Of a stretch of DNA of 64,000 nucleotides, positions 1 through 64,000 are shown one piece after another. Every line of letters starts with the position of its first letter. The first letter of the stretch is position 1. The notes below the pieces were generated by a model. That model ran no database searches, was not told the DNA's origin, and saw nothing but the letters and a program-made list of their open reading frames with translations. The translations under genes and the position numbers were made by a program. The stretch is from Volvox africanus (taxonomy: Eukaryota > Chlorophyta > Chlorophyceae > Chlamydomonadales > Volvocaceae). The stretch is from NCBI GenBank assembly GCA_030268105.1, contig BSDZ01000017.1:2646001-2710000 (forward strand). Direction: 5' to 3'.

Positions 1-842
1 TGACTCAGTGGGGACCTCTCGCCAAGCACGGGTTCTCTTGGCCCACCTTAGTGACGCGGCGATGAGTTCCATCGGGGGTCTACAATGACTTTTCCTGTCT
101 TACCTAGTACCTGCCTTAACCGGCAGTCGAAGGGGACGTGGGTGATAATTAACCAGTGCAGGGCCTGAAATCCTGTTTTAATCGCGTCCTTATTCCCAAC
201 CCCGTATACTGTGTTTAGCTCAAGCTATCTATGCAGCTTCTGGTTGAAATTTTGTCGGCTATTGCAGTGACTTAGTTTCCAACGCTTAGTTTTCAAGAGG
301 CAATGCGTAATGAGGCTCTCGTTTTATGAAACGCAGGCTCAAATGGCGTAATCGATGTTTGGACCTTGCGGCCCGACACTAGGGAATGAGGACTACTATA
401 CATCCTTTATCCCAAGCTTAGCGAACCGTCCAGACAACCATTAGAGGGGATGTTGAAAAGCTTTGTTCTATCCTTTCCTTTCACCCAGAAGACTGAAACC
501 CTTGCGGCCGGTTGTCTGATTGTGGATATTGTTCACTCAGCGCATTTAGGGCGTACGTTGTACAGCCTCCGTGCAACGGTGACAGATGTACGCTCTGTTG
601 TACGTTAAGAAGGATTCCAGCATGCCGTATCCAAATATGCGCAGGTCCCTTGTTTGTGTAAATTGAAAACTGCCTTGGAACCCAAGGCAGAAAACATGCA
701 GCGTCATCAGCCTCTGGACGAACTTACCTAGATCATTTGCTTATTCCGGAATTGTATAGTCGCAGTACTTAAACTCTTATATAGTCCCTATCGCGCTGTC
801 CCTACAGCTTCCTTAAGCTAGGTGGTCAGTCCATTGGCGCCA
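1..842. other. Unassigned sequence upstream of PDCD5
   Basis: I see no convincing coding exon, RNA gene or repeat here. The first coding exon of PDCD5, which should encode the conserved acidic start of the protein, is expected in this stretch or before the window but could not be placed with confidence. An in-frame TAG lies shortly before the first recognised PDCD5 exon, so that exon either begins at its own ATG at 843 or at a splice acceptor just upstream. Confidence 0.4.
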
Positions 843-2766
843 ATGCAGGCTGAAGAGCAGCAAAAGCTGGCAGCCATGATGGCTGCCCAGGGGGGACAGG
901 TACAGTTTATTTATGTATCCAGCAAATCCAGTGCTCATGGAAGGCAGGCGTAACAGTGTCGCCATTTCGGCAGGGTGCGCCTTCACAAGAAGACCTTGAA
1001 GCTCAGGAAGAGGCGAAACGGTAGGTGCGACGGAAATATAGGTATCGTAAGATTTGGAAGCGGGACTAAGCACGGGCACCAGATACCTTCGAGGCGAAGG
1101 CAAAGTAATTATAATGACGTTGAGGAGTGTGGCAAACCTCGGTTTCACGTGCGTTTATCGTTTACCATGGCCGATGGATTTCCTGCAAAGGGTGGTGTAT
1201 GGTTACGTCTGTTGCGGTACGATAATGAGTGCTTCAGGGTGGGCATTCTGAAGTTCCAGTAATAGCACTGCTGCCTGCCCGGTATGGCTGAGCACCAGGT
1301 GCGCGACTTACAGCATGTAGGCATCCATACCAGCCGGGTCCTGTGGATTCGCACATGCAAGCATGCGTCTTGGTCCTTGGCAGTGTTTTCCTCTCCGCCG
1401 ATGGACACGTTACAGACAGAGGGGATAGGGACTCGCAAGTAACTCGTTGCATACGATGGGAAAGCGGATATGTACTGGTCAATAACTGGTGTTTCTGGAA
1501 ACATGCAGTATTTCCAATACCACCTGGGAATCGGCTTGGGTAGCACCCTGGCGCTTGCAGACTGTCAGTTGGGTATTGCTCTTGTCGTGCCGTCATGACA
1601 TGTGGTTATTGCACGGCATGTCGGCATGTTAACCGCCCCCCGCCCGCCCCCGCAGATCAGCTGAGGAGCAACGCCGTACCATGCTGGCAGCCTGTATGAC
1701 GAATGAGGCTCGTGAACGACGTGGGTACATGCAACTTACGGGGCCTCGGTAGTCATGTCACGTTATTGCACTATCGGCTGGGACGTCAGCATGGGAGCGA
1801 ACAGCGGCTTACCCTGTGTCCTTTGTGTTGACATCTCAAACTGCTGGGGGCTTGACCTCCGGTCTGAACATTTCTACATGATTTCATCGCCACTTGCAAG
1901 AATAATTTTTGCCTTGGAACTTTTGCATGCTATCAGGGATTGCTGTTACAGGCATGTATGGTGTTAAGCAACATGCTAACTTGCTTAGCTTACGCCACCT
2001 TATTGGTTGCCGCCTGAAGTGCATGTGGTTACTTCGTTTCGTGTGCCTAACTACTCCCGCATCCGACGACGTCTATTCAGTGGCTCGCATTGCAATCGTG
2101 AAGCCGGAGAAGGCAAGAGGCGTTGAAAATATGATTCTCGCCGCAGCACAGCGAGGTGCACTATCGGCGAAGGTAGGTGGATTGGTGGAACAAATTTCAG
2201 CCGGACGAGAAAGCCCATCCAGAATCTTGGTTTCGAAATGTTGCGCCTTTGTAACTCTCTGCAAAGGCCATATGGACCAAAGAATCCGCGTCAAAAGTAA
2301 TATACCTATTGGGGGGATATGTGCCGTACCGCAGTTTCTAGCCCTACGAGGTATTGAAGGTGTTGCCGATGTATGAAATATGATGGTGGGGTCGGTGTAT
2401 AGAGTGGACGGTAGTTCTGGAGGAGGATGAAGATGCCGCGATTAATTGCCGCGCCACTGTCACTGGAGGTTGCAAGCACCTAGGCATTTTAGTTCATGCG
2501 AGGGGCCCATGTCTTCCGTATAAGATGGAGACCTGGCCCTACCCATGAAGGCTGCTCGCGGTTCCAGGCAGCTGCCATAAAGGGAGGTCCCCGTGGCGTT
2601 AAGCCACGAGCAGGAGGCTTACATCCCAACCTTACGTGTGCTATGCTATCAGGTTTCAGAGGAGCGACTGGTTCAGCTGCTGGAGCAAGTCAATGAGCGC
2701 GAGGGGGCCAGCAAGCCCAAAATTACGATACAGCGGCGGCGGCCAAACCTTTTTGATGATGATTGA
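843..2766 (+). CDS. PDCD5: PDCD5 family protein (programmed cell death 5, DNA-binding TFAR19-like)
   Basis: Small helical nuclear/cytosolic protein of the PDCD5/TFAR19 family, implicated in other eukaryotes in apoptosis, chaperonin binding and acetyltransferase stabilisation. Five exons can be read: 843-899, 974-1020, 1656-1720, 2081-2172 and 2653-2766. Every intron is GT..AG and the phases agree. The family core is plain: the stretch RIAIVKPEKARGVENMI in exon 4, then VSEERLVQLLEQV and the basic tail KITIQRRRPNLFDDD before TGA. The part seen encodes about 122 residues, close to the usual ~125. The ATG at 843 gives MQAEEQQKL, but related proteins carry an extra acidic N-terminus (PELEAIR-like), so a further 5' exon may be missing. 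A TGTAA polyadenylation-type signal of green algae lies near 3056. Identity is nearly certain; the start is not. Confidence 0.93.
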
Positions 2767-5749
2767 AGCTCTTCCCACAGATTTATTGCAGCTGTTGGGG
2801 GCTTCGATTCTAATGGGCGAGTTGCCGAGTTGGTGACATGTGCAAGGATCTTGCGTTGAGGTCAAACATTCATTTTGTCAATAAACCGCATGTTTCTGCT
2901 CCTTATGCCGCACGGATAGGTCCATGATATACCGGGGCAGAGAGTCTAAAGCCACAAGCCTATCTATGCCAGTGTGCGGCATTCGATATGAGGCTTCATT
3001 ATGGTAAAATCCAGTTTAGCATCTCTCGTTGGCACTCCTGCAGCAGCTGCAACTCGTGTAAAGATGGAGCTATGAAATGTACCTCCAAATGGCCAAAACA
3101 GCGTAAGAACGAAATCAAGTAGATTCGGCTTCCTTTCCCATTCATGTTGATAAGCTGTTGACCAAATGAACAAACGGCAATGCCAATTAAAGGAGATCAT
3201 GCAACTGCATACCATATCACCGACACGGTGATATATACTTCTTGCGTCCGTCTGCGTCATGGTCCCTTCACGATTCGTTTTTCCACCAGGAATGGGGAAT
3301 TTGCAAATTGGTAGTCGACGGGGGTGCTGGCCCAAAATCGCCTTTCTGGCGTCACAGTCGCCGCCTGCCAAGTGTGTCACCTCTTGAGCCGGCAGCGACT
3401 GCGAAGGCAAATGCACTTTACGATTTTGAAGCTCTTACCCAGCGCAAGATCCTGCAGCCATATCGGACACGACTTCACAAAACGGGCCAACCAAACAAAG
3501 CTGTCCTCCAGGATGAGGCGCGGGACATCGTCTACATGTGAGTTGTAAAAGGGGCGCCCCATCTGGTTGGCATATAAGTACGAGTCGTCCTTATATGCAG
3601 CTGGGCTGCCGAGTTGGTCTCCCGTTTTCCCCTCACCCACCTACTTCCATGACGATGCCCTCTCACCTGGTGATTATAAAGAGGCCATAATAGAGATAAA
3701 AGCGCCGGGGGGCAGCAGCACCACGCGCACATTAAGGGCTGCAGATCTCATTGATTCTGCCATTCATTGAACCGCCGCCTTGGAAGAGCAGTAAATGGCA
3801 GCCCAAACCGTGCCAAAAAAACAAGTATGCTGACCACATTGCAGATGAAGCTGCTGCGGCGTGCGGCCATGTGCGGGGCTAATCCTTACACCAAGCGCAG
3901 CAGTTGGCGTCGAACACCTTCTGCACAATTGGGAGGAGAGGCTGGGAAGGGACGGCAGGCGAAGGTTCACTGGAAAATCGACCATCAAACGGAGTAAGGC
4001 AGCCAACTGAATTCATGACCACAGGCTCAGCCCAGAGCTAGGTGGGTTCCATGCTCAGTTGCAATACATGAGACCACGTCAGGCACGGTTCGGTTTGGCA
4101 GCGTTGAACTAGGATCCAGGAAACACAGAACGGCGATGGTGGCGAACCACGTCCATACCTGGGGGTGACCTACCAGCGCGTCAGTCATCCCAGTGCGGTT
4201 TTATGGGCTCCGGTTACCGGCGTTTGGGCTTTGCCCTGCCGCATATAATTATAGACATCCAATATTCAGCTAGCATGCCTTATGTGAACACTCCGCGCAT
4301 CCCGCTATTGGCCGGCGTATGTGCACATAGCATGACCAGGGAGTAAACCGCCGAGTGCAGTAGGCTTACCGCGGTTACGCAATACCACGGTTACGCAGTT
4401 ATCACCCGTACTGAGGGAAACGGCCCCTGACAATTAGTGCACTTCGGAAACTCCGCCCGACAGCCGCAAGTCGGTCGATACGACACTGGCAATGTACGGA
4501 GACGGAACATGACTTGCTGCAAGCACATTACAAAGCCCTCATCACTGCGTCATCACTTTATGCTACTTTACAAACCATAGGTTGAGGCACATCAAGTGCA
4601 ATCTCTGCGGCCTCTCCTCCACCCACCTACCAAAGAGATGCCTGCTTTAATGACCGAGATCTCGATGTGATCCGCCTCTGCTAACACTGCCGCCATCCCA
4701 CGGTTAACACACTGATCATTAGTGTCTGAACGGCCACTTCGTGGCGGGAGGAAATTGTCCCCAGGCGCCGTGCGGTAGCGAAATGGTGCAGGCGGCTTCG
4801 TGAAAGGCCTTACACAAAGCCTGCATGTGGTATAGGTGGCGTTGGAAACCGCGTCAGTGGCGGAGGCAGCCCTACCGTGGGTTTATCCGGTTAATCTCCA
4901 TATCACACCCCTGTTGAGCTGCGTCCCTGGTTGCTTGCTATCCGAATCAACTGCGTCGTAAACGCGAAACGCCCATTCTTAAGGGTTCATGCTCAGAGAC
5001 GTGAGACCAGGGCAATCACGAATGGTGGACCAGAACCCATTAAGGAAAAGGGTATGAGCCATCGTTCAAATATATGTTTGAACGACAATTTTATCTTCCC
5101 CATCAAGCGGCATGAGGCGAATGCAGTGCTACTGCTTGCGGCGTGACGCTTGCGTCACTCAAGTCACCAAACGCCGGAACACTCACAAAACGAGATCACT
5201 GATTACCCCGTCGCTTCAACCTGTAATGATCACAACGTCAGCGCGTCCTGGGCAAATCGCCATCCGTGGCGGTGGCACCCGGGCCCAGCTACGTTGGGAA
5301 TGCAGGACCTCCTCCACAGGCGTTGTGATGGTGCGTTAAGGAGCTGGAGATGTATCTCTTGCAGAGGTCTATGTCGGCTCTGAGCGTAGCACTGAGCACC
5401 CGGGGAAGAAGGTGCCGAGTCGCGTGTTGTGTAACGTATCACCCAAAGACCCTGTTAACAGTTATGAGTGACAAGTTTTATGTTACGGATACTACTGCAT
5501 ATGTGTATCGACCTATCAAGCATTGATATTCTCCTATTCCAGTGTGCCTGGTGGAGTAGCCGTACATGTCTCCACCCACTTTGGCAAAGTTTTTGCTTAT
5601 TGATATTCCCGCCTAAGCGTGAAAATAAGATGTTGAAAAGTAAGCACATTCTTCAACTTTCTGATTCTGACCCATTAATTGTCAGACCGTGACCGAGTCA
5701 TCAGTGTTGAGGAAACTGGATATGTTAACATAACAATTATCGTTTACGA
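2767..5749. other. Unassigned 3-kb stretch between PDCD5 and ARMC2
   Basis: This contains the PDCD5 3' end and the ARMC2 5' flank. One candidate minus-strand exon is listed separately. On the plus strand a frame at about 5222-5469 reads a plausible peptide (for example EVYVGSERSTEHPGKKVPS) ending at TGA 5467-5469, but it is broken by an in-frame TAA and I could not join it to other exons. Nothing else was recognised. Confidence 0.35.
3439..3605 (-). CDS. Candidate exon of an unidentified minus-strand gene
   Basis: The minus-strand frame reads a peptide with protein-like character (for example RPFYNSHVDDVPRLILEDSF, then FVWLARFVKSCPIWLQDLAL). It is bounded by a possible acceptor (AG before 3605) and a good GTAAGA donor after 3439. 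I do not recognise it. The opposite strand is also open over part of this region, so the choice of strand is tentative and no neighbouring exons could be fixed. Confidence 0.22.
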
Positions 5750-8700
5750 ATGCCTCCACCAAAGGTTGCTGATGAGGGAAATCCGTATGAGCTGCGGCCG
5801 AACGCTCCCATCTCGGTCGTCCGTGCTGCCAAGTAAGGGCGATTTGCTGGAGTTATGGCAGGTTATATCTTGAATACTAATATCTGAGTATGCTTCAGGG
5901 CATCCTTGAAGGAGCCCACGCGCCCGGTGACACCTGCGGACTACGGGCGGCAGCTATTCACGACCGGAGACCCCAGCAATCGTCCATCAACATCATATTC
6001 CGTATCTGGGAGGTAAGAAACGTTGCTTAATGCAAGTATCTCTTCTTTCCGTCGCCGTTAACTCTGACGATAATGTGTCGACATGTCTACAGTAAAAGCT
6101 TTTACCCGGATGGCGCACCAAAGCTCGCCCTTCCTAAGCTGGATCAGGGCAGACCGGGTGAGGAACTTACCCTGAGGGCAGAGCATGACTCCGTGATCAT
6201 TTCGTCTCCTCGCGGGTGTATGCGACTCTTGCGCTCCAGGGACTGACCCGTTGGCCTGAAATCCTCCGCGACTGGGCTAATCCCGAGCCCGATGTTTTGT
6301 GATAACTCCCCCATTAATTTCATTTCAGACACTGCGGTTTCAAGCATGCTGCGTAAGCAGGGGTCAGGCGCAGAGCGGGAGGCGTCAAGGTGAGCACTGG
6401 CTGGGCCTGGCCAGGTCAGGGACCGATGTTAATCTCAGCCTTGTAACCACAGGAACGCTCGTAGGGCTCTGGGACCCGTGAGGTTTATCTGTTACAGGAA
6501 CCTTGCTGATCGCCTGGACGTTTTGTTCCAGGACGGTTGTGACGCAACTCCCCTGGCCGCAGGCTGTCCGGTGCTTTCCCTAGTTTGGACGCCACGCTAG
6601 GGCCTGCAGGGCCACGAGGCCGTCAAACCACCGCAGAAACGGTAGCAGCACTGAAAGCCAACCTGGGCGGGGACACGACGGACTTCAGGTGTGGTGCAAA
6701 GTATCCCGGCAAGAGGAGGGAGGGTAGAGGCATGCCAGGGGAGAAATAAGCCTGCATAGGGACACGTTGACAACTTGCATTGTAATCGACGTACACATGG
6801 GTGGTCTGTGAGGTCTTACCACTTCAGGCGATTGCAGCCCGCTCTTTCTTATGGGGTTCATAGCGTAATCCCTTATGTTCATCATCAAAATCCGCTCCAC
6901 GTAACGCCCTGCTACTTCTGCAGTTGGGTTCAAGCTCTTTACACCCTCCCTATCCCCGCCTCCAGCTTCGCACGTCCTATCGCTACCGGCTCCTCTTCCC
7001 AGTCACACTCGAGAGGTTCCACCTCTGATGGACCGCCGCCACCGGACTCCTCCGGTCGCGCCTCTTCGGCCTCCTCTGCTATGCCTTCCTCGGCCCTCTA
7101 TAGCACCACTGGTACCGCCACCTCATCCGCGTCCGGCCACCATGCCAACACCTCACCCAGCGGCGGCCAACTTGGCTCAGAGTTCAGCTATGGGGTATAC
7201 ATAGAGGGTGCTGAGGGCCCGCTGCTGGACCCGCGGCGCAATGAAGACTTGCCCCCCCGCCCTGGCACATCCCGCGGTCGGCCCGGCTCTGCGGCGTTGT
7301 CGGACATGGACCCCATCACGGAGCGCTACCCGGGGCCGCCACCGGGCGTGCAGGATCTGGGCAACGGCGCGCAGGTGTTGGACATGTCGGCTTTTGCTCA
7401 ATATTCAGATGATGAGGAGAACGACTTTGATGCTAGCACCGCGACGGCACCGTCGCGACACCCGCATCAGGGGGCCAAGCAGGCGGAGGCGGCGCAGCAG
7501 GGAGCTGCACGGCAAGCAGGGGCCCCGGCAGGGGTAGCCTCGCCGGGGCGGGTTCGGCCGGCTCAGGCGCCCCAAGAGGCAGCAGGGACTGGTGGATCAG
7601 TTGCAGCTGCCAACTGGGGGAGTACGGCCGGCCTGGAGGACGATCCAGAGTTCCTTGCTTGGCGTAATAGTGTAGAGGGCGTGCTGGCGGAATTCAATTC
7701 GTCAATCAGTGCTAAAGCGGGCAGCTCGGCCCTATGCGGCCAAGCGGGTAAACTAGTGGGGCTGGTGGAAGATGCCCGTCGGCGCGAGCACTCTTCCCGG
7801 TGGCTCAACTCGCCTTCGGTGGTGTTCCGGGACGAGAATGGCACCGCACTGAGCTTACGAGAAGTCATTTCGGAACATGCCTTTCGGCTGATGGACTCGA
7901 CAAATAACGAATTGCTCATGAAGGTGGGTATTCGAGGGCCTGATATGGTGTCTGCTTTATGGGAAAAGAGAGAGCTCGGGAACTTAATGGGTCAGTTCTG
8001 TCGAGGTTACAAATTCTTGAAGTGGTAAGGCCTGGCAGTTGGCGGTTGCGTCGCAGTTAGGAATGGGTGCAGGAAGGGTTTGAGTTTGGTGAAGTATTGC
8101 GAGTGCTCGTGTCGGTGGAATGGTTGAATGCAGGGAAGTCAATAGGTTGACAGAAGATATCATGTTTAAGCGTGATTAATTGATGATTAAGATGAGACTG
8201 CGGCAAAGCTGGGGTTCTCTACGGCTGTGTGGCCGCTGTGCATAGCACAACTAGGCCATGGCACGCTTATTGAACAGCAACTAATGGGGCACCTTAGTGT
8301 CAGCGCCGTTTGCTTGTAGGGATTCGGGCTGATTTCAGATAGGTGCACAGTGGATGCCAATAGATGCTTTATGTAACTATGCGCAACCCTCTTTCTTGGT
8401 TGCGCATCGTTACATAAAGCATCAGAGATACAAGGGGGGTTCAAGGATCTCGGTGTGCCAAGATGCGGAAGGCGCGCCCAAGTGGTCGCTGGGACAGATG
8501 GACACAGGCCTGGATTGTACCCAACGGGACGCACATCCTCTGTAGGCGGTCACGCATGATATTTCGTCATGGTGTGTCTCTTTCAGGCTTTCATAGTGGC
8601 ATGTTCAGGCCCTTACGATATCCTTGCTTCGCTTGAGTAGAAATTTGTTGTCGTGGGCAACGATCTACTGACCGACTGGCACAGGCATTGGTCCCCCACG

Positions 8701-11700
8701 AGGCCCCACTTTCGTCCAGTCTCCTTCACCAAGGCAGCTGTAGATTCTCTTACTGGTCACATAATCTATTGCCATACCAGCTCAGTCATAGCACTCGCTA
8801 CCCAATGTGCATACCTGGTTTGTCCGTATAGCCCCTTTCTGGTTGCTGATTCATGCACATCTTGTCCGTTTTCCCTTCCCTGCCCATTCGCCCAGGCATG
8901 TGCCATCGTGCTGCGAGTGGTGAAGAGCCGATTGCCGCTGCTACAGACTGCCAAGCTGCTGTACCGTCTGAGCAAGGACGGCAGCAACGACGTGCTATTC
9001 CGACGGGAGGGACTGCTGGAGCCGCTGGTTCACACAATACACATCATGGTGGCTAGTGTGCGGGGAAACCACTACCCCGCGAACATGCATGAGGTGAGTT
9101 TGCTGCTGTTTTGGGGTGGGACGGAGGCGACGGAGGAAGAACTTGGGAAATCAACTTGTTGGCCCTGAACCCAGCTGAGCGCCGGTAGAGGGGCGCAAGA
9201 TGCAGGCTACTGGGTTGATAAATCTGAATGGTAGAAGGCCACTTAGTGGATGGGGTCCGGAGGGACCAGGCAGGGGGCTGTAGGGAATTGTGGAGTTGCA
9301 GTTCTGAACCTCGGCGAAAATGGAAATAATGCTGGTTGCGCCTGGAAAAGCTTGTAGAGCTAGAGATCTTTTGAAACAAGAAAGTTGATTTGGTTGCGCT
9401 CTCGTCATGTCGTCCAGGCCGTTATCTCCGTCCGGGCCTGCATCCATGGCCTTGAACTGGTTCCTGAAGCTCGGCAGTGCTGTCCTCTATTTCCCCCGCC
9501 CTTCAATTGCAGCCCCTGGTATATATGAACGGTTGCCTGAAGAACATTTCCAATGAGGCCCATAACCAGAGGACTCTGGTCAAATTGGGCACGCTGCATG
9601 TGCTTTCGGCTCTCCTCACGCAAATGGCGGACCAGGTGCGATGCAGTGCTGTGGTGTGATTTGGCCGGATGTGTCTACTTAGCAGGAGAAACGCGCGTGC
9701 TTGTGCTTGCTGAAACCAGAAAGGCTGGGTGGATGGAGGCCCGAGTGAGCGAGTTAGACTCTTCGGGAACTCCCTGCAGCTGATCTGCGCATTTCTAGCG
9801 CTCGACAGGACGAGGCGCTTCATAAAGCAACCGAAAGGCTCATGGACAAGATGCAGCCAAAGAAGAAACACGCTTTAACTGGCCTGTACATTGAATCTCC
9901 TTGTTGCCCCTTCGGTAGTGCATCTCATGGGTAGGCATCATCACTTGACTCGTTGGGTATTCATGATGCCTTGTTGGGCCGCCACATCTCCCTGACTGTG
10001 CAGGCGAAGTCTGGGGACGAAGGTCTGGCAGAGTCGTGCGGGCAGGTGGCGGTGCAGGTCAGCGGTGTGCTGCGAAACCTTGCAGTGCCGTCGCACAACG
10101 CATCTGCTTTCCTGGCAGCTGGCGTACTGCCGGCATTACGGGTGGCCTGCTCCGCGTTGAGCGGGCACGTGGAGGTGGTGCTCAACGCGGGTCGTATTCT
10201 CTCCAAGCTGTCGTTGCACGAGGGGTGCCAAGCCGCGATCGGCGCCGACACGGCATATGCACCGCTCCTGGTAAGCTGGTGAACCCAGGAGGAGGCACGG
10301 CCGCGGTAGAGCTGCACGTTTAAGGTTCTGAGCCCTCGAAAAGCGCATGCAACGAGACCGCTATCGTTATCCGCAAATCTCGCCGAATATTGAATTGATC
10401 AAGCTCTGCCGCCTTTGCCCCGACGTCGGTCGCCTTTGCACCGCGCCCTCTTCCTCCGTGTTCCAGCAGTTGCAAACCTCACGTTCATTACCCCAAATCC
10501 GCACTACAGGTCCAGCTGCTTGGGCAATACGCAGATAACCGGGCCATCTTGCTCCGGGTAGCGTTTGTTTTGGGCAACCTGACCACTACCAGCAATGAAT
10601 GCCGCGAACAGGTATGGGCCGGCAATCTGCGGCTTAGGGACTGTGCTCGGTGCTTGGGTGCTCGGGCGTGTCGTAAGAAGTTGCAGCACACTGTACTCTT
10701 TGGTATCGCAGGGTAGGCCATCTCCCATAAACCAGCTTTACCTATGTGGGCTTAACGTCCGGCAGGTCTGCAACGTACCATTCGCGCTCGTGACGGTGGT
10801 GGGCATTTTGCAACGGTACGCCTTCGGAGGCCCGGGCGGCGAGGGAGGTTCAGGCGGCAGCTCGGCGAATGACCGGTGAGCGACCACGCTAGGGAGGCAA
10901 GGGAAGAAGGTATCTTGTGAGAATCATTGGTATTGTTGGAGAATGCATGGTGTGGACAAAAAAGATGATAAACTTTGTGCCGCTGTGTCGCATCTTTCTG
11001 GTGGCCGACACCCGTGCTTGCTCCGGATAGCGGCCCCAGACTCCCGTGCCAAATCCTCCTCTCCGCTGTCCCAACTGATGCTCCCTGCATTCAGTCTGTC
11101 CCGTGCCGCTAGTCACGAGGACTGCTTAGTCAAGGTGCTGCGCCTTGCCGCCAACCTGGCCATCTGGCCTGACGCCGGCCACACACTGGCGGAGGAGGCG
11201 CATGTTGCAGACGCGCTGCTGCATTTGCTGGAGGCTTACAGCTTCGAGGCGGCAGAGGAGTTGGTGCTCAACACTGTGTGCGCGCTCACCAATCTCTCCT
11301 ATTACCAGAGCGAGACGACTCCAGCGGGATTTATCAATAAGGTGCGGACTGGTGTGCGCACAACGGGGCCATCGATGGCGGTGTGGCCACGTAGCAACGT
11401 GGATGCGCATTGGTCAATCCATGATTTGCCGGCAAGAATCCGCCCGATGGACGGATTATGCGAGGCCGATCTACTCTGCGACCCGCGTATGTTGGCTTTG
11501 CATGTGACGGCATGGAGTAGGACACGATGTAATGCGGCGCCCTTTCGTTGTGGCTACTGCAAAGTTCCGCACCGGCCCCGTATGCACTGTCACCATTGTA
11601 GGTGCTCCAACTCCCGCCAGCCCGGCTCATGCCGCGCATCACGCCATTGCTCATGTGCGACAATGAAGAGGCCGTTGTCGAGGCGGCACGAGTCTACGGC

Positions 11701-12638
11701 AACTTTTCGCGCTCGCCTGAAGTCCGCGACTATATGCAGGTGCGTAGGCAGGGTGGGGCAGGTGCCTATGGAAATTCCTATTAGAGGCGCAGATACTTGT
11801 TAGCCTGTGGAAGGTGCATGTCAAAGACTGTACAGGTCCCAAGAGTAGGCTCTGCTGCCCAATTCATTTTTCCAGAATCCACGGCTCGTTGCGCTTTATG
11901 CAATCATGCTACACGGTTTTCTGCGCATTGTGCGCTTGTCGTTTTAGACATGGCAGCCTCAGTCTCAAAAAATAGCTTTTGCGTTGCAACGTCTTAACGG
12001 ATGACGCGATGGCTGCTTAGGGTACGCGACTTGCCAGGTGCACCACGCCGTCCTATGGTGTATACCCGCAAATATACCCGCGCTTTCTATCCATATCTTT
12101 CTGACAGCTGCTCGACCTGACGGAATTGCAGGCTTCTCGCGTCGTGGAAGCGCTGGTGCTGCTACTGGACCATAGCAATACCGAGGTGCTCTACTCGGTG
12201 TGCGGCACTCTAATCAACTTCACCATGGACGCCTCACGCAAGCATGTGCTAGGTACACTGGGCGGCACTTCACGGCTCGTGGAGGTGCTCAGCCGCACTG
12301 TAGCACAGGGCGAGCTGGGCGAGCGAGACGAGGCCATTATTGGTGTGGTGTGCAAGGCGTTATTTAATGTAGCCTCCGCCGATGACGGCCCTGTGGCGGC
12401 AGGGCAAGCTGCCTCCGGAGACTCGTCGGCGTTTCAGGGGTCAGGGTCCATAGGGCAGTCAATTAGCGGTTTCACGCTTGAGGAGATTGCGGAGGTGCTG
12501 TCGTTGGTGGAGGCGCTGGAAGGCAGTGGGGTGGCGGACACTGAGGAGATGGCGACCGTGCTGGGACGGCTGGCAGCTCAGATGCGGCGGCTGCAGCAGA
12601 GGATGGTCTCCGCTGAGCTAGAGGCGCTACCCGAGTAG
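5750..12638 (+). CDS. ARMC2: ARMC2, armadillo-repeat protein (ciliary)
   Basis: ARMC2 is known in Chlamydomonas and mammals as a factor needed for motile cilia, delivering radial spokes by intraflagellar transport. The start MPPPKVADEGNPYEL at 5750 leads into the ARMC2 N-terminal motif (ISVVRAAKASLKEPTRPVTP, then NRPSTSYSVSGSKSF), a Ser/Gly/Pro-rich middle (one 1-kb exon, 6924-7923), then armadillo repeats (for example VAFVLGNLTTTSNE, LVLNTVCALTNLSYY, ARVYGNFSRS, VCGTLINFTMD). Exons: 5750-5832, 5899-6012, 6093-6157, 6329-6389, 6498-~6534, ~6563-6688, 6924-7923, 8896-9093, 9513-9635, 10004-10270, 10510-10611, 10766-10875, 11095-11341, 11602-11739, 12132-12638. Phases match except between exons 5 and 6, whose boundary I could not resolve. 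Predicted length is about 1,050 residues against ~870 in man; the excess is mainly low-complexity. From intron 7 onward it lies in duplication unit 1. Confidence 0.93.
8363..8423. repeat. Intronic hairpin (26-nt arms), copy 1
   Basis: Left arm 8363-8388 and right arm 8398-8423 are inverted repeats of 26 nt with one mismatch around a 9-nt loop, in ARMC2 intron 7. It is duplicated at 24732-24792. The arms would form a long near-perfect stem in RNA. It could be the end-to-end remnant of a small inverted-repeat transposon or a small-RNA hairpin; nothing decides between these. Confidence 0.85.
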
Positions 12639-14288
12639 GGCAGCAGGGGCCCACAGCCCGTAAAAGGGGCAGGTGTTGGTACGAGATGTGTTGGTACGAG
12701 ACATGTGGAGGTAGAGGATGAGTGGCAACACTTCAGCTTAAGGTGGTATGTGCGTGGCAGTATAGAAGGTGTGTAGAAGGTTGGTAGCAACCGGGGCCTT
12801 ATGGTGATCGATGCTGATAGCAAGTGTCTTCCTAGTAATGCGGGCCAAACATGTGTCACACCGCTGATTATGGGGGACGTAGATCTTAAGAAGATGGAGC
12901 TGCGCTACCTGTCTTAGCATGGCAGACTGCAGCAGCATGTGTTGTGGATTATGACCGCATTACCGGGGAAGCGTGTCTGCGCCCCACATGATGCTTGTTT
13001 GACTCGTACCTAACAGCCATTGGCATTGTCTGAAAGTAGGCTGTTCGAAGGTTTACCGCTTATGAACGAATCGAGGGGATTTCGTTCAGTTTCTTGTCTA
13101 TACAACCTTGCGATAATCGGCACGCAGTCGGAGGCAGCTCCAGGCAGGGCATTCTGGCTGCAAAAGGTCGGGTGGGGTGGGGTAAGTCATTGATGTGCGA
13201 GAGTTATGTCATTCTCTGTTAGTTGCACGATACTACTACATAGCTGTTAAGTAACCTTGAGGGTCAGGACTACGGTTTCAACAGTGCGGTCACAAGTCTA
13301 TTGATTAAGTGCTCCGAAAACGAGTATTAAGACCGTCATCGCACGTGCTAGGATTGTGGTTTTTAATACGAGCTGCAAACTGCAGGTTTTATAATGCGGA
13401 TCACTTTTGAAGGGATGTACCCGATGGAAGCACCGTATTGGTTTTATCCGTATATCGGTTACGGCTTCACTTTTACTGCCAGGAAATGATGGAACGTTAG
13501 AAAGCAGTTTCCCAAATGCACGAGCTATTGTTTTGCAATGAGGTTTCCGGTATCTTTTGGTCAGCAGATTCTCCTGTCCAAAGACAAAGCAAAGCGCGCC
13601 GAAACGAAAGCATTGGCAGCAGCGCCTTGGAAAGTTTCACCGAGCGTTGTCACTCAGTAGAAGAGTTGATAGATGAATGTTTTCATTTGTACCTATGCCC
13701 GTTCTCGGGTGTAGGGAGCTGGAAAGTGCACTTGCGAAACCAGAGATTGTAACCTGTGACCGACGTCCTAGAGGCTACATGCTGCATTGAGCAGATGCAT
13801 GTGAGCTGCAGGCTTGCTCATTCACTAGGGTATCGAAAGCAAAATGCGTTCATTTAGTGTTTGGACCGCGAAACGCTGCAGCCAGTCCTGCATTTACGTA
13901 GGCATATTTGGATCTGCCCAAAGGCAGTGAACGAACACCGTGTACAAAAGGGCATTTACGCATGTAACCTGGAGATTGAAGAACCTATGGGCAAGTGACG
14001 GTGCGCCTTCCCAGCAGCGCAGCAAGGGCACCTTAAAAACAGTGTGCAAACAAACTTTATGTAGGATCTGAAGGGTAATTTGTGTGCCGCCAATGTACAT
14101 GAGGGCACGTTTGGGCGGGCAACATGCTCCAGGAGTGGTCGTTGTTGCCGGACGCACCTTCATGCAAGGCGGAACAAGAGTCTGCAGTTGACCCGTTTCT
14201 TGACTTAAGAGGTTCCCCGGAATCTTAATACATAGACTTATTGACAAAGCCGTAATATTTGACGCCTGTTGTTAAAGACCTTTCACGA
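12639..14288. other. ARMC2 3' flank and 14-3-3 5' flank
   Basis: No further coding exon was recognised between the ARMC2 stop and the 14-3-3 start. The region presumably holds the ARMC2 3' UTR (a TGTAA element near 13748 is a candidate poly(A) signal) and the 14-3-3 promoter. It has no counterpart in unit 2, where it is deleted. Confidence 0.5.
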
Positions 14289-15688
<1,400 letters not shown>

Positions 15689-16243
15689 TAGTCATGCTCA
15701 CCTTAGGTCGTCGGACAGGGTTGTAGCTGCCAGGACTGGCAGTGTATAATGAGGGATCCGTCCGGGGATATGCTGGGAAAGGGTAACCTTGCGATAAAAA
15801 CGGCGCGAGAGGGCCACAGCCACCCAGAGCACGCATACCTTGGCGAGTATACACCATTCTTTCGGCGTCGCTGGTGACTTGTTGAATGTTACCGGAAGTT
15901 GCCGGGGTAAACTCGACTTCTTTGATTTCGTGGGTGTCCATTTGAGTCGAGGAATCTGGGATGTTGCTTAGTACTGTATAGCACACGTAAGATTGGAGCA
16001 TGGGGGTCAATTCCTAGTTTTGTACTTCGTCGTACGCGACTGTGTAGACGCAAACCAGGCCCTTAACGTTCGGGCGCTGGTTTCAATCACGCGTGCATTC
16101 ATGGTCAAGGAGAGGAGCGTTAGTACCGGCAAGGCACATCTGCCACCACCAGTAAACTTGATGGACACAATACCCCGCTCTTTCAACATTTCTTCGTCAA
16201 ATTTTTATGCATCTCGTTGTGTATTATCATGATAAGTATTACA
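15689..16243. other. Tail-to-tail intergenic stretch
   Basis: Sequence between the stop of 14-3-3 (+) and the last exon of the SFI1-like copy (-). No exon was recognised. Most of it is missing from unit 2, where only short pieces (around 26661-26796) remain. Confidence 0.5.
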
Positions 16244-19200
16244 CTAACGATTAAGGTGAAAATCAGCTTTTTTAGATTTCCATCTCTTCAGAAATGAGAT
16301 TTTAGCCGAATATTTTCGAAAGCTCGTAAACGCCCGCCGCAACAGTTGACGCCGCCACCATTCTTCTGCAAGTTGATTTTCGGCGTACCTTTTCCACAAT
16401 GGAAGTGTAGTTGCATCCATACTACTCACATCGGAGGGCAAATCTTGCAACGTCACGTGAGAAGATGCTGAGACGATCTGAGATTCATCTGCGGACAGGA
16501 TCACTTGGATGAGAAATGGTCAAGGTTGGCTACCACTAGTGCACACATCATGATACGCACCTAGATCTGTGGGAGTAGATGCAGCATCCGAAGGAATGTA
16601 GCCGTTGGCAGGGCTTCCCCAAGGATTCATGCTTTCGTAGGAACTGTAGGACCGCTGTAGCGCACCCCTGCCAAGCTCTGCGCCTGCTTCTGGCAGGCAT
16701 GGCTCGAGGGCCAGGACTTGCGCCACACCTCCGCCAGACACTTGTACCTCTTCCATCCGATAGCGGCCATGAAGCATGTGGGTTTCGGATATAGTGGATG
16801 ATGACGGCGTCTGCATCTGCTCATGTATAACCCCGGCAGCTGCACTGGACTTCACTTGCGCCTCAGTGACGACACAGCTTGCTCGGTGGCGTGCGGGGTG
16901 AGAATCTGTAGGCAGCAATGCACCAGAGATGGCTGCGAGCAGCGGTACTTGGCGTCCCCCCAGACGATTACAGGCCCGATGTGTACGAACATCCACAGAC
17001 AACAAGGTCCTCATCAGCGTATCCGTATTTGCCCGGGTGCTGAGCGCGTGAGCACGCCACCCCGCCATACAGTGGCGCAGCCTCCGCCTGGTATCGTGGG
17101 CGACTGCCCGGGATAAGCCACAATGGATGCTGCTAACGTAGCCGGACAGGCAGCGCAGAACATGGAGGCCCAGAGTGCGTTCGTAATGCAGCGCCGCAGC
17201 CGACAACAGGTAGCCCTTGACGCGAATCTCTCCAACGAACTCGGCCCACGTCGCCAAGCTATTCCGCAGAAGCCGCCTGTGGCAGTGCCCAGAAATACAA
17301 TTAGCAACAGCTGAGACAAACGCTAGGCGAGGGATTGCAAGGCGTCCCTGAGACCTCCTAGCGAGACAAATGCTTTGCAGGGCCCATCGCAAATCTACTC
17401 TCGGTCCGCTGCAAAGATTGATAGCATCGGAAGATTGATAACATAGGAAGTTTTACCTCACAGAACTCCCTAATCTCAGGAAGCGTTCCATTGACCCACT
17501 TAAGTTGGCCCTGTAACCTTGCACCTGTAACGTCTCGCCACGAATGCAGCACAGGCGAGCCGCAAATGAGCAAAACCAGTACAACCAGCTAGGTCAAGCG
17601 TCAGGCCTTATGATTTGGCTCGTAGTGCGTGCGTGGATGCCGCGGCTCAGCAAGTCCGATGGACCTACCTGTACGACTCGCTTAATTGTGCCCTAAGGCC
17701 CTTCAGTGTGCAGCGCATTAACCATCGGCAGCGCACATCGGCCTCGCCTGCAGCATATCCCTTCACCCGCAAGCGCCGCCGCAGGTTGCAAAGGCTGTTG
17801 GAGGACTCACGCTGCTTGCACGCCAGCAGCCTCCAGGCGCGCAGAAACCGCATCGTCAGACGTTTAACGTAGCGCTCCCGCCACGCCAGTTCTACGGCGG
17901 CCTAGCACGGTTGTACGAAGAAGGGAAGAAAGGGGCCCTCTGCAAGGTTGTACCAAGGCATCGCGGGTATTTATGTTGAGATCCGGTAAAGTCCGGTGAA
18001 GTCGGTGACGCATCATATTACAACAAGTCCTTCACGGCCCCTGCATTAGACAAGCAAGCGTTGCAACAAGAACCCGGGGACCATAACCTTGTACCCATAG
18101 GGATCTCACTGCACCTGCCACGCGGCGAAAACCCGAACTCGGAGCAGTGACGTGCGGAACGCTACTGCCACTTGCTCATTGATGCGCTGGCTGCGCTTGT
18201 CCAGGTGGTACGCTCGGTATTGCAGCAGCTGGTCGAAGGCGTGGCGCAGTGTGTCAAATTCGTCGCCAAAGCTGCAGCAAGCCCACAAGTGATATAACTC
18301 TGAGTCGGCCACACAACGAATTGGCGACGTTAGTCGCCGACGATATACTAGGGGTTATTCGGAAAGCTGTCCATGTGTATATATCATACATCATGTGTCA
18401 TCCGGCTTTCAAGACGGCACAACAGCTTGTTTGGACTTTTTAATGGGGTTTTAAGGGACCTCTCCTGCCTGCCAGAGATTTTGCAGCCTTGCGCACAGGC
18501 TGCTTGGTTGACCGACCTATTGTCCGCCTATTGTCCGACCTATTTAACCTCCCCATTCTCGTCTACGTACTGCGTGGACGGCTCTGGGTAATCTTCCCAC
18601 AGCATTTCGGCTCGGGTGAACACACGGAGAAGCAGCCGCCGGGCACGGCAGACGTGAAGCCATTGGTTCAGACAACACCTGTAGATCGCTTGGGCATGAC
18701 TGCAGAATGGCGGAAGGGATTAACAGGTACCTTGACTGTAGAAATGTCATTCGTGAAATACGGACGACCTCACTGTCCAGAGCATTGAGGCGCAGAACGT
18801 CGGGGCTTGATTTCCAGGAGGAAGCACGAGGTGCACGATCATGCCACTCACTAGACACGCTGGTTTAAGTTCTATGGTTTCCCCCGTACCTAGCACGGAC
18901 AGCGCGCCTCCGCCCCTCGAGTGCCTGATCCGGCCCGAGAGGCTTTAAGCCAGCGGCGCTTGCAACAATGCCAAGGCTACCCCGTGTCGGGAGTGTGCAC
19001 CGACAGGGCTGCAACCCAAGCCCTGTTCCCGAACTCACAACGTTTCCGCAACGGCTGTGCGTGCCCGTTGCTCTCGCACAAGTTGTGCGCCTCGACGCCA
19101 CCGCAACAACAGCCCCCCCAGTCGATGCTCGCGTGCGCTAGCTGCAGCCCTGCGCTTCATTACCTACGACGATGAACAAGTAGGGTGTCTGCTTCCTCGA

Positions 19201-19802
19201 AGCCGGAAAAAGGGCGGGGCCCCCACATTCCGTACAGGCCGGTTACTTCACAATGAAACGGTTTGAAGTTTGCGAGTTTACGATGATGCCCGCTCATGAC
19301 GTTCAGCAGGCAAACGACTGCGAACGCAAGGGCAGGGACCTCACTATTCCACGCCGTCGTACAAATTTTAATCCCATCACCACAGACACAAGAACCCGCG
19401 CTCAGATTTCAAACACTCAAACGGGACCTCACGCCCCTCATGCCGTCGTACACATGTCAATCATGACGTGTCAATACACACACTGTGAAATCAGAGCTAC
19501 CTTACTCGAACCTCCAACAATTACCGGGTATTAGCCCGGCCGTGTCTGTGGGGCCGCATCGCCGCCCATCTGGTTTGTGTATGGGTCTTGGGTCATATGC
19601 CGGGAAGCGGCCAGTGGCAGCATCGTGCCGCGTCATTAGCAATTGGATGCATTATTACGCTACATGTCGTCCATGCAGCAGCCGTCCAGCCCCCATACCC
19701 CACACGGCCACTCTCCCAGCCTGCCGTTCCACGAAATTCAAATCCCTCCGCCCCGTCCACCTGCTTGATTGGGGACAGCATGCATGACCATCAGCCTCGC
19801 CT

Positions 19803-20705
19803 TCACCGCAGGGAACCCCAGTCCGGCTCAATGCCCGTCGGGCCGGTCGGCAGAGTGTTGCCCTGCTGCATCATCTCGACCGCGTTGATGGTCGCCAAGA
19901 GGAGGCCGGGGTCATCCTGGCGACCAACGGCATACGCCCAGTTCTGCAGCGCCACGTTAAGTACGCTTCCCAGGCCGTGGAACAGGAGCCACTCCTGGTG
20001 CTGCACCGGAATGTTCCAATACCTATCGATCGTGATGGCTCCGGGGATGCAATTGATACAGCCGGTACGCTGGGAACACGCCGTGGCAAGCGCCTCCACC
20101 AGCCGTGCCCACCCCTCCGGCCGTGGCCACGGGAAGATGGCCCCCGACACGTCCGCTGGGTAGAAGGTGTCGACAATGAGCGCCATGTACGCCCACGACA
20201 GCGTGGCGTTCTGGATGTTGGTTGGGAGGGCTCCCGCCAGCAGGGTATGCCCGTACCATTTCGCCGGGCTGTAGCCGTCCGCACACAGCCCGTGGGTCAG
20301 GGTGCCGCCGACCTGGAAGGTTGGCCGGATACGGGTCCGCCCCAACAGCCTATTCGCCACCGTGTCTGCTGCCCGAAGAACCGGGTCTTCGACCGGTCTG
20401 GAGGTTGGCCACGCACCCTGGGCTGGTGCTGGGCCAGCTACACCGGTACGCCCTGCCACCGTCGCTGTCGCCTGGGCCCCGGGTTGCGGCCCAGACCCTG
20501 ATGGTGCGGCATACCGCTCCCGATGCTCCCGTTGCTGCTCCCTGTGCTGCTGCTCCCTGTTCCACTGGTCCCTGTTCCGCTGGCCCCTGTGCCGCTGCTC
20601 CCGGTGCCGCTGCTGCTCCTGCTCCTGGTGCTCCTCGAGCTGCCCATGCATCTCCTGTGGTCCTCCGGCCTCTGTCAGCTCCCCGCCCCCTCCTGCCGTG
20701 TGCAC
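19803..20705 (-). CDS. Unidentified protein, Q/R/E-rich N-terminus and compact C-terminal domain
   Basis: Open frame of about 300 codons ending at 19803. Residues ~20-70 form repeats rich in Gln, Arg, Glu and His. These are followed by Ala/Pro/Gly-rich linker and then, from about residue 110, a compact-looking domain with aromatic and hydrophobic spacing (for example LSWAYMALIVDTFYPADVSG and EWLLFHGLGSVLNVALQNW). I do not recognise the fold. The frame probably continues upstream through the AT-rich stretch at 20757-20865, which looks like an intron, into the frames at 20867-21165. Its restriction to the insertion suggests a transposon-encoded protein, but no catalytic motif supports that. Confidence 0.35.
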   Translation of the reverse strand: MHTAGGGGELTEAGGPQEMHGQLEEHQEQEQQRHREQRHRGQRNRDQWNREQQHREQQREHRERYAAPSGSGPQPGAQATATVAGRTGVAGPAPAQGAWPTSRPVEDPVLRAADTVANRLLGRTRIRPTFQVGGTLTHGLCADGYSPAKWYGHTLLAGALPTNIQNATLSWAYMALIVDTFYPADVSGAIFPWPRPEGWARLVEALATACSQRTGCINCIPGAITIDRYWNIPVQHQEWLLFHGLGSVLNVALQNWAYAVGRQDDPGLLLATINAVEMMQQGNTLPTGPTGIEPDWGSLR

Positions 20706-20756
20706 CTGCTGTGGCGCAGTGACGGTGCCGCCAACACCGGCAACGCCCCTATAACC

Positions 20757-20865
20757 TTATTTATTTTAAGTGTTGTAAAAACTATGACGGCAAAAATTAT
20801 GAATTTAATCAATTAATCAATTTTAATTTTATGGTCATTTTACCATTTCTTTTTTTAACTTACGG
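20757..20865. repeat. AT-rich island inside the GC-rich insertion
   Basis: About 110 nt of almost pure A/T sequence with GTAAGT-type donor and AG acceptor possibilities on the minus strand at its two edges. It is most simply an intron of the unidentified minus-strand gene. Confidence 0.4.
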
Positions 20866-21161
20866 TTCGCCGAATGGTCGTTGACATGAGCCGCCGCCCC
20901 TTCGCCAGTGCGTTGGCGCATCCGCCTGACATCCCCATCAGCTTCGGCGGCCGTCTCTGGCTCGAGGGGTCGCTTGCGGCCACCACAGGGTGCCGGTCCG
21001 GCATTCCCCGCCTGCCCATCGGCGGTAGAGCGGCCACCGCTGCGACCACTGTGGCCTCCCCGACCTCCCCTCCCGCTGCCGCTCCTGCTTTGTCATGTTG
21101 TCACTGCGCTGCTGTTGGTAGACAGCGTCGGCGGCTCGCTCCTGCTGCAGCTCCTCCTCCG

Positions 21162-22792
21162 TCATGTTGGCGCGGCGCTGATGTTGGCCGCCAGCTCCCG
21201 CTGCCGCTCAGCTGGCGCCTGGTTGCGACGGATCCGTGACATGGCACGTCGTACACGCGCACGGTCATTGGTGTCAGGCGATACATAGGTGCACCCGGGC
21301 GTGATACTAGCCCTGCGGCCCCGGACAGCTGGTGTAAGTGAAGGTATGCTGGTTGCCGTTGGATCCTCAGCGCCCGCAGGATGGTCCTCCATGTCCTCGC
21401 CTCTGGGGCCTTGGGACCGCTGCGGTGGGAAGCATGGTGCGTTGGTTGCTAGGTCGTCACGCTCTCCATGGCTTCGGCCACGATTACGGCCGCCACGGTT
21501 CAGAAGTTGGCCACGACGGCGGGAGTGGAGTGCGGCCGGTGAGGGTTCCGCGACACCCAAAGAGAACACCTGGCCAGATTGGGTAGGTCCGGGGTCATGA
21601 GGCGGGGCTTCATCCTCCGGCGCGGCCATTCCAGCGGCGAGTATAGCCGCAGCAGCACCGAGCTGCAGGAGAGGGCTGGGAGGTGGAAGCGTAGATGGGG
21701 TTGTGGCTGGCGGGGGGGACAGTGGAGGTAGTCCTGAATGGGTATCGGTGATGGAGGGTGAGGGTGAGGGGCGGCCCAGATAAGAGTGGTAGGGCAACGG
21801 ACATCCACAGGCAGCTATCACCGTACACCATGTGATACCAACCCACATGACGTGGGCTGGGCAGCATATCCACATATTCAGCAGGCACCGCGGGTCGTTG
21901 TGCGAATGCGTTACAGCCAACATGCACCATCCGTCCAACCCCTGTAACCAGGAGGATCAACCACGAATCCAACTGGAGGCCCCCAGGGCCGATGCAAATA
22001 CACATATCATGCATGCGACCCACACTCACCGTGGGTACCAGCGACTCGTCGACGCTGCATGAGGATGTCTTGTGCGGTCGTCACACCCAGCGGCGCCTGC
22101 TGGGTCGTGCCGGCGGAGGCAGCGGCGGCAAGGGGAGACCCTCCACAGACAGTGGTCGTCACTCCGCGCCCCGCGGCAGCAGGTACTGGGGCTTGCCGTG
22201 GTGACCCGACCGCGCCCAATGGGCGTGTGAAATGGCCAGGCGACAGCGGCTGGGCGGGAGGCACGACCGGCCGGACGGGAGACGCCAGAAAAGTGACAGT
22301 CGTACTGCCAGGGGGCCGCAGGGAATCCCCACCGAGCTGTGCTGCAGTCCACGTGGCGCTGCTGCCGTGAAGGGCCCCCACGGCATCATTTGTCGGATTA
22401 ATAAAGGTGTTGACGATATCGGCTGCGGCGCCACCAAGGCGGCCCGCCTGCCGTGGCTGGGCCTGCAACTGCTCAAGTAGGACAGCGCCCTGGATGGTCG
22501 CTGTCGCATGCTGCCAAAGCCGTTCCTCTGCATCGTGGTGCAGAGGAGCCGGCCCATGGTGCTCTCCGCTGCAGCCCGCCGTGTTATGCATCTCCGTGGT
22601 GCCCAGGCGCTTGCCAGGGCGTCGGAGCAGCGACCTGCGCATCAGGCCGCGCAACCGTAGGTGGGTCAGCAGCCATAGGTGGGTCGGCAGCTGAAGCCGA
22701 AGGCGGCTGCGTCCTGGAAGCCGGGCAGCGGAGCTGTGATGAATCAGCAGCTGCAGCCGTGCAGCCGGCCGAGCATCCAGATCCACCATCAC
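21162..22792 (-). CDS. Unidentified minus-strand coding stretch within the insertion
   Basis: Two open frames (about 22792-22030 and 21662-21162) look coding, being low-complexity but with sustained frame. The first reads stretches such as GGAAADIVNTFINPTNDAVG and ends near a good GTGAGT donor at about 22029. The second starts near a TGCAG acceptor at about 21663 and reads Gly/Arg/Glu-rich sequence including AMSRIRRNQAPAERQREL. The phases between them do not agree with a simple splice, so the structure is unresolved or the gene is broken. No domain was recognised. Confidence 0.25.
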
Positions 22793-24731
22793 GGCCGCTG
22801 CAGGGCACTCGGTCGGGGCGTCTAGTAGAGATTTTTGGCATGATACGAGCGAATTCGCAGCGAGGTTACTCGTTACTAATTGCCAGTTACTAGTTACTAG
22901 CTACTAGTTACGGGGGCCGTAGGCAAGATGTTATTTATTTACATAAAATGCGCGTGTGCTCTAAGGCTTGCAGAAGCAAGATGTGTTCGCTGAGAGTAAA
23001 CAACGGATCGCGCGCGTTGGCGGAGGCCAACGTCGCAAGTGACGGGCCCGTCAATCCGGTGAATAATTGAGTGGATGTATCTTAATTTTTATGTCTGAGG
23101 AATTTCGGGATTATTTGCCACACACGCACCAAGGGATCGTCAGCAACGCCTGCGGGCGCCGCGCGAATCGGGTGGATCCCGGGTGCATTTGCCGCACCGA
23201 TGGCCAGTACGGCAGACCGTTTGCATCATTTGCAAAGCGAACGGCGAGGACGTCAAGTGTTACAGTGTCGCCAGTACTACGGATGGAAAGCATTAAGCTG
23301 TATTTCCGAAATGCCTGCGGCTTCATCAACTCAACCCACAGCATCGAGCTCCATGTCGGCACTGTGGAACTCTTCTGCCCCGAGAATTGGCTTAAATTAA
23401 TTGGATTAAATAATACACAACGTTACATTCTTTGTAGATAATTGTAAGCAAATTCGTCCATCTGCTGGTGGCAAATCGCCATGCCTGTGAGAGCAGCTTA
23501 GTCACCCATACTGGTTGTTCGATCATTTCACGCCATCATGCCAGAATTCTATTATGAGAGACGCGGCACCTTTTGGAATGAAATTTAGGCCGAGAGGCGT
23601 TAATGTGACCTTGACCGGGGTCAATGGAGGCTGACAAACTTGTCATACGATTTATTAGCCAAAATAAAGATACCTTGCAATATAGAATGTAATATGTGAC
23701 CAATATCGCGTTTCCGCCCGGCGACATATTTTGTTTGGTCCGTCACATTCTTGCATGGAGACCGACGGACATGGGCAATTCCACAGGGCGGGGCCACCCT
23801 GAGCGCATCGCGCCGGGGCCCCACCCAAACAGGTGAAGCATGGAGGGACTTTGCTTTTCGGGTTACGTCGACCATATCACAGTATTTACAGAGGAATTAA
23901 AGCCTCAGGTATGTAGAGGCAACAAAACCACATCGAGCACACCTAAAGTAGGGTAGGCAACCAGGTGACCGAAGGTGGCCAAATCGCTAAGAGGATTTGA
24001 TACATTACCTGATCATCGCGCCAGATGCGCCACCTCATCAAGCAAGCCCGGAGCTTGCAATTCCGAATACGTTGCAATCCAACCTCAAGCATTGCCACCC
24101 GCAATGCAGTCCCACCCACCGCCGCTGTTGGCGCACGTACGACCGCCAGCATCGCAGGTAACGCCGGCGTGTGGCTGTGCTGGCCTCGTTCTGAATCACT
24201 GCGTGATCTGTCATCATGACTGACAGCCATTGTGAGAGCACCCACCGCAGCCATACTACACGAGTGATGCACCGCAATCGCACTGACAGGCAGCGCAGCT
24301 GTGCATTGTACTGACGGAAGGGGGGGAGGGACTGGATTGGGTCATGTCGGGTGTCGCAGAGTGGCTACCTCCATGCCCAAGCCGCACAATATCCACATGC
24401 ACCCGGCTATGTTGTCTACGCCCTACTGCCTTTCTGCGTTGAAGGATCACAAACTATGAGTTTGGTGAAGTATTGCGAGTGCTCGTGTCGGTGGAATGGT
24501 TGAATGCAGGGAAGGTTGACAGAAGATATCATGTTTAAGCGTGATTAATTGATGATTAAGATGAGACTGCGGCAAAGCTGGGGTTCTCTACGGCTGTGTG
24601 GCCGCTGTCCATAGCACAACTAGGCCATGGCACGCTTATTGAACGGCAACTAATGGGGCACCTTAGTGTCAGCGCCGTTTGCTTGTAGGGATTCGGGCTG
24701 ATTTCAGATAGGTGCACAGTGGATGCCAATA

Positions 24732-24792
24732 GATGCTTTATGTAACTATGCGCAACCCTCTTTCTTGGTTGCGCATCGTTACATAAAGCATC
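24732..24792. repeat. Intronic hairpin (26-nt arms), copy 2
   Basis: Duplicate of the hairpin at 8363-8423; arms 24732-24757 and 24767-24792 around a 9-nt loop. No host gene is intact around this copy. Confidence 0.85.
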
Positions 24793-25264
24793 AGAGATAC
24801 AAGGAGGGTTCAAGGATCTCGGTGTGCCAAGATGCGGAAGGCGCGCCCAAGTGGTCGCTGGGACAGATGGACACAGGCCTGGATTGTACCCAACGGGACG
24901 CACATCCTCTGTAGGCGGTCACGCATGATATTTCGTCATGGTGTGTCTCTTTCAGGCTTTCATAGTGGCATGTTCAGGCCCTTACGATATCCTTGCTTCG
25001 CTTGAGTAGAAATTTGTTGTCGTGGGCAACGATCTACTGACCGACTGGCACAGGCATTGGTCCCCCACGAGGCCCCACTTTCGTCCAGTCTCCTTCACCA
25101 AGGCAGCTGTAGATTCTCTTACTGGTCACATAATCTATTGCCATACCAGCTCAGTCATAGCACTCGCTACCCAATGTGCATACCTGGTTTGTCCGTATAG
25201 CCCCTTTCTGGTTGCTGATTCATGCACATCTTGTCCGTTTTCCCTTCCCTGCCCATTCGCCCAG

Positions 25265-26406
25265 GCATGTGCCATCGTGCTGCGAGTGGTGAAGAGCCGA
25301 TTGCCGCTGCTACAGACTGCCAAGCTGCTGTACCGTCTGAGCAAGGACGGCAGCAACGACGTGCTATTCCGACGGGAGGGACTGCTGGAGCCGCTGGTTC
25401 ACACAATACACATCATGGTGGCTAGTGTGCGGGGAAACCACTACCCCGCGAACATGCATGAGGTGAGTTTGCTGCTGTTTTGGGGTGGGACGGAGGCGAC
25501 GGAGGAAGAACTTGGGAAATCAACTTGTTGGCCCTGAACCCAGCTGAGCGCCGGTAGAGGGGCGCAAGATGCAGGCTACTGGGTTGATAAATCTGAATGG
25601 TAGAAGGCCACTTAGTGGATGGGGTCCGGAGGGACCAGGCAGGGGGCTGTAGGGAATTGTGGAGTTGCAGTTCTGAACCTCGGCGAAAATGGAAATAATG
25701 CTGGTTGCGCCTGGAAAAGCTTGTAGAGCTAGAGATCTTTTGAAACAAGAAAGTTGATTTGGTTGCGCTCTCGTCATGTCGTCCAGGCCGTTATCTCCGT
25801 CCGGGCCTGCATCCATGGCCTTGAACTGGTTCCTGAAGCTCGGCAGTGCTGTCCTCTATTTCCCCCGCCCTTCAATTGCAGCCCCTGGTATATATGAACG
25901 GTTGCCTGAAGAACATTTCCAATGAGGCCCATAACCAGAGGACTCTGGTCAAATTGGGCACGCTGCATGTGCTTTCGGCTCTCCTCACGCAAATGGCGGA
26001 CCAGGTGCGATGCAGTGCTGTGGTGTGATTTGGCCGGATGTGTCTACTTAGCAGGAGAAACGCGCGTGCTTGTGCTTGCTGAAACCAGAAAGGCTGGGTG
26101 GATGGAGGCCCGAGTGAGCGAGTTAGACTCTTCGGGAACTCCCTGCAGCTGATCTGCGCATTTCTAGCGCTCGACAGGACGAGGCGCTTCATAAAGCAAC
26201 CGAAAGGCTCATGGACAAGATGCAGCCAAAGAAGAAACACGCTTTAACTGGCCTGTACATCGAATCTCCTTGTTGCCCCTTCGGTAGTGCATCCCATGGG
26301 TAGGCATCATCACTTGACTCGTTGGGTATTCATGATGCCTTGTTGGGCCGCCACATCTCCCTGACTGTGCAGGCGAAGTCTGGGGACGAGGGTCTGGCAG
26401 AGTCGT
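25265..26406 (+). pseudogene. ARMC2: Truncated ARMC2 copy (exons 8, 9 and start of 10)
   Basis: Exons equivalent to 8896-9093, 9513-9635 and the first 34 nt of 10004-10270 lie at 25265-25462, 25882-26004 and 26373-26406, with their introns. Sequence is virtually identical to unit 1. The match stops abruptly inside exon 10 at 26406, followed by a 14-nt patch matching ARMC2 intron sequence (10931-10944) and then a 14-3-3 fragment. With no promoter, no 5' exons and no 3' half, this cannot make ARMC2. Confidence 0.93.
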
Positions 26407-26417
26407 ATTGTTGGAGA

Positions 26418-26660
26418 ATCCGGCTGCGTCTGGCGCTCGATTTTTCCGTATCCTTGTGGGAAACCTATAAAGTGCCAGAGCGCGCATGCCGACTTGCCAA
26501 GGAGCTGCCCAGCCAAGACTGTGACCAGCTGTGCTTATGTCGTTGCAGGCGTACGATCAGGCCTTTGCCGAGCTGCAATCTTTGGGCGAGGAGTCCTATA
26601 AGGAAAGCACGCTGATTATGCAGCATCTTCGCGACAACCTCACACTGTGGACGTCCGACA
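26418..26660 (+). pseudogene. Diverged 14-3-3 fragment
   Basis: Remnants of 14-3-3 exon 3 (26418-26504, reading IRLRLALDFSVSLWETYK and PERACRLAKE) and exon 4 (26549-26660, including [20 protein letters not shown]). The intron between them is shortened. The fragment lacks exons 1, 2 and 5, and exon 3 lacks its first codons. It differs from the intact gene by several amino-acid changes, whereas the ARMC2 fragment next to it is almost unchanged, so it may descend from a different 14-3-3 paralogue or have been altered during repair. Confidence 0.85.
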
Positions 26661-26796
26661 GAGCACATGGTCTTTATGATAGCTTTTATCGTCGGTCAAG
26701 GAAAGGAGTGTTAGCACCGGCAAGGCACATCTGCCACCACCAGTAAACTTGATGGACACAATACCCCGCTCTTTCAACATTTCTTCGTCGATTACA

Positions 26797-29700
26797 CTAA
26801 CGATTAAGGTGAAAATCAGCTTTTTTAGATTTCCATCTCTTCAGAAATGAGATTTTAGCCGAATATCTTCGAAAGCTCGTAAACGCCCGCCGCAACAGTT
26901 GACGCCGCCACCATTCTTCTGCAAGTTGATTTTCGGCGTACCTTTTCCACAATTGAAGTGTAGTTGCATCCATACTACTCACATCGGAGGGCAAATCTTG
27001 CAACGTCACGTGAGAAGATGCTGAGACGATCTGAGATTCATCTGCGGACAGGATCACTTGGATGAGAAATGGTCAAGGTTGGCTACCACTAGTGCACACA
27101 TCATGATACGCACCTAGATCTGTGGGAGTAGATGCAGCATCCGAAGGAATGTAGCCGTTGGCAGGGCTTCCCCAAGGATTCATGCTTTCGTAGGAACTGT
27201 AGGACCGCTGTAGCGCACCCCTGCCAAGCTCTGCGCCTGCTTCTGGCAGGCATGGCTCGAGGGCCAGGACTTGCGCCACACCTCCGCCAGACACTTGTAC
27301 CTCTTCCATCCGATAGCGGCCATGAAGCATGTGGGTTTCGGATATAGTGGATGATGACGGCGTCTGCATCTGCTCATGTATAACCCCGGCAGCTGCACTG
27401 GACTTCACTTGCGCCTCAGTGACGACACAGCTTGCTCGGTGGCGTGCGGGGTGAGAATCTGTAGGCAGCAATGCACCAGAGATGGCTGCGAGCAGCGGTA
27501 CTTGGCGTCCCCCCAGACGATTACAGGCCCGATGTGTACGAACATCCACAGACAACAAGGTCCTCATCAGCGTATCCGTATTTGCCCGGGTGCTGAGCGC
27601 GTGAGCACGCCACCCCGCCATACAGTGGCGCAGCCTCCGCCTGGTATCGTGGGCGACTGCCCGGGATAAGCCACAATGGATGCTGCTAACGTAGCCGGAC
27701 AGGCAGCGCAGAACATGGAGGCCCAGAGTGCGTTCGTAATGCAGCGCCGCAGCCGACAACAGGTAGCCCTTGACGCGAATCTCTCCAACGAACTCGGCCC
27801 ACGTCGCCAAGCTATTCCGCAGAAGCCGCCTGTGGCAGTGCCCAGAAATACAATTAGCAACAGCTGAGACAAACGCTAGGCGAGGGATTGCAAGGCGTCC
27901 CTGAGACCTCCTAGCGAGACAAATGCTTTGCAGGGCCCATCGCAAATCTACTCTCGGTCCGCTGCAAAGATTGATAGCATCGGAAGATTGATAACATAGG
28001 AAGTTTTACCTCACAGAACTCCCTAATCTCAGGAAGCGTTCCATTGACCCACTTAAGTTGGCCCTGTAACCTTGCACCTGTAACGTCTCGCCACGAATGC
28101 AGCACAGGCGAGCCGCAAATGAGCAAAACGCAGGGCCATTGCATGCCAATGCCGTAAAAGCATCGCAAGCCACCGGCGCCGGTGCTGAATGATTAGCCAC
28201 GCCGTATCCGCCACGATGAATCTCCAGGAGCCCAGAGCACGTGACATCAGAGACCAAGTGTAGTGCCTGCAAAGGCCCGCATACATGGTGTCAGTGTAAG
28301 CTGCAACAGAGCGTCACGCCACCATAAATAAGGAAGGCTATAAAGATAGGACTGGGTCATATCTTTATAGCCTTCCTTATTTATATATACAACTAGCCCA
28401 TTAATCGGGGGATGTGCAAGATTTTTCATGGGAACGATAATTAATTTAGTTCGTAGTTAATTAGCTAAATCGAGAAATATCTCTGTAGCCGAGCATAACC
28501 TAGCCGCAAATAGCAGTATTCTTGAAATAGCCGGAAAATATAAAACTTCTAAGTCGAACAATAGCCTTTCCGGGTTTTCAATATAGTTTTTTACTTTAAC
28601 CCTCTCTTTTTAAAACATTGGCAAAATTTGCATTTTCAGCTAAAAAGCCATATCCTGGGTGAACGCAAGGTGTGAAAATTGATTATAAGCAAATTGAGGT
28701 TGTAATTTGCCAGATACTCCAGAAAGTAGAAATTACTCATAGAGGTTTCAAATGCAAAGAAGTGCGGGGTAACAAAATGCATTTAGGCGAGAATGAAGAG
28801 GCTATGTCTATTCTAGAAGTAGGCTTCTGAATCAAAGGTCATTACTGCTTCCATTCCAGTTTTAAGATTAGTGATCTGGGTTTCAGAAATCTGGCTTTCC
28901 TCACCGATCAGCGGCCCTTACCATTTCATCTATGACGGTAAAACATGGAAATCTAAAGCAGGAAAAGATTTGTTTAGTGTTTTATCTAAAGATTTAGAAA
29001 TTCAAGGGGAGCAGATAGTATTTACAAGGAATGCTAATCGCCTTGACAGGGGCGGAATATTTAACGGTGAGCTCGGAACGATAATAAAAAATCTCCAACC
29101 CAAATGAAGATAGTCTATGAAGATGAGTCCCTAGAAGGTACATAACCGCTTTGGGATCTATTAAAATGGCTACCTCTTGATTTTCTATTACTTCATCATA
29201 TTTGCCTTTTTCATCGGCATATTCTAAGAAACATTTCAAGCCTGAACAGCCGCCGGATTTAACCCCGATTCTTATCCCCACCGCTGGATTTCCTCTTTGC
29301 TAAGGCAAATGCTTTACTTGGACAATAGCTCTTTCGGTTAGAGACATTATTTAGACTATTTTGATTCGATAGTTTCTGGTATTTGGAAAACCAATTGTTA
29401 TTTTGCTCAAGTAGCTCCCGATTCTTGCCGTGTAAACTAGCAATTAGCTTACGTAATGATTCTATTTCAGACGGTGAATTACTTATCTTGTTTTCCATTT
29501 TTAATCGTTTTAAGCTACATATGTCGGGCCCTCAGACCTTACCGGATTCCTCCAATCAATCGCTTCCATTAACATACTCAGTTGTGCTCTTGTTATTGTC
29601 AATGATTTTTGTTCATCCAACTTCGGATGAACAAAAATCATCCCTAAAAGCTTTTCTTTTCTTTAGGGATATTATCTTGTAAAACGGCTTTCATAGCAGT

Positions 29701-32700
29701 TATTTTTGCTTTTGTTTATAATCATTTACTGCTGCCTTAATAGCATCAGATTTGCGATCAACAGGTCTACGTAAGAGGACGAGGGGTGAATACTCTTCTC
29801 GCAGGAAATTTAACAATTGCCGGTAATGCTAGTAATCCAAACATTTTTGGTGAACTTAGATCGTTAAGAGGTAGATATCAAGAGTTTGGCAAGCTTTAAA
29901 CCGTTAAAGAAGGTATATTAACCTTTAATGGTCCAATTTCTCCTTCTCCTTACTTAAATATAGTGGGTGCAACAGTAGTTGGTGATACAGAAATAAGGTT
30001 GATATTATGAGGGTCTATTTTTACACCTGATATAAGAATTGAATCTACCCCATCGCTTAACCAGCAAGACGCTCTATCGCTGCTCTTATTTGGAAAGAAT
30101 CCGGATAGTATTTCTCCAGGTCAAGCTATCGATCTTGCTAACGGAATGCGAAAATTATCTGGTAATGGAGGGGGATTTGATCCAGTTGGTTTGGGCAGAA
30201 AAATTTTAGGAGTTGATGATATTAGCATTAAGGAAGATGATAATACGGAAAGCTCTTATGTAGGAGTTGGGAAATATCCTACCGATAAAGTGTATCTAGA
30301 AATAGAACAGGGTAATGAAACTTTTGGAACTAAAACTAAAGTAGAAGTAGAATTAACATCCAAAATATCTCTGGAGGCAATAACGGGAGAAAAAGGTAAC
30401 AGTTCTTTTGGAATTAATTGGCGTGTTAATTATTAGTAAAATATAGAGTTAGTATGACTAAATATATTAATAAAAAATAATAGCTGGATTTACATAAGAT
30501 ATTTTGTGTGCTAACTTAAGTGCGTTAAAGGCCAAAAAGGTGATTATACAGAATACCACCTAGTTATAATTTTACTATAAAAAGGAGTTAACAAAGTCAA
30601 GTTTTAGGTATACAATGTCAGGTTTTTTTAATAACTTAAAGACTGCTCTAGGTAAAACTTCTACCAAGCTAAGCGATGGGTTAGAAAGTATCTTTAATAA
30701 AAAGAAGCTTGATTCAAGTAGTTTAAATGAGCTGGAAGAGCTTCTGATATCTTCGGATACTGGGGTAAAGGTTGCAGTACAGATCGTTGAGCTTTTGAAG
30801 AAGAAAAAGTTTAATAAAGAGGTAACTGTTGATGAAGTCAAACTTGAACTTGCTTTGACTATCTCTGAACTTATGCAAAAGCACGAGCGTAAATTTCAAC
30901 TAAATAGTGTCCTAAACAAAGAAAGTGGCGATTGCAGCTTGTGATACTTTTAGAGCAGCAGCTACCGATCAAATAGCCAAACGGGGAGAAAAAACAGGAG
31001 CTATTTTATTTACGGGGGAAGAAAAATCTGATCCTGCAAGTGTTGCTTATAGAGCAGTGACTGAATCATATGATCATAATGTAGATGTATTGTTTATTGA
31101 TACTGCAGGTAGATTGCATAATCAAAAAAACTTAATGGATGAATTAGCAAAGGTAGTTCGGGTTATACAAAAAGTCGACCAATCTGCTCCTCAATATATT
31201 TTACTCGATGTAGTCGGGTCACCCAGGTCGCATTAATAAGGGACTGATACCCGACGAGGAGTTAGGCCTTATGTATTGACCACTACTACTCCTAATTGTA
31301 CCCAGTGATGCTGGCATGAAGAAGACTCTCAACTGCCGTTGATTAGATGATCAGATGGCTGGTAAATATGTGTCCTTAACGAATCCGTACCTGTGGAGCA
31401 TCGTGGGTCGCAGGAGCGTAGCGGAGGTTCACTACGTTTGACTCTACCAATGACAATGAAGTCATTTTGTTCCTTGAAATTTCGGACACCCGTGCGCTAT
31501 AGGTGTCACTGACGACCTTATTGCTATTACGAAGAGCGATAAGCATTATGGGGTTGGCCCCATAGTCGTCTGAGCGTTCAGGTTACCCTCGCTAATGAGG
31601 GTAAGCATCCCATCGTGGGCAGAATCACCCTTAGTCGTCGAAGGACCCTCTGTGTGTTAGGGCCCAATGAGTGCAACAAGGTCTCCCGGAGACAGCACTA
31701 CATGGATATTGGGTGCCGCGACATAACGACAGTACCGCGCGCGCATCGATATGGAGTCCAGCACAATTGGCCATTGTGCAAAAGGGAACCTATCGCCTAA
31801 GGTACCTTGTCTGTCGTACCAAGATGTCACACCAGAGGGCGGAACTGTTGCGGAGCCTATGGTTAATTTCGCGTTCGTCCGCTGAAATAAAGAACCCAAG
31901 CTTGAAGGGTGCAAAAGAAGCCTATCAAATGATAAGGGAAGGCACCCATGAATCGCTTGTGAGGCCTTGGGTGCAATCGATTGCTACTGCCGCGCAGTAT
32001 CTTGCGAACAATTCTGAGGTCGCAGCCCCCTTTTGCCAAATTATACTGATGCATTTGTCATCCAGACAGGCATGATGTGTTCAGGCACGACTGTTATGGC
32101 ACGACTAATATGCCCCTGGAGCTCCAGGTTCTACCCCGACCGAGGGCGGGCCAAAGACCCTAAAGTCAAGGGCAGGGTGCCCCCATGTCGATGGACGGTG
32201 ACGATCCCAATTAAAGTGACCTGCGAGCTGATCAGTAGCAGAGTTGACGCCTTAGTTGATTCGGCAGATTCCGCTGGATGCTGGTGGTGGGTGCTGAACC
32301 TGGGAAAACCACTGATTTCGGAGAAGTCGGCATGGGAGACTGGATGAGGGTGCCCCGAAACACCGGGGAAGGTAGGGACTGCCAGGTTAGTGGCCACGGG
32401 TGATGTACCCCCCTATTCTACACACATATTTTACTTGTTATAGATGCTACTACTGGTCAGAATGCTTTCGTGCAAACAGAAGAATTTAAGCGGCTTGTTC
32501 CAATTTCAGGTTTAGTTGTGACAAAATTAGATGGTACGGCAAAAGCTGGCGTAATTATAGGCATAGTACACAAATACTCCTTACCAGTATATTTTTTAGG
32601 AGTTGGTGAAGGGGTACAAGATTTAAAACCGTTCAGTCCTATCGATTTTGCTAAAGCGTTAGTTGGCATTAGCTAGGAATTATTATCAGCTAAGAATTGC

Positions 32701-35700
32701 TATTTATTTGTGTTGTAGTTTTTGCTTTTTTATTAAGCTTTTTTGCAAATTTAATTTGCTATGCCATATTATTTATTGTTATAGCTTTTAGTACTTAACC
32801 CCAGTTACGGATAAGAGATTTTGGGTTTAGAGGGTTTGATTTGGTATGCGATGAGAGCCGCAAAGAGAGAAGCAAAAAAGTTTGACCCACAAAAATTTAG
32901 ACCCACAAAGTTACTTTGTTTTTCCGATGATATGGATGGATTACGAAAAGTTCCATCCAATATTCCTAATCAGGAAATGGTTGCAGCTCATATGGGTAAA
33001 CCTCTTACCTCTATCCCTGATCCTTTTGGGGAAGCACTGCTGACCCAACCAGCTAGGTCAAGCGTCAGGCCTTATGATTTGGTTCGTAGTGCGTGCGTGG
33101 ATGCCGCGGCTCAGCAAGTCCGATGGACCTACCTGTACGACTCGCTTAATTGTGCCCTAAGGCCCTTCAGTGTGCAGCGCATTAACCATCGGCAGCGCAC
33201 ATCGGCCTCGCCTGCAGCATATCCCTTCACCCGCAAGCGCCGCCGCAGGTTGCAAAGGCTGTTGGAGGACTCACGCTGCTTGCACGCCAGCAGCCTCCAG
33301 GCGCGCAGAAACCGCATCGTCAGACGTTTAACGTAGCGCTCCCGCCACGCCAGTTCTACGGCGGCCTAGCACGGTTGTACGAAGAAGGGAAGAAAGGGGC
33401 CCTCTGCAAGGTTGTACCAAGGCATCGCGGGTATTTATGTTGAGATCCGGTAAAGTCCGGTGACGTCGGTGACGCATCATATTACAACAAGTCCTTCACG
33501 GCCCCTGCATTAGACAAGCAAGCGTTGCAACAAGAACCCGGGGACCATAACCTTGTACCCATAGGGATCTCACTGCACCTGCCACGCGGCGAAAACCCGA
33601 ACTCGGAGCAGTGACGTGCGGAACGCTACTGCCACTTGCTCATTGATGCGCTGGCTGCGCTTGTCCAGGTGGTACGCTCGGTATTGCAGCAGCTGGTCGA
33701 AGGCGTGGCGCAGTGTGTCAAATTCGTCGCCAAAGCTGCAGCAAGCCCACAAGTGATATAACTCTGAGTCGGCCACACAACGAATTGGCGACGTTAGTCG
33801 CCGACGATATACTAGGGGTTATTCGGAAAGCTGTCCATGTGTATATATCATACATCATGTGTCATCCGGCTTTCAAGACGGCACAACAGCTTGTTTGGAC
33901 TTTTTAATGGGGTTTTAAGGGACCTCTCCTGCCTGCCAGAGATTTTGCAGCCTTGCGCACAGGCTGCTTGGTTGACCGACCTATTGTCCGCCTATTGTCC
34001 GACCTATTTAACCTCCCCATTCTCGTCTACGTACTGCGTGGACGGCTCTGGGTAATCTTCCCACAGCATTTCGGCTCGGGTGAACACACGGAGAAGCAGC
34101 CGCCGGGCACGGCAGACGTGAAGCCATTGGTTCAGACAACACCTGTAGATCGCTTGGGCATGACTGCAGAATGGCGGAAGGGATTAACAGGTACCTTGAC
34201 TGTAGAAATGTCATTCGTGAAATACGGACGACCTCACTGTCCAGAGCATTGAGGCGCAGAACGTCGGGGCTTGATTTCCAGGAGGAAGCACGAGGTGCAC
34301 GATCATGCCACTCACTAGACACGCTGGTTTAAGTTCTATGGTTCCCCCCGTACCTAGCACGGACAGCGCGCCTCCGCCCCTCGAGTGCCTGATCCGGCCC
34401 GAGAGGCTTTAAGCCAGCGGCGCTTGCAACAATGCCAAGGCTACCCCCTGTCGGGAGTGTGCACCGACAGGGCTGCAACCCAAGCCCTGTTCCCGAACTC
34501 ACAACGTTTCCGCAACGGCTGTGCGTGCCCGTTGCTCTCGCACAAGTTGTGCGCCTCGACGCCACCGCAACAACAGCCCCCCCAGTCGATGCTCGCGTGC
34601 GCTAGCTGCAGCCCTGCGCTTCATTATCTACGACGATGAAAAAGGTGAAGCATGGAGGGACTTTGCTTTTTCGGGTTACGTCGGCTAAATCATCACAGTA
34701 TTTACAGAGGAATTAAAGCCTTAGGTATATAGAGGCAACAAAACCACATCGAGCACACCTAAAGTAGAGTAGACAACCAGGTGACCGAAGGTGGCCAAAT
34801 CGCCAAGAGGATTTGATACATTACCTGATCATCGCGCCAGATGCGCCACCTCATCAAGCAAGCCCGGAGCTTGCAATTCCGAATACGTTGCAATCCAACC
34901 TCAAGCATTGCCACCCGCCGCCGCTGTTGGCGCACATACGACCGCCAGCATCGCAGGTAACGCCGGCGTGTGGCTGTGCTGGCCTCGTTCTGAGTCACTG
35001 CGTGAGCTGCCATCATTACTGACAGCCAATGTGAGAGCACCCACCGCAGCCATACTACACGAGTGATGCACCGCAATCGCACTGACAGGCAGCGCAGCTG
35101 TGCGTTGTACTGACGGAAGCCCTGGGGGGGAGGGACTGGATCGGGTCATGTCGGGTGTCGCAGAGTGGCTGCCTCCATGTCCAAGCCGCACAATATCCAC
35201 ATGCACCCGGCTATGTTGTCTACGCCCTACTGCCTTTGTGCGTTGAAGGATCACAAACTATCCAGTTAATGACGGAATAGGAATGAGAATACTGAGTGAG
35301 ACCTACACAACCTGTGGAGAGCGTGAATGTGAGAACATCCCGATTATGGTCATTTGTAGAGACAACCCGCACAGTCTGACCAGAAATCAGGTTTTCATAA
35401 GCTCAGCATGACCACCGATCGACCATGTGATGTTCAACTCCGGCAGCGCATGACCTCGCATTGGATACCTGGAGCGCGCGAAGGCACAACCTCCTCCGGT
35501 TGAACAGCCACGCTGCGTCATCTAGTCCTCGCTGGGTTGGTGTACGTGCATTCACCAAATCCTTCGGGGGCAGGGGATAGAGTGTGCTCCAGGTCCCGGT
35601 TCCATCTGTAACACCAGAGACGTCCCGATCCAGGTCCAGACCCGCCGTCAGTGGAGTGGTGTTTCCACCACCCTTACCCGCAGCCAGCTGATCCGCAAGC

Positions 35701-38700
35701 TTCAGCGGATGCTCATGCTGATGTTTGGGGTTTACTTTCTCCAGGTCGCTTGAGGACGCCATTCCGTGTGCCAAACAGCTGAGTGGGTTAGAGAAATGTG
35801 CGTATATGGAGCTCGCACTCGAGAAGCGTTCCCAAGCGCGTTCTGTAGCCTCCGGAGGAGCGTAGGATTTGCCAGCCGGGAGTGGCACCAGCGCCTCGGG
35901 CGGTCGGCTTTCATTACTAAATGTCGCGCCGCCATCACTGCTCGCGCTCCGATGCTCCGAAGCTGCAGCCCCGAGATCGCCAGTACTCTTACGGGCCGGC
36001 GCAACGGTTGATGGCCTTCCGTAGCCCGACTCATAGAACTCTGGCGGCCCGTCGTCTGCACCAGCACTGCTCTCGCTGACACCGCCTCCACCGCCTGTGC
36101 TACCGCTATCAACACGGAAGGGCCGTGCGGCATTTAGCTCATGACCTAGCGCCCGCTCGAGTAAAGAAATCAGGCGGCGAGTCTCCGGCGAGACTGAAGC
36201 ACCGCGTGATGCGACACAGCCCGGGTTGCTGCTGTGCCCTCGACTGGCTGCGGATGGCCTACTGAGGCTAGCTACCGGTTGCTGCTGCTGCCGCCCGTTG
36301 CAGCAGCACCGTTCATCAGCCTGCGGTGCGCTGTGTAAAAGGTTTGAAGGCGGAATGTGCACAGTACCGCCACCAATCTCTGATTCATTTGCACCCGCCC
36401 GGAGCTGCCAGTTGTCCTCGAGTCTAAGAGGTTCTCTATGCAGAACCCCCAAACGGGGCCCGTCTTGGCCTTGGCCTTCCATCGGACCTGCTGAGGATGG
36501 GGTAATCGCGGGAAGACCGTCCGAAGTGCTGCGCTTAAGGCTTAGGTCCAGGTGGACATCAAGGCTGCGGTAGGCTGCGGACATCAAGGCTGCAGTAGGC
36601 GGCGGCGGCGATCCCAGTAGGGATCGCGCGAGGCGTGACAGCTGCACGGCGGACATGCCATGGAGATCGAGGTTCCGAGGCTGCGGACATTGTTGGTGAG
36701 GATGATGATGCTTGACGCGCGGCTGCTGCGGCGACGCATCTGTTGCACTGACATTGGGGCCCAGCTGAGGCTGGCCAGGTGATGTGGCAACATTCACACC
36801 GTTACACGCCGCAGTTATTACTGGTGCTGCTGCTGAAGGTGCTACCGCTGGGACCGGGCTGCGTCTAGCGGGCGGTAGTTGGAAGCATCGAAAGGCATCG
36901 TCAGAGCCTACCGAGCGTGGGGACCTGTAGACGGTGAAGCTGTGTTGCAGATTGTTACCTCCGCAATGGCTGACGAGAGCACCCGAGCTTGCACTGCCAC
37001 TACCGTCCTGAAGACTGGGGCAAAGCCCAGAGTCCGTATCGGATGCGGCATCTGTCAGCAACGACCCCGGTCGCAGCGCATGCGCCCAATCGCGTGGCAG
37101 ATTTTTTACTGTCCAATGACCCGTGGCATCCTGTGCAGTGCACCGAGGGCGAGGAGGGCTATTGGAGGCAGCACTTAGGTTCGGCACTCAGCAACTAAAG
37201 ATCGTACTGCCCTGCATGACGTCAAAAGGCAATCCCTTTGTCCTCGGATGTCTCAAAGCACGCAGCATCCTACTGTGAAATGCGATAAACAGGCATAAGC
37301 CCATGCATTAGCCTTGTCGCGCCCCGCAATTCTGCGCATGCGCCACAGGTTGCCCTCTGCGGTACCCTACATACTTGACTAGCTTCGATACCGTGCTCGT
37401 CAATCATTGGCCGTAGCTGATGCACGAGCTCCGTCGGGAAGGCTTCTAGCCGACTACGGAGCTGCTGCGCCAACCGCCGCAACTTGGTTCGAGCGGGCTG
37501 CAGTCGCAGCAGCTGCGCACGGTAGGACACCTCGGCGCTCTCCACCTGCTGCGACAGCTGTAGGGAGGCACCATGCCAGTTCCAAATGGCCGAGTGGAGG
37601 GAACATCATCCACATAAGGTGTGATGGCAATTTATAACAACATGATGATGAAACGTGCTACGCCATGCGCAACATTCCTTACAATTCCTTCAGATTAAAG
37701 CCAGCTGCCGTACGCACGCAACAAATGCAGCATGATAATGGTCATCAAGTCATCAAGCCATCAAGTCATGACTGTCCATGAAAAAGAGTCCCAACGCGGC
37801 AACACAAGCAAAGACGGCTCCCCACTACAGCGGTCTCGCTTACCACGGCTGCTGCTGCCGTCGCCGCCTGCAGCTCCCCATGGGCCGCTTCCGCTTGCGC
37901 AGCGCAGGCCTCTAGCTTCGCCTTGAGCTGCTCTTCTCGCACCCGAAGTGGCTCCAACAGCACCGACTGGCCCCGCGTCGGAGTGTGCGGCAGCTCAGCT
38001 GTCTGCGCCTCACGAAGCTCTTGTACGCGCATGCGCAGCATCAGCATTATGCCCTGGATGCGCTGCTCCGCCGCTTCGGCTTGGGCAGTCTCACGGGCGG
38101 CCTCCGCCGTCTTCTCTGTTGCCTCCGATGCCTGCGTGTTCGCCGCGTCCGCAGCGACTTTGAGCTCGTCGTCAGCGCCCTTTGCTTCCAGCGTCGCCTG
38201 CTTGAGCCTATCCACAGCTGCCAGAAGGTCTTGGACCTGATACGTGAAGGGTTATAGTAGACACATCATAGGCAAGGTTTTCTGGCCAGTCAACTCAACT
38301 ATCGCAGTCCACATCCTTACACCGATGGATAAACCGTGAAGCCCTTCTTACGCCATCGGCAAGTGCTGTGTCATCGCCTAATAGTGAACAGCTCCCGGGC
38401 CATACCCTCGCACCTCCAGCTCCGCCAGCGACACGACCTTGGCTGCCTCCACCACCTGTTGCTGCGCCTCCCGCACCCTTAACGCATGCCGCTGCGCCGC
38501 GTAGCGTGGTGCCGATGCGGCCGTCAACTGTGCTTCACGCCAGTGCGCCATGAGAGCGGCCTTGAGCTGCAGCGCCTCCGAAAGTCGCCGCTGCGCCGCC
38601 AACAACTGCTCGCGGCCCTGGCGCTCTGCCTCCTGGGAGCGAGCAAAGCATGGGTGCGGCAGCAATCTCGCCGCCTCCTCCTGCGTACAAGGCAGGGAAA

Positions 38701-41700
38701 GTTGGTAATCAGCGTGACGCTGCGGATGAGGACTTACAATGTGGAGCTTTGCCTCCGTTGTCATCCAAGCGCAACAACTGGTAAAGTGGCGAAGCCACTG
38801 CCTTAGGCGTCCGGAATATACCACCGGTGAAACAAGCAACTAATGTGTCCTCACGTTCGCTCAATAGCAATTTGCATCCCTACGCATGCGCAATGTCTAA
38901 TTACCCTTGACCCAGTGACGCACCGCAGCCGCTTGCTTCTCTATCTGGGACTGCCTGAAGGATGCTTCCCGCGCCTGCGCCTCCGCCACCATCGCCTGCG
39001 CCTCCCTGTGTTGCACCTCGACCGCCGCCAGCTGTGCCTCAACGCTCCGCAGCTCCTCTGCCGCCGCAACAAAGGCCTCCCGACAGCGGTCGAGATAGCC
39101 ACCCACGGCCAGAGCCTCCTGAGCAAAACATGATCGGTGGATAAGGAGCTTCATGGCGCCAGATCGCTCGCCATCTCAATATCCATGAGGAAGACACCAC
39201 CAGCCCATGCCAGGGTTATTGAGAAGTGCGAGCGTGGGCGATCCATACCAATCCCCCAAACCTACATGGCACCAGCAACCGAAGTACTGACTGACACGCA
39301 CAGATACCGGAGAGCGGATGCAAGCAGCCACACGACAACACGTGCTCAGAGCCGTCAGTGGGTCGCACCTTGTTCAATTGCTCCAGTTCCACTTGCACGG
39401 CCTGATGCTGCTCCCTAGCAGCCGCCATTTCATCCTTGCTGGCGGTGGTGCGGAGCTGTATTTCATCAGCCTGCTGCTGAAGCCCTATACGCAATATTCG
39501 GCCGTCCCTGTTACAGAAATCACATGTGAGTCGGTCAAAGAAAGGCGATGCGTCTGGTGGAAACAGCGGAGTACCCTTTGGCTAGGGAGCCGTCAATAGA
39601 ATGGGGGAATACATCCAATAAGGTGCCTAATTGCCTACGTATAAAGATTAGCAACCAGAAAAGCGTCGCGGGGCCATCGAAAATCCACCTAACTTAATAA
39701 CATCTGCATCAGGATTAAAGTCCAAACAAAGCCTTCGAGTGCGTCAGCAAGCACGATGAGGCAATGTTCCGGTATCTATTACTGGCTCTTGACATTGCGC
39801 CTCCATAGCAGTACAAGGTTGCCCAGGACCCCGCCTGCTAGTCGCACTAACCTTTCCGCTGTCTTTAGTTGCGCTTCCACATCCGCCGCCATGAGCTCCA
39901 CCTGCCGCAACTGCGCCAGCAGCACAAGCACCTGACGCTTGTGGCGCCATTGACCGCTAATGAGCAGCCGCGGTGACATGCGCACACGCATGCCAGCCTG
40001 ACCGACGGGCGCACTGCGGCTGCCTGCAGCTTGCAACCCTGATTCAAGCTCCTGCCCAGGTCCCTCTGCCCTGCGCTGGATTTCAGCCAACAGTATTCCT
40101 GCGGGCCCTGGGGCCCCGGGCCCCAGCAAGAGAGCACCGGCTATGGACAGCACCTTGGATGTGAGGGCCTTGGTCTGCGTCGCTGCCATGTCATTGGTCG
40201 GGGACTGCGACCAAGTGGGCGGGCTGGTGAAACGTAGGAATGAACGTAAGTGCAGGATTTCGTCCGACATGGCCAGCATGTAAGAGCGCGCGGTTGACAG
40301 GAGGCGCTGGATTATTGCCGGCAAGGCGGCGAGGCTGAGCGGCGCAGGCAGCTCGCTTTCGTTCACCACTTTCTCCGCACCCAACGCTGCAGATGTGCGG
40401 GAAAGGAAACAGTCATGTCAAGCTCACTCACAGGATCACCGCACGGGCCAAGTGATAGAGCGCCAGACATAGTTCAGCCAGGCAGGAGTAAACGGTAACG
40501 GTGACACCACATCGGCTCGCAACCTCTCTGTTATTGACGCCGGTCTGGTCCTGACCCACAGTCGCCCAACATCTGGGAACCTGCTTCGCTTGAGAAAGGA
40601 AAAGCACTACGACTTGCATATCGATGAGCCTTAAGGCAACCAACGCGTAGCTATCTGCCGAGGTACTGCAGGATACCGCTCTTACCTGCGGCCGCGCGCT
40701 GACCTGCCAGCTGCCGAATGAGCTGCCTGCACCTGCGAGCGTAAAAGTGCCACACACGCATCGCACGGGCCAGCAGTTGAAGCCCACGACGGCGTGCCAA
40801 CGCGGACTCCCATACGCGCGCCACGGCGCGGCTCACGTGCAGGAAGCGCCAATGCGCCAACGACACCAAAAGCAGTCGCAAGCAGTAGTGTCGCTCCGCG
40901 GCGCTGCGTAGGCGCCCTAAGTGTGCGAGGCGCTGCGCAACGTTTTGCCACGCCCGAAGCAGGCGCCCCATACGTGCTCCGCGGCACGCGTCAAACGCGC
41001 ACCGGAGGGCCGCGTGACGCCGGCATGCCACGTGCCAAGCAAGGAGCCACTGCACGGTACGGCGGGGAGCGAGGCTGTTGCGCAGCTGCGCCTCCAGCTG
41101 CCGCAGCTCGCCGGAGCGGTGCGCAGTGGCCCGCCATGCAGACAGCACACGGCGTGCGTTAAGCCTCCGCCTGCTCCAGTTTATCGAACAATCGTACCAA
41201 ACATGGTGCAGAGTTTAGCACGAATGCAACTTCTTAAGCTGTTGATCCTAGCCGGGAAGAGTGCCAGGGCCACGATGCCATACCGGACCGCCCCCAAGGA
41301 TAGCTGCCTTAGACAGCGCGCCCTATGAGCTGCTCCTACTCCAAAATACCCGACGGCCCCTGGGTCCCATGTCTTTCAAAATCCCCAAAGGCCTTGCCAT
41401 CCGCACCTCGTGGTGATCATAGTATCCACACGGCCCCGCATGATCAGTCGCCCGGCTGCCGCACGCCGCCAGCACTGCAACGCAGCCACCGCCAGCGGTC
41501 CGCCGGTCTCGTGCCGCGACTGCAATAGTTCAAGCAGGCGTGTTCTCACGACCGCGTTTTGCCGCAGTGCTTTCAGCCCCAATTTTAGCCGAAGGCGGTC
41601 TTCAAGCTGCGACAGCAGAGTTGACGTCACTGCAGGGGATGCACCAGAAGCCACGGCCTGCGCGTCAGAGCAGTTACACAGGAGGAGGCAACGGCGTAGG

Positions 41701-43897
41701 CGGGATACTGCTCTACCGTGCGGATAACAGCCAAGGAGTCCGGTAGGGTGAAAGGAACTATCTGCATCGACACAAGCCAACCTTGCCCACTCACTCGCCC
41801 AGTCTCCTATGCCTCCACCGAGCCGAAACAAAAGCACACTTAAATGCCAGCCGTGCGTCGTTTGGAGCAAGGATCCGTCCGGCACTGACCAGCTCATGCA
41901 GACGTGCTAGCCTCGCGCGTGGGATCCCCAGCCGGTTGCCCATGAGGTACGCCTCCACGTGTCTCCGCTCCAGGCGCGCCTCCTGTATCTGCTGTATCAG
42001 CTTGCGCATGTCATGCAGCTCAGCATATCGCTGCTGCCCAGCAATCCTGGCAACGGACTGCAGCCAGGCGCAGCAGGCAGGTCGCAGCGCCTCGATGAAC
42101 CATTCACCCCCCAAGCTGCCACGAGCCGCAAGCATCCGGTCAAAAGGCCACCGACTGTTGTCCATCTTTGGGCCCTGACTCACACCAATACGTGCGTCCT
42201 CCATCGGCGGCTGATGACCACGTGGCACATCCACGGATCGGACGACCGCTTCGAGATGCCTGGACTCTCCGGACATGGACCCAATGTCCTCAGCCGCTCT
42301 TCCATTAGCAGTTGGGCTCCCAGCCCACACTTCTCGCTGTCCACCATGGCCAGGGGGATGCTGGATTGCCATCCCAGAGGGCGTCAGCTCCGTAACACGG
42401 TCCATGAAAGTATTCGTAATGGCTAGGTCCCCGCTCTGATGCTCATGTGCTTCGCTAATAAGCCCCACACATTGGGGGGAGTCCGAGCCCAATGCTAAGC
42501 CCGCTTTGATCCCCGGCAGATTGAGCGAAGCGAGCAGCATGTGCACCTGCTCGAAGGTCGCATCTTGCGAGCCACCAATACTGGTTGGGCATGCGTTACT
42601 GTTGGCAGCTGGGCTCTGAGTGGGGCGATGTGACATCACCGGTGACCTTTCCACAGTCGCCGCTGCTGTTATGCCGACTGCTGTCTCTGTCATCATTGGT
42701 AGCGCCGAAGTTGCCCTCGCAGCCATTGGAAACGTTCGCGTCACACACGGTCTGGGCTTCTCAATTGGAGGTTCAAGCCTGATTCCGGCTGAGCTCGGCT
42801 TGACGAATCCCCATACAGGTGCGCTGGAGGCTGGAGCCGGCATTGCTGATGGGGATGGCCTCTTGCTGGCTGCCTGTGTTGGCATAACTTGCCGCCGATC
42901 CCAACTAGCAGCCGCCGAGGCCGGCCGCTGGACCGCACTGGTATTCGCTGATGCAGGTAGTGGCAGCTCCGCGCCGGTCACGTGCGTCCGTAAATGCTGC
43001 TGCGATCGTGTACCATGTCTTTCTTCGTGCTGTGGTCCTGTTGGCTGTTGTTGCTGCCGTATTGCCAAAGGATGGCGTGGCCCGGCCGACGTGGAAAAAT
43101 GAGAATGGACCTCACCTCCCCGAATTGATGCACAACCTTCGTTATCCATGTCTGCTGCTGCAAATCCTGCGCCACCAGACGGACATGGTGTCAAAGGATA
43201 CCAGACGCTGCTTGCGCAGCTGATCGCCGGCCGCATACGGGCGAGATTGCGGCCCTCAAGCTGGGGACTGACTGGTCCAGCTTCATCACGGCGGCGAAGG
43301 AGTGGTCCCGGACCTTTACATGTCAGATTGATACCGTTGGACTGGGTTGGGTCAAGAGCTGGTATAGAGTTTACGGCTGGTGTGGGATTTTGCGCTGGTA
43401 ATGGTTCTGCAGATGCAGTTTTGGGTTTATCCTGCTGCGGCTGAGGGACCCAGCCGGGATAAGCCTTCGGTTGGGGCTCCGGTGAGTTAGCGTGGCCCTG
43501 AACGGCCCTGAATAACCTGCGCACCACATCCTCGTTTACCTCCCCCAGCCCGCCTCCAGATGAATTAAGCTGCTCTGGGTGGTCGTCAGGGCGCTGCGAT
43601 GGTGGGGACTGCTGGACTGGCGATGCTGAGTTGTAACCCGCACCAGGACCGCGAGCACGGAGGCTGAACGAGACGCTTTTGCGGATGACCTGGGCTTCCG
43701 TGGACTTGTCCTCCAGGGATAGGCGTCTTGAAGCCGGGAGTTGCAGCAACGGTCGAATACCCTGCAGGAACCGACGAAAATTAACCGACCAGCGACCAGC
43801 AGCAAGTATGTCTTGCAGCACGTCGAAGGGCGTACCAACAGGCCGCCACAGGTCCCAGCAAGAGACGCATCGATAGAGGGGAATGCTGGCGAAAATA
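26797..43897 (-). CDS. Giant SFI1-like centrin-binding/coiled-coil protein (basal body type)
   Basis: Minus-strand gene of about 19 exons: 43897-41795, 41712-41407, 41170-40686, 40386-39852, 39507-39369, 39118-~38912, 38680-38414, 38236-37844, 37557-37375, ~37187-35469, 35109-34825, 34627-34503, 34323-34195, 34163-34031, 33761-33579, 33365-33133, 28266-28078, 27961-27087, 27041-26797. Phases agree almost throughout, giving roughly 2,900 residues. Order: Pro/Ser-rich N-terminal ~700 residues; helical repeats with spaced W and R (for example [31 protein letters not shown]); Ala/Glu/Gln coiled coils (exons at 39.5-37.4 kb); a low-complexity 1.7-kb exon; then more SFI1-type repeats ([27 protein letters not shown]). 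SFI1 proteins bind centrin at basal bodies, so a basal-body role is inferred. The start lies at or just above 43897; ATGs at 43944 and 43962 could supply it. The intron 33132-28267 holds the rickettsial block. Confidence 0.82.
28324..28384. repeat. Perfect 25-bp inverted repeat at the rickettsial junction
   Basis: Arms 28324-28348 and 28360-28384 are exact reverse complements around an 11-nt loop. It sits between the algal exon at 28078-28266 and the AT-rich rickettsial block. It could be a bacterial palindrome carried in with the block or a fold-back made during end joining. Confidence 0.9.
28385..28870. other. AT-rich rickettsial-like DNA without a recognised gene
   Basis: Base composition matches the rest of the bacterial block. 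Short open stretches exist on both strands but none is long or familiar enough to name. Confidence 0.5.
28871..29107 (+). pseudogene. traA: Conjugative relaxase/helicase (TraA-like) fragment
   Basis: The plus-strand frame reads [20 protein letters not shown], then [20 protein letters not shown] followed by GELGTI. The pattern of a hydrophobic pair, FTRN and NGxLGTI is that of the helicase part of TraA/MobA relaxases found on Rickettsiales amplified genetic elements and other conjugative elements. Only a small internal piece is left, joined head-on to an iscA fragment on the other strand. The assignment rests on this one motif block. Confidence 0.6.
29126..29305 (-). pseudogene. iscA: HesB/IscA-type iron-sulfur assembly protein fragment
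   Basis: The minus-strand frame reads [20 protein letters not shown], then [20 protein letters not shown] and [14 protein letters not shown], the N-terminal two thirds of an A-type Fe-S scaffold/carrier including the first conserved Cys (in SGGCSG). The second half, with the C-terminal Cys-Gly-Cys motif that completes the cluster site, is absent: the sequence switches to the TraA-like fragment. Upstream, the frame meets a TAG just before the conserved block. It cannot be functional. Confidence 0.82.
29310..29498 (-). CDS. Short bacterial-type frame, possible transposase N-terminus
   Basis: Starts with ATG at 29498 and reads a helical segment, [20 protein letters not shown], before running out of frame near the iscA fragment. 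The leucine-spaced helix resembles the N-terminus of IS66-type transposase genes, but this is weak and the frame is incomplete. Confidence 0.3.
29602..29641. terminator. Bacterial stem-loop, probable terminator or palindromic element
   Basis: Perfect 17-bp arms (29602-29618 and 29625-29641) around a 6-nt loop, in AT-rich bacterial sequence. On the minus strand the stem is followed by a run of short T/A tracts. It could be an intrinsic terminator between converging bacterial genes or a repeated palindrome of the donor genome. Confidence 0.6.
29762..30436 (+). pseudogene. tamB: TamB (translocation and assembly module) C-terminal fragment
   Basis: One frame from 29762 reads the conserved end of the TamB/DUF490 family: [20 protein letters not shown], then [20 protein letters not shown], later [20 protein letters not shown], and the ending [13 protein letters not shown] before TAG. 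TamB spans the periplasm and helps move proteins or lipids to the outer membrane. The frame is broken by TAA at 29897-29899 and TGA at 30008-30010, and the large N-terminal part is missing, so this is a decayed remnant. Confidence 0.9.
30615..32676 (+). pseudogene. ftsY: Signal recognition particle receptor FtsY, broken and split by an insertion
   Basis: Three pieces: the N domain from ATG 30615 ([20 protein letters not shown]) to ~30915; the middle of the G domain in another frame from ~30919 ([18 protein letters not shown], then [15 protein letters not shown]) to 31205; and the C-terminal part from 32436 ([10 protein letters not shown], then [14 protein letters not shown]) to TAG 32674-32676. 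FtsY is the membrane GTPase that receives signal recognition particle. The segment that should hold the P-loop GxxGxGKT is deleted between the first two pieces, together with a frame change. The second and third pieces are separated by a 1,220-bp insertion flanked by a 10-bp direct repeat; without it they join in frame. Confidence 0.93.
31206..32425. mobile_element. 1.2-kb insertion with Gypsy protease-region remnant inside rickettsial ftsY
   Basis: Flanked by the 10-bp direct repeat ATATTTTACT at 31196-31205 and 32426-32435. Inside, 31560-31860 resembles positions ~56457-56750 of the Gypsy element downstream (end of the protease region) at a diverged level, with stops, and the resemblance may continue to ~32080. 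There are no terminal LTRs and no obvious inverted repeats, so it is probably a non-autonomous or internally deleted eukaryotic element that captured retroelement sequence. A duplication of 9-11 bp is typical of Mutator-like transposons. Confidence 0.7.
32821..33045 (+). pseudogene. lysS: Class I lysyl-tRNA synthetase fragment
   Basis: The frame reads [20 protein letters not shown], then [20 protein letters not shown], a characteristic block near the N-terminus of class I (archaeal/spirochaete/alphaproteobacterial type) lysyl-tRNA synthetase. Algae use class II enzymes, so this is a bacterial marker. Both ends are missing: the right end passes directly into algal sequence at 33046. About 75 residues remain of a ~520-residue enzyme. 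Confidence 0.88.
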
Positions 43898-44274
43898 CTG
43901 TCTCAGTCGGTTGATTAACGGGCAGAGCCCAGTGTAGAGAACTCATTAATGCATCACCAGTCACTTGAATCCGTTTGGGGGCCAGGATATAACGGAGTAC
44001 CGTGGGCTTTCCTCATCACCTAGGAAAAGGCAATTCTGAATCTGAAAATAACGCTAGAACCAAGTAAAAGAATTTGTAGATGAGAGCTCACCATGTGAGC
44101 ATGCGCATTGCTTGCTTCAGCAACTGAAACAGCCGTATGGATCCTGGAACCTTGTGAAGTTGGAGCTTCCGTGGGGATGTGGTTGAAGCTTTGTTTATTA
44201 ATAATTTTAACAATTCATATCGTTGGTATTTGAGCCCGTGTGGATTTGTTTACCTTGTTTTTGCTTTAGTCGGA
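43898..44274. promoter_or_regulatory. Divergent intergenic region between the SFI1-like and ClpS-like genes
   Basis: About 0.4 kb separates the first recognised exon of the SFI1-like gene (-) from the ATG of the ClpS-like gene (+), so it must contain both promoters and possibly the true first exon of the SFI1-like gene (minus-strand ATGs at 43944 and 43962). No specific promoter element was identified. Confidence 0.4.
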
Positions 44275-45288
44275 ATGTTTTCCCACTGTGGAACCTTCAA
44301 GAAAGTCGCCAATTGTGGCCGGACCATCGCTGTCCGTCCCTGTAGTCGTTTGCCCCTTAGGGTTCATGCACGCTTTGGAGGCGGCCGCGGTGAGTCGGTT
44401 TGTTTACGTTGTGCGGCTGCTCAGCCACACAATCCTGCTCGGCTATACAATCCTGGTAGTGCGAAGTGGGAAGTGGCCATCGATTAAGGATAGTGTCGCC
44501 ACCAGTTTTATAACTTGGATATGTTGATCTTGTCATCTGCTTTCCATCTGCTGATCATGTTGATGTCACGCCACATCCTGTTGCAACAGCCGTGCGCACG
44601 TGTTCAACGAGTATCAAACTGCACCGCCGGGTTGGGGCGGTTACTCTCCTCCTCGTAACTCCCGAATACCCTCCACATGATAACCCTGAACACGTCATTT
44701 TGTGCTTGAACTGTTGCTTCTCAGGAAATGTGCTGGATCGGCCCGATCTGGACTTGAGTAAGCGCCTGGGTGGATTTGACTTGAGCGACTTCAGCATCGG
44801 TGGATGGATTCCAAGGACTGAGTCGGGTGAGCCTTAGGGAACGGCGATGGATGTTCAAAAGGAACACCGTGACAACACGCACGCGCATTTGACACACCCC
44901 GAGCGTTCATTGTGCGCCACTCTCGCCACAAACTTTCTCAAGATATGGCCGTCATGTCATAGTGCAGTATCGCCCCTGCGTCTTGTGACATTCAGGTCGC
45001 AACGGTGCTGGGCTGGACAAGGACAAGCAATCTCCTCCGGGTGGCGGCAACTACCGGGTGTTGCTGGTTGACAGCCCACAACACTCGGAAAAGGTGGTGG
45101 TCCGGGCAATCTGTACTGTCGTTCCAAGTGCGGACGAAGCGCATGCGAGGAATTGCTATAACACATCCAAACAGTTGGGTATGGCGATCATTACGACGGC
45201 TCTGAAGGAGCATGCTGAATTTTACAGGCAGCAGCTATACACGTTCGGTTGCCGTACTGCAATTGAGCCGGATAACACTGTCGCGTGA
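44275..45288 (+). CDS. ClpS-like N-degron adaptor, probable chloroplast protein
   Basis: ClpS proteins deliver substrates with destabilising N-termini to the Clp protease; in algae and plants they work in the plastid. Three exons (44275-44389, 44725-44826, 44996-45288) with matching phases encode 169 residues. The first ~45 residues are basic and low in acidic residues (MFSHCGTFKKVANCGRTIAV, then RPCSRLPLRVHARFGG), as expected for a transit peptide. The ClpS domain is at the C-terminus: NYRVLLVDSPQHSEKVVVRA, TVVPSADEAHARNC, then ALKEHAEFYRQQLYTFGC and AIEPD. The acidic Asn-Asp-Asp stretch that binds the N-degron in bacterial ClpS is VDSP here, so binding may differ. Head to head with the SFI1-like gene. 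Family identity is good; exact paralogue unknown. Confidence 0.85.
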
Positions 45289-46095
45289 ACTCTGCCGTTG
45301 CTGTTCAGGCGTGTGCTTCAATGATTGTTGCCTCGTCCCTAAAGAATAATACCTTTTGATAATTTTGTTTCTGTGAACGCGGTTGAGGAGCGATCCTCGC
45401 TTATCAAATTTAATATGCATGGCACCGGTGCTACTGTGCGCTGAATGGAGTTGGTAATAGCGAAGTATTTTGTGAAGAGGTGTTCGGGCAACGGTGCATT
45501 TAGCCATGCCCCCTCAAGTAGAGGTTGATATTTATGTTTGGTCGGCGGACCGATGTAGTATTTCCCACAATTGGGATGGCATCGTTGAACTGAATTCTGA
45601 ATTTTCTGTTTGCTTCCTTGCCCTTCCGTGCGTTCGTGTTGCTAACGCAGCGAATGCACTGATTGGATCGGTAATGGCTGGTGTGAAACATCAATTATGT
45701 GAAGCACATATTTGACGCTATAATTGACGCCTTCGCCAGGGCATGCTACTTATTGTGAGGTCCCATGCTGAGCGTATTGTTGCTGGGGCGCGGACATGTG
45801 CGTTTTGGTTGCATGTGATCCTGACAACAGCCTTCGAATAGTTCCGTTGTTAATAGCTCGCGATAAAACTCAGAGAATTCACAATGCTGGCAATAACATG
45901 CTAATCTTGTGGCCCAAACTTTGAAAAAGCCATGTCATAATAACGGCCTGATCGTTCCCACTAAGTGCCTTAGCCAACGAACCACCATCCACGCCCTTTG
46001 CATGGTAATACCCCGTCCACTAACCAACGGGCTCATCAAAGACCGACACCCCGCCCAGTAAGAACTTCACAGGCTAAGGCTCGTGACGAAATTTG
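45289..46095. other. Unassigned stretch after the ClpS-like gene
   Basis: Contains the 3' flanks of the ClpS-like gene (+) and of the unidentified gene at 46096-47505 (-). No exon or repeat was recognised. Confidence 0.45.
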
Positions 46096-47505
46096 TTAAG
46101 GAACCCATGGGTGCGTCTTCGAGTCTTGGTGAGTAACTGAGTCAGCGCGACCAGGGCCGCAAGCACCGGTGGGAATATCCGTGCCATTTGCACTATTGTC
46201 TGCTGGGACGTTATTAGGCAGAATTCGTACTGGCCGTACGCCGGACAACGCCCAAACGCCCGTCTTGGGATTAAAGTACGTCTTGCCAGTAGCAGTCACC
46301 TGGATCAGCACCTGCACGTCAAACCGATGTGTGATTCATTTGAATTCACATGTCAATGCCTTTTACTAAATGCACGAGGCGATGGATGCCACACAGGGGA
46401 AGGAGAAGGGAACTTCGCAACTGTTTTTGTACGCTATCCGTCAGATCATTGCCTTAAATGAAACACAGGACAACGATGATGGCGGAAAGGTCAACTGCTG
46501 TCCGTTATCTGTGTAGGGTAAAGAAAGACGGACTAAGGGGCTTACCTTGGGTGCTGTTTTGCACTTGCTGTCCTTGGGGAACTGCGAAGACATGGCCTGC
46601 GCGGATGACTGACCTTCAAATATGGTAAAGAGCACCCACCGTCCATGCTGTGCGCCAGCGAACACAATTTATTAACTAGGTACTGCCTTGCTGCGGTAGG
46701 TATGGACAGCATTTATCCCCGTGTGATGTGCAAGCTGAACGCCCCAGCGCCGTACATAACCACGAAAGATAGACCACATATGCCGGCACAAGAGTCAAGT
46801 ATGGAGGCGAAATGGCATCGTGGAACCCCCAGTTGGCGTTTCCCACCTTCGCTGCTGTTTGATATGCAAAGAAGCAGGACGACAACGGCGGCCAGCCATG
46901 GGCTCCATACTTTCCAAGTGTCCAGCGCCCAACAGTGTATCGCGTTGTACCATCGTACACAGATACCATCTCTCCCCGTACAGATGCAACAACCTGCGCA
47001 CGACCGGTCGAGTTGATAGCGTTGTAACTTTTTCGCTGATGCGTGGTTTGATGCATGGTGCTGTCAGCTGACTAACCCGAGGGTGACGGGCTGGTGCCTT
47101 TACAACTAAACCCATTTTGTCTTTCATGTTCGCCTCGGCCCATCCTGAAGCATTTAAGCGGGCTGCAAGACGATCTATCGGACTAAATTTTCGCTCTATC
47201 TCGGTGCTTGTCCTAACAATGAAGTTGCGTTACTATACTTCAGTACTTGCATCGCAGCAAGGGGAAAGCTTGCTCAGTGCCGTTGCAAACAATGGATCTT
47301 CCGGATTTCAGGTACAGACTCGCGGGCACACTGTAATAGCACATCGAGGTGGCGGGGACGGAGGGTACCTTATAGAATGTTGCCGGTTCATGAATATCTA
47401 TAGGATGCCATCCATCCTTCTTGGGGATTTGTAGCTCCAGCAAACGCCTTCGACTCAAGAGCGTCGCCTGCTGGGCCTGGCTCAACGCAGAAAACCATGG
47501 CCAGC
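46096..47505 (-). CDS. Unidentified multi-exon protein
   Basis: Exons on the minus strand: ~47505-47369 (SALSQAQQATLLSRRRLLEL, then DGWHPIDIHEPATFYK), 47162-47077 (MGLVVKAPARHPR), 46993-46847 (VRGEMVSVYDGTTRYTVGRW), 46647-46546 (HGRWVLFTIFEGQSSAQAMS) and 46311-46096 (VLIQVTATGKTYFNPKTGVW ... stop). The last four join with agreeing phases and good GT..AG sites, giving at least 182 residues. The junction with the first is uncertain, and any earlier exons were not found. No signal peptide, membrane segment or known domain is evident. The repeated short strand-like segments ending in W or F suggest a beta-rich protein. I do not recognise the family. Confidence 0.6.
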
Positions 47506-50394
47506 CTCATGCTCCACTGTAATCCTGGAAAGCTTATAAACATGTCACACCTTTTCTTTCTGTCGCATGTAGCATGTGTATGCCTGCGTTGGGTAGAGCT
47601 GGGTCAGGCGGTGCGCCGGCAAGGCATCTCCATCAGGAAGGTGTAACTAAAATTAAATTACCTCCTTCCATTGCAAATCCATTGGATCTATTGTTTCATC
47701 CTAAACCCTCAAGATATGCGGGTAGTAAAATCGAGCTACGCTGCAAATATTGACCGTGGAGCAATCTGTAGCTGAAAGCAAACGGATAACCATAAGATTC
47801 CGAGAGCGAGATGCAGTTGAAGTTATCACATTATTCAGGAAAACGAACTTGGAGGTCAGGTTTGGACAAGAGTCTCGGAGCGCAGGACGCTACAAATACA
47901 TCACAAATTCATTGCCAAACGCTTTTAAGATTGATGGTAGCATGCGATATAATAATTGCGAATTTGCATTTCCGTTATGTCATGCTTCCTGGGCATTCCA
48001 ATTTACCGACTTGCGTTACTAATGAATTCTTGTCAGATGGCCGTACGTGGATTTCCATGTGCTTGACTAAATTCCATGTCGCAAGCTTAGACATGTGCCG
48101 CAATTGAGCTCCCCATCACCCCGGCTAGGCATGATTTCCCCCGGCCAACAAGATTTACCCACTTAGCTCTCCGCCGGAAGTGTATGAAGGGGGATCGGAG
48201 CCGTATTAGCAACACGACGGCAATTCCCTCGTCACGGCCGTAAAATCGAGCGGGCGTCTGCGACCGTAAATCATGCAAGTTGAAAGAATAAAAATGAACC
48301 AAATTCGTTGGCCGGTCTAAAATGCGCCAGGTTGGCTTTCTTCTCCAGTGCATTAGTGCATTGTCCTATCAACGACACATAAATCAGCCCGCGGCTATGT
48401 TATAACTTGCAGTTCAGGTGTGCAGTAAAGTGTAGCATGTCAGGTTTGGAGATCGAGTTGCGCCGCTCGAGCCTTTTGGGGCATGCGACTTACAGTACAG
48501 GCATGCTCAATCCCGCACCAAGAAATGTCGCCGAAAGCAGCCAGACAATCCGCGCCAGGGCAATATTATTAAGCCCTTGTATGTATCGACCCTCGGGTAA
48601 CCCCGCCTTACTTTACCCGCCTGCTGCCTGCTGATGCTGATGCTGCCTGCCTGCTGCGCGCCTGCTTCACCCCAAGTCAGCTTACGGTGCATGCAGGTTA
48701 AAAAATCATTGACGGTATTGTGCAATCACACAGTCACCAACAGTCATCTTTACATGCGACGTTTCCAAACGTGCCCAATCAAAGCCCCCCATACGTACAC
48801 GGTCAGGCAGTCCACCACCCTCTCATTTAGCCAGGCAGGATTAACTATAAGATCCATCATCTTCGAAGGACGGCACACGTCAGCCATCATGCTGCATCAG
48901 ACAGCAGCCACGATAATATGTCCCAGCTGGACGGCGGAGTTACCCAGTCGGCGTGCACCCCGTGATGCAATACGTACCAAGTCAGCTTAAGCAGAACTTT
49001 TTTTGAATACTTTTCATCATCAGCAATCGATCCCAAGCCATTCAGGCAGCGGGCGGGGTGGTTGGAGCGTGGTGGATAGAGTGCATGAGTGATAACTACC
49101 TTGCTCTATCAGAAGGATATGAGTATGAGGTGCCATAAGCCCTACACTTCCTTTGTACCGCACATTTTGCTTTCAGATGCAGGTACACACCCACGTGGCG
49201 GCATCCCTACCTGCCTGCGACATCGATAATTCCCATCTATCCGTTAAAAAGCGGCATAATTGCAGAATCTTGGGGGATGGGATGGGGCTGCTGTACGTAC
49301 CATAGTTATAAATTTGTCATATGCCTCCACTGGTAGCCATAATAGACGTCGGCGGAATGCCAGCAGGATTGGTTTCCAGGTGCGCCTCGCTATATATGCG
49401 CCCGTAACGATGAAGTAAGCCCTCCGCCGTCACTCGCTGCTGCGTCGCCCCGTGATCCCGCTGCACGGCTTTATCGCTCGTGTACGTATGTAATAATGAG
49501 GTGCGCTGCTGTTGTATCATGCTATAAGAAAGAGCTCGCAAGTTAATGTCAGGATAACATCCTACGTGATAATTATCATGATACTACAGCTTCTAATAAA
49601 GCGTTGGGAACAAATAAATACGTTTAGTGGTATATAATTGCAACACCACTTCATTCATGGCAATTTGGTGCGTGGCTGGGCCGCTCTGCGCCATAGCAGG
49701 TGGGGACCAAGTATGTAGGTAACTTGCTTTGGGTCGAAAGGATGGCGGGGCGGGGCTAAATAGAAGGAAGGGGCGGGTAAACTACGGACGTAGATACGTA
49801 CTTCGGGTTCAGCACCGCATTACGCAGTAGATAGTCATCAGGGTGGAGTTTATTGCTTGGTCATCAAGCAACATAATTGGCGCGGGGGGAGCATCGCACG
49901 GTAAAACGTGCGTCTATTAACCGTCGTGCTATCTTATGCGTAGGTTCTCGGAATAAGAAGGCAGTTTCTTGGACGATAGTACGGTAAGTCGTACAGTATC
50001 CTCTCTTAAGGAGTGAGTTGTCATTCCACAGCTATTCGCGGTGTTATGACACATTATGGTATCCTGAATTCGCCGATGGCTTTTAACAGAATGTGTCATG
50101 GCCGGGCACTGGTCCAACTTGAAACAGTGTGCTGTTCATTGGCCCTTAGGAGTTTCAGGTTTTACAGGCAGGAGTTGCAGGGTTTTGTGGGGAGTTTCTG
50201 GTGGAGGTAGGTGCCAAGCCGATTAGCAGGGCGGCATAGGGTAAAGGGTTTAAGCCCGTTCACCAGGGCAGAATAGGGATTGGAGAGCCGGAGTGGAGTA
50301 TCACTGCCACGGCTCATCACGTTAACGATTGTGACGCACTAAGGACAAGAAGCAATTGTCTACAGATATATACCCTATGGATTATTTGTGCGTC
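47506..50394. other. Unassigned 2.9-kb stretch
   Basis: It may hold the 5' part of the minus-strand gene at 46096-47505. A minus-strand frame at 49317-49541 (for example AVQRDHGATQQRVTAEGLLH) has some coding character but could not be linked to other exons. Nothing else was recognised. Confidence 0.4.
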
Positions 50395-50471
50395 ATACAT
50401 ATATACATATATATATTTATATTTAATACAATGTTATAATTACAGATATAATTATAACATATATATTAAAT
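50395..50471. repeat. AT-rich simple repeat next to the LINE
   Basis: TATATA-type low-complexity sequence, including an inverted TTATAATTA...ATAATTATAA motif, ending exactly where LINE coding sequence begins. It probably marks the truncated 5' junction of the LINE in an AT-rich target. Confidence 0.7.
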
Positions 50472-51365
50472 GGCCCTGGCCCAGCTCTGACAACCTTCCT
50501 GCAAACCCAAATCCAGGACCAGCAAACAGCCCCAGTGGCACTCCAGGCACACTCAGGCCGACTGGTCACTAATCCAGCACAGCTACCACAGGTAGTAGCG
50601 GACTTTTGGGCAGGGGTATGCAGAGCCCCGGACTTTACCACTCCTGAAGATCGCCAGTCAGTGCTAACCCAGTTAGCAGCAGCCAACATCCGACTCCCTG
50701 AGAAAGCTGGCGAAGTGGTTGGGTCCCCGACAAACACTGCTGTGTCTGAGCTGGGGTTCGCACTGAAGAAGAGCCAGCCAGGCAAAGCACCCGGATGGGA
50801 TGGATCATCATCCCAACGGATCTGTACCGCAAGTCCTGGCCAGAGATTGGCCATACCATGACAGCCCTCTTCACGGCTATCGGCAAAACAGGGCAGGTGC
50901 CAACAGGCTTTCTGGATGGTATCATTAAGGTGCTTTACAAGAAGGGAGACCCCAAACAGCCTGGCAATTACCGCCCTATCACACTGCTTTGCTCGGACTA
51001 CCGCCTGCTGGCCAAGGTGCTGGTAAATCGCCTAGGTCCAGCCCTGGGACGAATCATCTGCCCTGAGCAGTCAGCATTTCTGCCCAAGAGGCTCATTGGG
51101 GCCAGTGTTCTCTTTCTACGCCATCTACCTCATCTCTTACGGAAATTGAACCGCCAAGGTCTGCTGGCCTTCCTGGACTTCGCGAAAGCTTATGACACAG
51201 TGGACCGCAACTTCCTGATGGGGGCGATGGAGGCAATGGGAGCAGGCCCACAGCTTTGCAGTTGGACCCGGATATTGCTTAGCAACGCGCGGGCAAGAGC
51301 CATGATGAACGGTTTCAAATCCAGGCTTGTTAAAATGGAAGCAGGGGTAAGACAGGGATGCCCCC
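50472..51365 (+). mobile_element. 5'-truncated non-LTR retrotransposon (LINE) reverse transcriptase
   Basis: Encodes the linker and first part of a LINE reverse transcriptase: SQPGKAPGWDG, IIPTDLYRKSW, then YKKGDPKQPGNYRPITLLCS, AFLPKRLIGASV, LAFLDFAKAYDTVDR (carrying the first catalytic Asp) and VRQGCPL. A frameshift lies near 50806. The copy starts abruptly at 50472 (endonuclease domain missing) and is cut after RQGCPL by LTR element C at 51366, before the FADD-type catalytic box. The rest of the LINE should lie beyond the transposon nest, outside the window. Confidence 0.9.
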
Positions 51366-52191
51366 TGTTGTGCTACGGTTTGTTGTCCGCTGATGCGTAG
51401 GTCGATGCGACCCTACAAGGCGAAGTGTTATCTTGATGAACGCATGAATGATCATTGCATATGAATGAACCTGCATGATATAGATGTATTCGCATACATT
51501 TATATGTGCATTTGGCATGTTATCATTATCCATCGCGACATCGCATCATGGCAAATCCGCCTAGCATGCATGAAATACCGAATCATTGAAGTGCGCATTA
51601 TGCTCGTGCTATGAAACGATAAGTAATATTATTTGACATAATATTACTTCATTACAGCACACGTTGAGAGCGCCGCACTCGTCGCGATGCATGCCTTGCA
51701 ACCGAATATCGTTATTCGGACCCTTGCATCATGCGAATGCCGGAAAGGCTTATACGTTGTTATGCGTAGACATCGCCTATACGCAGTAGGATTGTCACAC
51801 TTAGGATCGGCCTCCTAGTGTGAATCGTACGGCATTGCGATGCTGCGAGTATAACAGATGCGAGGACGGCTAAGCAAAAGAAGACATTCGATACCGGAGA
51901 ACACTCGTGTGTTCTACATTATTATTACTATACGCTATTCTACTTAGCCCGAGCTAAGCCTAAACTTCGCCGCCGCGTGATGATTGCTTGCTTCCGGCGC
52001 TGACGGCGATTACGTCCATTGCACCGCTTCGATCTGTAAGACTGTAAGTTATATCTCTTCTTGTTTGAAGTCTTCCGCTGTCTCTGTTTGCTCGCGCTTG
52101 TCTTGCTGTACTTGCAAGTGCTCGCGCATCGGTGTCGAAAGCCTTCAGACGCGCAGATACTTATGAGCAAACACGAAGGAGAGGTACAACA
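51366..52191 (+). repeat. 5' LTR of Gypsy element C
   Basis: 826 bp, starting TGTTGTGCTACGG and ending GGTACAACA, so the ends form the inverted TGTTGT/ACAACA typical of LTRs. It is followed by a leader and gag. It contains a 12-bp-arm palindrome (51621-51649) also present in the other two LTRs. Inserted in the LINE directly after CCCCC (51361-51365). Confidence 0.92.
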
Positions 52192-52657
52192 AATTGGTAG
52201 CGAGACCGGTTCGTTGCCTAACTGTCTCTCTTTGTCTAATCAGAAGTAGGTTCTTTCTATGGCGAGTTCCAGCGACGAACCACGAGGACCGCTAGATACT
52301 TTTGCCAAAGACCTAGGCCGCGCCGTTTTGGATGCTGCTGCTTCCGGTTTGTAATTGTTTAATTGCTTTTGCTTAGATTGCTGCACTTGTTGTGTAAGTG
52401 TACGCTCTGAGTCGCAGGTAATCTCAGTGCACCGGCATTGCTTGCTGTGGTGACTGAGACCGGCTTTCGTCCGGACCATTTGGCGAGTCTCATCGCCCAA
52501 ACTACGGAGATCAGGACTCAGCTGGGCAAGTACTTGCTGAGTTTACTGAATCTTCTCAAGAGTACTGTCGGTAGGCTCACCGAATCATTTTGTACTCTTG
52601 CCCTTGCGATAGAAGTCGGCTTCTATTACGCAAATCTAGGGTATTGCTTCGTGTTCC

Positions 52658-53212
52658 ATGTCCGTGGAACGTGATGATACGCCGCACACTAGCTTAGCTA
52701 GCCAACCCGATTTTGTTGTGGCTGCTAGAGTGCCGGATAGAGGTCTTGAGACTGTTGGCACGCGAGCCACTCAAGAGCCCCTTGTCCTTCAGACCCCTGC
52801 TCACTTAATTGTGCCGCATTCAGCAGTTAATACGAATATGGACAACACTGCTGGTCCACGGGTTCTGCCATTACCTCAAGCGCGAGGTCACGATGACATT
52901 CCTGAGGTGATGAGATTGTCAATTCCCGTTCCTAGGCTCAATATCTCGCTGACTGAAAAGACACCAGGACATAGCATAGCCGATGCAACTCGTGCGTACG
53001 TGCGTGACGCTAAAAAGTATCTCCAGGCTGTTCATGCTGGCGATAATGATGGTATCAGGTGTCTCTTCGTTGGTAACACCCTCGAGGGCTCAGCGAAGGA
53101 CTGGTATCGTGAATGGACCACTGCCCGGGGCGACTATACTTTTGACGCACGTGATGTGGAGGCTCGTAAGGTCTTGGCGGCGTCATGGGGTCGGGGTGAA
53201 AATGTACCTGCA
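52658..53212 (+). pseudogene. gag: Gag of Gypsy element C, truncated
   Basis: Starts with ATG (MSVERDDTPHTSLASQPDF) and follows gag of copies A and B closely (LNISLTEKTPGHSIADATRA, FVGNTLEGSAKDWY). Compared with copy A it lacks 15 codons after TFD and a few more after VLAA, and it is cut at 53212 by the LTR of element A. The remainder of element C is not in the window. Confidence 0.9.
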
Positions 53213-54034
53213 TGTTGTGCTACGGTTCATTTCCCGTCGACGCGTAGGTCGACGCGATCCTATGAGGCGAAGTGCTTGTGATGAACGCATTGCATATGAA
53301 TGAATCTGCATGATATAAATGTATTCGTGTACATTTATATATGCATTTGGCATGTTGTCATTAACCATCGCGACATCGCATCATGGCAAATCCGCCTAGC
53401 ATGCATGAAAGCCCGAAGCATAGAAGTGCGCATTATGCTCGTGCTACGAAACAATAAGTAATATTATCTGATATAATATTACTTCATTACAGCACACGTT
53501 GAGAGCGCCGCACTCGTCGCGATGCATGCCCTGCAACCGGATATCGTTATCCGGACCCTTACATCATGCGAATGCCGGAAAGGCTTATACGTTGTTATGC
53601 GTAGACATCGCCTATACGCAGTAGGGTTGTCACATCTAGGATCGGCCTCCTGATGTGAATCGTACGGCATTGCGATGCTGCGAGTATAACAGATGCGAGG
53701 ACGGCTAAGCAAGATAAGACATTCGATACCGGAGAACACTCGTGTGTTCTATATTACTATTTCTATACACTATTCTACTTAGCCCGAGCTAAGCCTGAAC
53801 TTCGCTAATCACCGCCGCGTGATGATTGCTTGCTTCCGGCGCTGACGGCGATTTCGTCCATTGCATCGTTCTGATCCGTAAGACTGTAAGTTATATCTCT
53901 CTTCGTCTTGAAGTCTTCCGCTGTCTCTGTTTGCTCTCGCTTGCCTTGCTGTACTTGCAAGTGCTCGTGCATCGGTGTCGATAGTCTCCAGACGTGCAGA
54001 TACTTATGAGCAAACGCGAACGAGAGGTACAACA
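53213..54034 (+). repeat. 5' LTR of Gypsy element A
   Basis: 822 bp, TGTTGTGC...GGTACAACA, closely matching LTR C and LTR B. It includes the 12-bp-arm palindrome at 53456-53484. It sits directly in the gag gene of element C. The pair of this LTR should lie beyond the window, because element B interrupts element A. Confidence 0.93.
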
Positions 54035-54037
54035 ATT

Positions 54038-54055
54038 TGGTATCGAGACAGGTTC
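54038..54055 (+). promoter_or_regulatory. Primer binding site of element A
   Basis: TGGTATCGAGACAGG begins 3 nt after the LTR. TGG is the complement of the CCA end of a tRNA, as in other LTR elements that prime minus-strand synthesis with a tRNA. Element C has the related TTGGTAGCGAGACCGG at the same place. The tRNA species was not determined. Confidence 0.7.
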
Positions 54056-54500
54056 GTTGCCTAACTGTCTCTCTTTGTCTAATCGGAAGTAGGTTCTTTC
54101 TATGGCGAGTTCCAGCGACGAACCACGAGGACCGCTAGATACTTTTGCCGAAGACCTAGGCCGCGCCGTTTTGGACGCCGCCGCTTCCGGTTTGTAATTG
54201 TTTAATTGCTTTTGCTTAGATTGCTGCACTTGTTGTGTAAGTGTACGCTCTGAGTCGCAGGTAATCTCAGTGCACCGGCATTGCTTGCCGCGGCGACTGA
54301 GACCGGCGTTCGTCCGGACCAGTTGGCGACTCTCATTGCCCAAACTACGGAGATCAGGACTCAGCTGGGCAATTACTTGCTGAGTTTGCTGAATCTTCTC
54401 AAGAGTACTGTCGGTAGGCTCACCGAATTGTTTTGTACTCTTGCCTTTGCGATAGAAGTCAGCTTCTATTACGCAAAACTAGGGTATCGTTTCGTGCTCC

Positions 54501-55736
54501 ATGTCCGCGGAACACGACGATACGCCGCACACTAGCCTAGCTAGCCAACCCGATTTCGTTGTAGCTGCTAGAGCGCCGGATAGAGGTCTTGAGACTGTTG
54601 GCGCGCGAGCCACTCAAGAGCCCCTTTTCCTTCAGACCCCTGCTCACTTAATTGTGCCGCATTCAGCAGTGAACACGAATATGGACAACACTGCTGGACC
54701 AAGGGTTCTGCCATTACCTCAAGCTCGAGGGCATGATGACATCCCTGAGGTGATGAGATTGTCGATTCCCGTTCCTAGGCTCAATATTTCGCTGACCGAC
54801 AAGACACCAGGGCATAGCATAGCCGATGCAACTCGTGCGTACGTGCGTGACGCTAAAAAGTACCTCCAAGCTGTTCATGGTGGCGATAATGACGGTATCA
54901 GGTGTCTCTTCGTTGGTAACACCCTCGAGGGCGCAGCGAAGGACTGGTATCGCAATTGGACCAACGCCCGGGGCAGCTATACTTTTGACGAGTTGGTCGC
55001 CGCTTTGCTCGCACGATTCGCTACTGAGGTTCAAGCACGCGATGTGGAAGCTCGTAACGTTTTGGCAGCGGGTAGCTACCACATGCGTCGGGATGAAAAT
55101 GTACCTGCGTACCAGTCACGCTTCGAAGCACTTGTGACTCCCATTGCTGACCTCACCGAATCTGAGCGTGTCTTTTGGTTTAGGCGAGGCCTAACGAAAC
55201 TTTTGGCTAAATGGTGCGCCACTGACTTGGTTGGAGCGCAGATCAAGTCGTATGACGCGTTGGTCGCTTTTGCTAAGGGCGCGGAGATACGACTTCTTGC
55301 CGGCGAGGAAGAAGTCAAGTCTGCCCCTCGTGCAAATGCCGTGCAAGTGCAGGATCCGCTTGGGGAAGCTGTAGCTCTCGACCAGGACCTCGGCGCGACC
55401 CGCCCCACGCCTACTGCCGCGACGCGACGCAGCAACGGGCAACGCAAGGCGCGCGGGGGCGCTAGCTCGGGTGTCCGTGGTACAGGAGGAGCAGGTCCGA
55501 GCTCGGACCCAGCTAGGAACAGGAAGCGTGGTGGTGCGCCGTCGTCGGCAGCCGCACAGCGTTCCGACCCCAACGCGAAGCGTACTCGTACGGACGACAC
55601 ATTTATGCCAAAATGGAATTGCAATCGTTCCGAATTCGAGCGTCGAAAATTGGCCAACGTTTGTCTACGGTGTGCGGAGAATCATTCCACGAAGGATTGC
55701 CCTCTAATGCCGCCGTTTGTACCTCAGCCGAAATAG
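54501..55736 (+). CDS. gag: Gag polyprotein of Gypsy element A
   Basis: 411 codons from ATG 54501 to TAG 55734-55736, preceded by a 466-nt leader after the LTR. Structure: a variable N-terminus; a capsid-type helical region at about residues 95-270 (for example EGAAKDWYRNWTNARGSYTF); a basic Ala/Arg/Gly-rich stretch with RNRKRGG and NAKRTRTDD; and a zinc knuckle CLRCAENHSTKDC (C-x2-C-x3-H-x4-C) near the C-terminus. It would form the particle and bind RNA. The stop is a single TAG with pol continuing in the same frame. Confidence 0.92.
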   Translation: MSAEHDDTPHTSLASQPDFVVAARAPDRGLETVGARATQEPLFLQTPAHLIVPHSAVNTNMDNTAGPRVLPLPQARGHDDIPEVMRLSIPVPRLNISLTDKTPGHSIADATRAYVRDAKKYLQAVHGGDNDGIRCLFVGNTLEGAAKDWYRNWTNARGSYTFDELVAALLARFATEVQARDVEARNVLAAGSYHMRRDENVPAYQSRFEALVTPIADLTESERVFWFRRGLTKLLAKWCATDLVGAQIKSYDALVAFAKGAEIRLLAGEEEVKSAPRANAVQVQDPLGEAVALDQDLGATRPTPTAATRRSNGQRKARGGASSGVRGTGGAGPSSDPARNRKRGGAPSSAAAQRSDPNAKRTRTDDTFMPKWNCNRSEFERRKLANVCLRCAENHSTKDCPLMPPFVPQPK

Positions 55737-58117
55737 GGGCTTGCCCGGGTTCCTGTGGAGGGGGCACCACCCGGGATTTCTGAACTAACGCGTGGTCGGT
55801 GGTCATCCTTACGGCCAGCCGTTAAGGCATTGTTGCCTTGTGTACTTGGACACATCGAGCGAGTCATTGCGCGACGCATCACGCTTGACGGACGCACGGG
55901 ACTTCTCTGCTTCGACCCGTTGTGTAATTTGTTTACACCTCGCCGTCCCCTGTCGTCTATCGATCTGTCCAACCACGTGGTTTTGTTCATCCCCTCGTCT
56001 CTGCGTGAGATGTCGGAACAGTTGGCCATGTACAGGAGGTGTAGGCGTCAATATCCAGACACTGCCGCATGTGTATTACTCCCCGCTTTCTGTCGGCGCA
56101 AGGCAGAGGCATCGTTAAGGGGTATGCGGCATGTCCACTGGTTCGAGCCGGGCACCGTTTTGTTTAATGGTGTGGATCGGGAGGGTACGTTGGCTCCGTG
56201 GCCACACCTATCCTACTCGGTTGACGTTTGGTACGAAGCTCCTGATGGGGGTGCCGTTGGTTACGGACCCGCCTTAAGTGCACTGACGTTGTCTGCTGGG
56301 CAGTCGCTCGTAGATAACCGTGTCCCTGTGGTTCAGATCGGTTTGAATGGCCGTACTCTGAAGGCACTTGTTGACACCGGTGCCAGCGACGACTTCATCT
56401 CTGTCACAGAGGTGAATGCGCTGGGGTTGTCCCCAGAGTCGTCTGATTGTACACAGGTTACCCTTGCTGACGGGGGTAAGCATCCCATCGTGGGCAGGAT
56501 TACCCTTAGCCTATCGTTAGGCCCTTTGCGTGTTGTGACCCGGCCGTACGTGCTGCAGGACTTAGCAGAGACTGCACCGTACATAATGGGGTCTTCGACA
56601 TTACGACAGTACCGCGCGCGCATCGACATGGAGACCGCAACCCTGCATATGTGCAAGGGTACTCTGTCGATTAAGGTACCTTTCCTGTCGTTCGAACATG
56701 TCACACCAAAGGAGGGCGAAACTGAGGCGGTGCCTATGGTTAATTTCGCTGTGACCGCAATGGCCGCGCGAATCGAACCAGAGCTAGGAAGGGTGCCCAC
56801 GGACTGCTTTTGAGGCCGCGGGTGAGCTGTTGTGTCACCACCGCGCAGATTTCTGCGGATCCTGAGGTTGAGGCCCTACTGTCGCAGTATGAGGACGTCT
56901 TTAAGGATATCCCTGGCCTACCACCTATGCGTCCTGTTGATCACACAATCCCTCTCATGCCTGGAGCGCAGCCTACAGCCCGGCCAATGTACAGGTTGAG
57001 TCCATTGGAGCTGGATGAGGTGAAGCGCCAGGTGACGGATTTGCTCGTGAAGGGTATGATACGCCCCAGCACATCCCCGTATTCTGAACCGATTTTGTTT
57101 GTCGGTAAGAAGGATGGGACCTTGCGCATGTGCATTGATTATCGGGGGTTAAATGCGAATACGGTGAAAAATCGCTACCCTTTGCCACGCGTTGACGACC
57201 TGTTGGATAAGCTGAAGGGCTCGGCTTATTTTTCCTCAATTGACTTACAACAGGGCTACAATCAGATTCGCATCGCTGCCTCTGATATCCCGAAAACCGC
57301 TTTTCGGACGCCCTTCGGTCACTTTGAGTATACGGTCCTATCATTTGGTTTGACTAATGCCCCTGCGACGTTTCAGGCGGTTATGGACCGAATGTTTAGG
57401 CCGTTTATCGACAGGTTCGTTGTTTGCTACCTGGATGACATCTTGGTATATTCTAAGACGCGCGAGGAGCACTTGGAGCATCTTCGGCTCGTGCTCGACG
57501 TTATGAGGCGGGAGCAATTGTTTGCTAAACGCGCCAAATGCTTTTGGGCACAGCCTCAGGTGGAATATTTGGGCCACATTGTGTCGGCTACCGGTGTAAA
57601 GATGGACCCGCGGAAGGTCGCCGTGGTTCGCGATTGGCCCGCGCCTCAGAACCTCACGGAGCTGCGTAAGTTCCTTGGCTTGACCAATTATTTCCGAAAG
57701 TTCATCGAAAAATATTCCATCATTGCGGCCCCGCTTACTAACTTAACTCGCAAAGGCGTTTTCGTTTCGCTCGAGTCGTGGACGTCGCAATGCCAGCGGG
57801 CATTCGAAGAGCTCAAACGAATCGTTGCTGAAGATGTCACCCTTGCATTCCCTGATTACTCGTTGCCATTTCGTGTTGAGGTAGTGTCTGATGCCTCCAT
57901 ATTTGGAAGCGGCGCTGTATTGTTACAGGAAGGGCGACCGATTGCCTTCACGAGTAAGAAGTTTTCTGGTGCGGAGATTCACTACACCACCGGGGAACAG
58001 GAGCTTCTGGCCGTGCTGCATGCTTTAAAGGAATGGCGCTGTTACCTCGAGGGACGCCCGTTTACTTTAAAGACTGACCATAAGCCCCTAACGTTTTTGC
58101 AAAGCGTTCCAACGTTG
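55737..58117 (+). pseudogene. pol: Pol of Gypsy element A, frameshifted and truncated
   Basis: In frame with gag after its TAG. Aspartic protease motif [13 protein letters not shown] at ~56368-56400. A 31-bp deletion relative to copy B, near 56789, shifts the frame and leads to TGA at 56811-56813. The second frame holds reverse transcriptase ([20 protein letters not shown]; catalytic YLDD at ~57430) and RNase H ([13 protein letters not shown]), and is then cut at 58117 by the LTR of element B. Integrase and chromodomain are missing from the window. Confidence 0.93.
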
Positions 58118-58941
58118 TGTTGTACCTCTCGTTCGCGTTTGCTCATGAGTATCTGCACGTCTGGAGACTATCGACACCAATGCGCGAGCACTTGCAAGTA
58201 CAGCAAGGCAAGCGAGAGCAAACAGAGACAGCGGAAGACTTCAAGACGAAGAGAGATATAACTTACAGTCTTACGGGTCAGAATGATGCAATGGACGAAA
58301 TCGCCGTCAGCGCCGGAAGCAAGCAAACATCACGCGGCGGTGATTAGCGAAGTTCAGGCTTAGCTCGGGCTAAGTAGAATAGTGTATAGAAATAGTGATA
58401 TAGAACACACGAGTGTTCTCCGGTATCGAATATCTCGTCTAGCTTAGCCGTCCTCGCATCTGTTATACTCGCAGCATCGCAATGCCGTACGATTCACATT
58501 AGGAGGCCGATCCTAGATGTGACAACCCTACTGCGTCTAGGCGATGTCTACGCATAACAACGTATAAGCCTTTCCGGCATTCGCATGATGCAAGGGTCCG
58601 GATAACAATATCCGGTTGCAGGGCATGCATCGCGACGAGTGCGGCGCTCTCAACGTGTGCTTTAATGAAGTAATATTATATCAGATAATATTACTTATCG
58701 TTTTGTAGCACGAGCATAATGCGCACTTCAATGCTTCGGTTATTCATGCATGCTAGGCGGATTTGCCATGATGCGATGTCGCGATGGATAATGACAACAT
58801 GCCAGATGCATATATAAATGTATGCGAATACATTTATATCATGCAGATTCATTCATATGTAATGCGTTCATCACAAAAGCACTTCGACTCATAGGATCGC
58901 GTCGACCTACGCGTCGATGGGAAATGAACCGTAGCACAACA
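58118..58941 (-). repeat. 3' LTR of Gypsy element B
   Basis: 824 bp in reverse orientation: it ends with GGTACAACA at 58118 and begins TGTTGTGCTACGG at 58941 on the minus strand. A polypurine tract borders it at 58942-58956, which identifies it as the 3' LTR of the minus-strand element. The palindrome seen in the other LTRs is at 58668-58696. Confidence 0.94.
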
Positions 58942-58956
58942 ATTATCCCCCCTCCC
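58942..58956 (-). promoter_or_regulatory. Polypurine tract of element B
   Basis: On the minus strand the sequence immediately upstream of the 3' LTR reads GGGAGGGGGGATAAT, the purine run that primes plus-strand synthesis in LTR retroelements. Confidence 0.85.
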
Positions 58957-59000
58957 GTATGCAGCGTCCTCGCTGCATCATACAGCATCGACTGCAGGGG

Positions 59001-62000
59001 TCATTGGGCTTGTGTGGCACGTTTGCGGGCTTCTTCGAGCAGGGGTTTCATGTCCTGTGAGAAGTTGCGTGCCGGTTCCCATGAGTTGTGCTCGTCGGTA
59101 TACCCTGTCCACTTAACCAAGTACTCGTGTACTGTCCGCTTACGTCGGTGTCGGCCCACACGACGCGCGCGATAATCTAACACCCGCTCCACATCGTAAA
59201 ACTTCTGTTTACCAGCGATCCAGGTCTCAGGAACTGGTTCGATCGCTGCGGGGGCGTTAGCAGGCTCAGGGACGGGTTCCGTACCACGATACGGACGAAC
59301 AAGCGATACGTGAAACGTGGGGTGAATGGTCATATCAGCGGGCAATGCAAGCTCCACAGCCACATTCCCAACCATGCGCATGACAGGATACGGACCAATC
59401 CAACGGGGTAAGAGTTTTCGGGATCCGTCGGCCAAGGAACGCAAGTTCTTGGTGCTTAGCAACACGAGTTGCCCCTCCGAAAACGTCACATCCTGCTTGG
59501 ATTTGTTGTAGTATTCCGTCGTTCGTTGCTGCGCCGCGTCCAAACACGACTTCGCGTCTGTGATTCGGGACATAAAAGACTTGGCAAAAAGTTTAGCAGC
59601 AGGCACGTTCACTTCCAACTCACGCCACACGGGTAGCGCGGGATGAAACCCGTAGTTAAGAAAGAACGGACTTTTGCCTGTAGAGCGGTTAACAGCGTTG
59701 TTAAGCGCGAATTCTGCCGCAGTCAAATATGTATCCCAAACAAGTGGTGTGCGACCAGCATAATTGCGCAACATATCACCCAACGTGCGGTTTGTGCGTT
59801 CGGTTTGACCATCAGACTGCGGGTGGTACGCTGTGCTCAGGTTGACACGCATGCCAACTAGCTTGCAGAGCGCTTCCCAAAACTTAGACGTGAACTGTCC
59901 ACCGCGGTCCGAGATCACATTTTTGGGAATCCCGTGTAACCGAACCACATTATCGAAAAACAAACGTGCGGTTTGCTCAGCCGTGCAGGATGATGTACAT
60001 GGTGCTAGATGGACCATCTTAGTCAGACGATCGACCATTACGAACACCGCATCGTATCCCCCCTCAGTTTTGGGCAGCGCGACTACGAAGTCCATGGAAA
60101 CACTTTCCCAAGGCGCATCCGGGACAGGCAACGGTTGCAACAACCCATGGCCCTTACCGGACAAAGCCTTATTGCGCTGGCACAGACTGCATGTCTGGAC
60201 GAAGTTCGCCGCATCCTTAGCCAAACGAGGCCACCAAAAGGAACGTTGCACCAAGTCGATCAATCGCTTGCTACCAGGGTGTCCTGCTAACGGGTCCTCG
60301 TGGAACCGCGCAAGGATGTCGTAGCGTAGCGCGTCGTCGTTCGGAACGACGATTTGCGTAGCTGCACCCTCCGTCCGTAGCCAAAGGCCATTCTGCTTGC
60401 GAAGGTTTTCTACATTAGCCGGGTCCGCGAACCAGGCGTCTGCGTTGTAGGCAACCTTCAACCGCTCCGCGAGGTCCGTCGCGATCGGAACCTCCTCGCT
60501 ACGCGGCCGCACGACGGGCGCTGCCAAAATTGCAGCGTGTAGCGACGGATGTCGACTGAGAGCATCGGCAATATTCAATTTACCAGAAATATACTCCCAG
60601 GTGCAGTTGAACCTAGCTAGATATTCCATCCACCTAGCTTGACGGCGGTTCAACGTCGGAACGCTTTGCAAAAACGTTAGGGGCTTGTGGTCAGTCTTTA
60701 AAGTAAACGGGCGTCCCTCGAGGTAACAGCGCCATTCCTTTAAAGCATGCAGCACGGCCAGAAGCTCCTGTTCCCCGGTGGTGTAGCGAATCTCCGCACC
60801 AGAAAACTTCTTACTCGTGAAGGCGATCGGTCGCCCTTCCTGTAACAATACAGCGCCGCTTCCAAATATTGAGGCATCAGACACTACCTCAACACGAAAT
60901 GGCAACGAGTAATCGGGGAATGCAAGGGTGACATCTTCGGCAACGATCCGTTTGAGCTCTTCGAATGCCCGCTGGCATTGCGACGTCCACGACTCGAGCG
61001 AAACGAAAACGCCTTTGCGAGTTAAGTTAGTAAGCGGGGCCGCAATGATGGAATATTTTTCAATGAACTTCCGGAAATAATTGGTCAAGCCAAGGAACTT
61101 ACGCAGCTCCGTGAGGTTCTGAGGCGCGGGCCAATCGCGAACCACGGCGACCTTCCGCGGGTCCATCTTCACACCGGTGGCCGACACAATGTGGCCCAAA
61201 TATTCCACCTGAGGCTGCGCCCAAAAGCATTTGGCGCGTTTAGCAAACAATTGCTCCCGCCTCATAACGTCGAGCACGAGCCGAAGATGCTCCAAGTGCT
61301 CCTCGCGCGTTTTAGAATATACCAAGATGTCATCCAGGTAGCAAACAACGAACCTGTCGATAAACGGCCTAAACATTCGGTCCATAACCGCCTGAAACGT
61401 CGCAGGGGCATTAGTCAAACCAAACGATAGGACCGTATACTCAAAGTGACCGAAGGGCGTCCGAAAAGCGGTTTTCGGGATATCAGAGGCAGCGATGCGA
61501 ATCTGATTGTAGCCCTGTTGTAAGTCAATTGAGGAAAAATAAGCCGAGCCCTTCAGCTTATCCAACAGGTCGTCAACGCGTGGCAAAGGGTAGCGATTTT
61601 TCACCGTATTCGCATTTAACCCCCGGTAATCGATGCACATGCGCAAGGTCCCATCCTTCTTACCGACAAACAAAATCGGTGCAGAATACGGGGATGTGCT
61701 GGGGCGTATCATACCCTTCGCGAGTAAATCCGTCACCTGGCGCTTCACCTCGTCCAGTTCCAATGGACTCAACCTGTACATTGGCCGGGCCGTAGGCTGC
61801 GCTCCAGGCATGAGAGGGATTGTGTGATCAACAGGACGCATAGGTGGTAGGCCAGGGATATCTTTAAAGACGTCCTCATACTGCGACAGTAGGGCCTCAA
61901 CCTCAGGATCCACAGAAATCTGCGCGGTGGTGACACAACAGCTCACCCGCGGCCTTAAAAGCAGTCCGTGGGCACCCTTCCGTAACAAACGGACGGCCTC

Positions 62001-63062
62001 CTTACGCCCGACTAGCTCTGGTTCGGTTCGCGCGGCCATTGCGGTCACAGCGAAATTAACCATAGGCACCGCCTCAGTTTCGCCCTCCTTTGGTGTGACA
62101 TGTTCGAACGACAGGAAAGGTACCTTAATCGACAGAGTACCCTTGCACATATGCAGGGTTGCGGTCTCCATGTCGATGCGCGCGCGGTACTGTCGTAATG
62201 TCGACGACCCCATTATGTACGGTGCAGTCTCTGCTAAGCCCTGCAGCACGTACGGCCGGGTCACAACACGCAAAGGGCCTAACGATAGGCTAAGGGTAAT
62301 CCTGCCCACGATGGGATGCTTACCCCCGTCAGCAAGGGTAACCTGTGGACAATCAGACGACTCTGGGGACAACCCCAGCGCATTCACCTCTGCGACAGAG
62401 ATGAAGTCGTCGCTGGCACCGGTGTCAACAAGTGCCTTCAGAGTACGGCCATTCAAACCGATCTGAACCACAGGGACACGGTTATCTACGAGCGACTGCC
62501 CAGCAGACAACGTCAGTGCACTTAAGGCGGGTCCGTAACCAACGGCACCCCCATCAGGAGCTTCGTACCAAACGTCAACCGAGTAGGATAGGTGTGGCCA
62601 CGGAGCCAACGTACCCTCCCGATCCACACCATTAAACAAAACGGTGCCCGGTTCGAACCGGTGGACATGCCGCATACCCCTTAACGATGCCTCTGCCTTG
62701 CGCCGACAGAAAGCGGGGAGTAAAACACATGCGGCAGTGTCTGGATATTGACACCTACACCTCCTGTACATGGCCAACTGTTCCGACATCTCACGCAGAG
62801 ACGAGGGGATGAACAAAACCACGTGGTTAGACAGATCGATAGACGACAGGGGACGGCGAGGTGTAAACAAATTACACAACGGGTCGAAGCAGAGAAGTCC
62901 CGTGCGTCCGTCAAGCGTGATGCGTCGCGCAATGACTCGCTCGATGTGTCCAAGTACACAAGGCAACAATGCCTTAACGGCTGGCCGTAAGGATGACCAC
63001 CGACCACGCGTTAGTTCAGAAAACCCAGGTAGAGCCCCCTCCGCAGGAACCCGGGCAAGCCC
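59001..63062 (-). CDS. pol: Pol polyprotein of Gypsy element B (chromovirus type), intact frame
   Basis: One open frame of ~1,353 codons from just after the gag TAG down to TGA 59001-59003. Counting from the TTG at 62969 as residue 1: protease DTGA at ~182; reverse transcriptase with YLDD at ~544; RNase H starting at SDASIFG near 698; integrase zinc finger (HEDPLAGH ... CSLCQRNK) from ~890; integrase catalytic Asp ~960, Asp ~1021 and Glu ~1057, the last two with DD35E spacing; and a chromodomain at ~1255-1310 ([18 protein letters not shown]). The chromodomain places it among the chromoviruses of the Ty3/Gypsy group, which target chromatin. No ATG lies near the start of pol; the frame is continuous with gag apart from the TAG. 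All catalytic residues seem present, so the copy may be recent or active. Confidence 0.95.
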
Positions 63063-64000
63063 CTATTTCGGCTGAGGTACAAACGGCGGCATTAGAGGGC
63101 AATCCTTCGTAGAATGGCTCTCCGCACACCGTAGACAAACGTTGGCCAATTTTCGACGCTCGAATTCGGAACGATTGCAATTCCATTTTGGCATAAATGT
63201 GTCGTCCGTACGAGTACGCTTCGCGTTGGGGTCGGAACGCTGTGCGGCTGCCGACGACGGCGCACCACCACGCTTCCTGTTCCTAGCTGGGTCCGAGCTC
63301 GGACCTGCTCCTCCTGTACCACGGACACCCGAGCTAGCGCCCCCGCGCGCCTTGCGCTGCCCGTTGCCGCGTCGCGTCGCGGCAGTAGGCGTGGGGCGGG
63401 TCGCGCCGAGGTCCTGGTCGAGAGCTACAGCTTCCCCAAGCGGATCCTGCACTTGCACGGCATTTGCACGAGGGGCAGACTTGACTTCTTCCTCGCCGGC
63501 AAGAAGTCGTATCTCCGCGCCCTTAGCAAAAGCGACCAACGCGTCATACGACTTGATCTGCGCTCCAACCAAGTCAGTGGCGCACCATTTAGCCAAAAGT
63601 TTCGTTAGGCCTCGCCTAAACCAAAAGACACGCTCAGATTCGGTGAGGTCAGCAATGGGAGTCACAAGTGCTTCGAAGCGTGACTGGTACGCAGGTACAT
63701 TTTCATCCCGACGCATGTGGTAGCTACCCGCTGCCAAAACGTTACGAGCTTCCACATCGCGTGCTTGAACCTCAGTAGCGAATCGTGCGAGCAAAGCGGC
63801 GACTAACTCGTCAAAAGTATAGCTGCCCCGGGCGTTGGTCCAATTGCGATACCAGTCCTTCGCTGCGCCCTCGAGGGTGTTACCAACGAAGAGACACCTG
63901 ATACCGTCATTGTCGCCACCATGAACAGCTTGGAGGTACTTTTTAGCGTCACGCACGTACGCACGAGTTGCATCGGCTATGCTATGCCCTGGTGTCTTGT
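63063..64000 (-). CDS. gag: Gag of Gypsy element B (partial, runs off the window)
   Basis: Same protein as gag of copy A, nearly identical, including CLRCAESHSTKDC (zinc knuckle) and the TAG stop at 63063-63065. The N-terminal part and the 5' LTR of element B lie beyond position 64000. Confidence 0.93.
   Translation of the reverse strand, partial: KTPGHSIADATRAYVRDAKKYLQAVHGGDNDGIRCLFVGNTLEGAAKDWYRNWTNARGSYTFDELVAALLARFATEVQARDVEARNVLAAGSYHMRRDENVPAYQSRFEALVTPIADLTESERVFWFRRGLTKLLAKWCATDLVGAQIKSYDALVAFAKGAEIRLLAGEEEVKSAPRANAVQVQDPLGEAVALDQDLGATRPTPTAATRRGNGQRKARGGASSGVRGTGGAGPSSDPARNRKRGGAPSSAAAQRSDPNAKRTRTDDTFMPKWNCNRSEFERRKLANVCLRCAESHSTKDCPLMPPFVPQPK

Follow-up and report, generated by a model that had tools for sequence, protein, structure and literature searches.

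An intron of a Volvox africanus gene for an Sfi1-type protein contains 14 pieces of 'Candidatus Megaira'-type DNA, most likely shards of broken endosymbiont DNA that were captured by end joining at breaks in the host chromosome. The intron lies in a 64,000-nucleotide stretch of contig BSDZ01000017.1, here called the window, within which all positions are numbered. A first-pass annotation had described rickettsial DNA lodged in the intron; we found that this DNA is not one piece but a mosaic of 14 matches at 28377-33036, drawn from 13 scattered donor places in Megaira-type genomes, on the chromosome and on a plasmid.

Composition of the mosaic

The block is AT-rich, as first noted, with 35.7% GC in its bacterial part versus 54.1% and 57.5% in the flanks. 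Its limits had been placed at 28385 and 33045; the right end stood approximately, the left end did not, and the block was found to run from 28324 to about 33036-33045. The five genes named at the outset (IscA, FtsY, class I LysRS, TamB and TraA) were all recovered, TraA being represented at the protein level by a weak RecD-type SH3 match only and at the nucleotide level by 90% identity to a TraA gene on a second replicon. Further pieces correspond to frataxin/CyaY, an MFS transporter, atpF, sucB, biotin carboxylase, rpoC, emrA and an IS66 element. The matches span 50-270 bp, apart from one that covers 1.77 kb of the donor, with 11 of the 14 shorter than 150 bp, and are 83-99% identical in nucleotide sequence to the best donor. 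Because E values range from 0 to about 2e-13 for the weakest of the 14, chance is excluded as the source of the donor matches. The stretches 28324-28376, 28488-28542 and about 32800-32897 had no donor match in Megaira-type genomes. The shards and associated features are listed below, with coding strands and with nucleotide identities to the Megaira-type genomes G021, G022 and G024.

28324-28384, unstranded: left-edge inverted repeat, with a 3-nt loop between 29-nt arms (97%)
28377-28434, +: shard 1, MFS transporter gene, 88% to G024, G022 and G021; the match may extend by chance over its first bases
28438-28487, +: shard 2, atpF (F0 subunit b), 92% to G024
28488-28542, unstranded: stretch between shards 2 and 3, no donor match and nothing above chance
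28543-28601, -: shard 3, end of sucB, 97% to G024
28599-28664, -: shard 4, biotin carboxylase gene, 98% to G024 and 94% to G022; overlaps shard 3 by 3 nt
28665-28741, +: shard 5, rpoC, 95% to G024 and 88% to G022; blunt join to shard 4
28750-28824, +: shard 6, start of an unnamed ORF with no NCBIfam match, 83% to G024
28822-28884, -: shard 7, emrA-type adaptor gene, 92% to G024 and 90% to G022; overlaps shard 6 by 3 nt
28885-29004, +: shard 8, cyaY, 97% to G024 and 88% to G022; blunt join to shard 7
29006-29118, +: shard 9, traA relaxase gene of the second replicon (C2) of G021 and G022, 90% to G022 C2 and 88% to G021 C2
29124-29352, -: shard 10, first part of iscA, 92% to G024 and 90% to G022, with an IscA protein match
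29357-29626, -: shard 11, internal piece of an IS66-family element (IS66 genes) inside the iscA-iscU shard, 92% to G022
29602-29641, unstranded: fold-back with perfect 17-nt arms, which the G022 donor sequence lacks
29652-29747, -: shard 12, iscA/iscU (IscU ORF), the donor continuation of shard 10 with a 3-bp overlap, 95% to G024 and 93% to G022
29759-32669, +: shard 13, 3' end of tamB plus ftsY, 1.77 kb in the donor, 87-89% to G021/G022 and 83-87% to G024, possibly extending weakly to about 32800
32898-33036, +: shard 14, class I lysS, 99% to G024 and 91% to G022, with a LysRS protein match

The relaxase piece had been taken as a hint that a rickettsial mobile element was involved, and the presence of one traA shard and one IS66 shard fits the idea that a conjugative plasmid, RAGE or IS66 brought the genes in. 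However, the 113-bp traA piece, a plasmid shard, and the 270-bp IS66 piece are both internal pieces, all other named shards come from chromosomal genes, mainly housekeeping ones, and neither an element end nor a transfer operon was found in the block. The joints as mapped also speak against such a carrier, to which we assign next to no probability.

Donor lineage

The tree test of the donor clade covered ftsY alone among the block genes; in that tree (34 rows) the insert grouped with G021, G022 and G024 with support of 99/90, in agreement with the Rickettsiaceae donor that had been proposed. The contigs of G021 (1,448,425 and 83,984 bases) match the chromosome and plasmid of MegNIES296. Mismatches to G024 were found at 46 of 845 sites in the small shards and at 267 of 1,664 sites in tamB-ftsY. 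Because the shards disagree on the nearest donor, one donor strain is insufficient unless it was recombinant.

The host gene and its tandem copy

The reference match of the host gene product is the Volvox africanus protein Vafri_2739; amino acid identity to it is 83-94% in 11 of the 14 main exon matches. The intron and its flanking exons are as follows.

33133-33365, -: host exon A (Sfi1-type protein), 90% amino acid identity to Vafri_2739 residues 1563-1640, donor site CAG|GTAGGT
28078-28266, -: host exon B, 86% amino acid identity to Vafri_2739 residues 1640-1703, contiguous there with exon A, acceptor site TTTGCAG|G
28267-33132, -: host intron with the mosaic, 4,866 bp, canonical splice sites, exon join in agreement with Vafri_2739

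The exons join as predicted, matching Vafri_2739 residues 1563-1703, and the intron, estimated earlier at about 4.9 kb and still spliceable, does have canonical splice sites between exons that Vafri_2739 joins. Exon B was ruled out as captured filler, Vafri_2739 having this exon in place. Judged from the exon matches, it is plausible that the host gene is a working gene. The block itself is likely dead weight that is removed from the transcript by splicing.

A tandem copy of the locus lies elsewhere in the window.

16103-19180, -: tandem copy 1, 3' part of the host gene, without 28130-33045; 97.0% and 99.6%; junction 17576|CAGTA|17582

This copy has the exact right block edge in common with the mosaic-bearing locus, and it is also without 194 bp of host sequence, which are partly ancestral exon B. 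The missing 194 bp and the common right edge fit no simple history, and this counts against our preferred explanation.

Decay of tamB-ftsY and host repeats within ftsY

The tamB piece carries two stops, ftsY lacks both its P-loop and 80 bp deleted at 30918|30919, and there is a truncation in tamB-ftsY. In addition, ftsY is interrupted at 31206-32425 by host DNA, consisting of two host repeat pieces between copies of a 9-10 bp repeat.

31206-32063, +: host repeat piece 1, from the interior of a longer repeat, at least 40 other copies among the matches listed, 79-99%, some partial
32077-32425, +: host repeat piece 2, at least 40 other matches among those listed, 95-98%
31196-31205 (left copy) and 32426-32435 (right copy), +: short repeat ATATTTTACT, a 9-bp overlap in donor coordinates

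An intact host transposon in ftsY was rejected, since the 14 copies of piece 1 that were compared share sequence beyond both of its ends and the second half of the interruption belongs to another repeat. Scoring of 40 of the 1,136 candidates gave no other match that spanned both pieces as one recurring unit; one, at C15, reached 14 nt into piece 1. With host exons on both sides that align with Vafri_2739, an ftsY piece in the Megaira clade and decayed tamB-ftsY, the transfer from endosymbiont to nucleus that the first-pass annotation had suggested is borne out.

Joints between shards

The 13 joints comprise two 3-nt overlaps, two blunt joins, four with 1, 3, 4 and 5 nt, one each with 8, 11 and 25 nt (the last being the fold-back) and two long stretches without donor match. 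Thus, 8 of 13 fall between a 3-nt overlap and a 5-nt gap, the ends being uncertain by a few nucleotides where the donor has diverged, and these joints are as end joining would leave them. Both the iscA-iscU shard and the ftsY shard are interrupted by other DNA flanked by short repeats of donor sequence (3 bp and 9-10 bp, respectively), which suggests, without proving it, stepwise growth of the mosaic.

A series of events of the following kind could account for the mosaic. Endosymbionts dying inside the host cell would release broken DNA, and breaks in the host chromosome, mended by end joining, would catch Megaira-type shards. Some fold-back synthesis may have contributed to the joints. A shard already in place could later suffer a staggered break and catch new DNA there, as may have happened in iscA-iscU and ftsY.

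Shards elsewhere in the genome

Matches to Megaira DNA were not confined to this locus. The first sampled 19.9 kb of Megaira chromosome gave 43 matches, 40 of them beyond this locus, on 24 contigs; a second 19.9 kb gave 52, with 51 beyond this locus, on 23 contigs, and an IS66 element accounts for 40 of these 51. For comparison, a control stretch from Rickettsia gave 8 matches, at 66-76%. Matches outside the locus had median lengths of 100 and 118 bp and identities from 70 to 99%. Of 15 neighbouring shard pairs elsewhere, 5 ranged from overlapping by 9 nt to abutting, and 10 were spaced by 61-599 nt.

These data bear on two further explanations of the block. One is that the block is an assembly chimera or live Megaira contamination; the authors of the V. 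africanus TH assembly, if it is the one analyzed here, filtered its contigs on the basis of bacterial content, so that a live symbiont in the culture is possible. We consider a chimera or contamination very improbable, given the host repeat pieces inside ftsY, the decay of the block genes, the spread of identities elsewhere and the presence of matches on many contigs, those of stated size being 1.4-7.5 Mb. The other explanation is a single large Megaira insert that was later scrambled and whittled by host deletions and rearrangements. The deletion and interruption in ftsY and the colinearity of the longest shard across 1.77 kb are in its favor, whereas the drawing of shards from all over a 1.5-Mb chromosome and a second replicon, the tight joints and the likewise short matches elsewhere argue against it; we regard it as unlikely.

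Capture of separate shards is our preferred reading of the block, and the 91 matches elsewhere suggest a nucleus-wide shower of endosymbiont shards. Projection from the two sampled stretches gives roughly 900-2,900 shards in the genome. Tentatively, at least two Megaira lineages may have left one to three thousand tiny shards in the nucleus, as a persistent shower on a numt-like scale in a non-phagotrophic photosynthetic host, where existing AT-rich shards might act as magnets for breaks that capture more, so that mosaics accrete.

Comparison with known transfers

With a dense, datable record of how a green alga takes up symbiont DNA, the frequency, source strains and repair route of this uptake could be measured. 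Endosymbiont DNA reaching the nucleus is the raw process behind organelle gene transfer. Such a record would also be a warning that a stretch of an algal assembly may look bacterial and yet be genuine nuclear DNA. One published study (PMC6092422) reportedly deals with a gene transfer between rickettsial endosymbionts and eustigmatophyte algae.

The comparisons that follow refer to parts of the cited reports. In the Megaira diversity paper (PMC10132079), 'Volvox' occurs in the references only, and the main text is without the terms 'gene transfer' and 'nuclear'. Transfer of rickettsial DNA to the nucleus has already been published for V. carteri (PMC4324946). As described in the parts of that report used here, the V. 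carteri insert resembles the present block in its Megaira-group donor, its truncated genes, the surrounding host DNA and a bacterial gene split by host multicopy sequence (ddlB, 1,021 bp). It is one locus of about 9 kb with 16S, murB, ddlB and ftsQ, including a 768-bp murB piece, whereas the present case has a different set of genes, with plasmid DNA among the 14 shards of a single intron, and two sampled donor stretches gave 91 more matches elsewhere in the genome. The host is unlikely to be V. carteri EVE, as MurB_C had no match in this genome though the published insert has murB.

Mosaic numts and nupts, termed 'numins' (Portugez 2018, PMC6215612), likewise have several donor fragments at one nuclear site and blunt or microhomology joints, in the sections of that paper considered here; our block has 14 matches from 13 donor places at one site, with blunt, microhomology or few-nucleotide joints in 8 of 13 cases. 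Unlike numins, it has a bacterial endosymbiont donor with chromosome and plasmid, and shards that are mostly below 150 bp. Nuclear Wolbachia transfers also consist of short endosymbiont fragments found genome-wide, as reported for Dictyocaulus viviparus, with nearly 1 Mb of decayed pieces (PMC4046930), and for filarial nematodes, with 12 to 653 Wolbachia regions per species and, for Onchocerca and Brugia, from 188 kb to more than 400 kb (PMC12693587). In the portions of these reports that we cite, the hosts are animals and the mean piece is 434 bp in Onchocerca and 2,038 bp in Brugia (PMC12693587), compared with the medians of 100-118 bp in V. africanus, where, unlike in those transfers, some pieces are joined into mosaics. 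Judged against the open-licence PMC literature, the mosaic form and the scale look new for an alga.

Structure of the rickettsial mosaic

Aligning the block to stretches of Megaira-type Rickettsiaceae genomes resolved it into 14 sharp-ended matches (shards), which we named from NCBIfam and Pfam, using both the window pieces and the donor ORFs.

33133-33365 (-): exon A of the Sfi1-type host gene
28267-33132 (-): block-bearing intron
28377-33036: block, with shards in the order MFS transporter, atpF, sucB, biotin carboxylase, rpoC, unnamed ORF, emrA, cyaY, traA, iscA, IS66, iscA/iscU, tamB-ftsY, lysS
28078-28266 (-): exon B

All five genes named in the first-pass annotation (iscA, tamB, ftsY, class I lysS and a TraA-like fragment) were recovered by profile matches and donor alignments. 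The bacterial part has 35.7% GC, versus 54.1% and 57.5% in the flanks. Because pieces 10 and 12 adjoin in the donor, the 14 matches represent 13 donor places. The Megaira-type genome G022 matches 13 of the 14 shards, spread across its 1.53-Mb chromosome and 201-kb second contig, and the match of the traA shard lies on the second replicon of G022 and of G021 (MegNIES296).

Two of the 13 joints are 3-nt overlaps, two are blunt, four contain 1, 3, 4 and 5 nt, and one each contains 8, 11 and 25 nt; the other two are long stretches (55 and 228 nt) without an assigned shard, the 228-nt one partly like the donor spacer after ftsY. The 25-nt joint is a fold-back with 17-nt perfect arms that do not occur in the G022 sequence. 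The left edge of the block is also a fold-back, with arms of 29 nt, and had no match in the Megaira-type genomes compared.

Shards split by other DNA

The IS66 piece interrupts the iscA-iscU shard, and the two halves of that shard share 3 bp of donor sequence. In ftsY, two host repeat pieces occupy 31206-32425, with a 9-10 bp repeat on either side:

31206-32063: piece 1, at least 40 other copies at 79-99% (best 40 of 2,883 candidates scored)
32077-32425: piece 2, at least 40 other matches at 95-98% (best 40 of 1,464 candidates scored)

A single transposon in ftsY is disfavoured, since the 14 fetched copies of piece 1 have common sequence beyond both of its ends and no other match spans both pieces (best 40 of 1,136 candidates scored); one match in that search, on C15, extends 14 nt into piece 1. 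Two retrotransposon-like copies in opposite orientation (54501-58261 and 59001-63956, gag-pol type by eye) are 97.6% alike across 3.35 kb, and a coding stretch in them is 75-76% like piece 1.

Elsewhere in the host genome, at C5:1533031-1533707, a Megaira-type shard is split by 89 bp, resembling the nested pieces of the window block; the two flanking shards overlap by 5 bp in donor coordinates. This arrangement suggests that nested shards arose from later staggered breaks in existing shards, and a single complex repair is a possible alternative origin.

Host gene and tandem duplication

Vafri_2739 of Volvox africanus (2,006 aa, named in one source as an Sfi1 spindle body domain protein) was the sole protein found for the host gene among 7,989 candidates scored. 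It aligns with the minus strand between 41.2 and 26.8 kb, and 11 of the 14 main exon matches are at 83-94% aa, which makes the annotated strain a relative and not the sequenced genome itself; the remaining three, at 49, 62 and 71%, seem to be long matches running across introns or low-complexity sequence. Residues 1563-1640 correspond to exon A and 1640-1703 to exon B. Because these are contiguous, the splice from 33133 to 28266 predicted in the first-pass annotation fits the protein, and exon B is ancestral.

The window contains a tandem segmental duplication (8081-24457 and 24457-35261). The first copy does not include the Sfi1-type gene's 5′ half, and two segments of it, 10037-16103 (about 6 kb) and 19180-23827 (4.6 kb), are absent from the second. 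The 3′ part of the gene in copy 1 (16103-19180, minus strand) matches 26694-28129 at 97.0% and 33046-34644 at 99.6%, and the intervening sequence is absent, with CAGTA at the joint. The right end of this gap is the exact block edge, and the left end lies 194 bp into host sequence, inside exon B. Sequence 27950-28330 occurs at only two places in the host genome, both in the tandem copies. Copy 1 may have lost the block together with exon B sequence, or the same site may have broken in both copies. Divergence between the copies is 0.31-0.42% in three stretches but 3.26% in a fourth, so conversion may mask their age.

Donor clade and decay

The ftsY piece has a match in 80 of the 85 Rickettsiaceae genomes scanned, in some only to a weaker paralogue. 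The best matches among these genomes were in the Megaira-type G021, G022 and G024 and in G023, at 79-88% aa, followed by others at 68% and less. In an ftsY tree with 34 rows, comprising the insert, the scan's 30 best loci and L016-L018, the insert clusters with G021, G022 and G024 (support 99/90), and these together with G023 are separate from the remaining rows (100/98). According to its published description, MegNIES296 is the Megaira of Mesostigma viride, with a chromosome of 1,448,425 bases and a plasmid of 83,984 bases (PMC9098888).

The tamB piece holds two stops, and an 80-bp deletion in ftsY removes the stretch that encodes GVNGNGKST in the donor, which we take to be the P-loop. In tamB-ftsY, 45 synonymous and 31 non-synonymous sites differ in the window only from three agreeing donors. 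With a bacterial yardstick of 89 to 37 (the G024-specific ratio) and a neutral one of 2.98 to 1, a rough split of this one shard would place about 57 changes before the transfer and 19 (~1.3%) after it.

The nearest donor differs among shards at 28377-33036, being G024 for the small ones and G021/G022 for tamB-ftsY. In small shards matched in both strains, 46 of 845 sites differ from G024 and 83 from G022, versus 267 and 193 of 1,664 sites in tamB-ftsY (Fisher test on the G024 counts with gene-specific rates ignored, p 9e-16); the count omits shards 2, 3, 6, 9 and 11. This mismatch would be explained by two donors or by one that was recombinant.

Shards across the genome

When the host genome (140,993,249 bases, 126 contigs) was searched with a 19,901-base stretch of the chromosome of MegNIES296, at least 43 matches were obtained (best 40 of 51 candidates scored), at least 40 of them outside the block locus, on 24 contigs, totalling 5,893 bp at a median identity of 89%. 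With an equally long stretch of G022, at least 52 matches were obtained (best 40 of 78 candidates scored), of which at least 51 lie outside the block locus, on 23 contigs. Among the matches listed, 40 of these 51 lie in an IS66 element (L172:8904-11343 of G022), so the G022 count is inflated by the copy number of the donor sequence, which shard numbers may track. The control, a Rickettsia stretch of this length, yielded 8 matches at 66-76%, two of them the ftsY of the window block; because Rickettsia and Megaira belong to one family, it may itself match Megaira shards. Among the matches listed, 9 of 91 outside the block locus fell under 80% identity and could be older or derive from other bacteria. 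Two shards share one donor interval (17085-17172), and a few such cases may be host duplications.

Fifteen shard pairs outside the block locus lie within 2 kb of each other, and in five the spacing ranges from a 9-nt overlap to a 0-nt gap:

C21: IS66 beside tamB, 1-nt overlap
C20 and C100: abutting (0 nt), on opposite strands
C17: 6-nt overlap
C3: 9-nt overlap, order as in the donor

The other ten pairs are separated by 61-599 nt. Extrapolated to a 1.45-Mb chromosome, a density of 40 shards in 19.9 kb would correspond to roughly 2,900 shards genome-wide, and the density outside IS66 (11 in about 17.5 kb) to roughly 900; each estimate comes from about 1.3-1.4% of a donor chromosome, with part of the candidates scored.

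Comparison with known insertions

In V. carteri EVE, a published Megaira-type insert of ~9 kb holds 16S, murB (a 768-bp piece), ddlB and ftsQ, and its ddlB is split by host multicopy sequence (PMC4324946). MurB_C had no match in the V. africanus genome. Other reports describe mosaic organelle insertions with end-joining joints in plants (PMC6215612) and Wolbachia fragments genome-wide in nematodes (PMC4046930, PMC12693587). A keyword search of open-licence PMC papers found no earlier report of a case that combines these features. The V. africanus case unites those of the V. carteri insert, the plant mosaics and the nematode fragments in an alga, with smaller shards.
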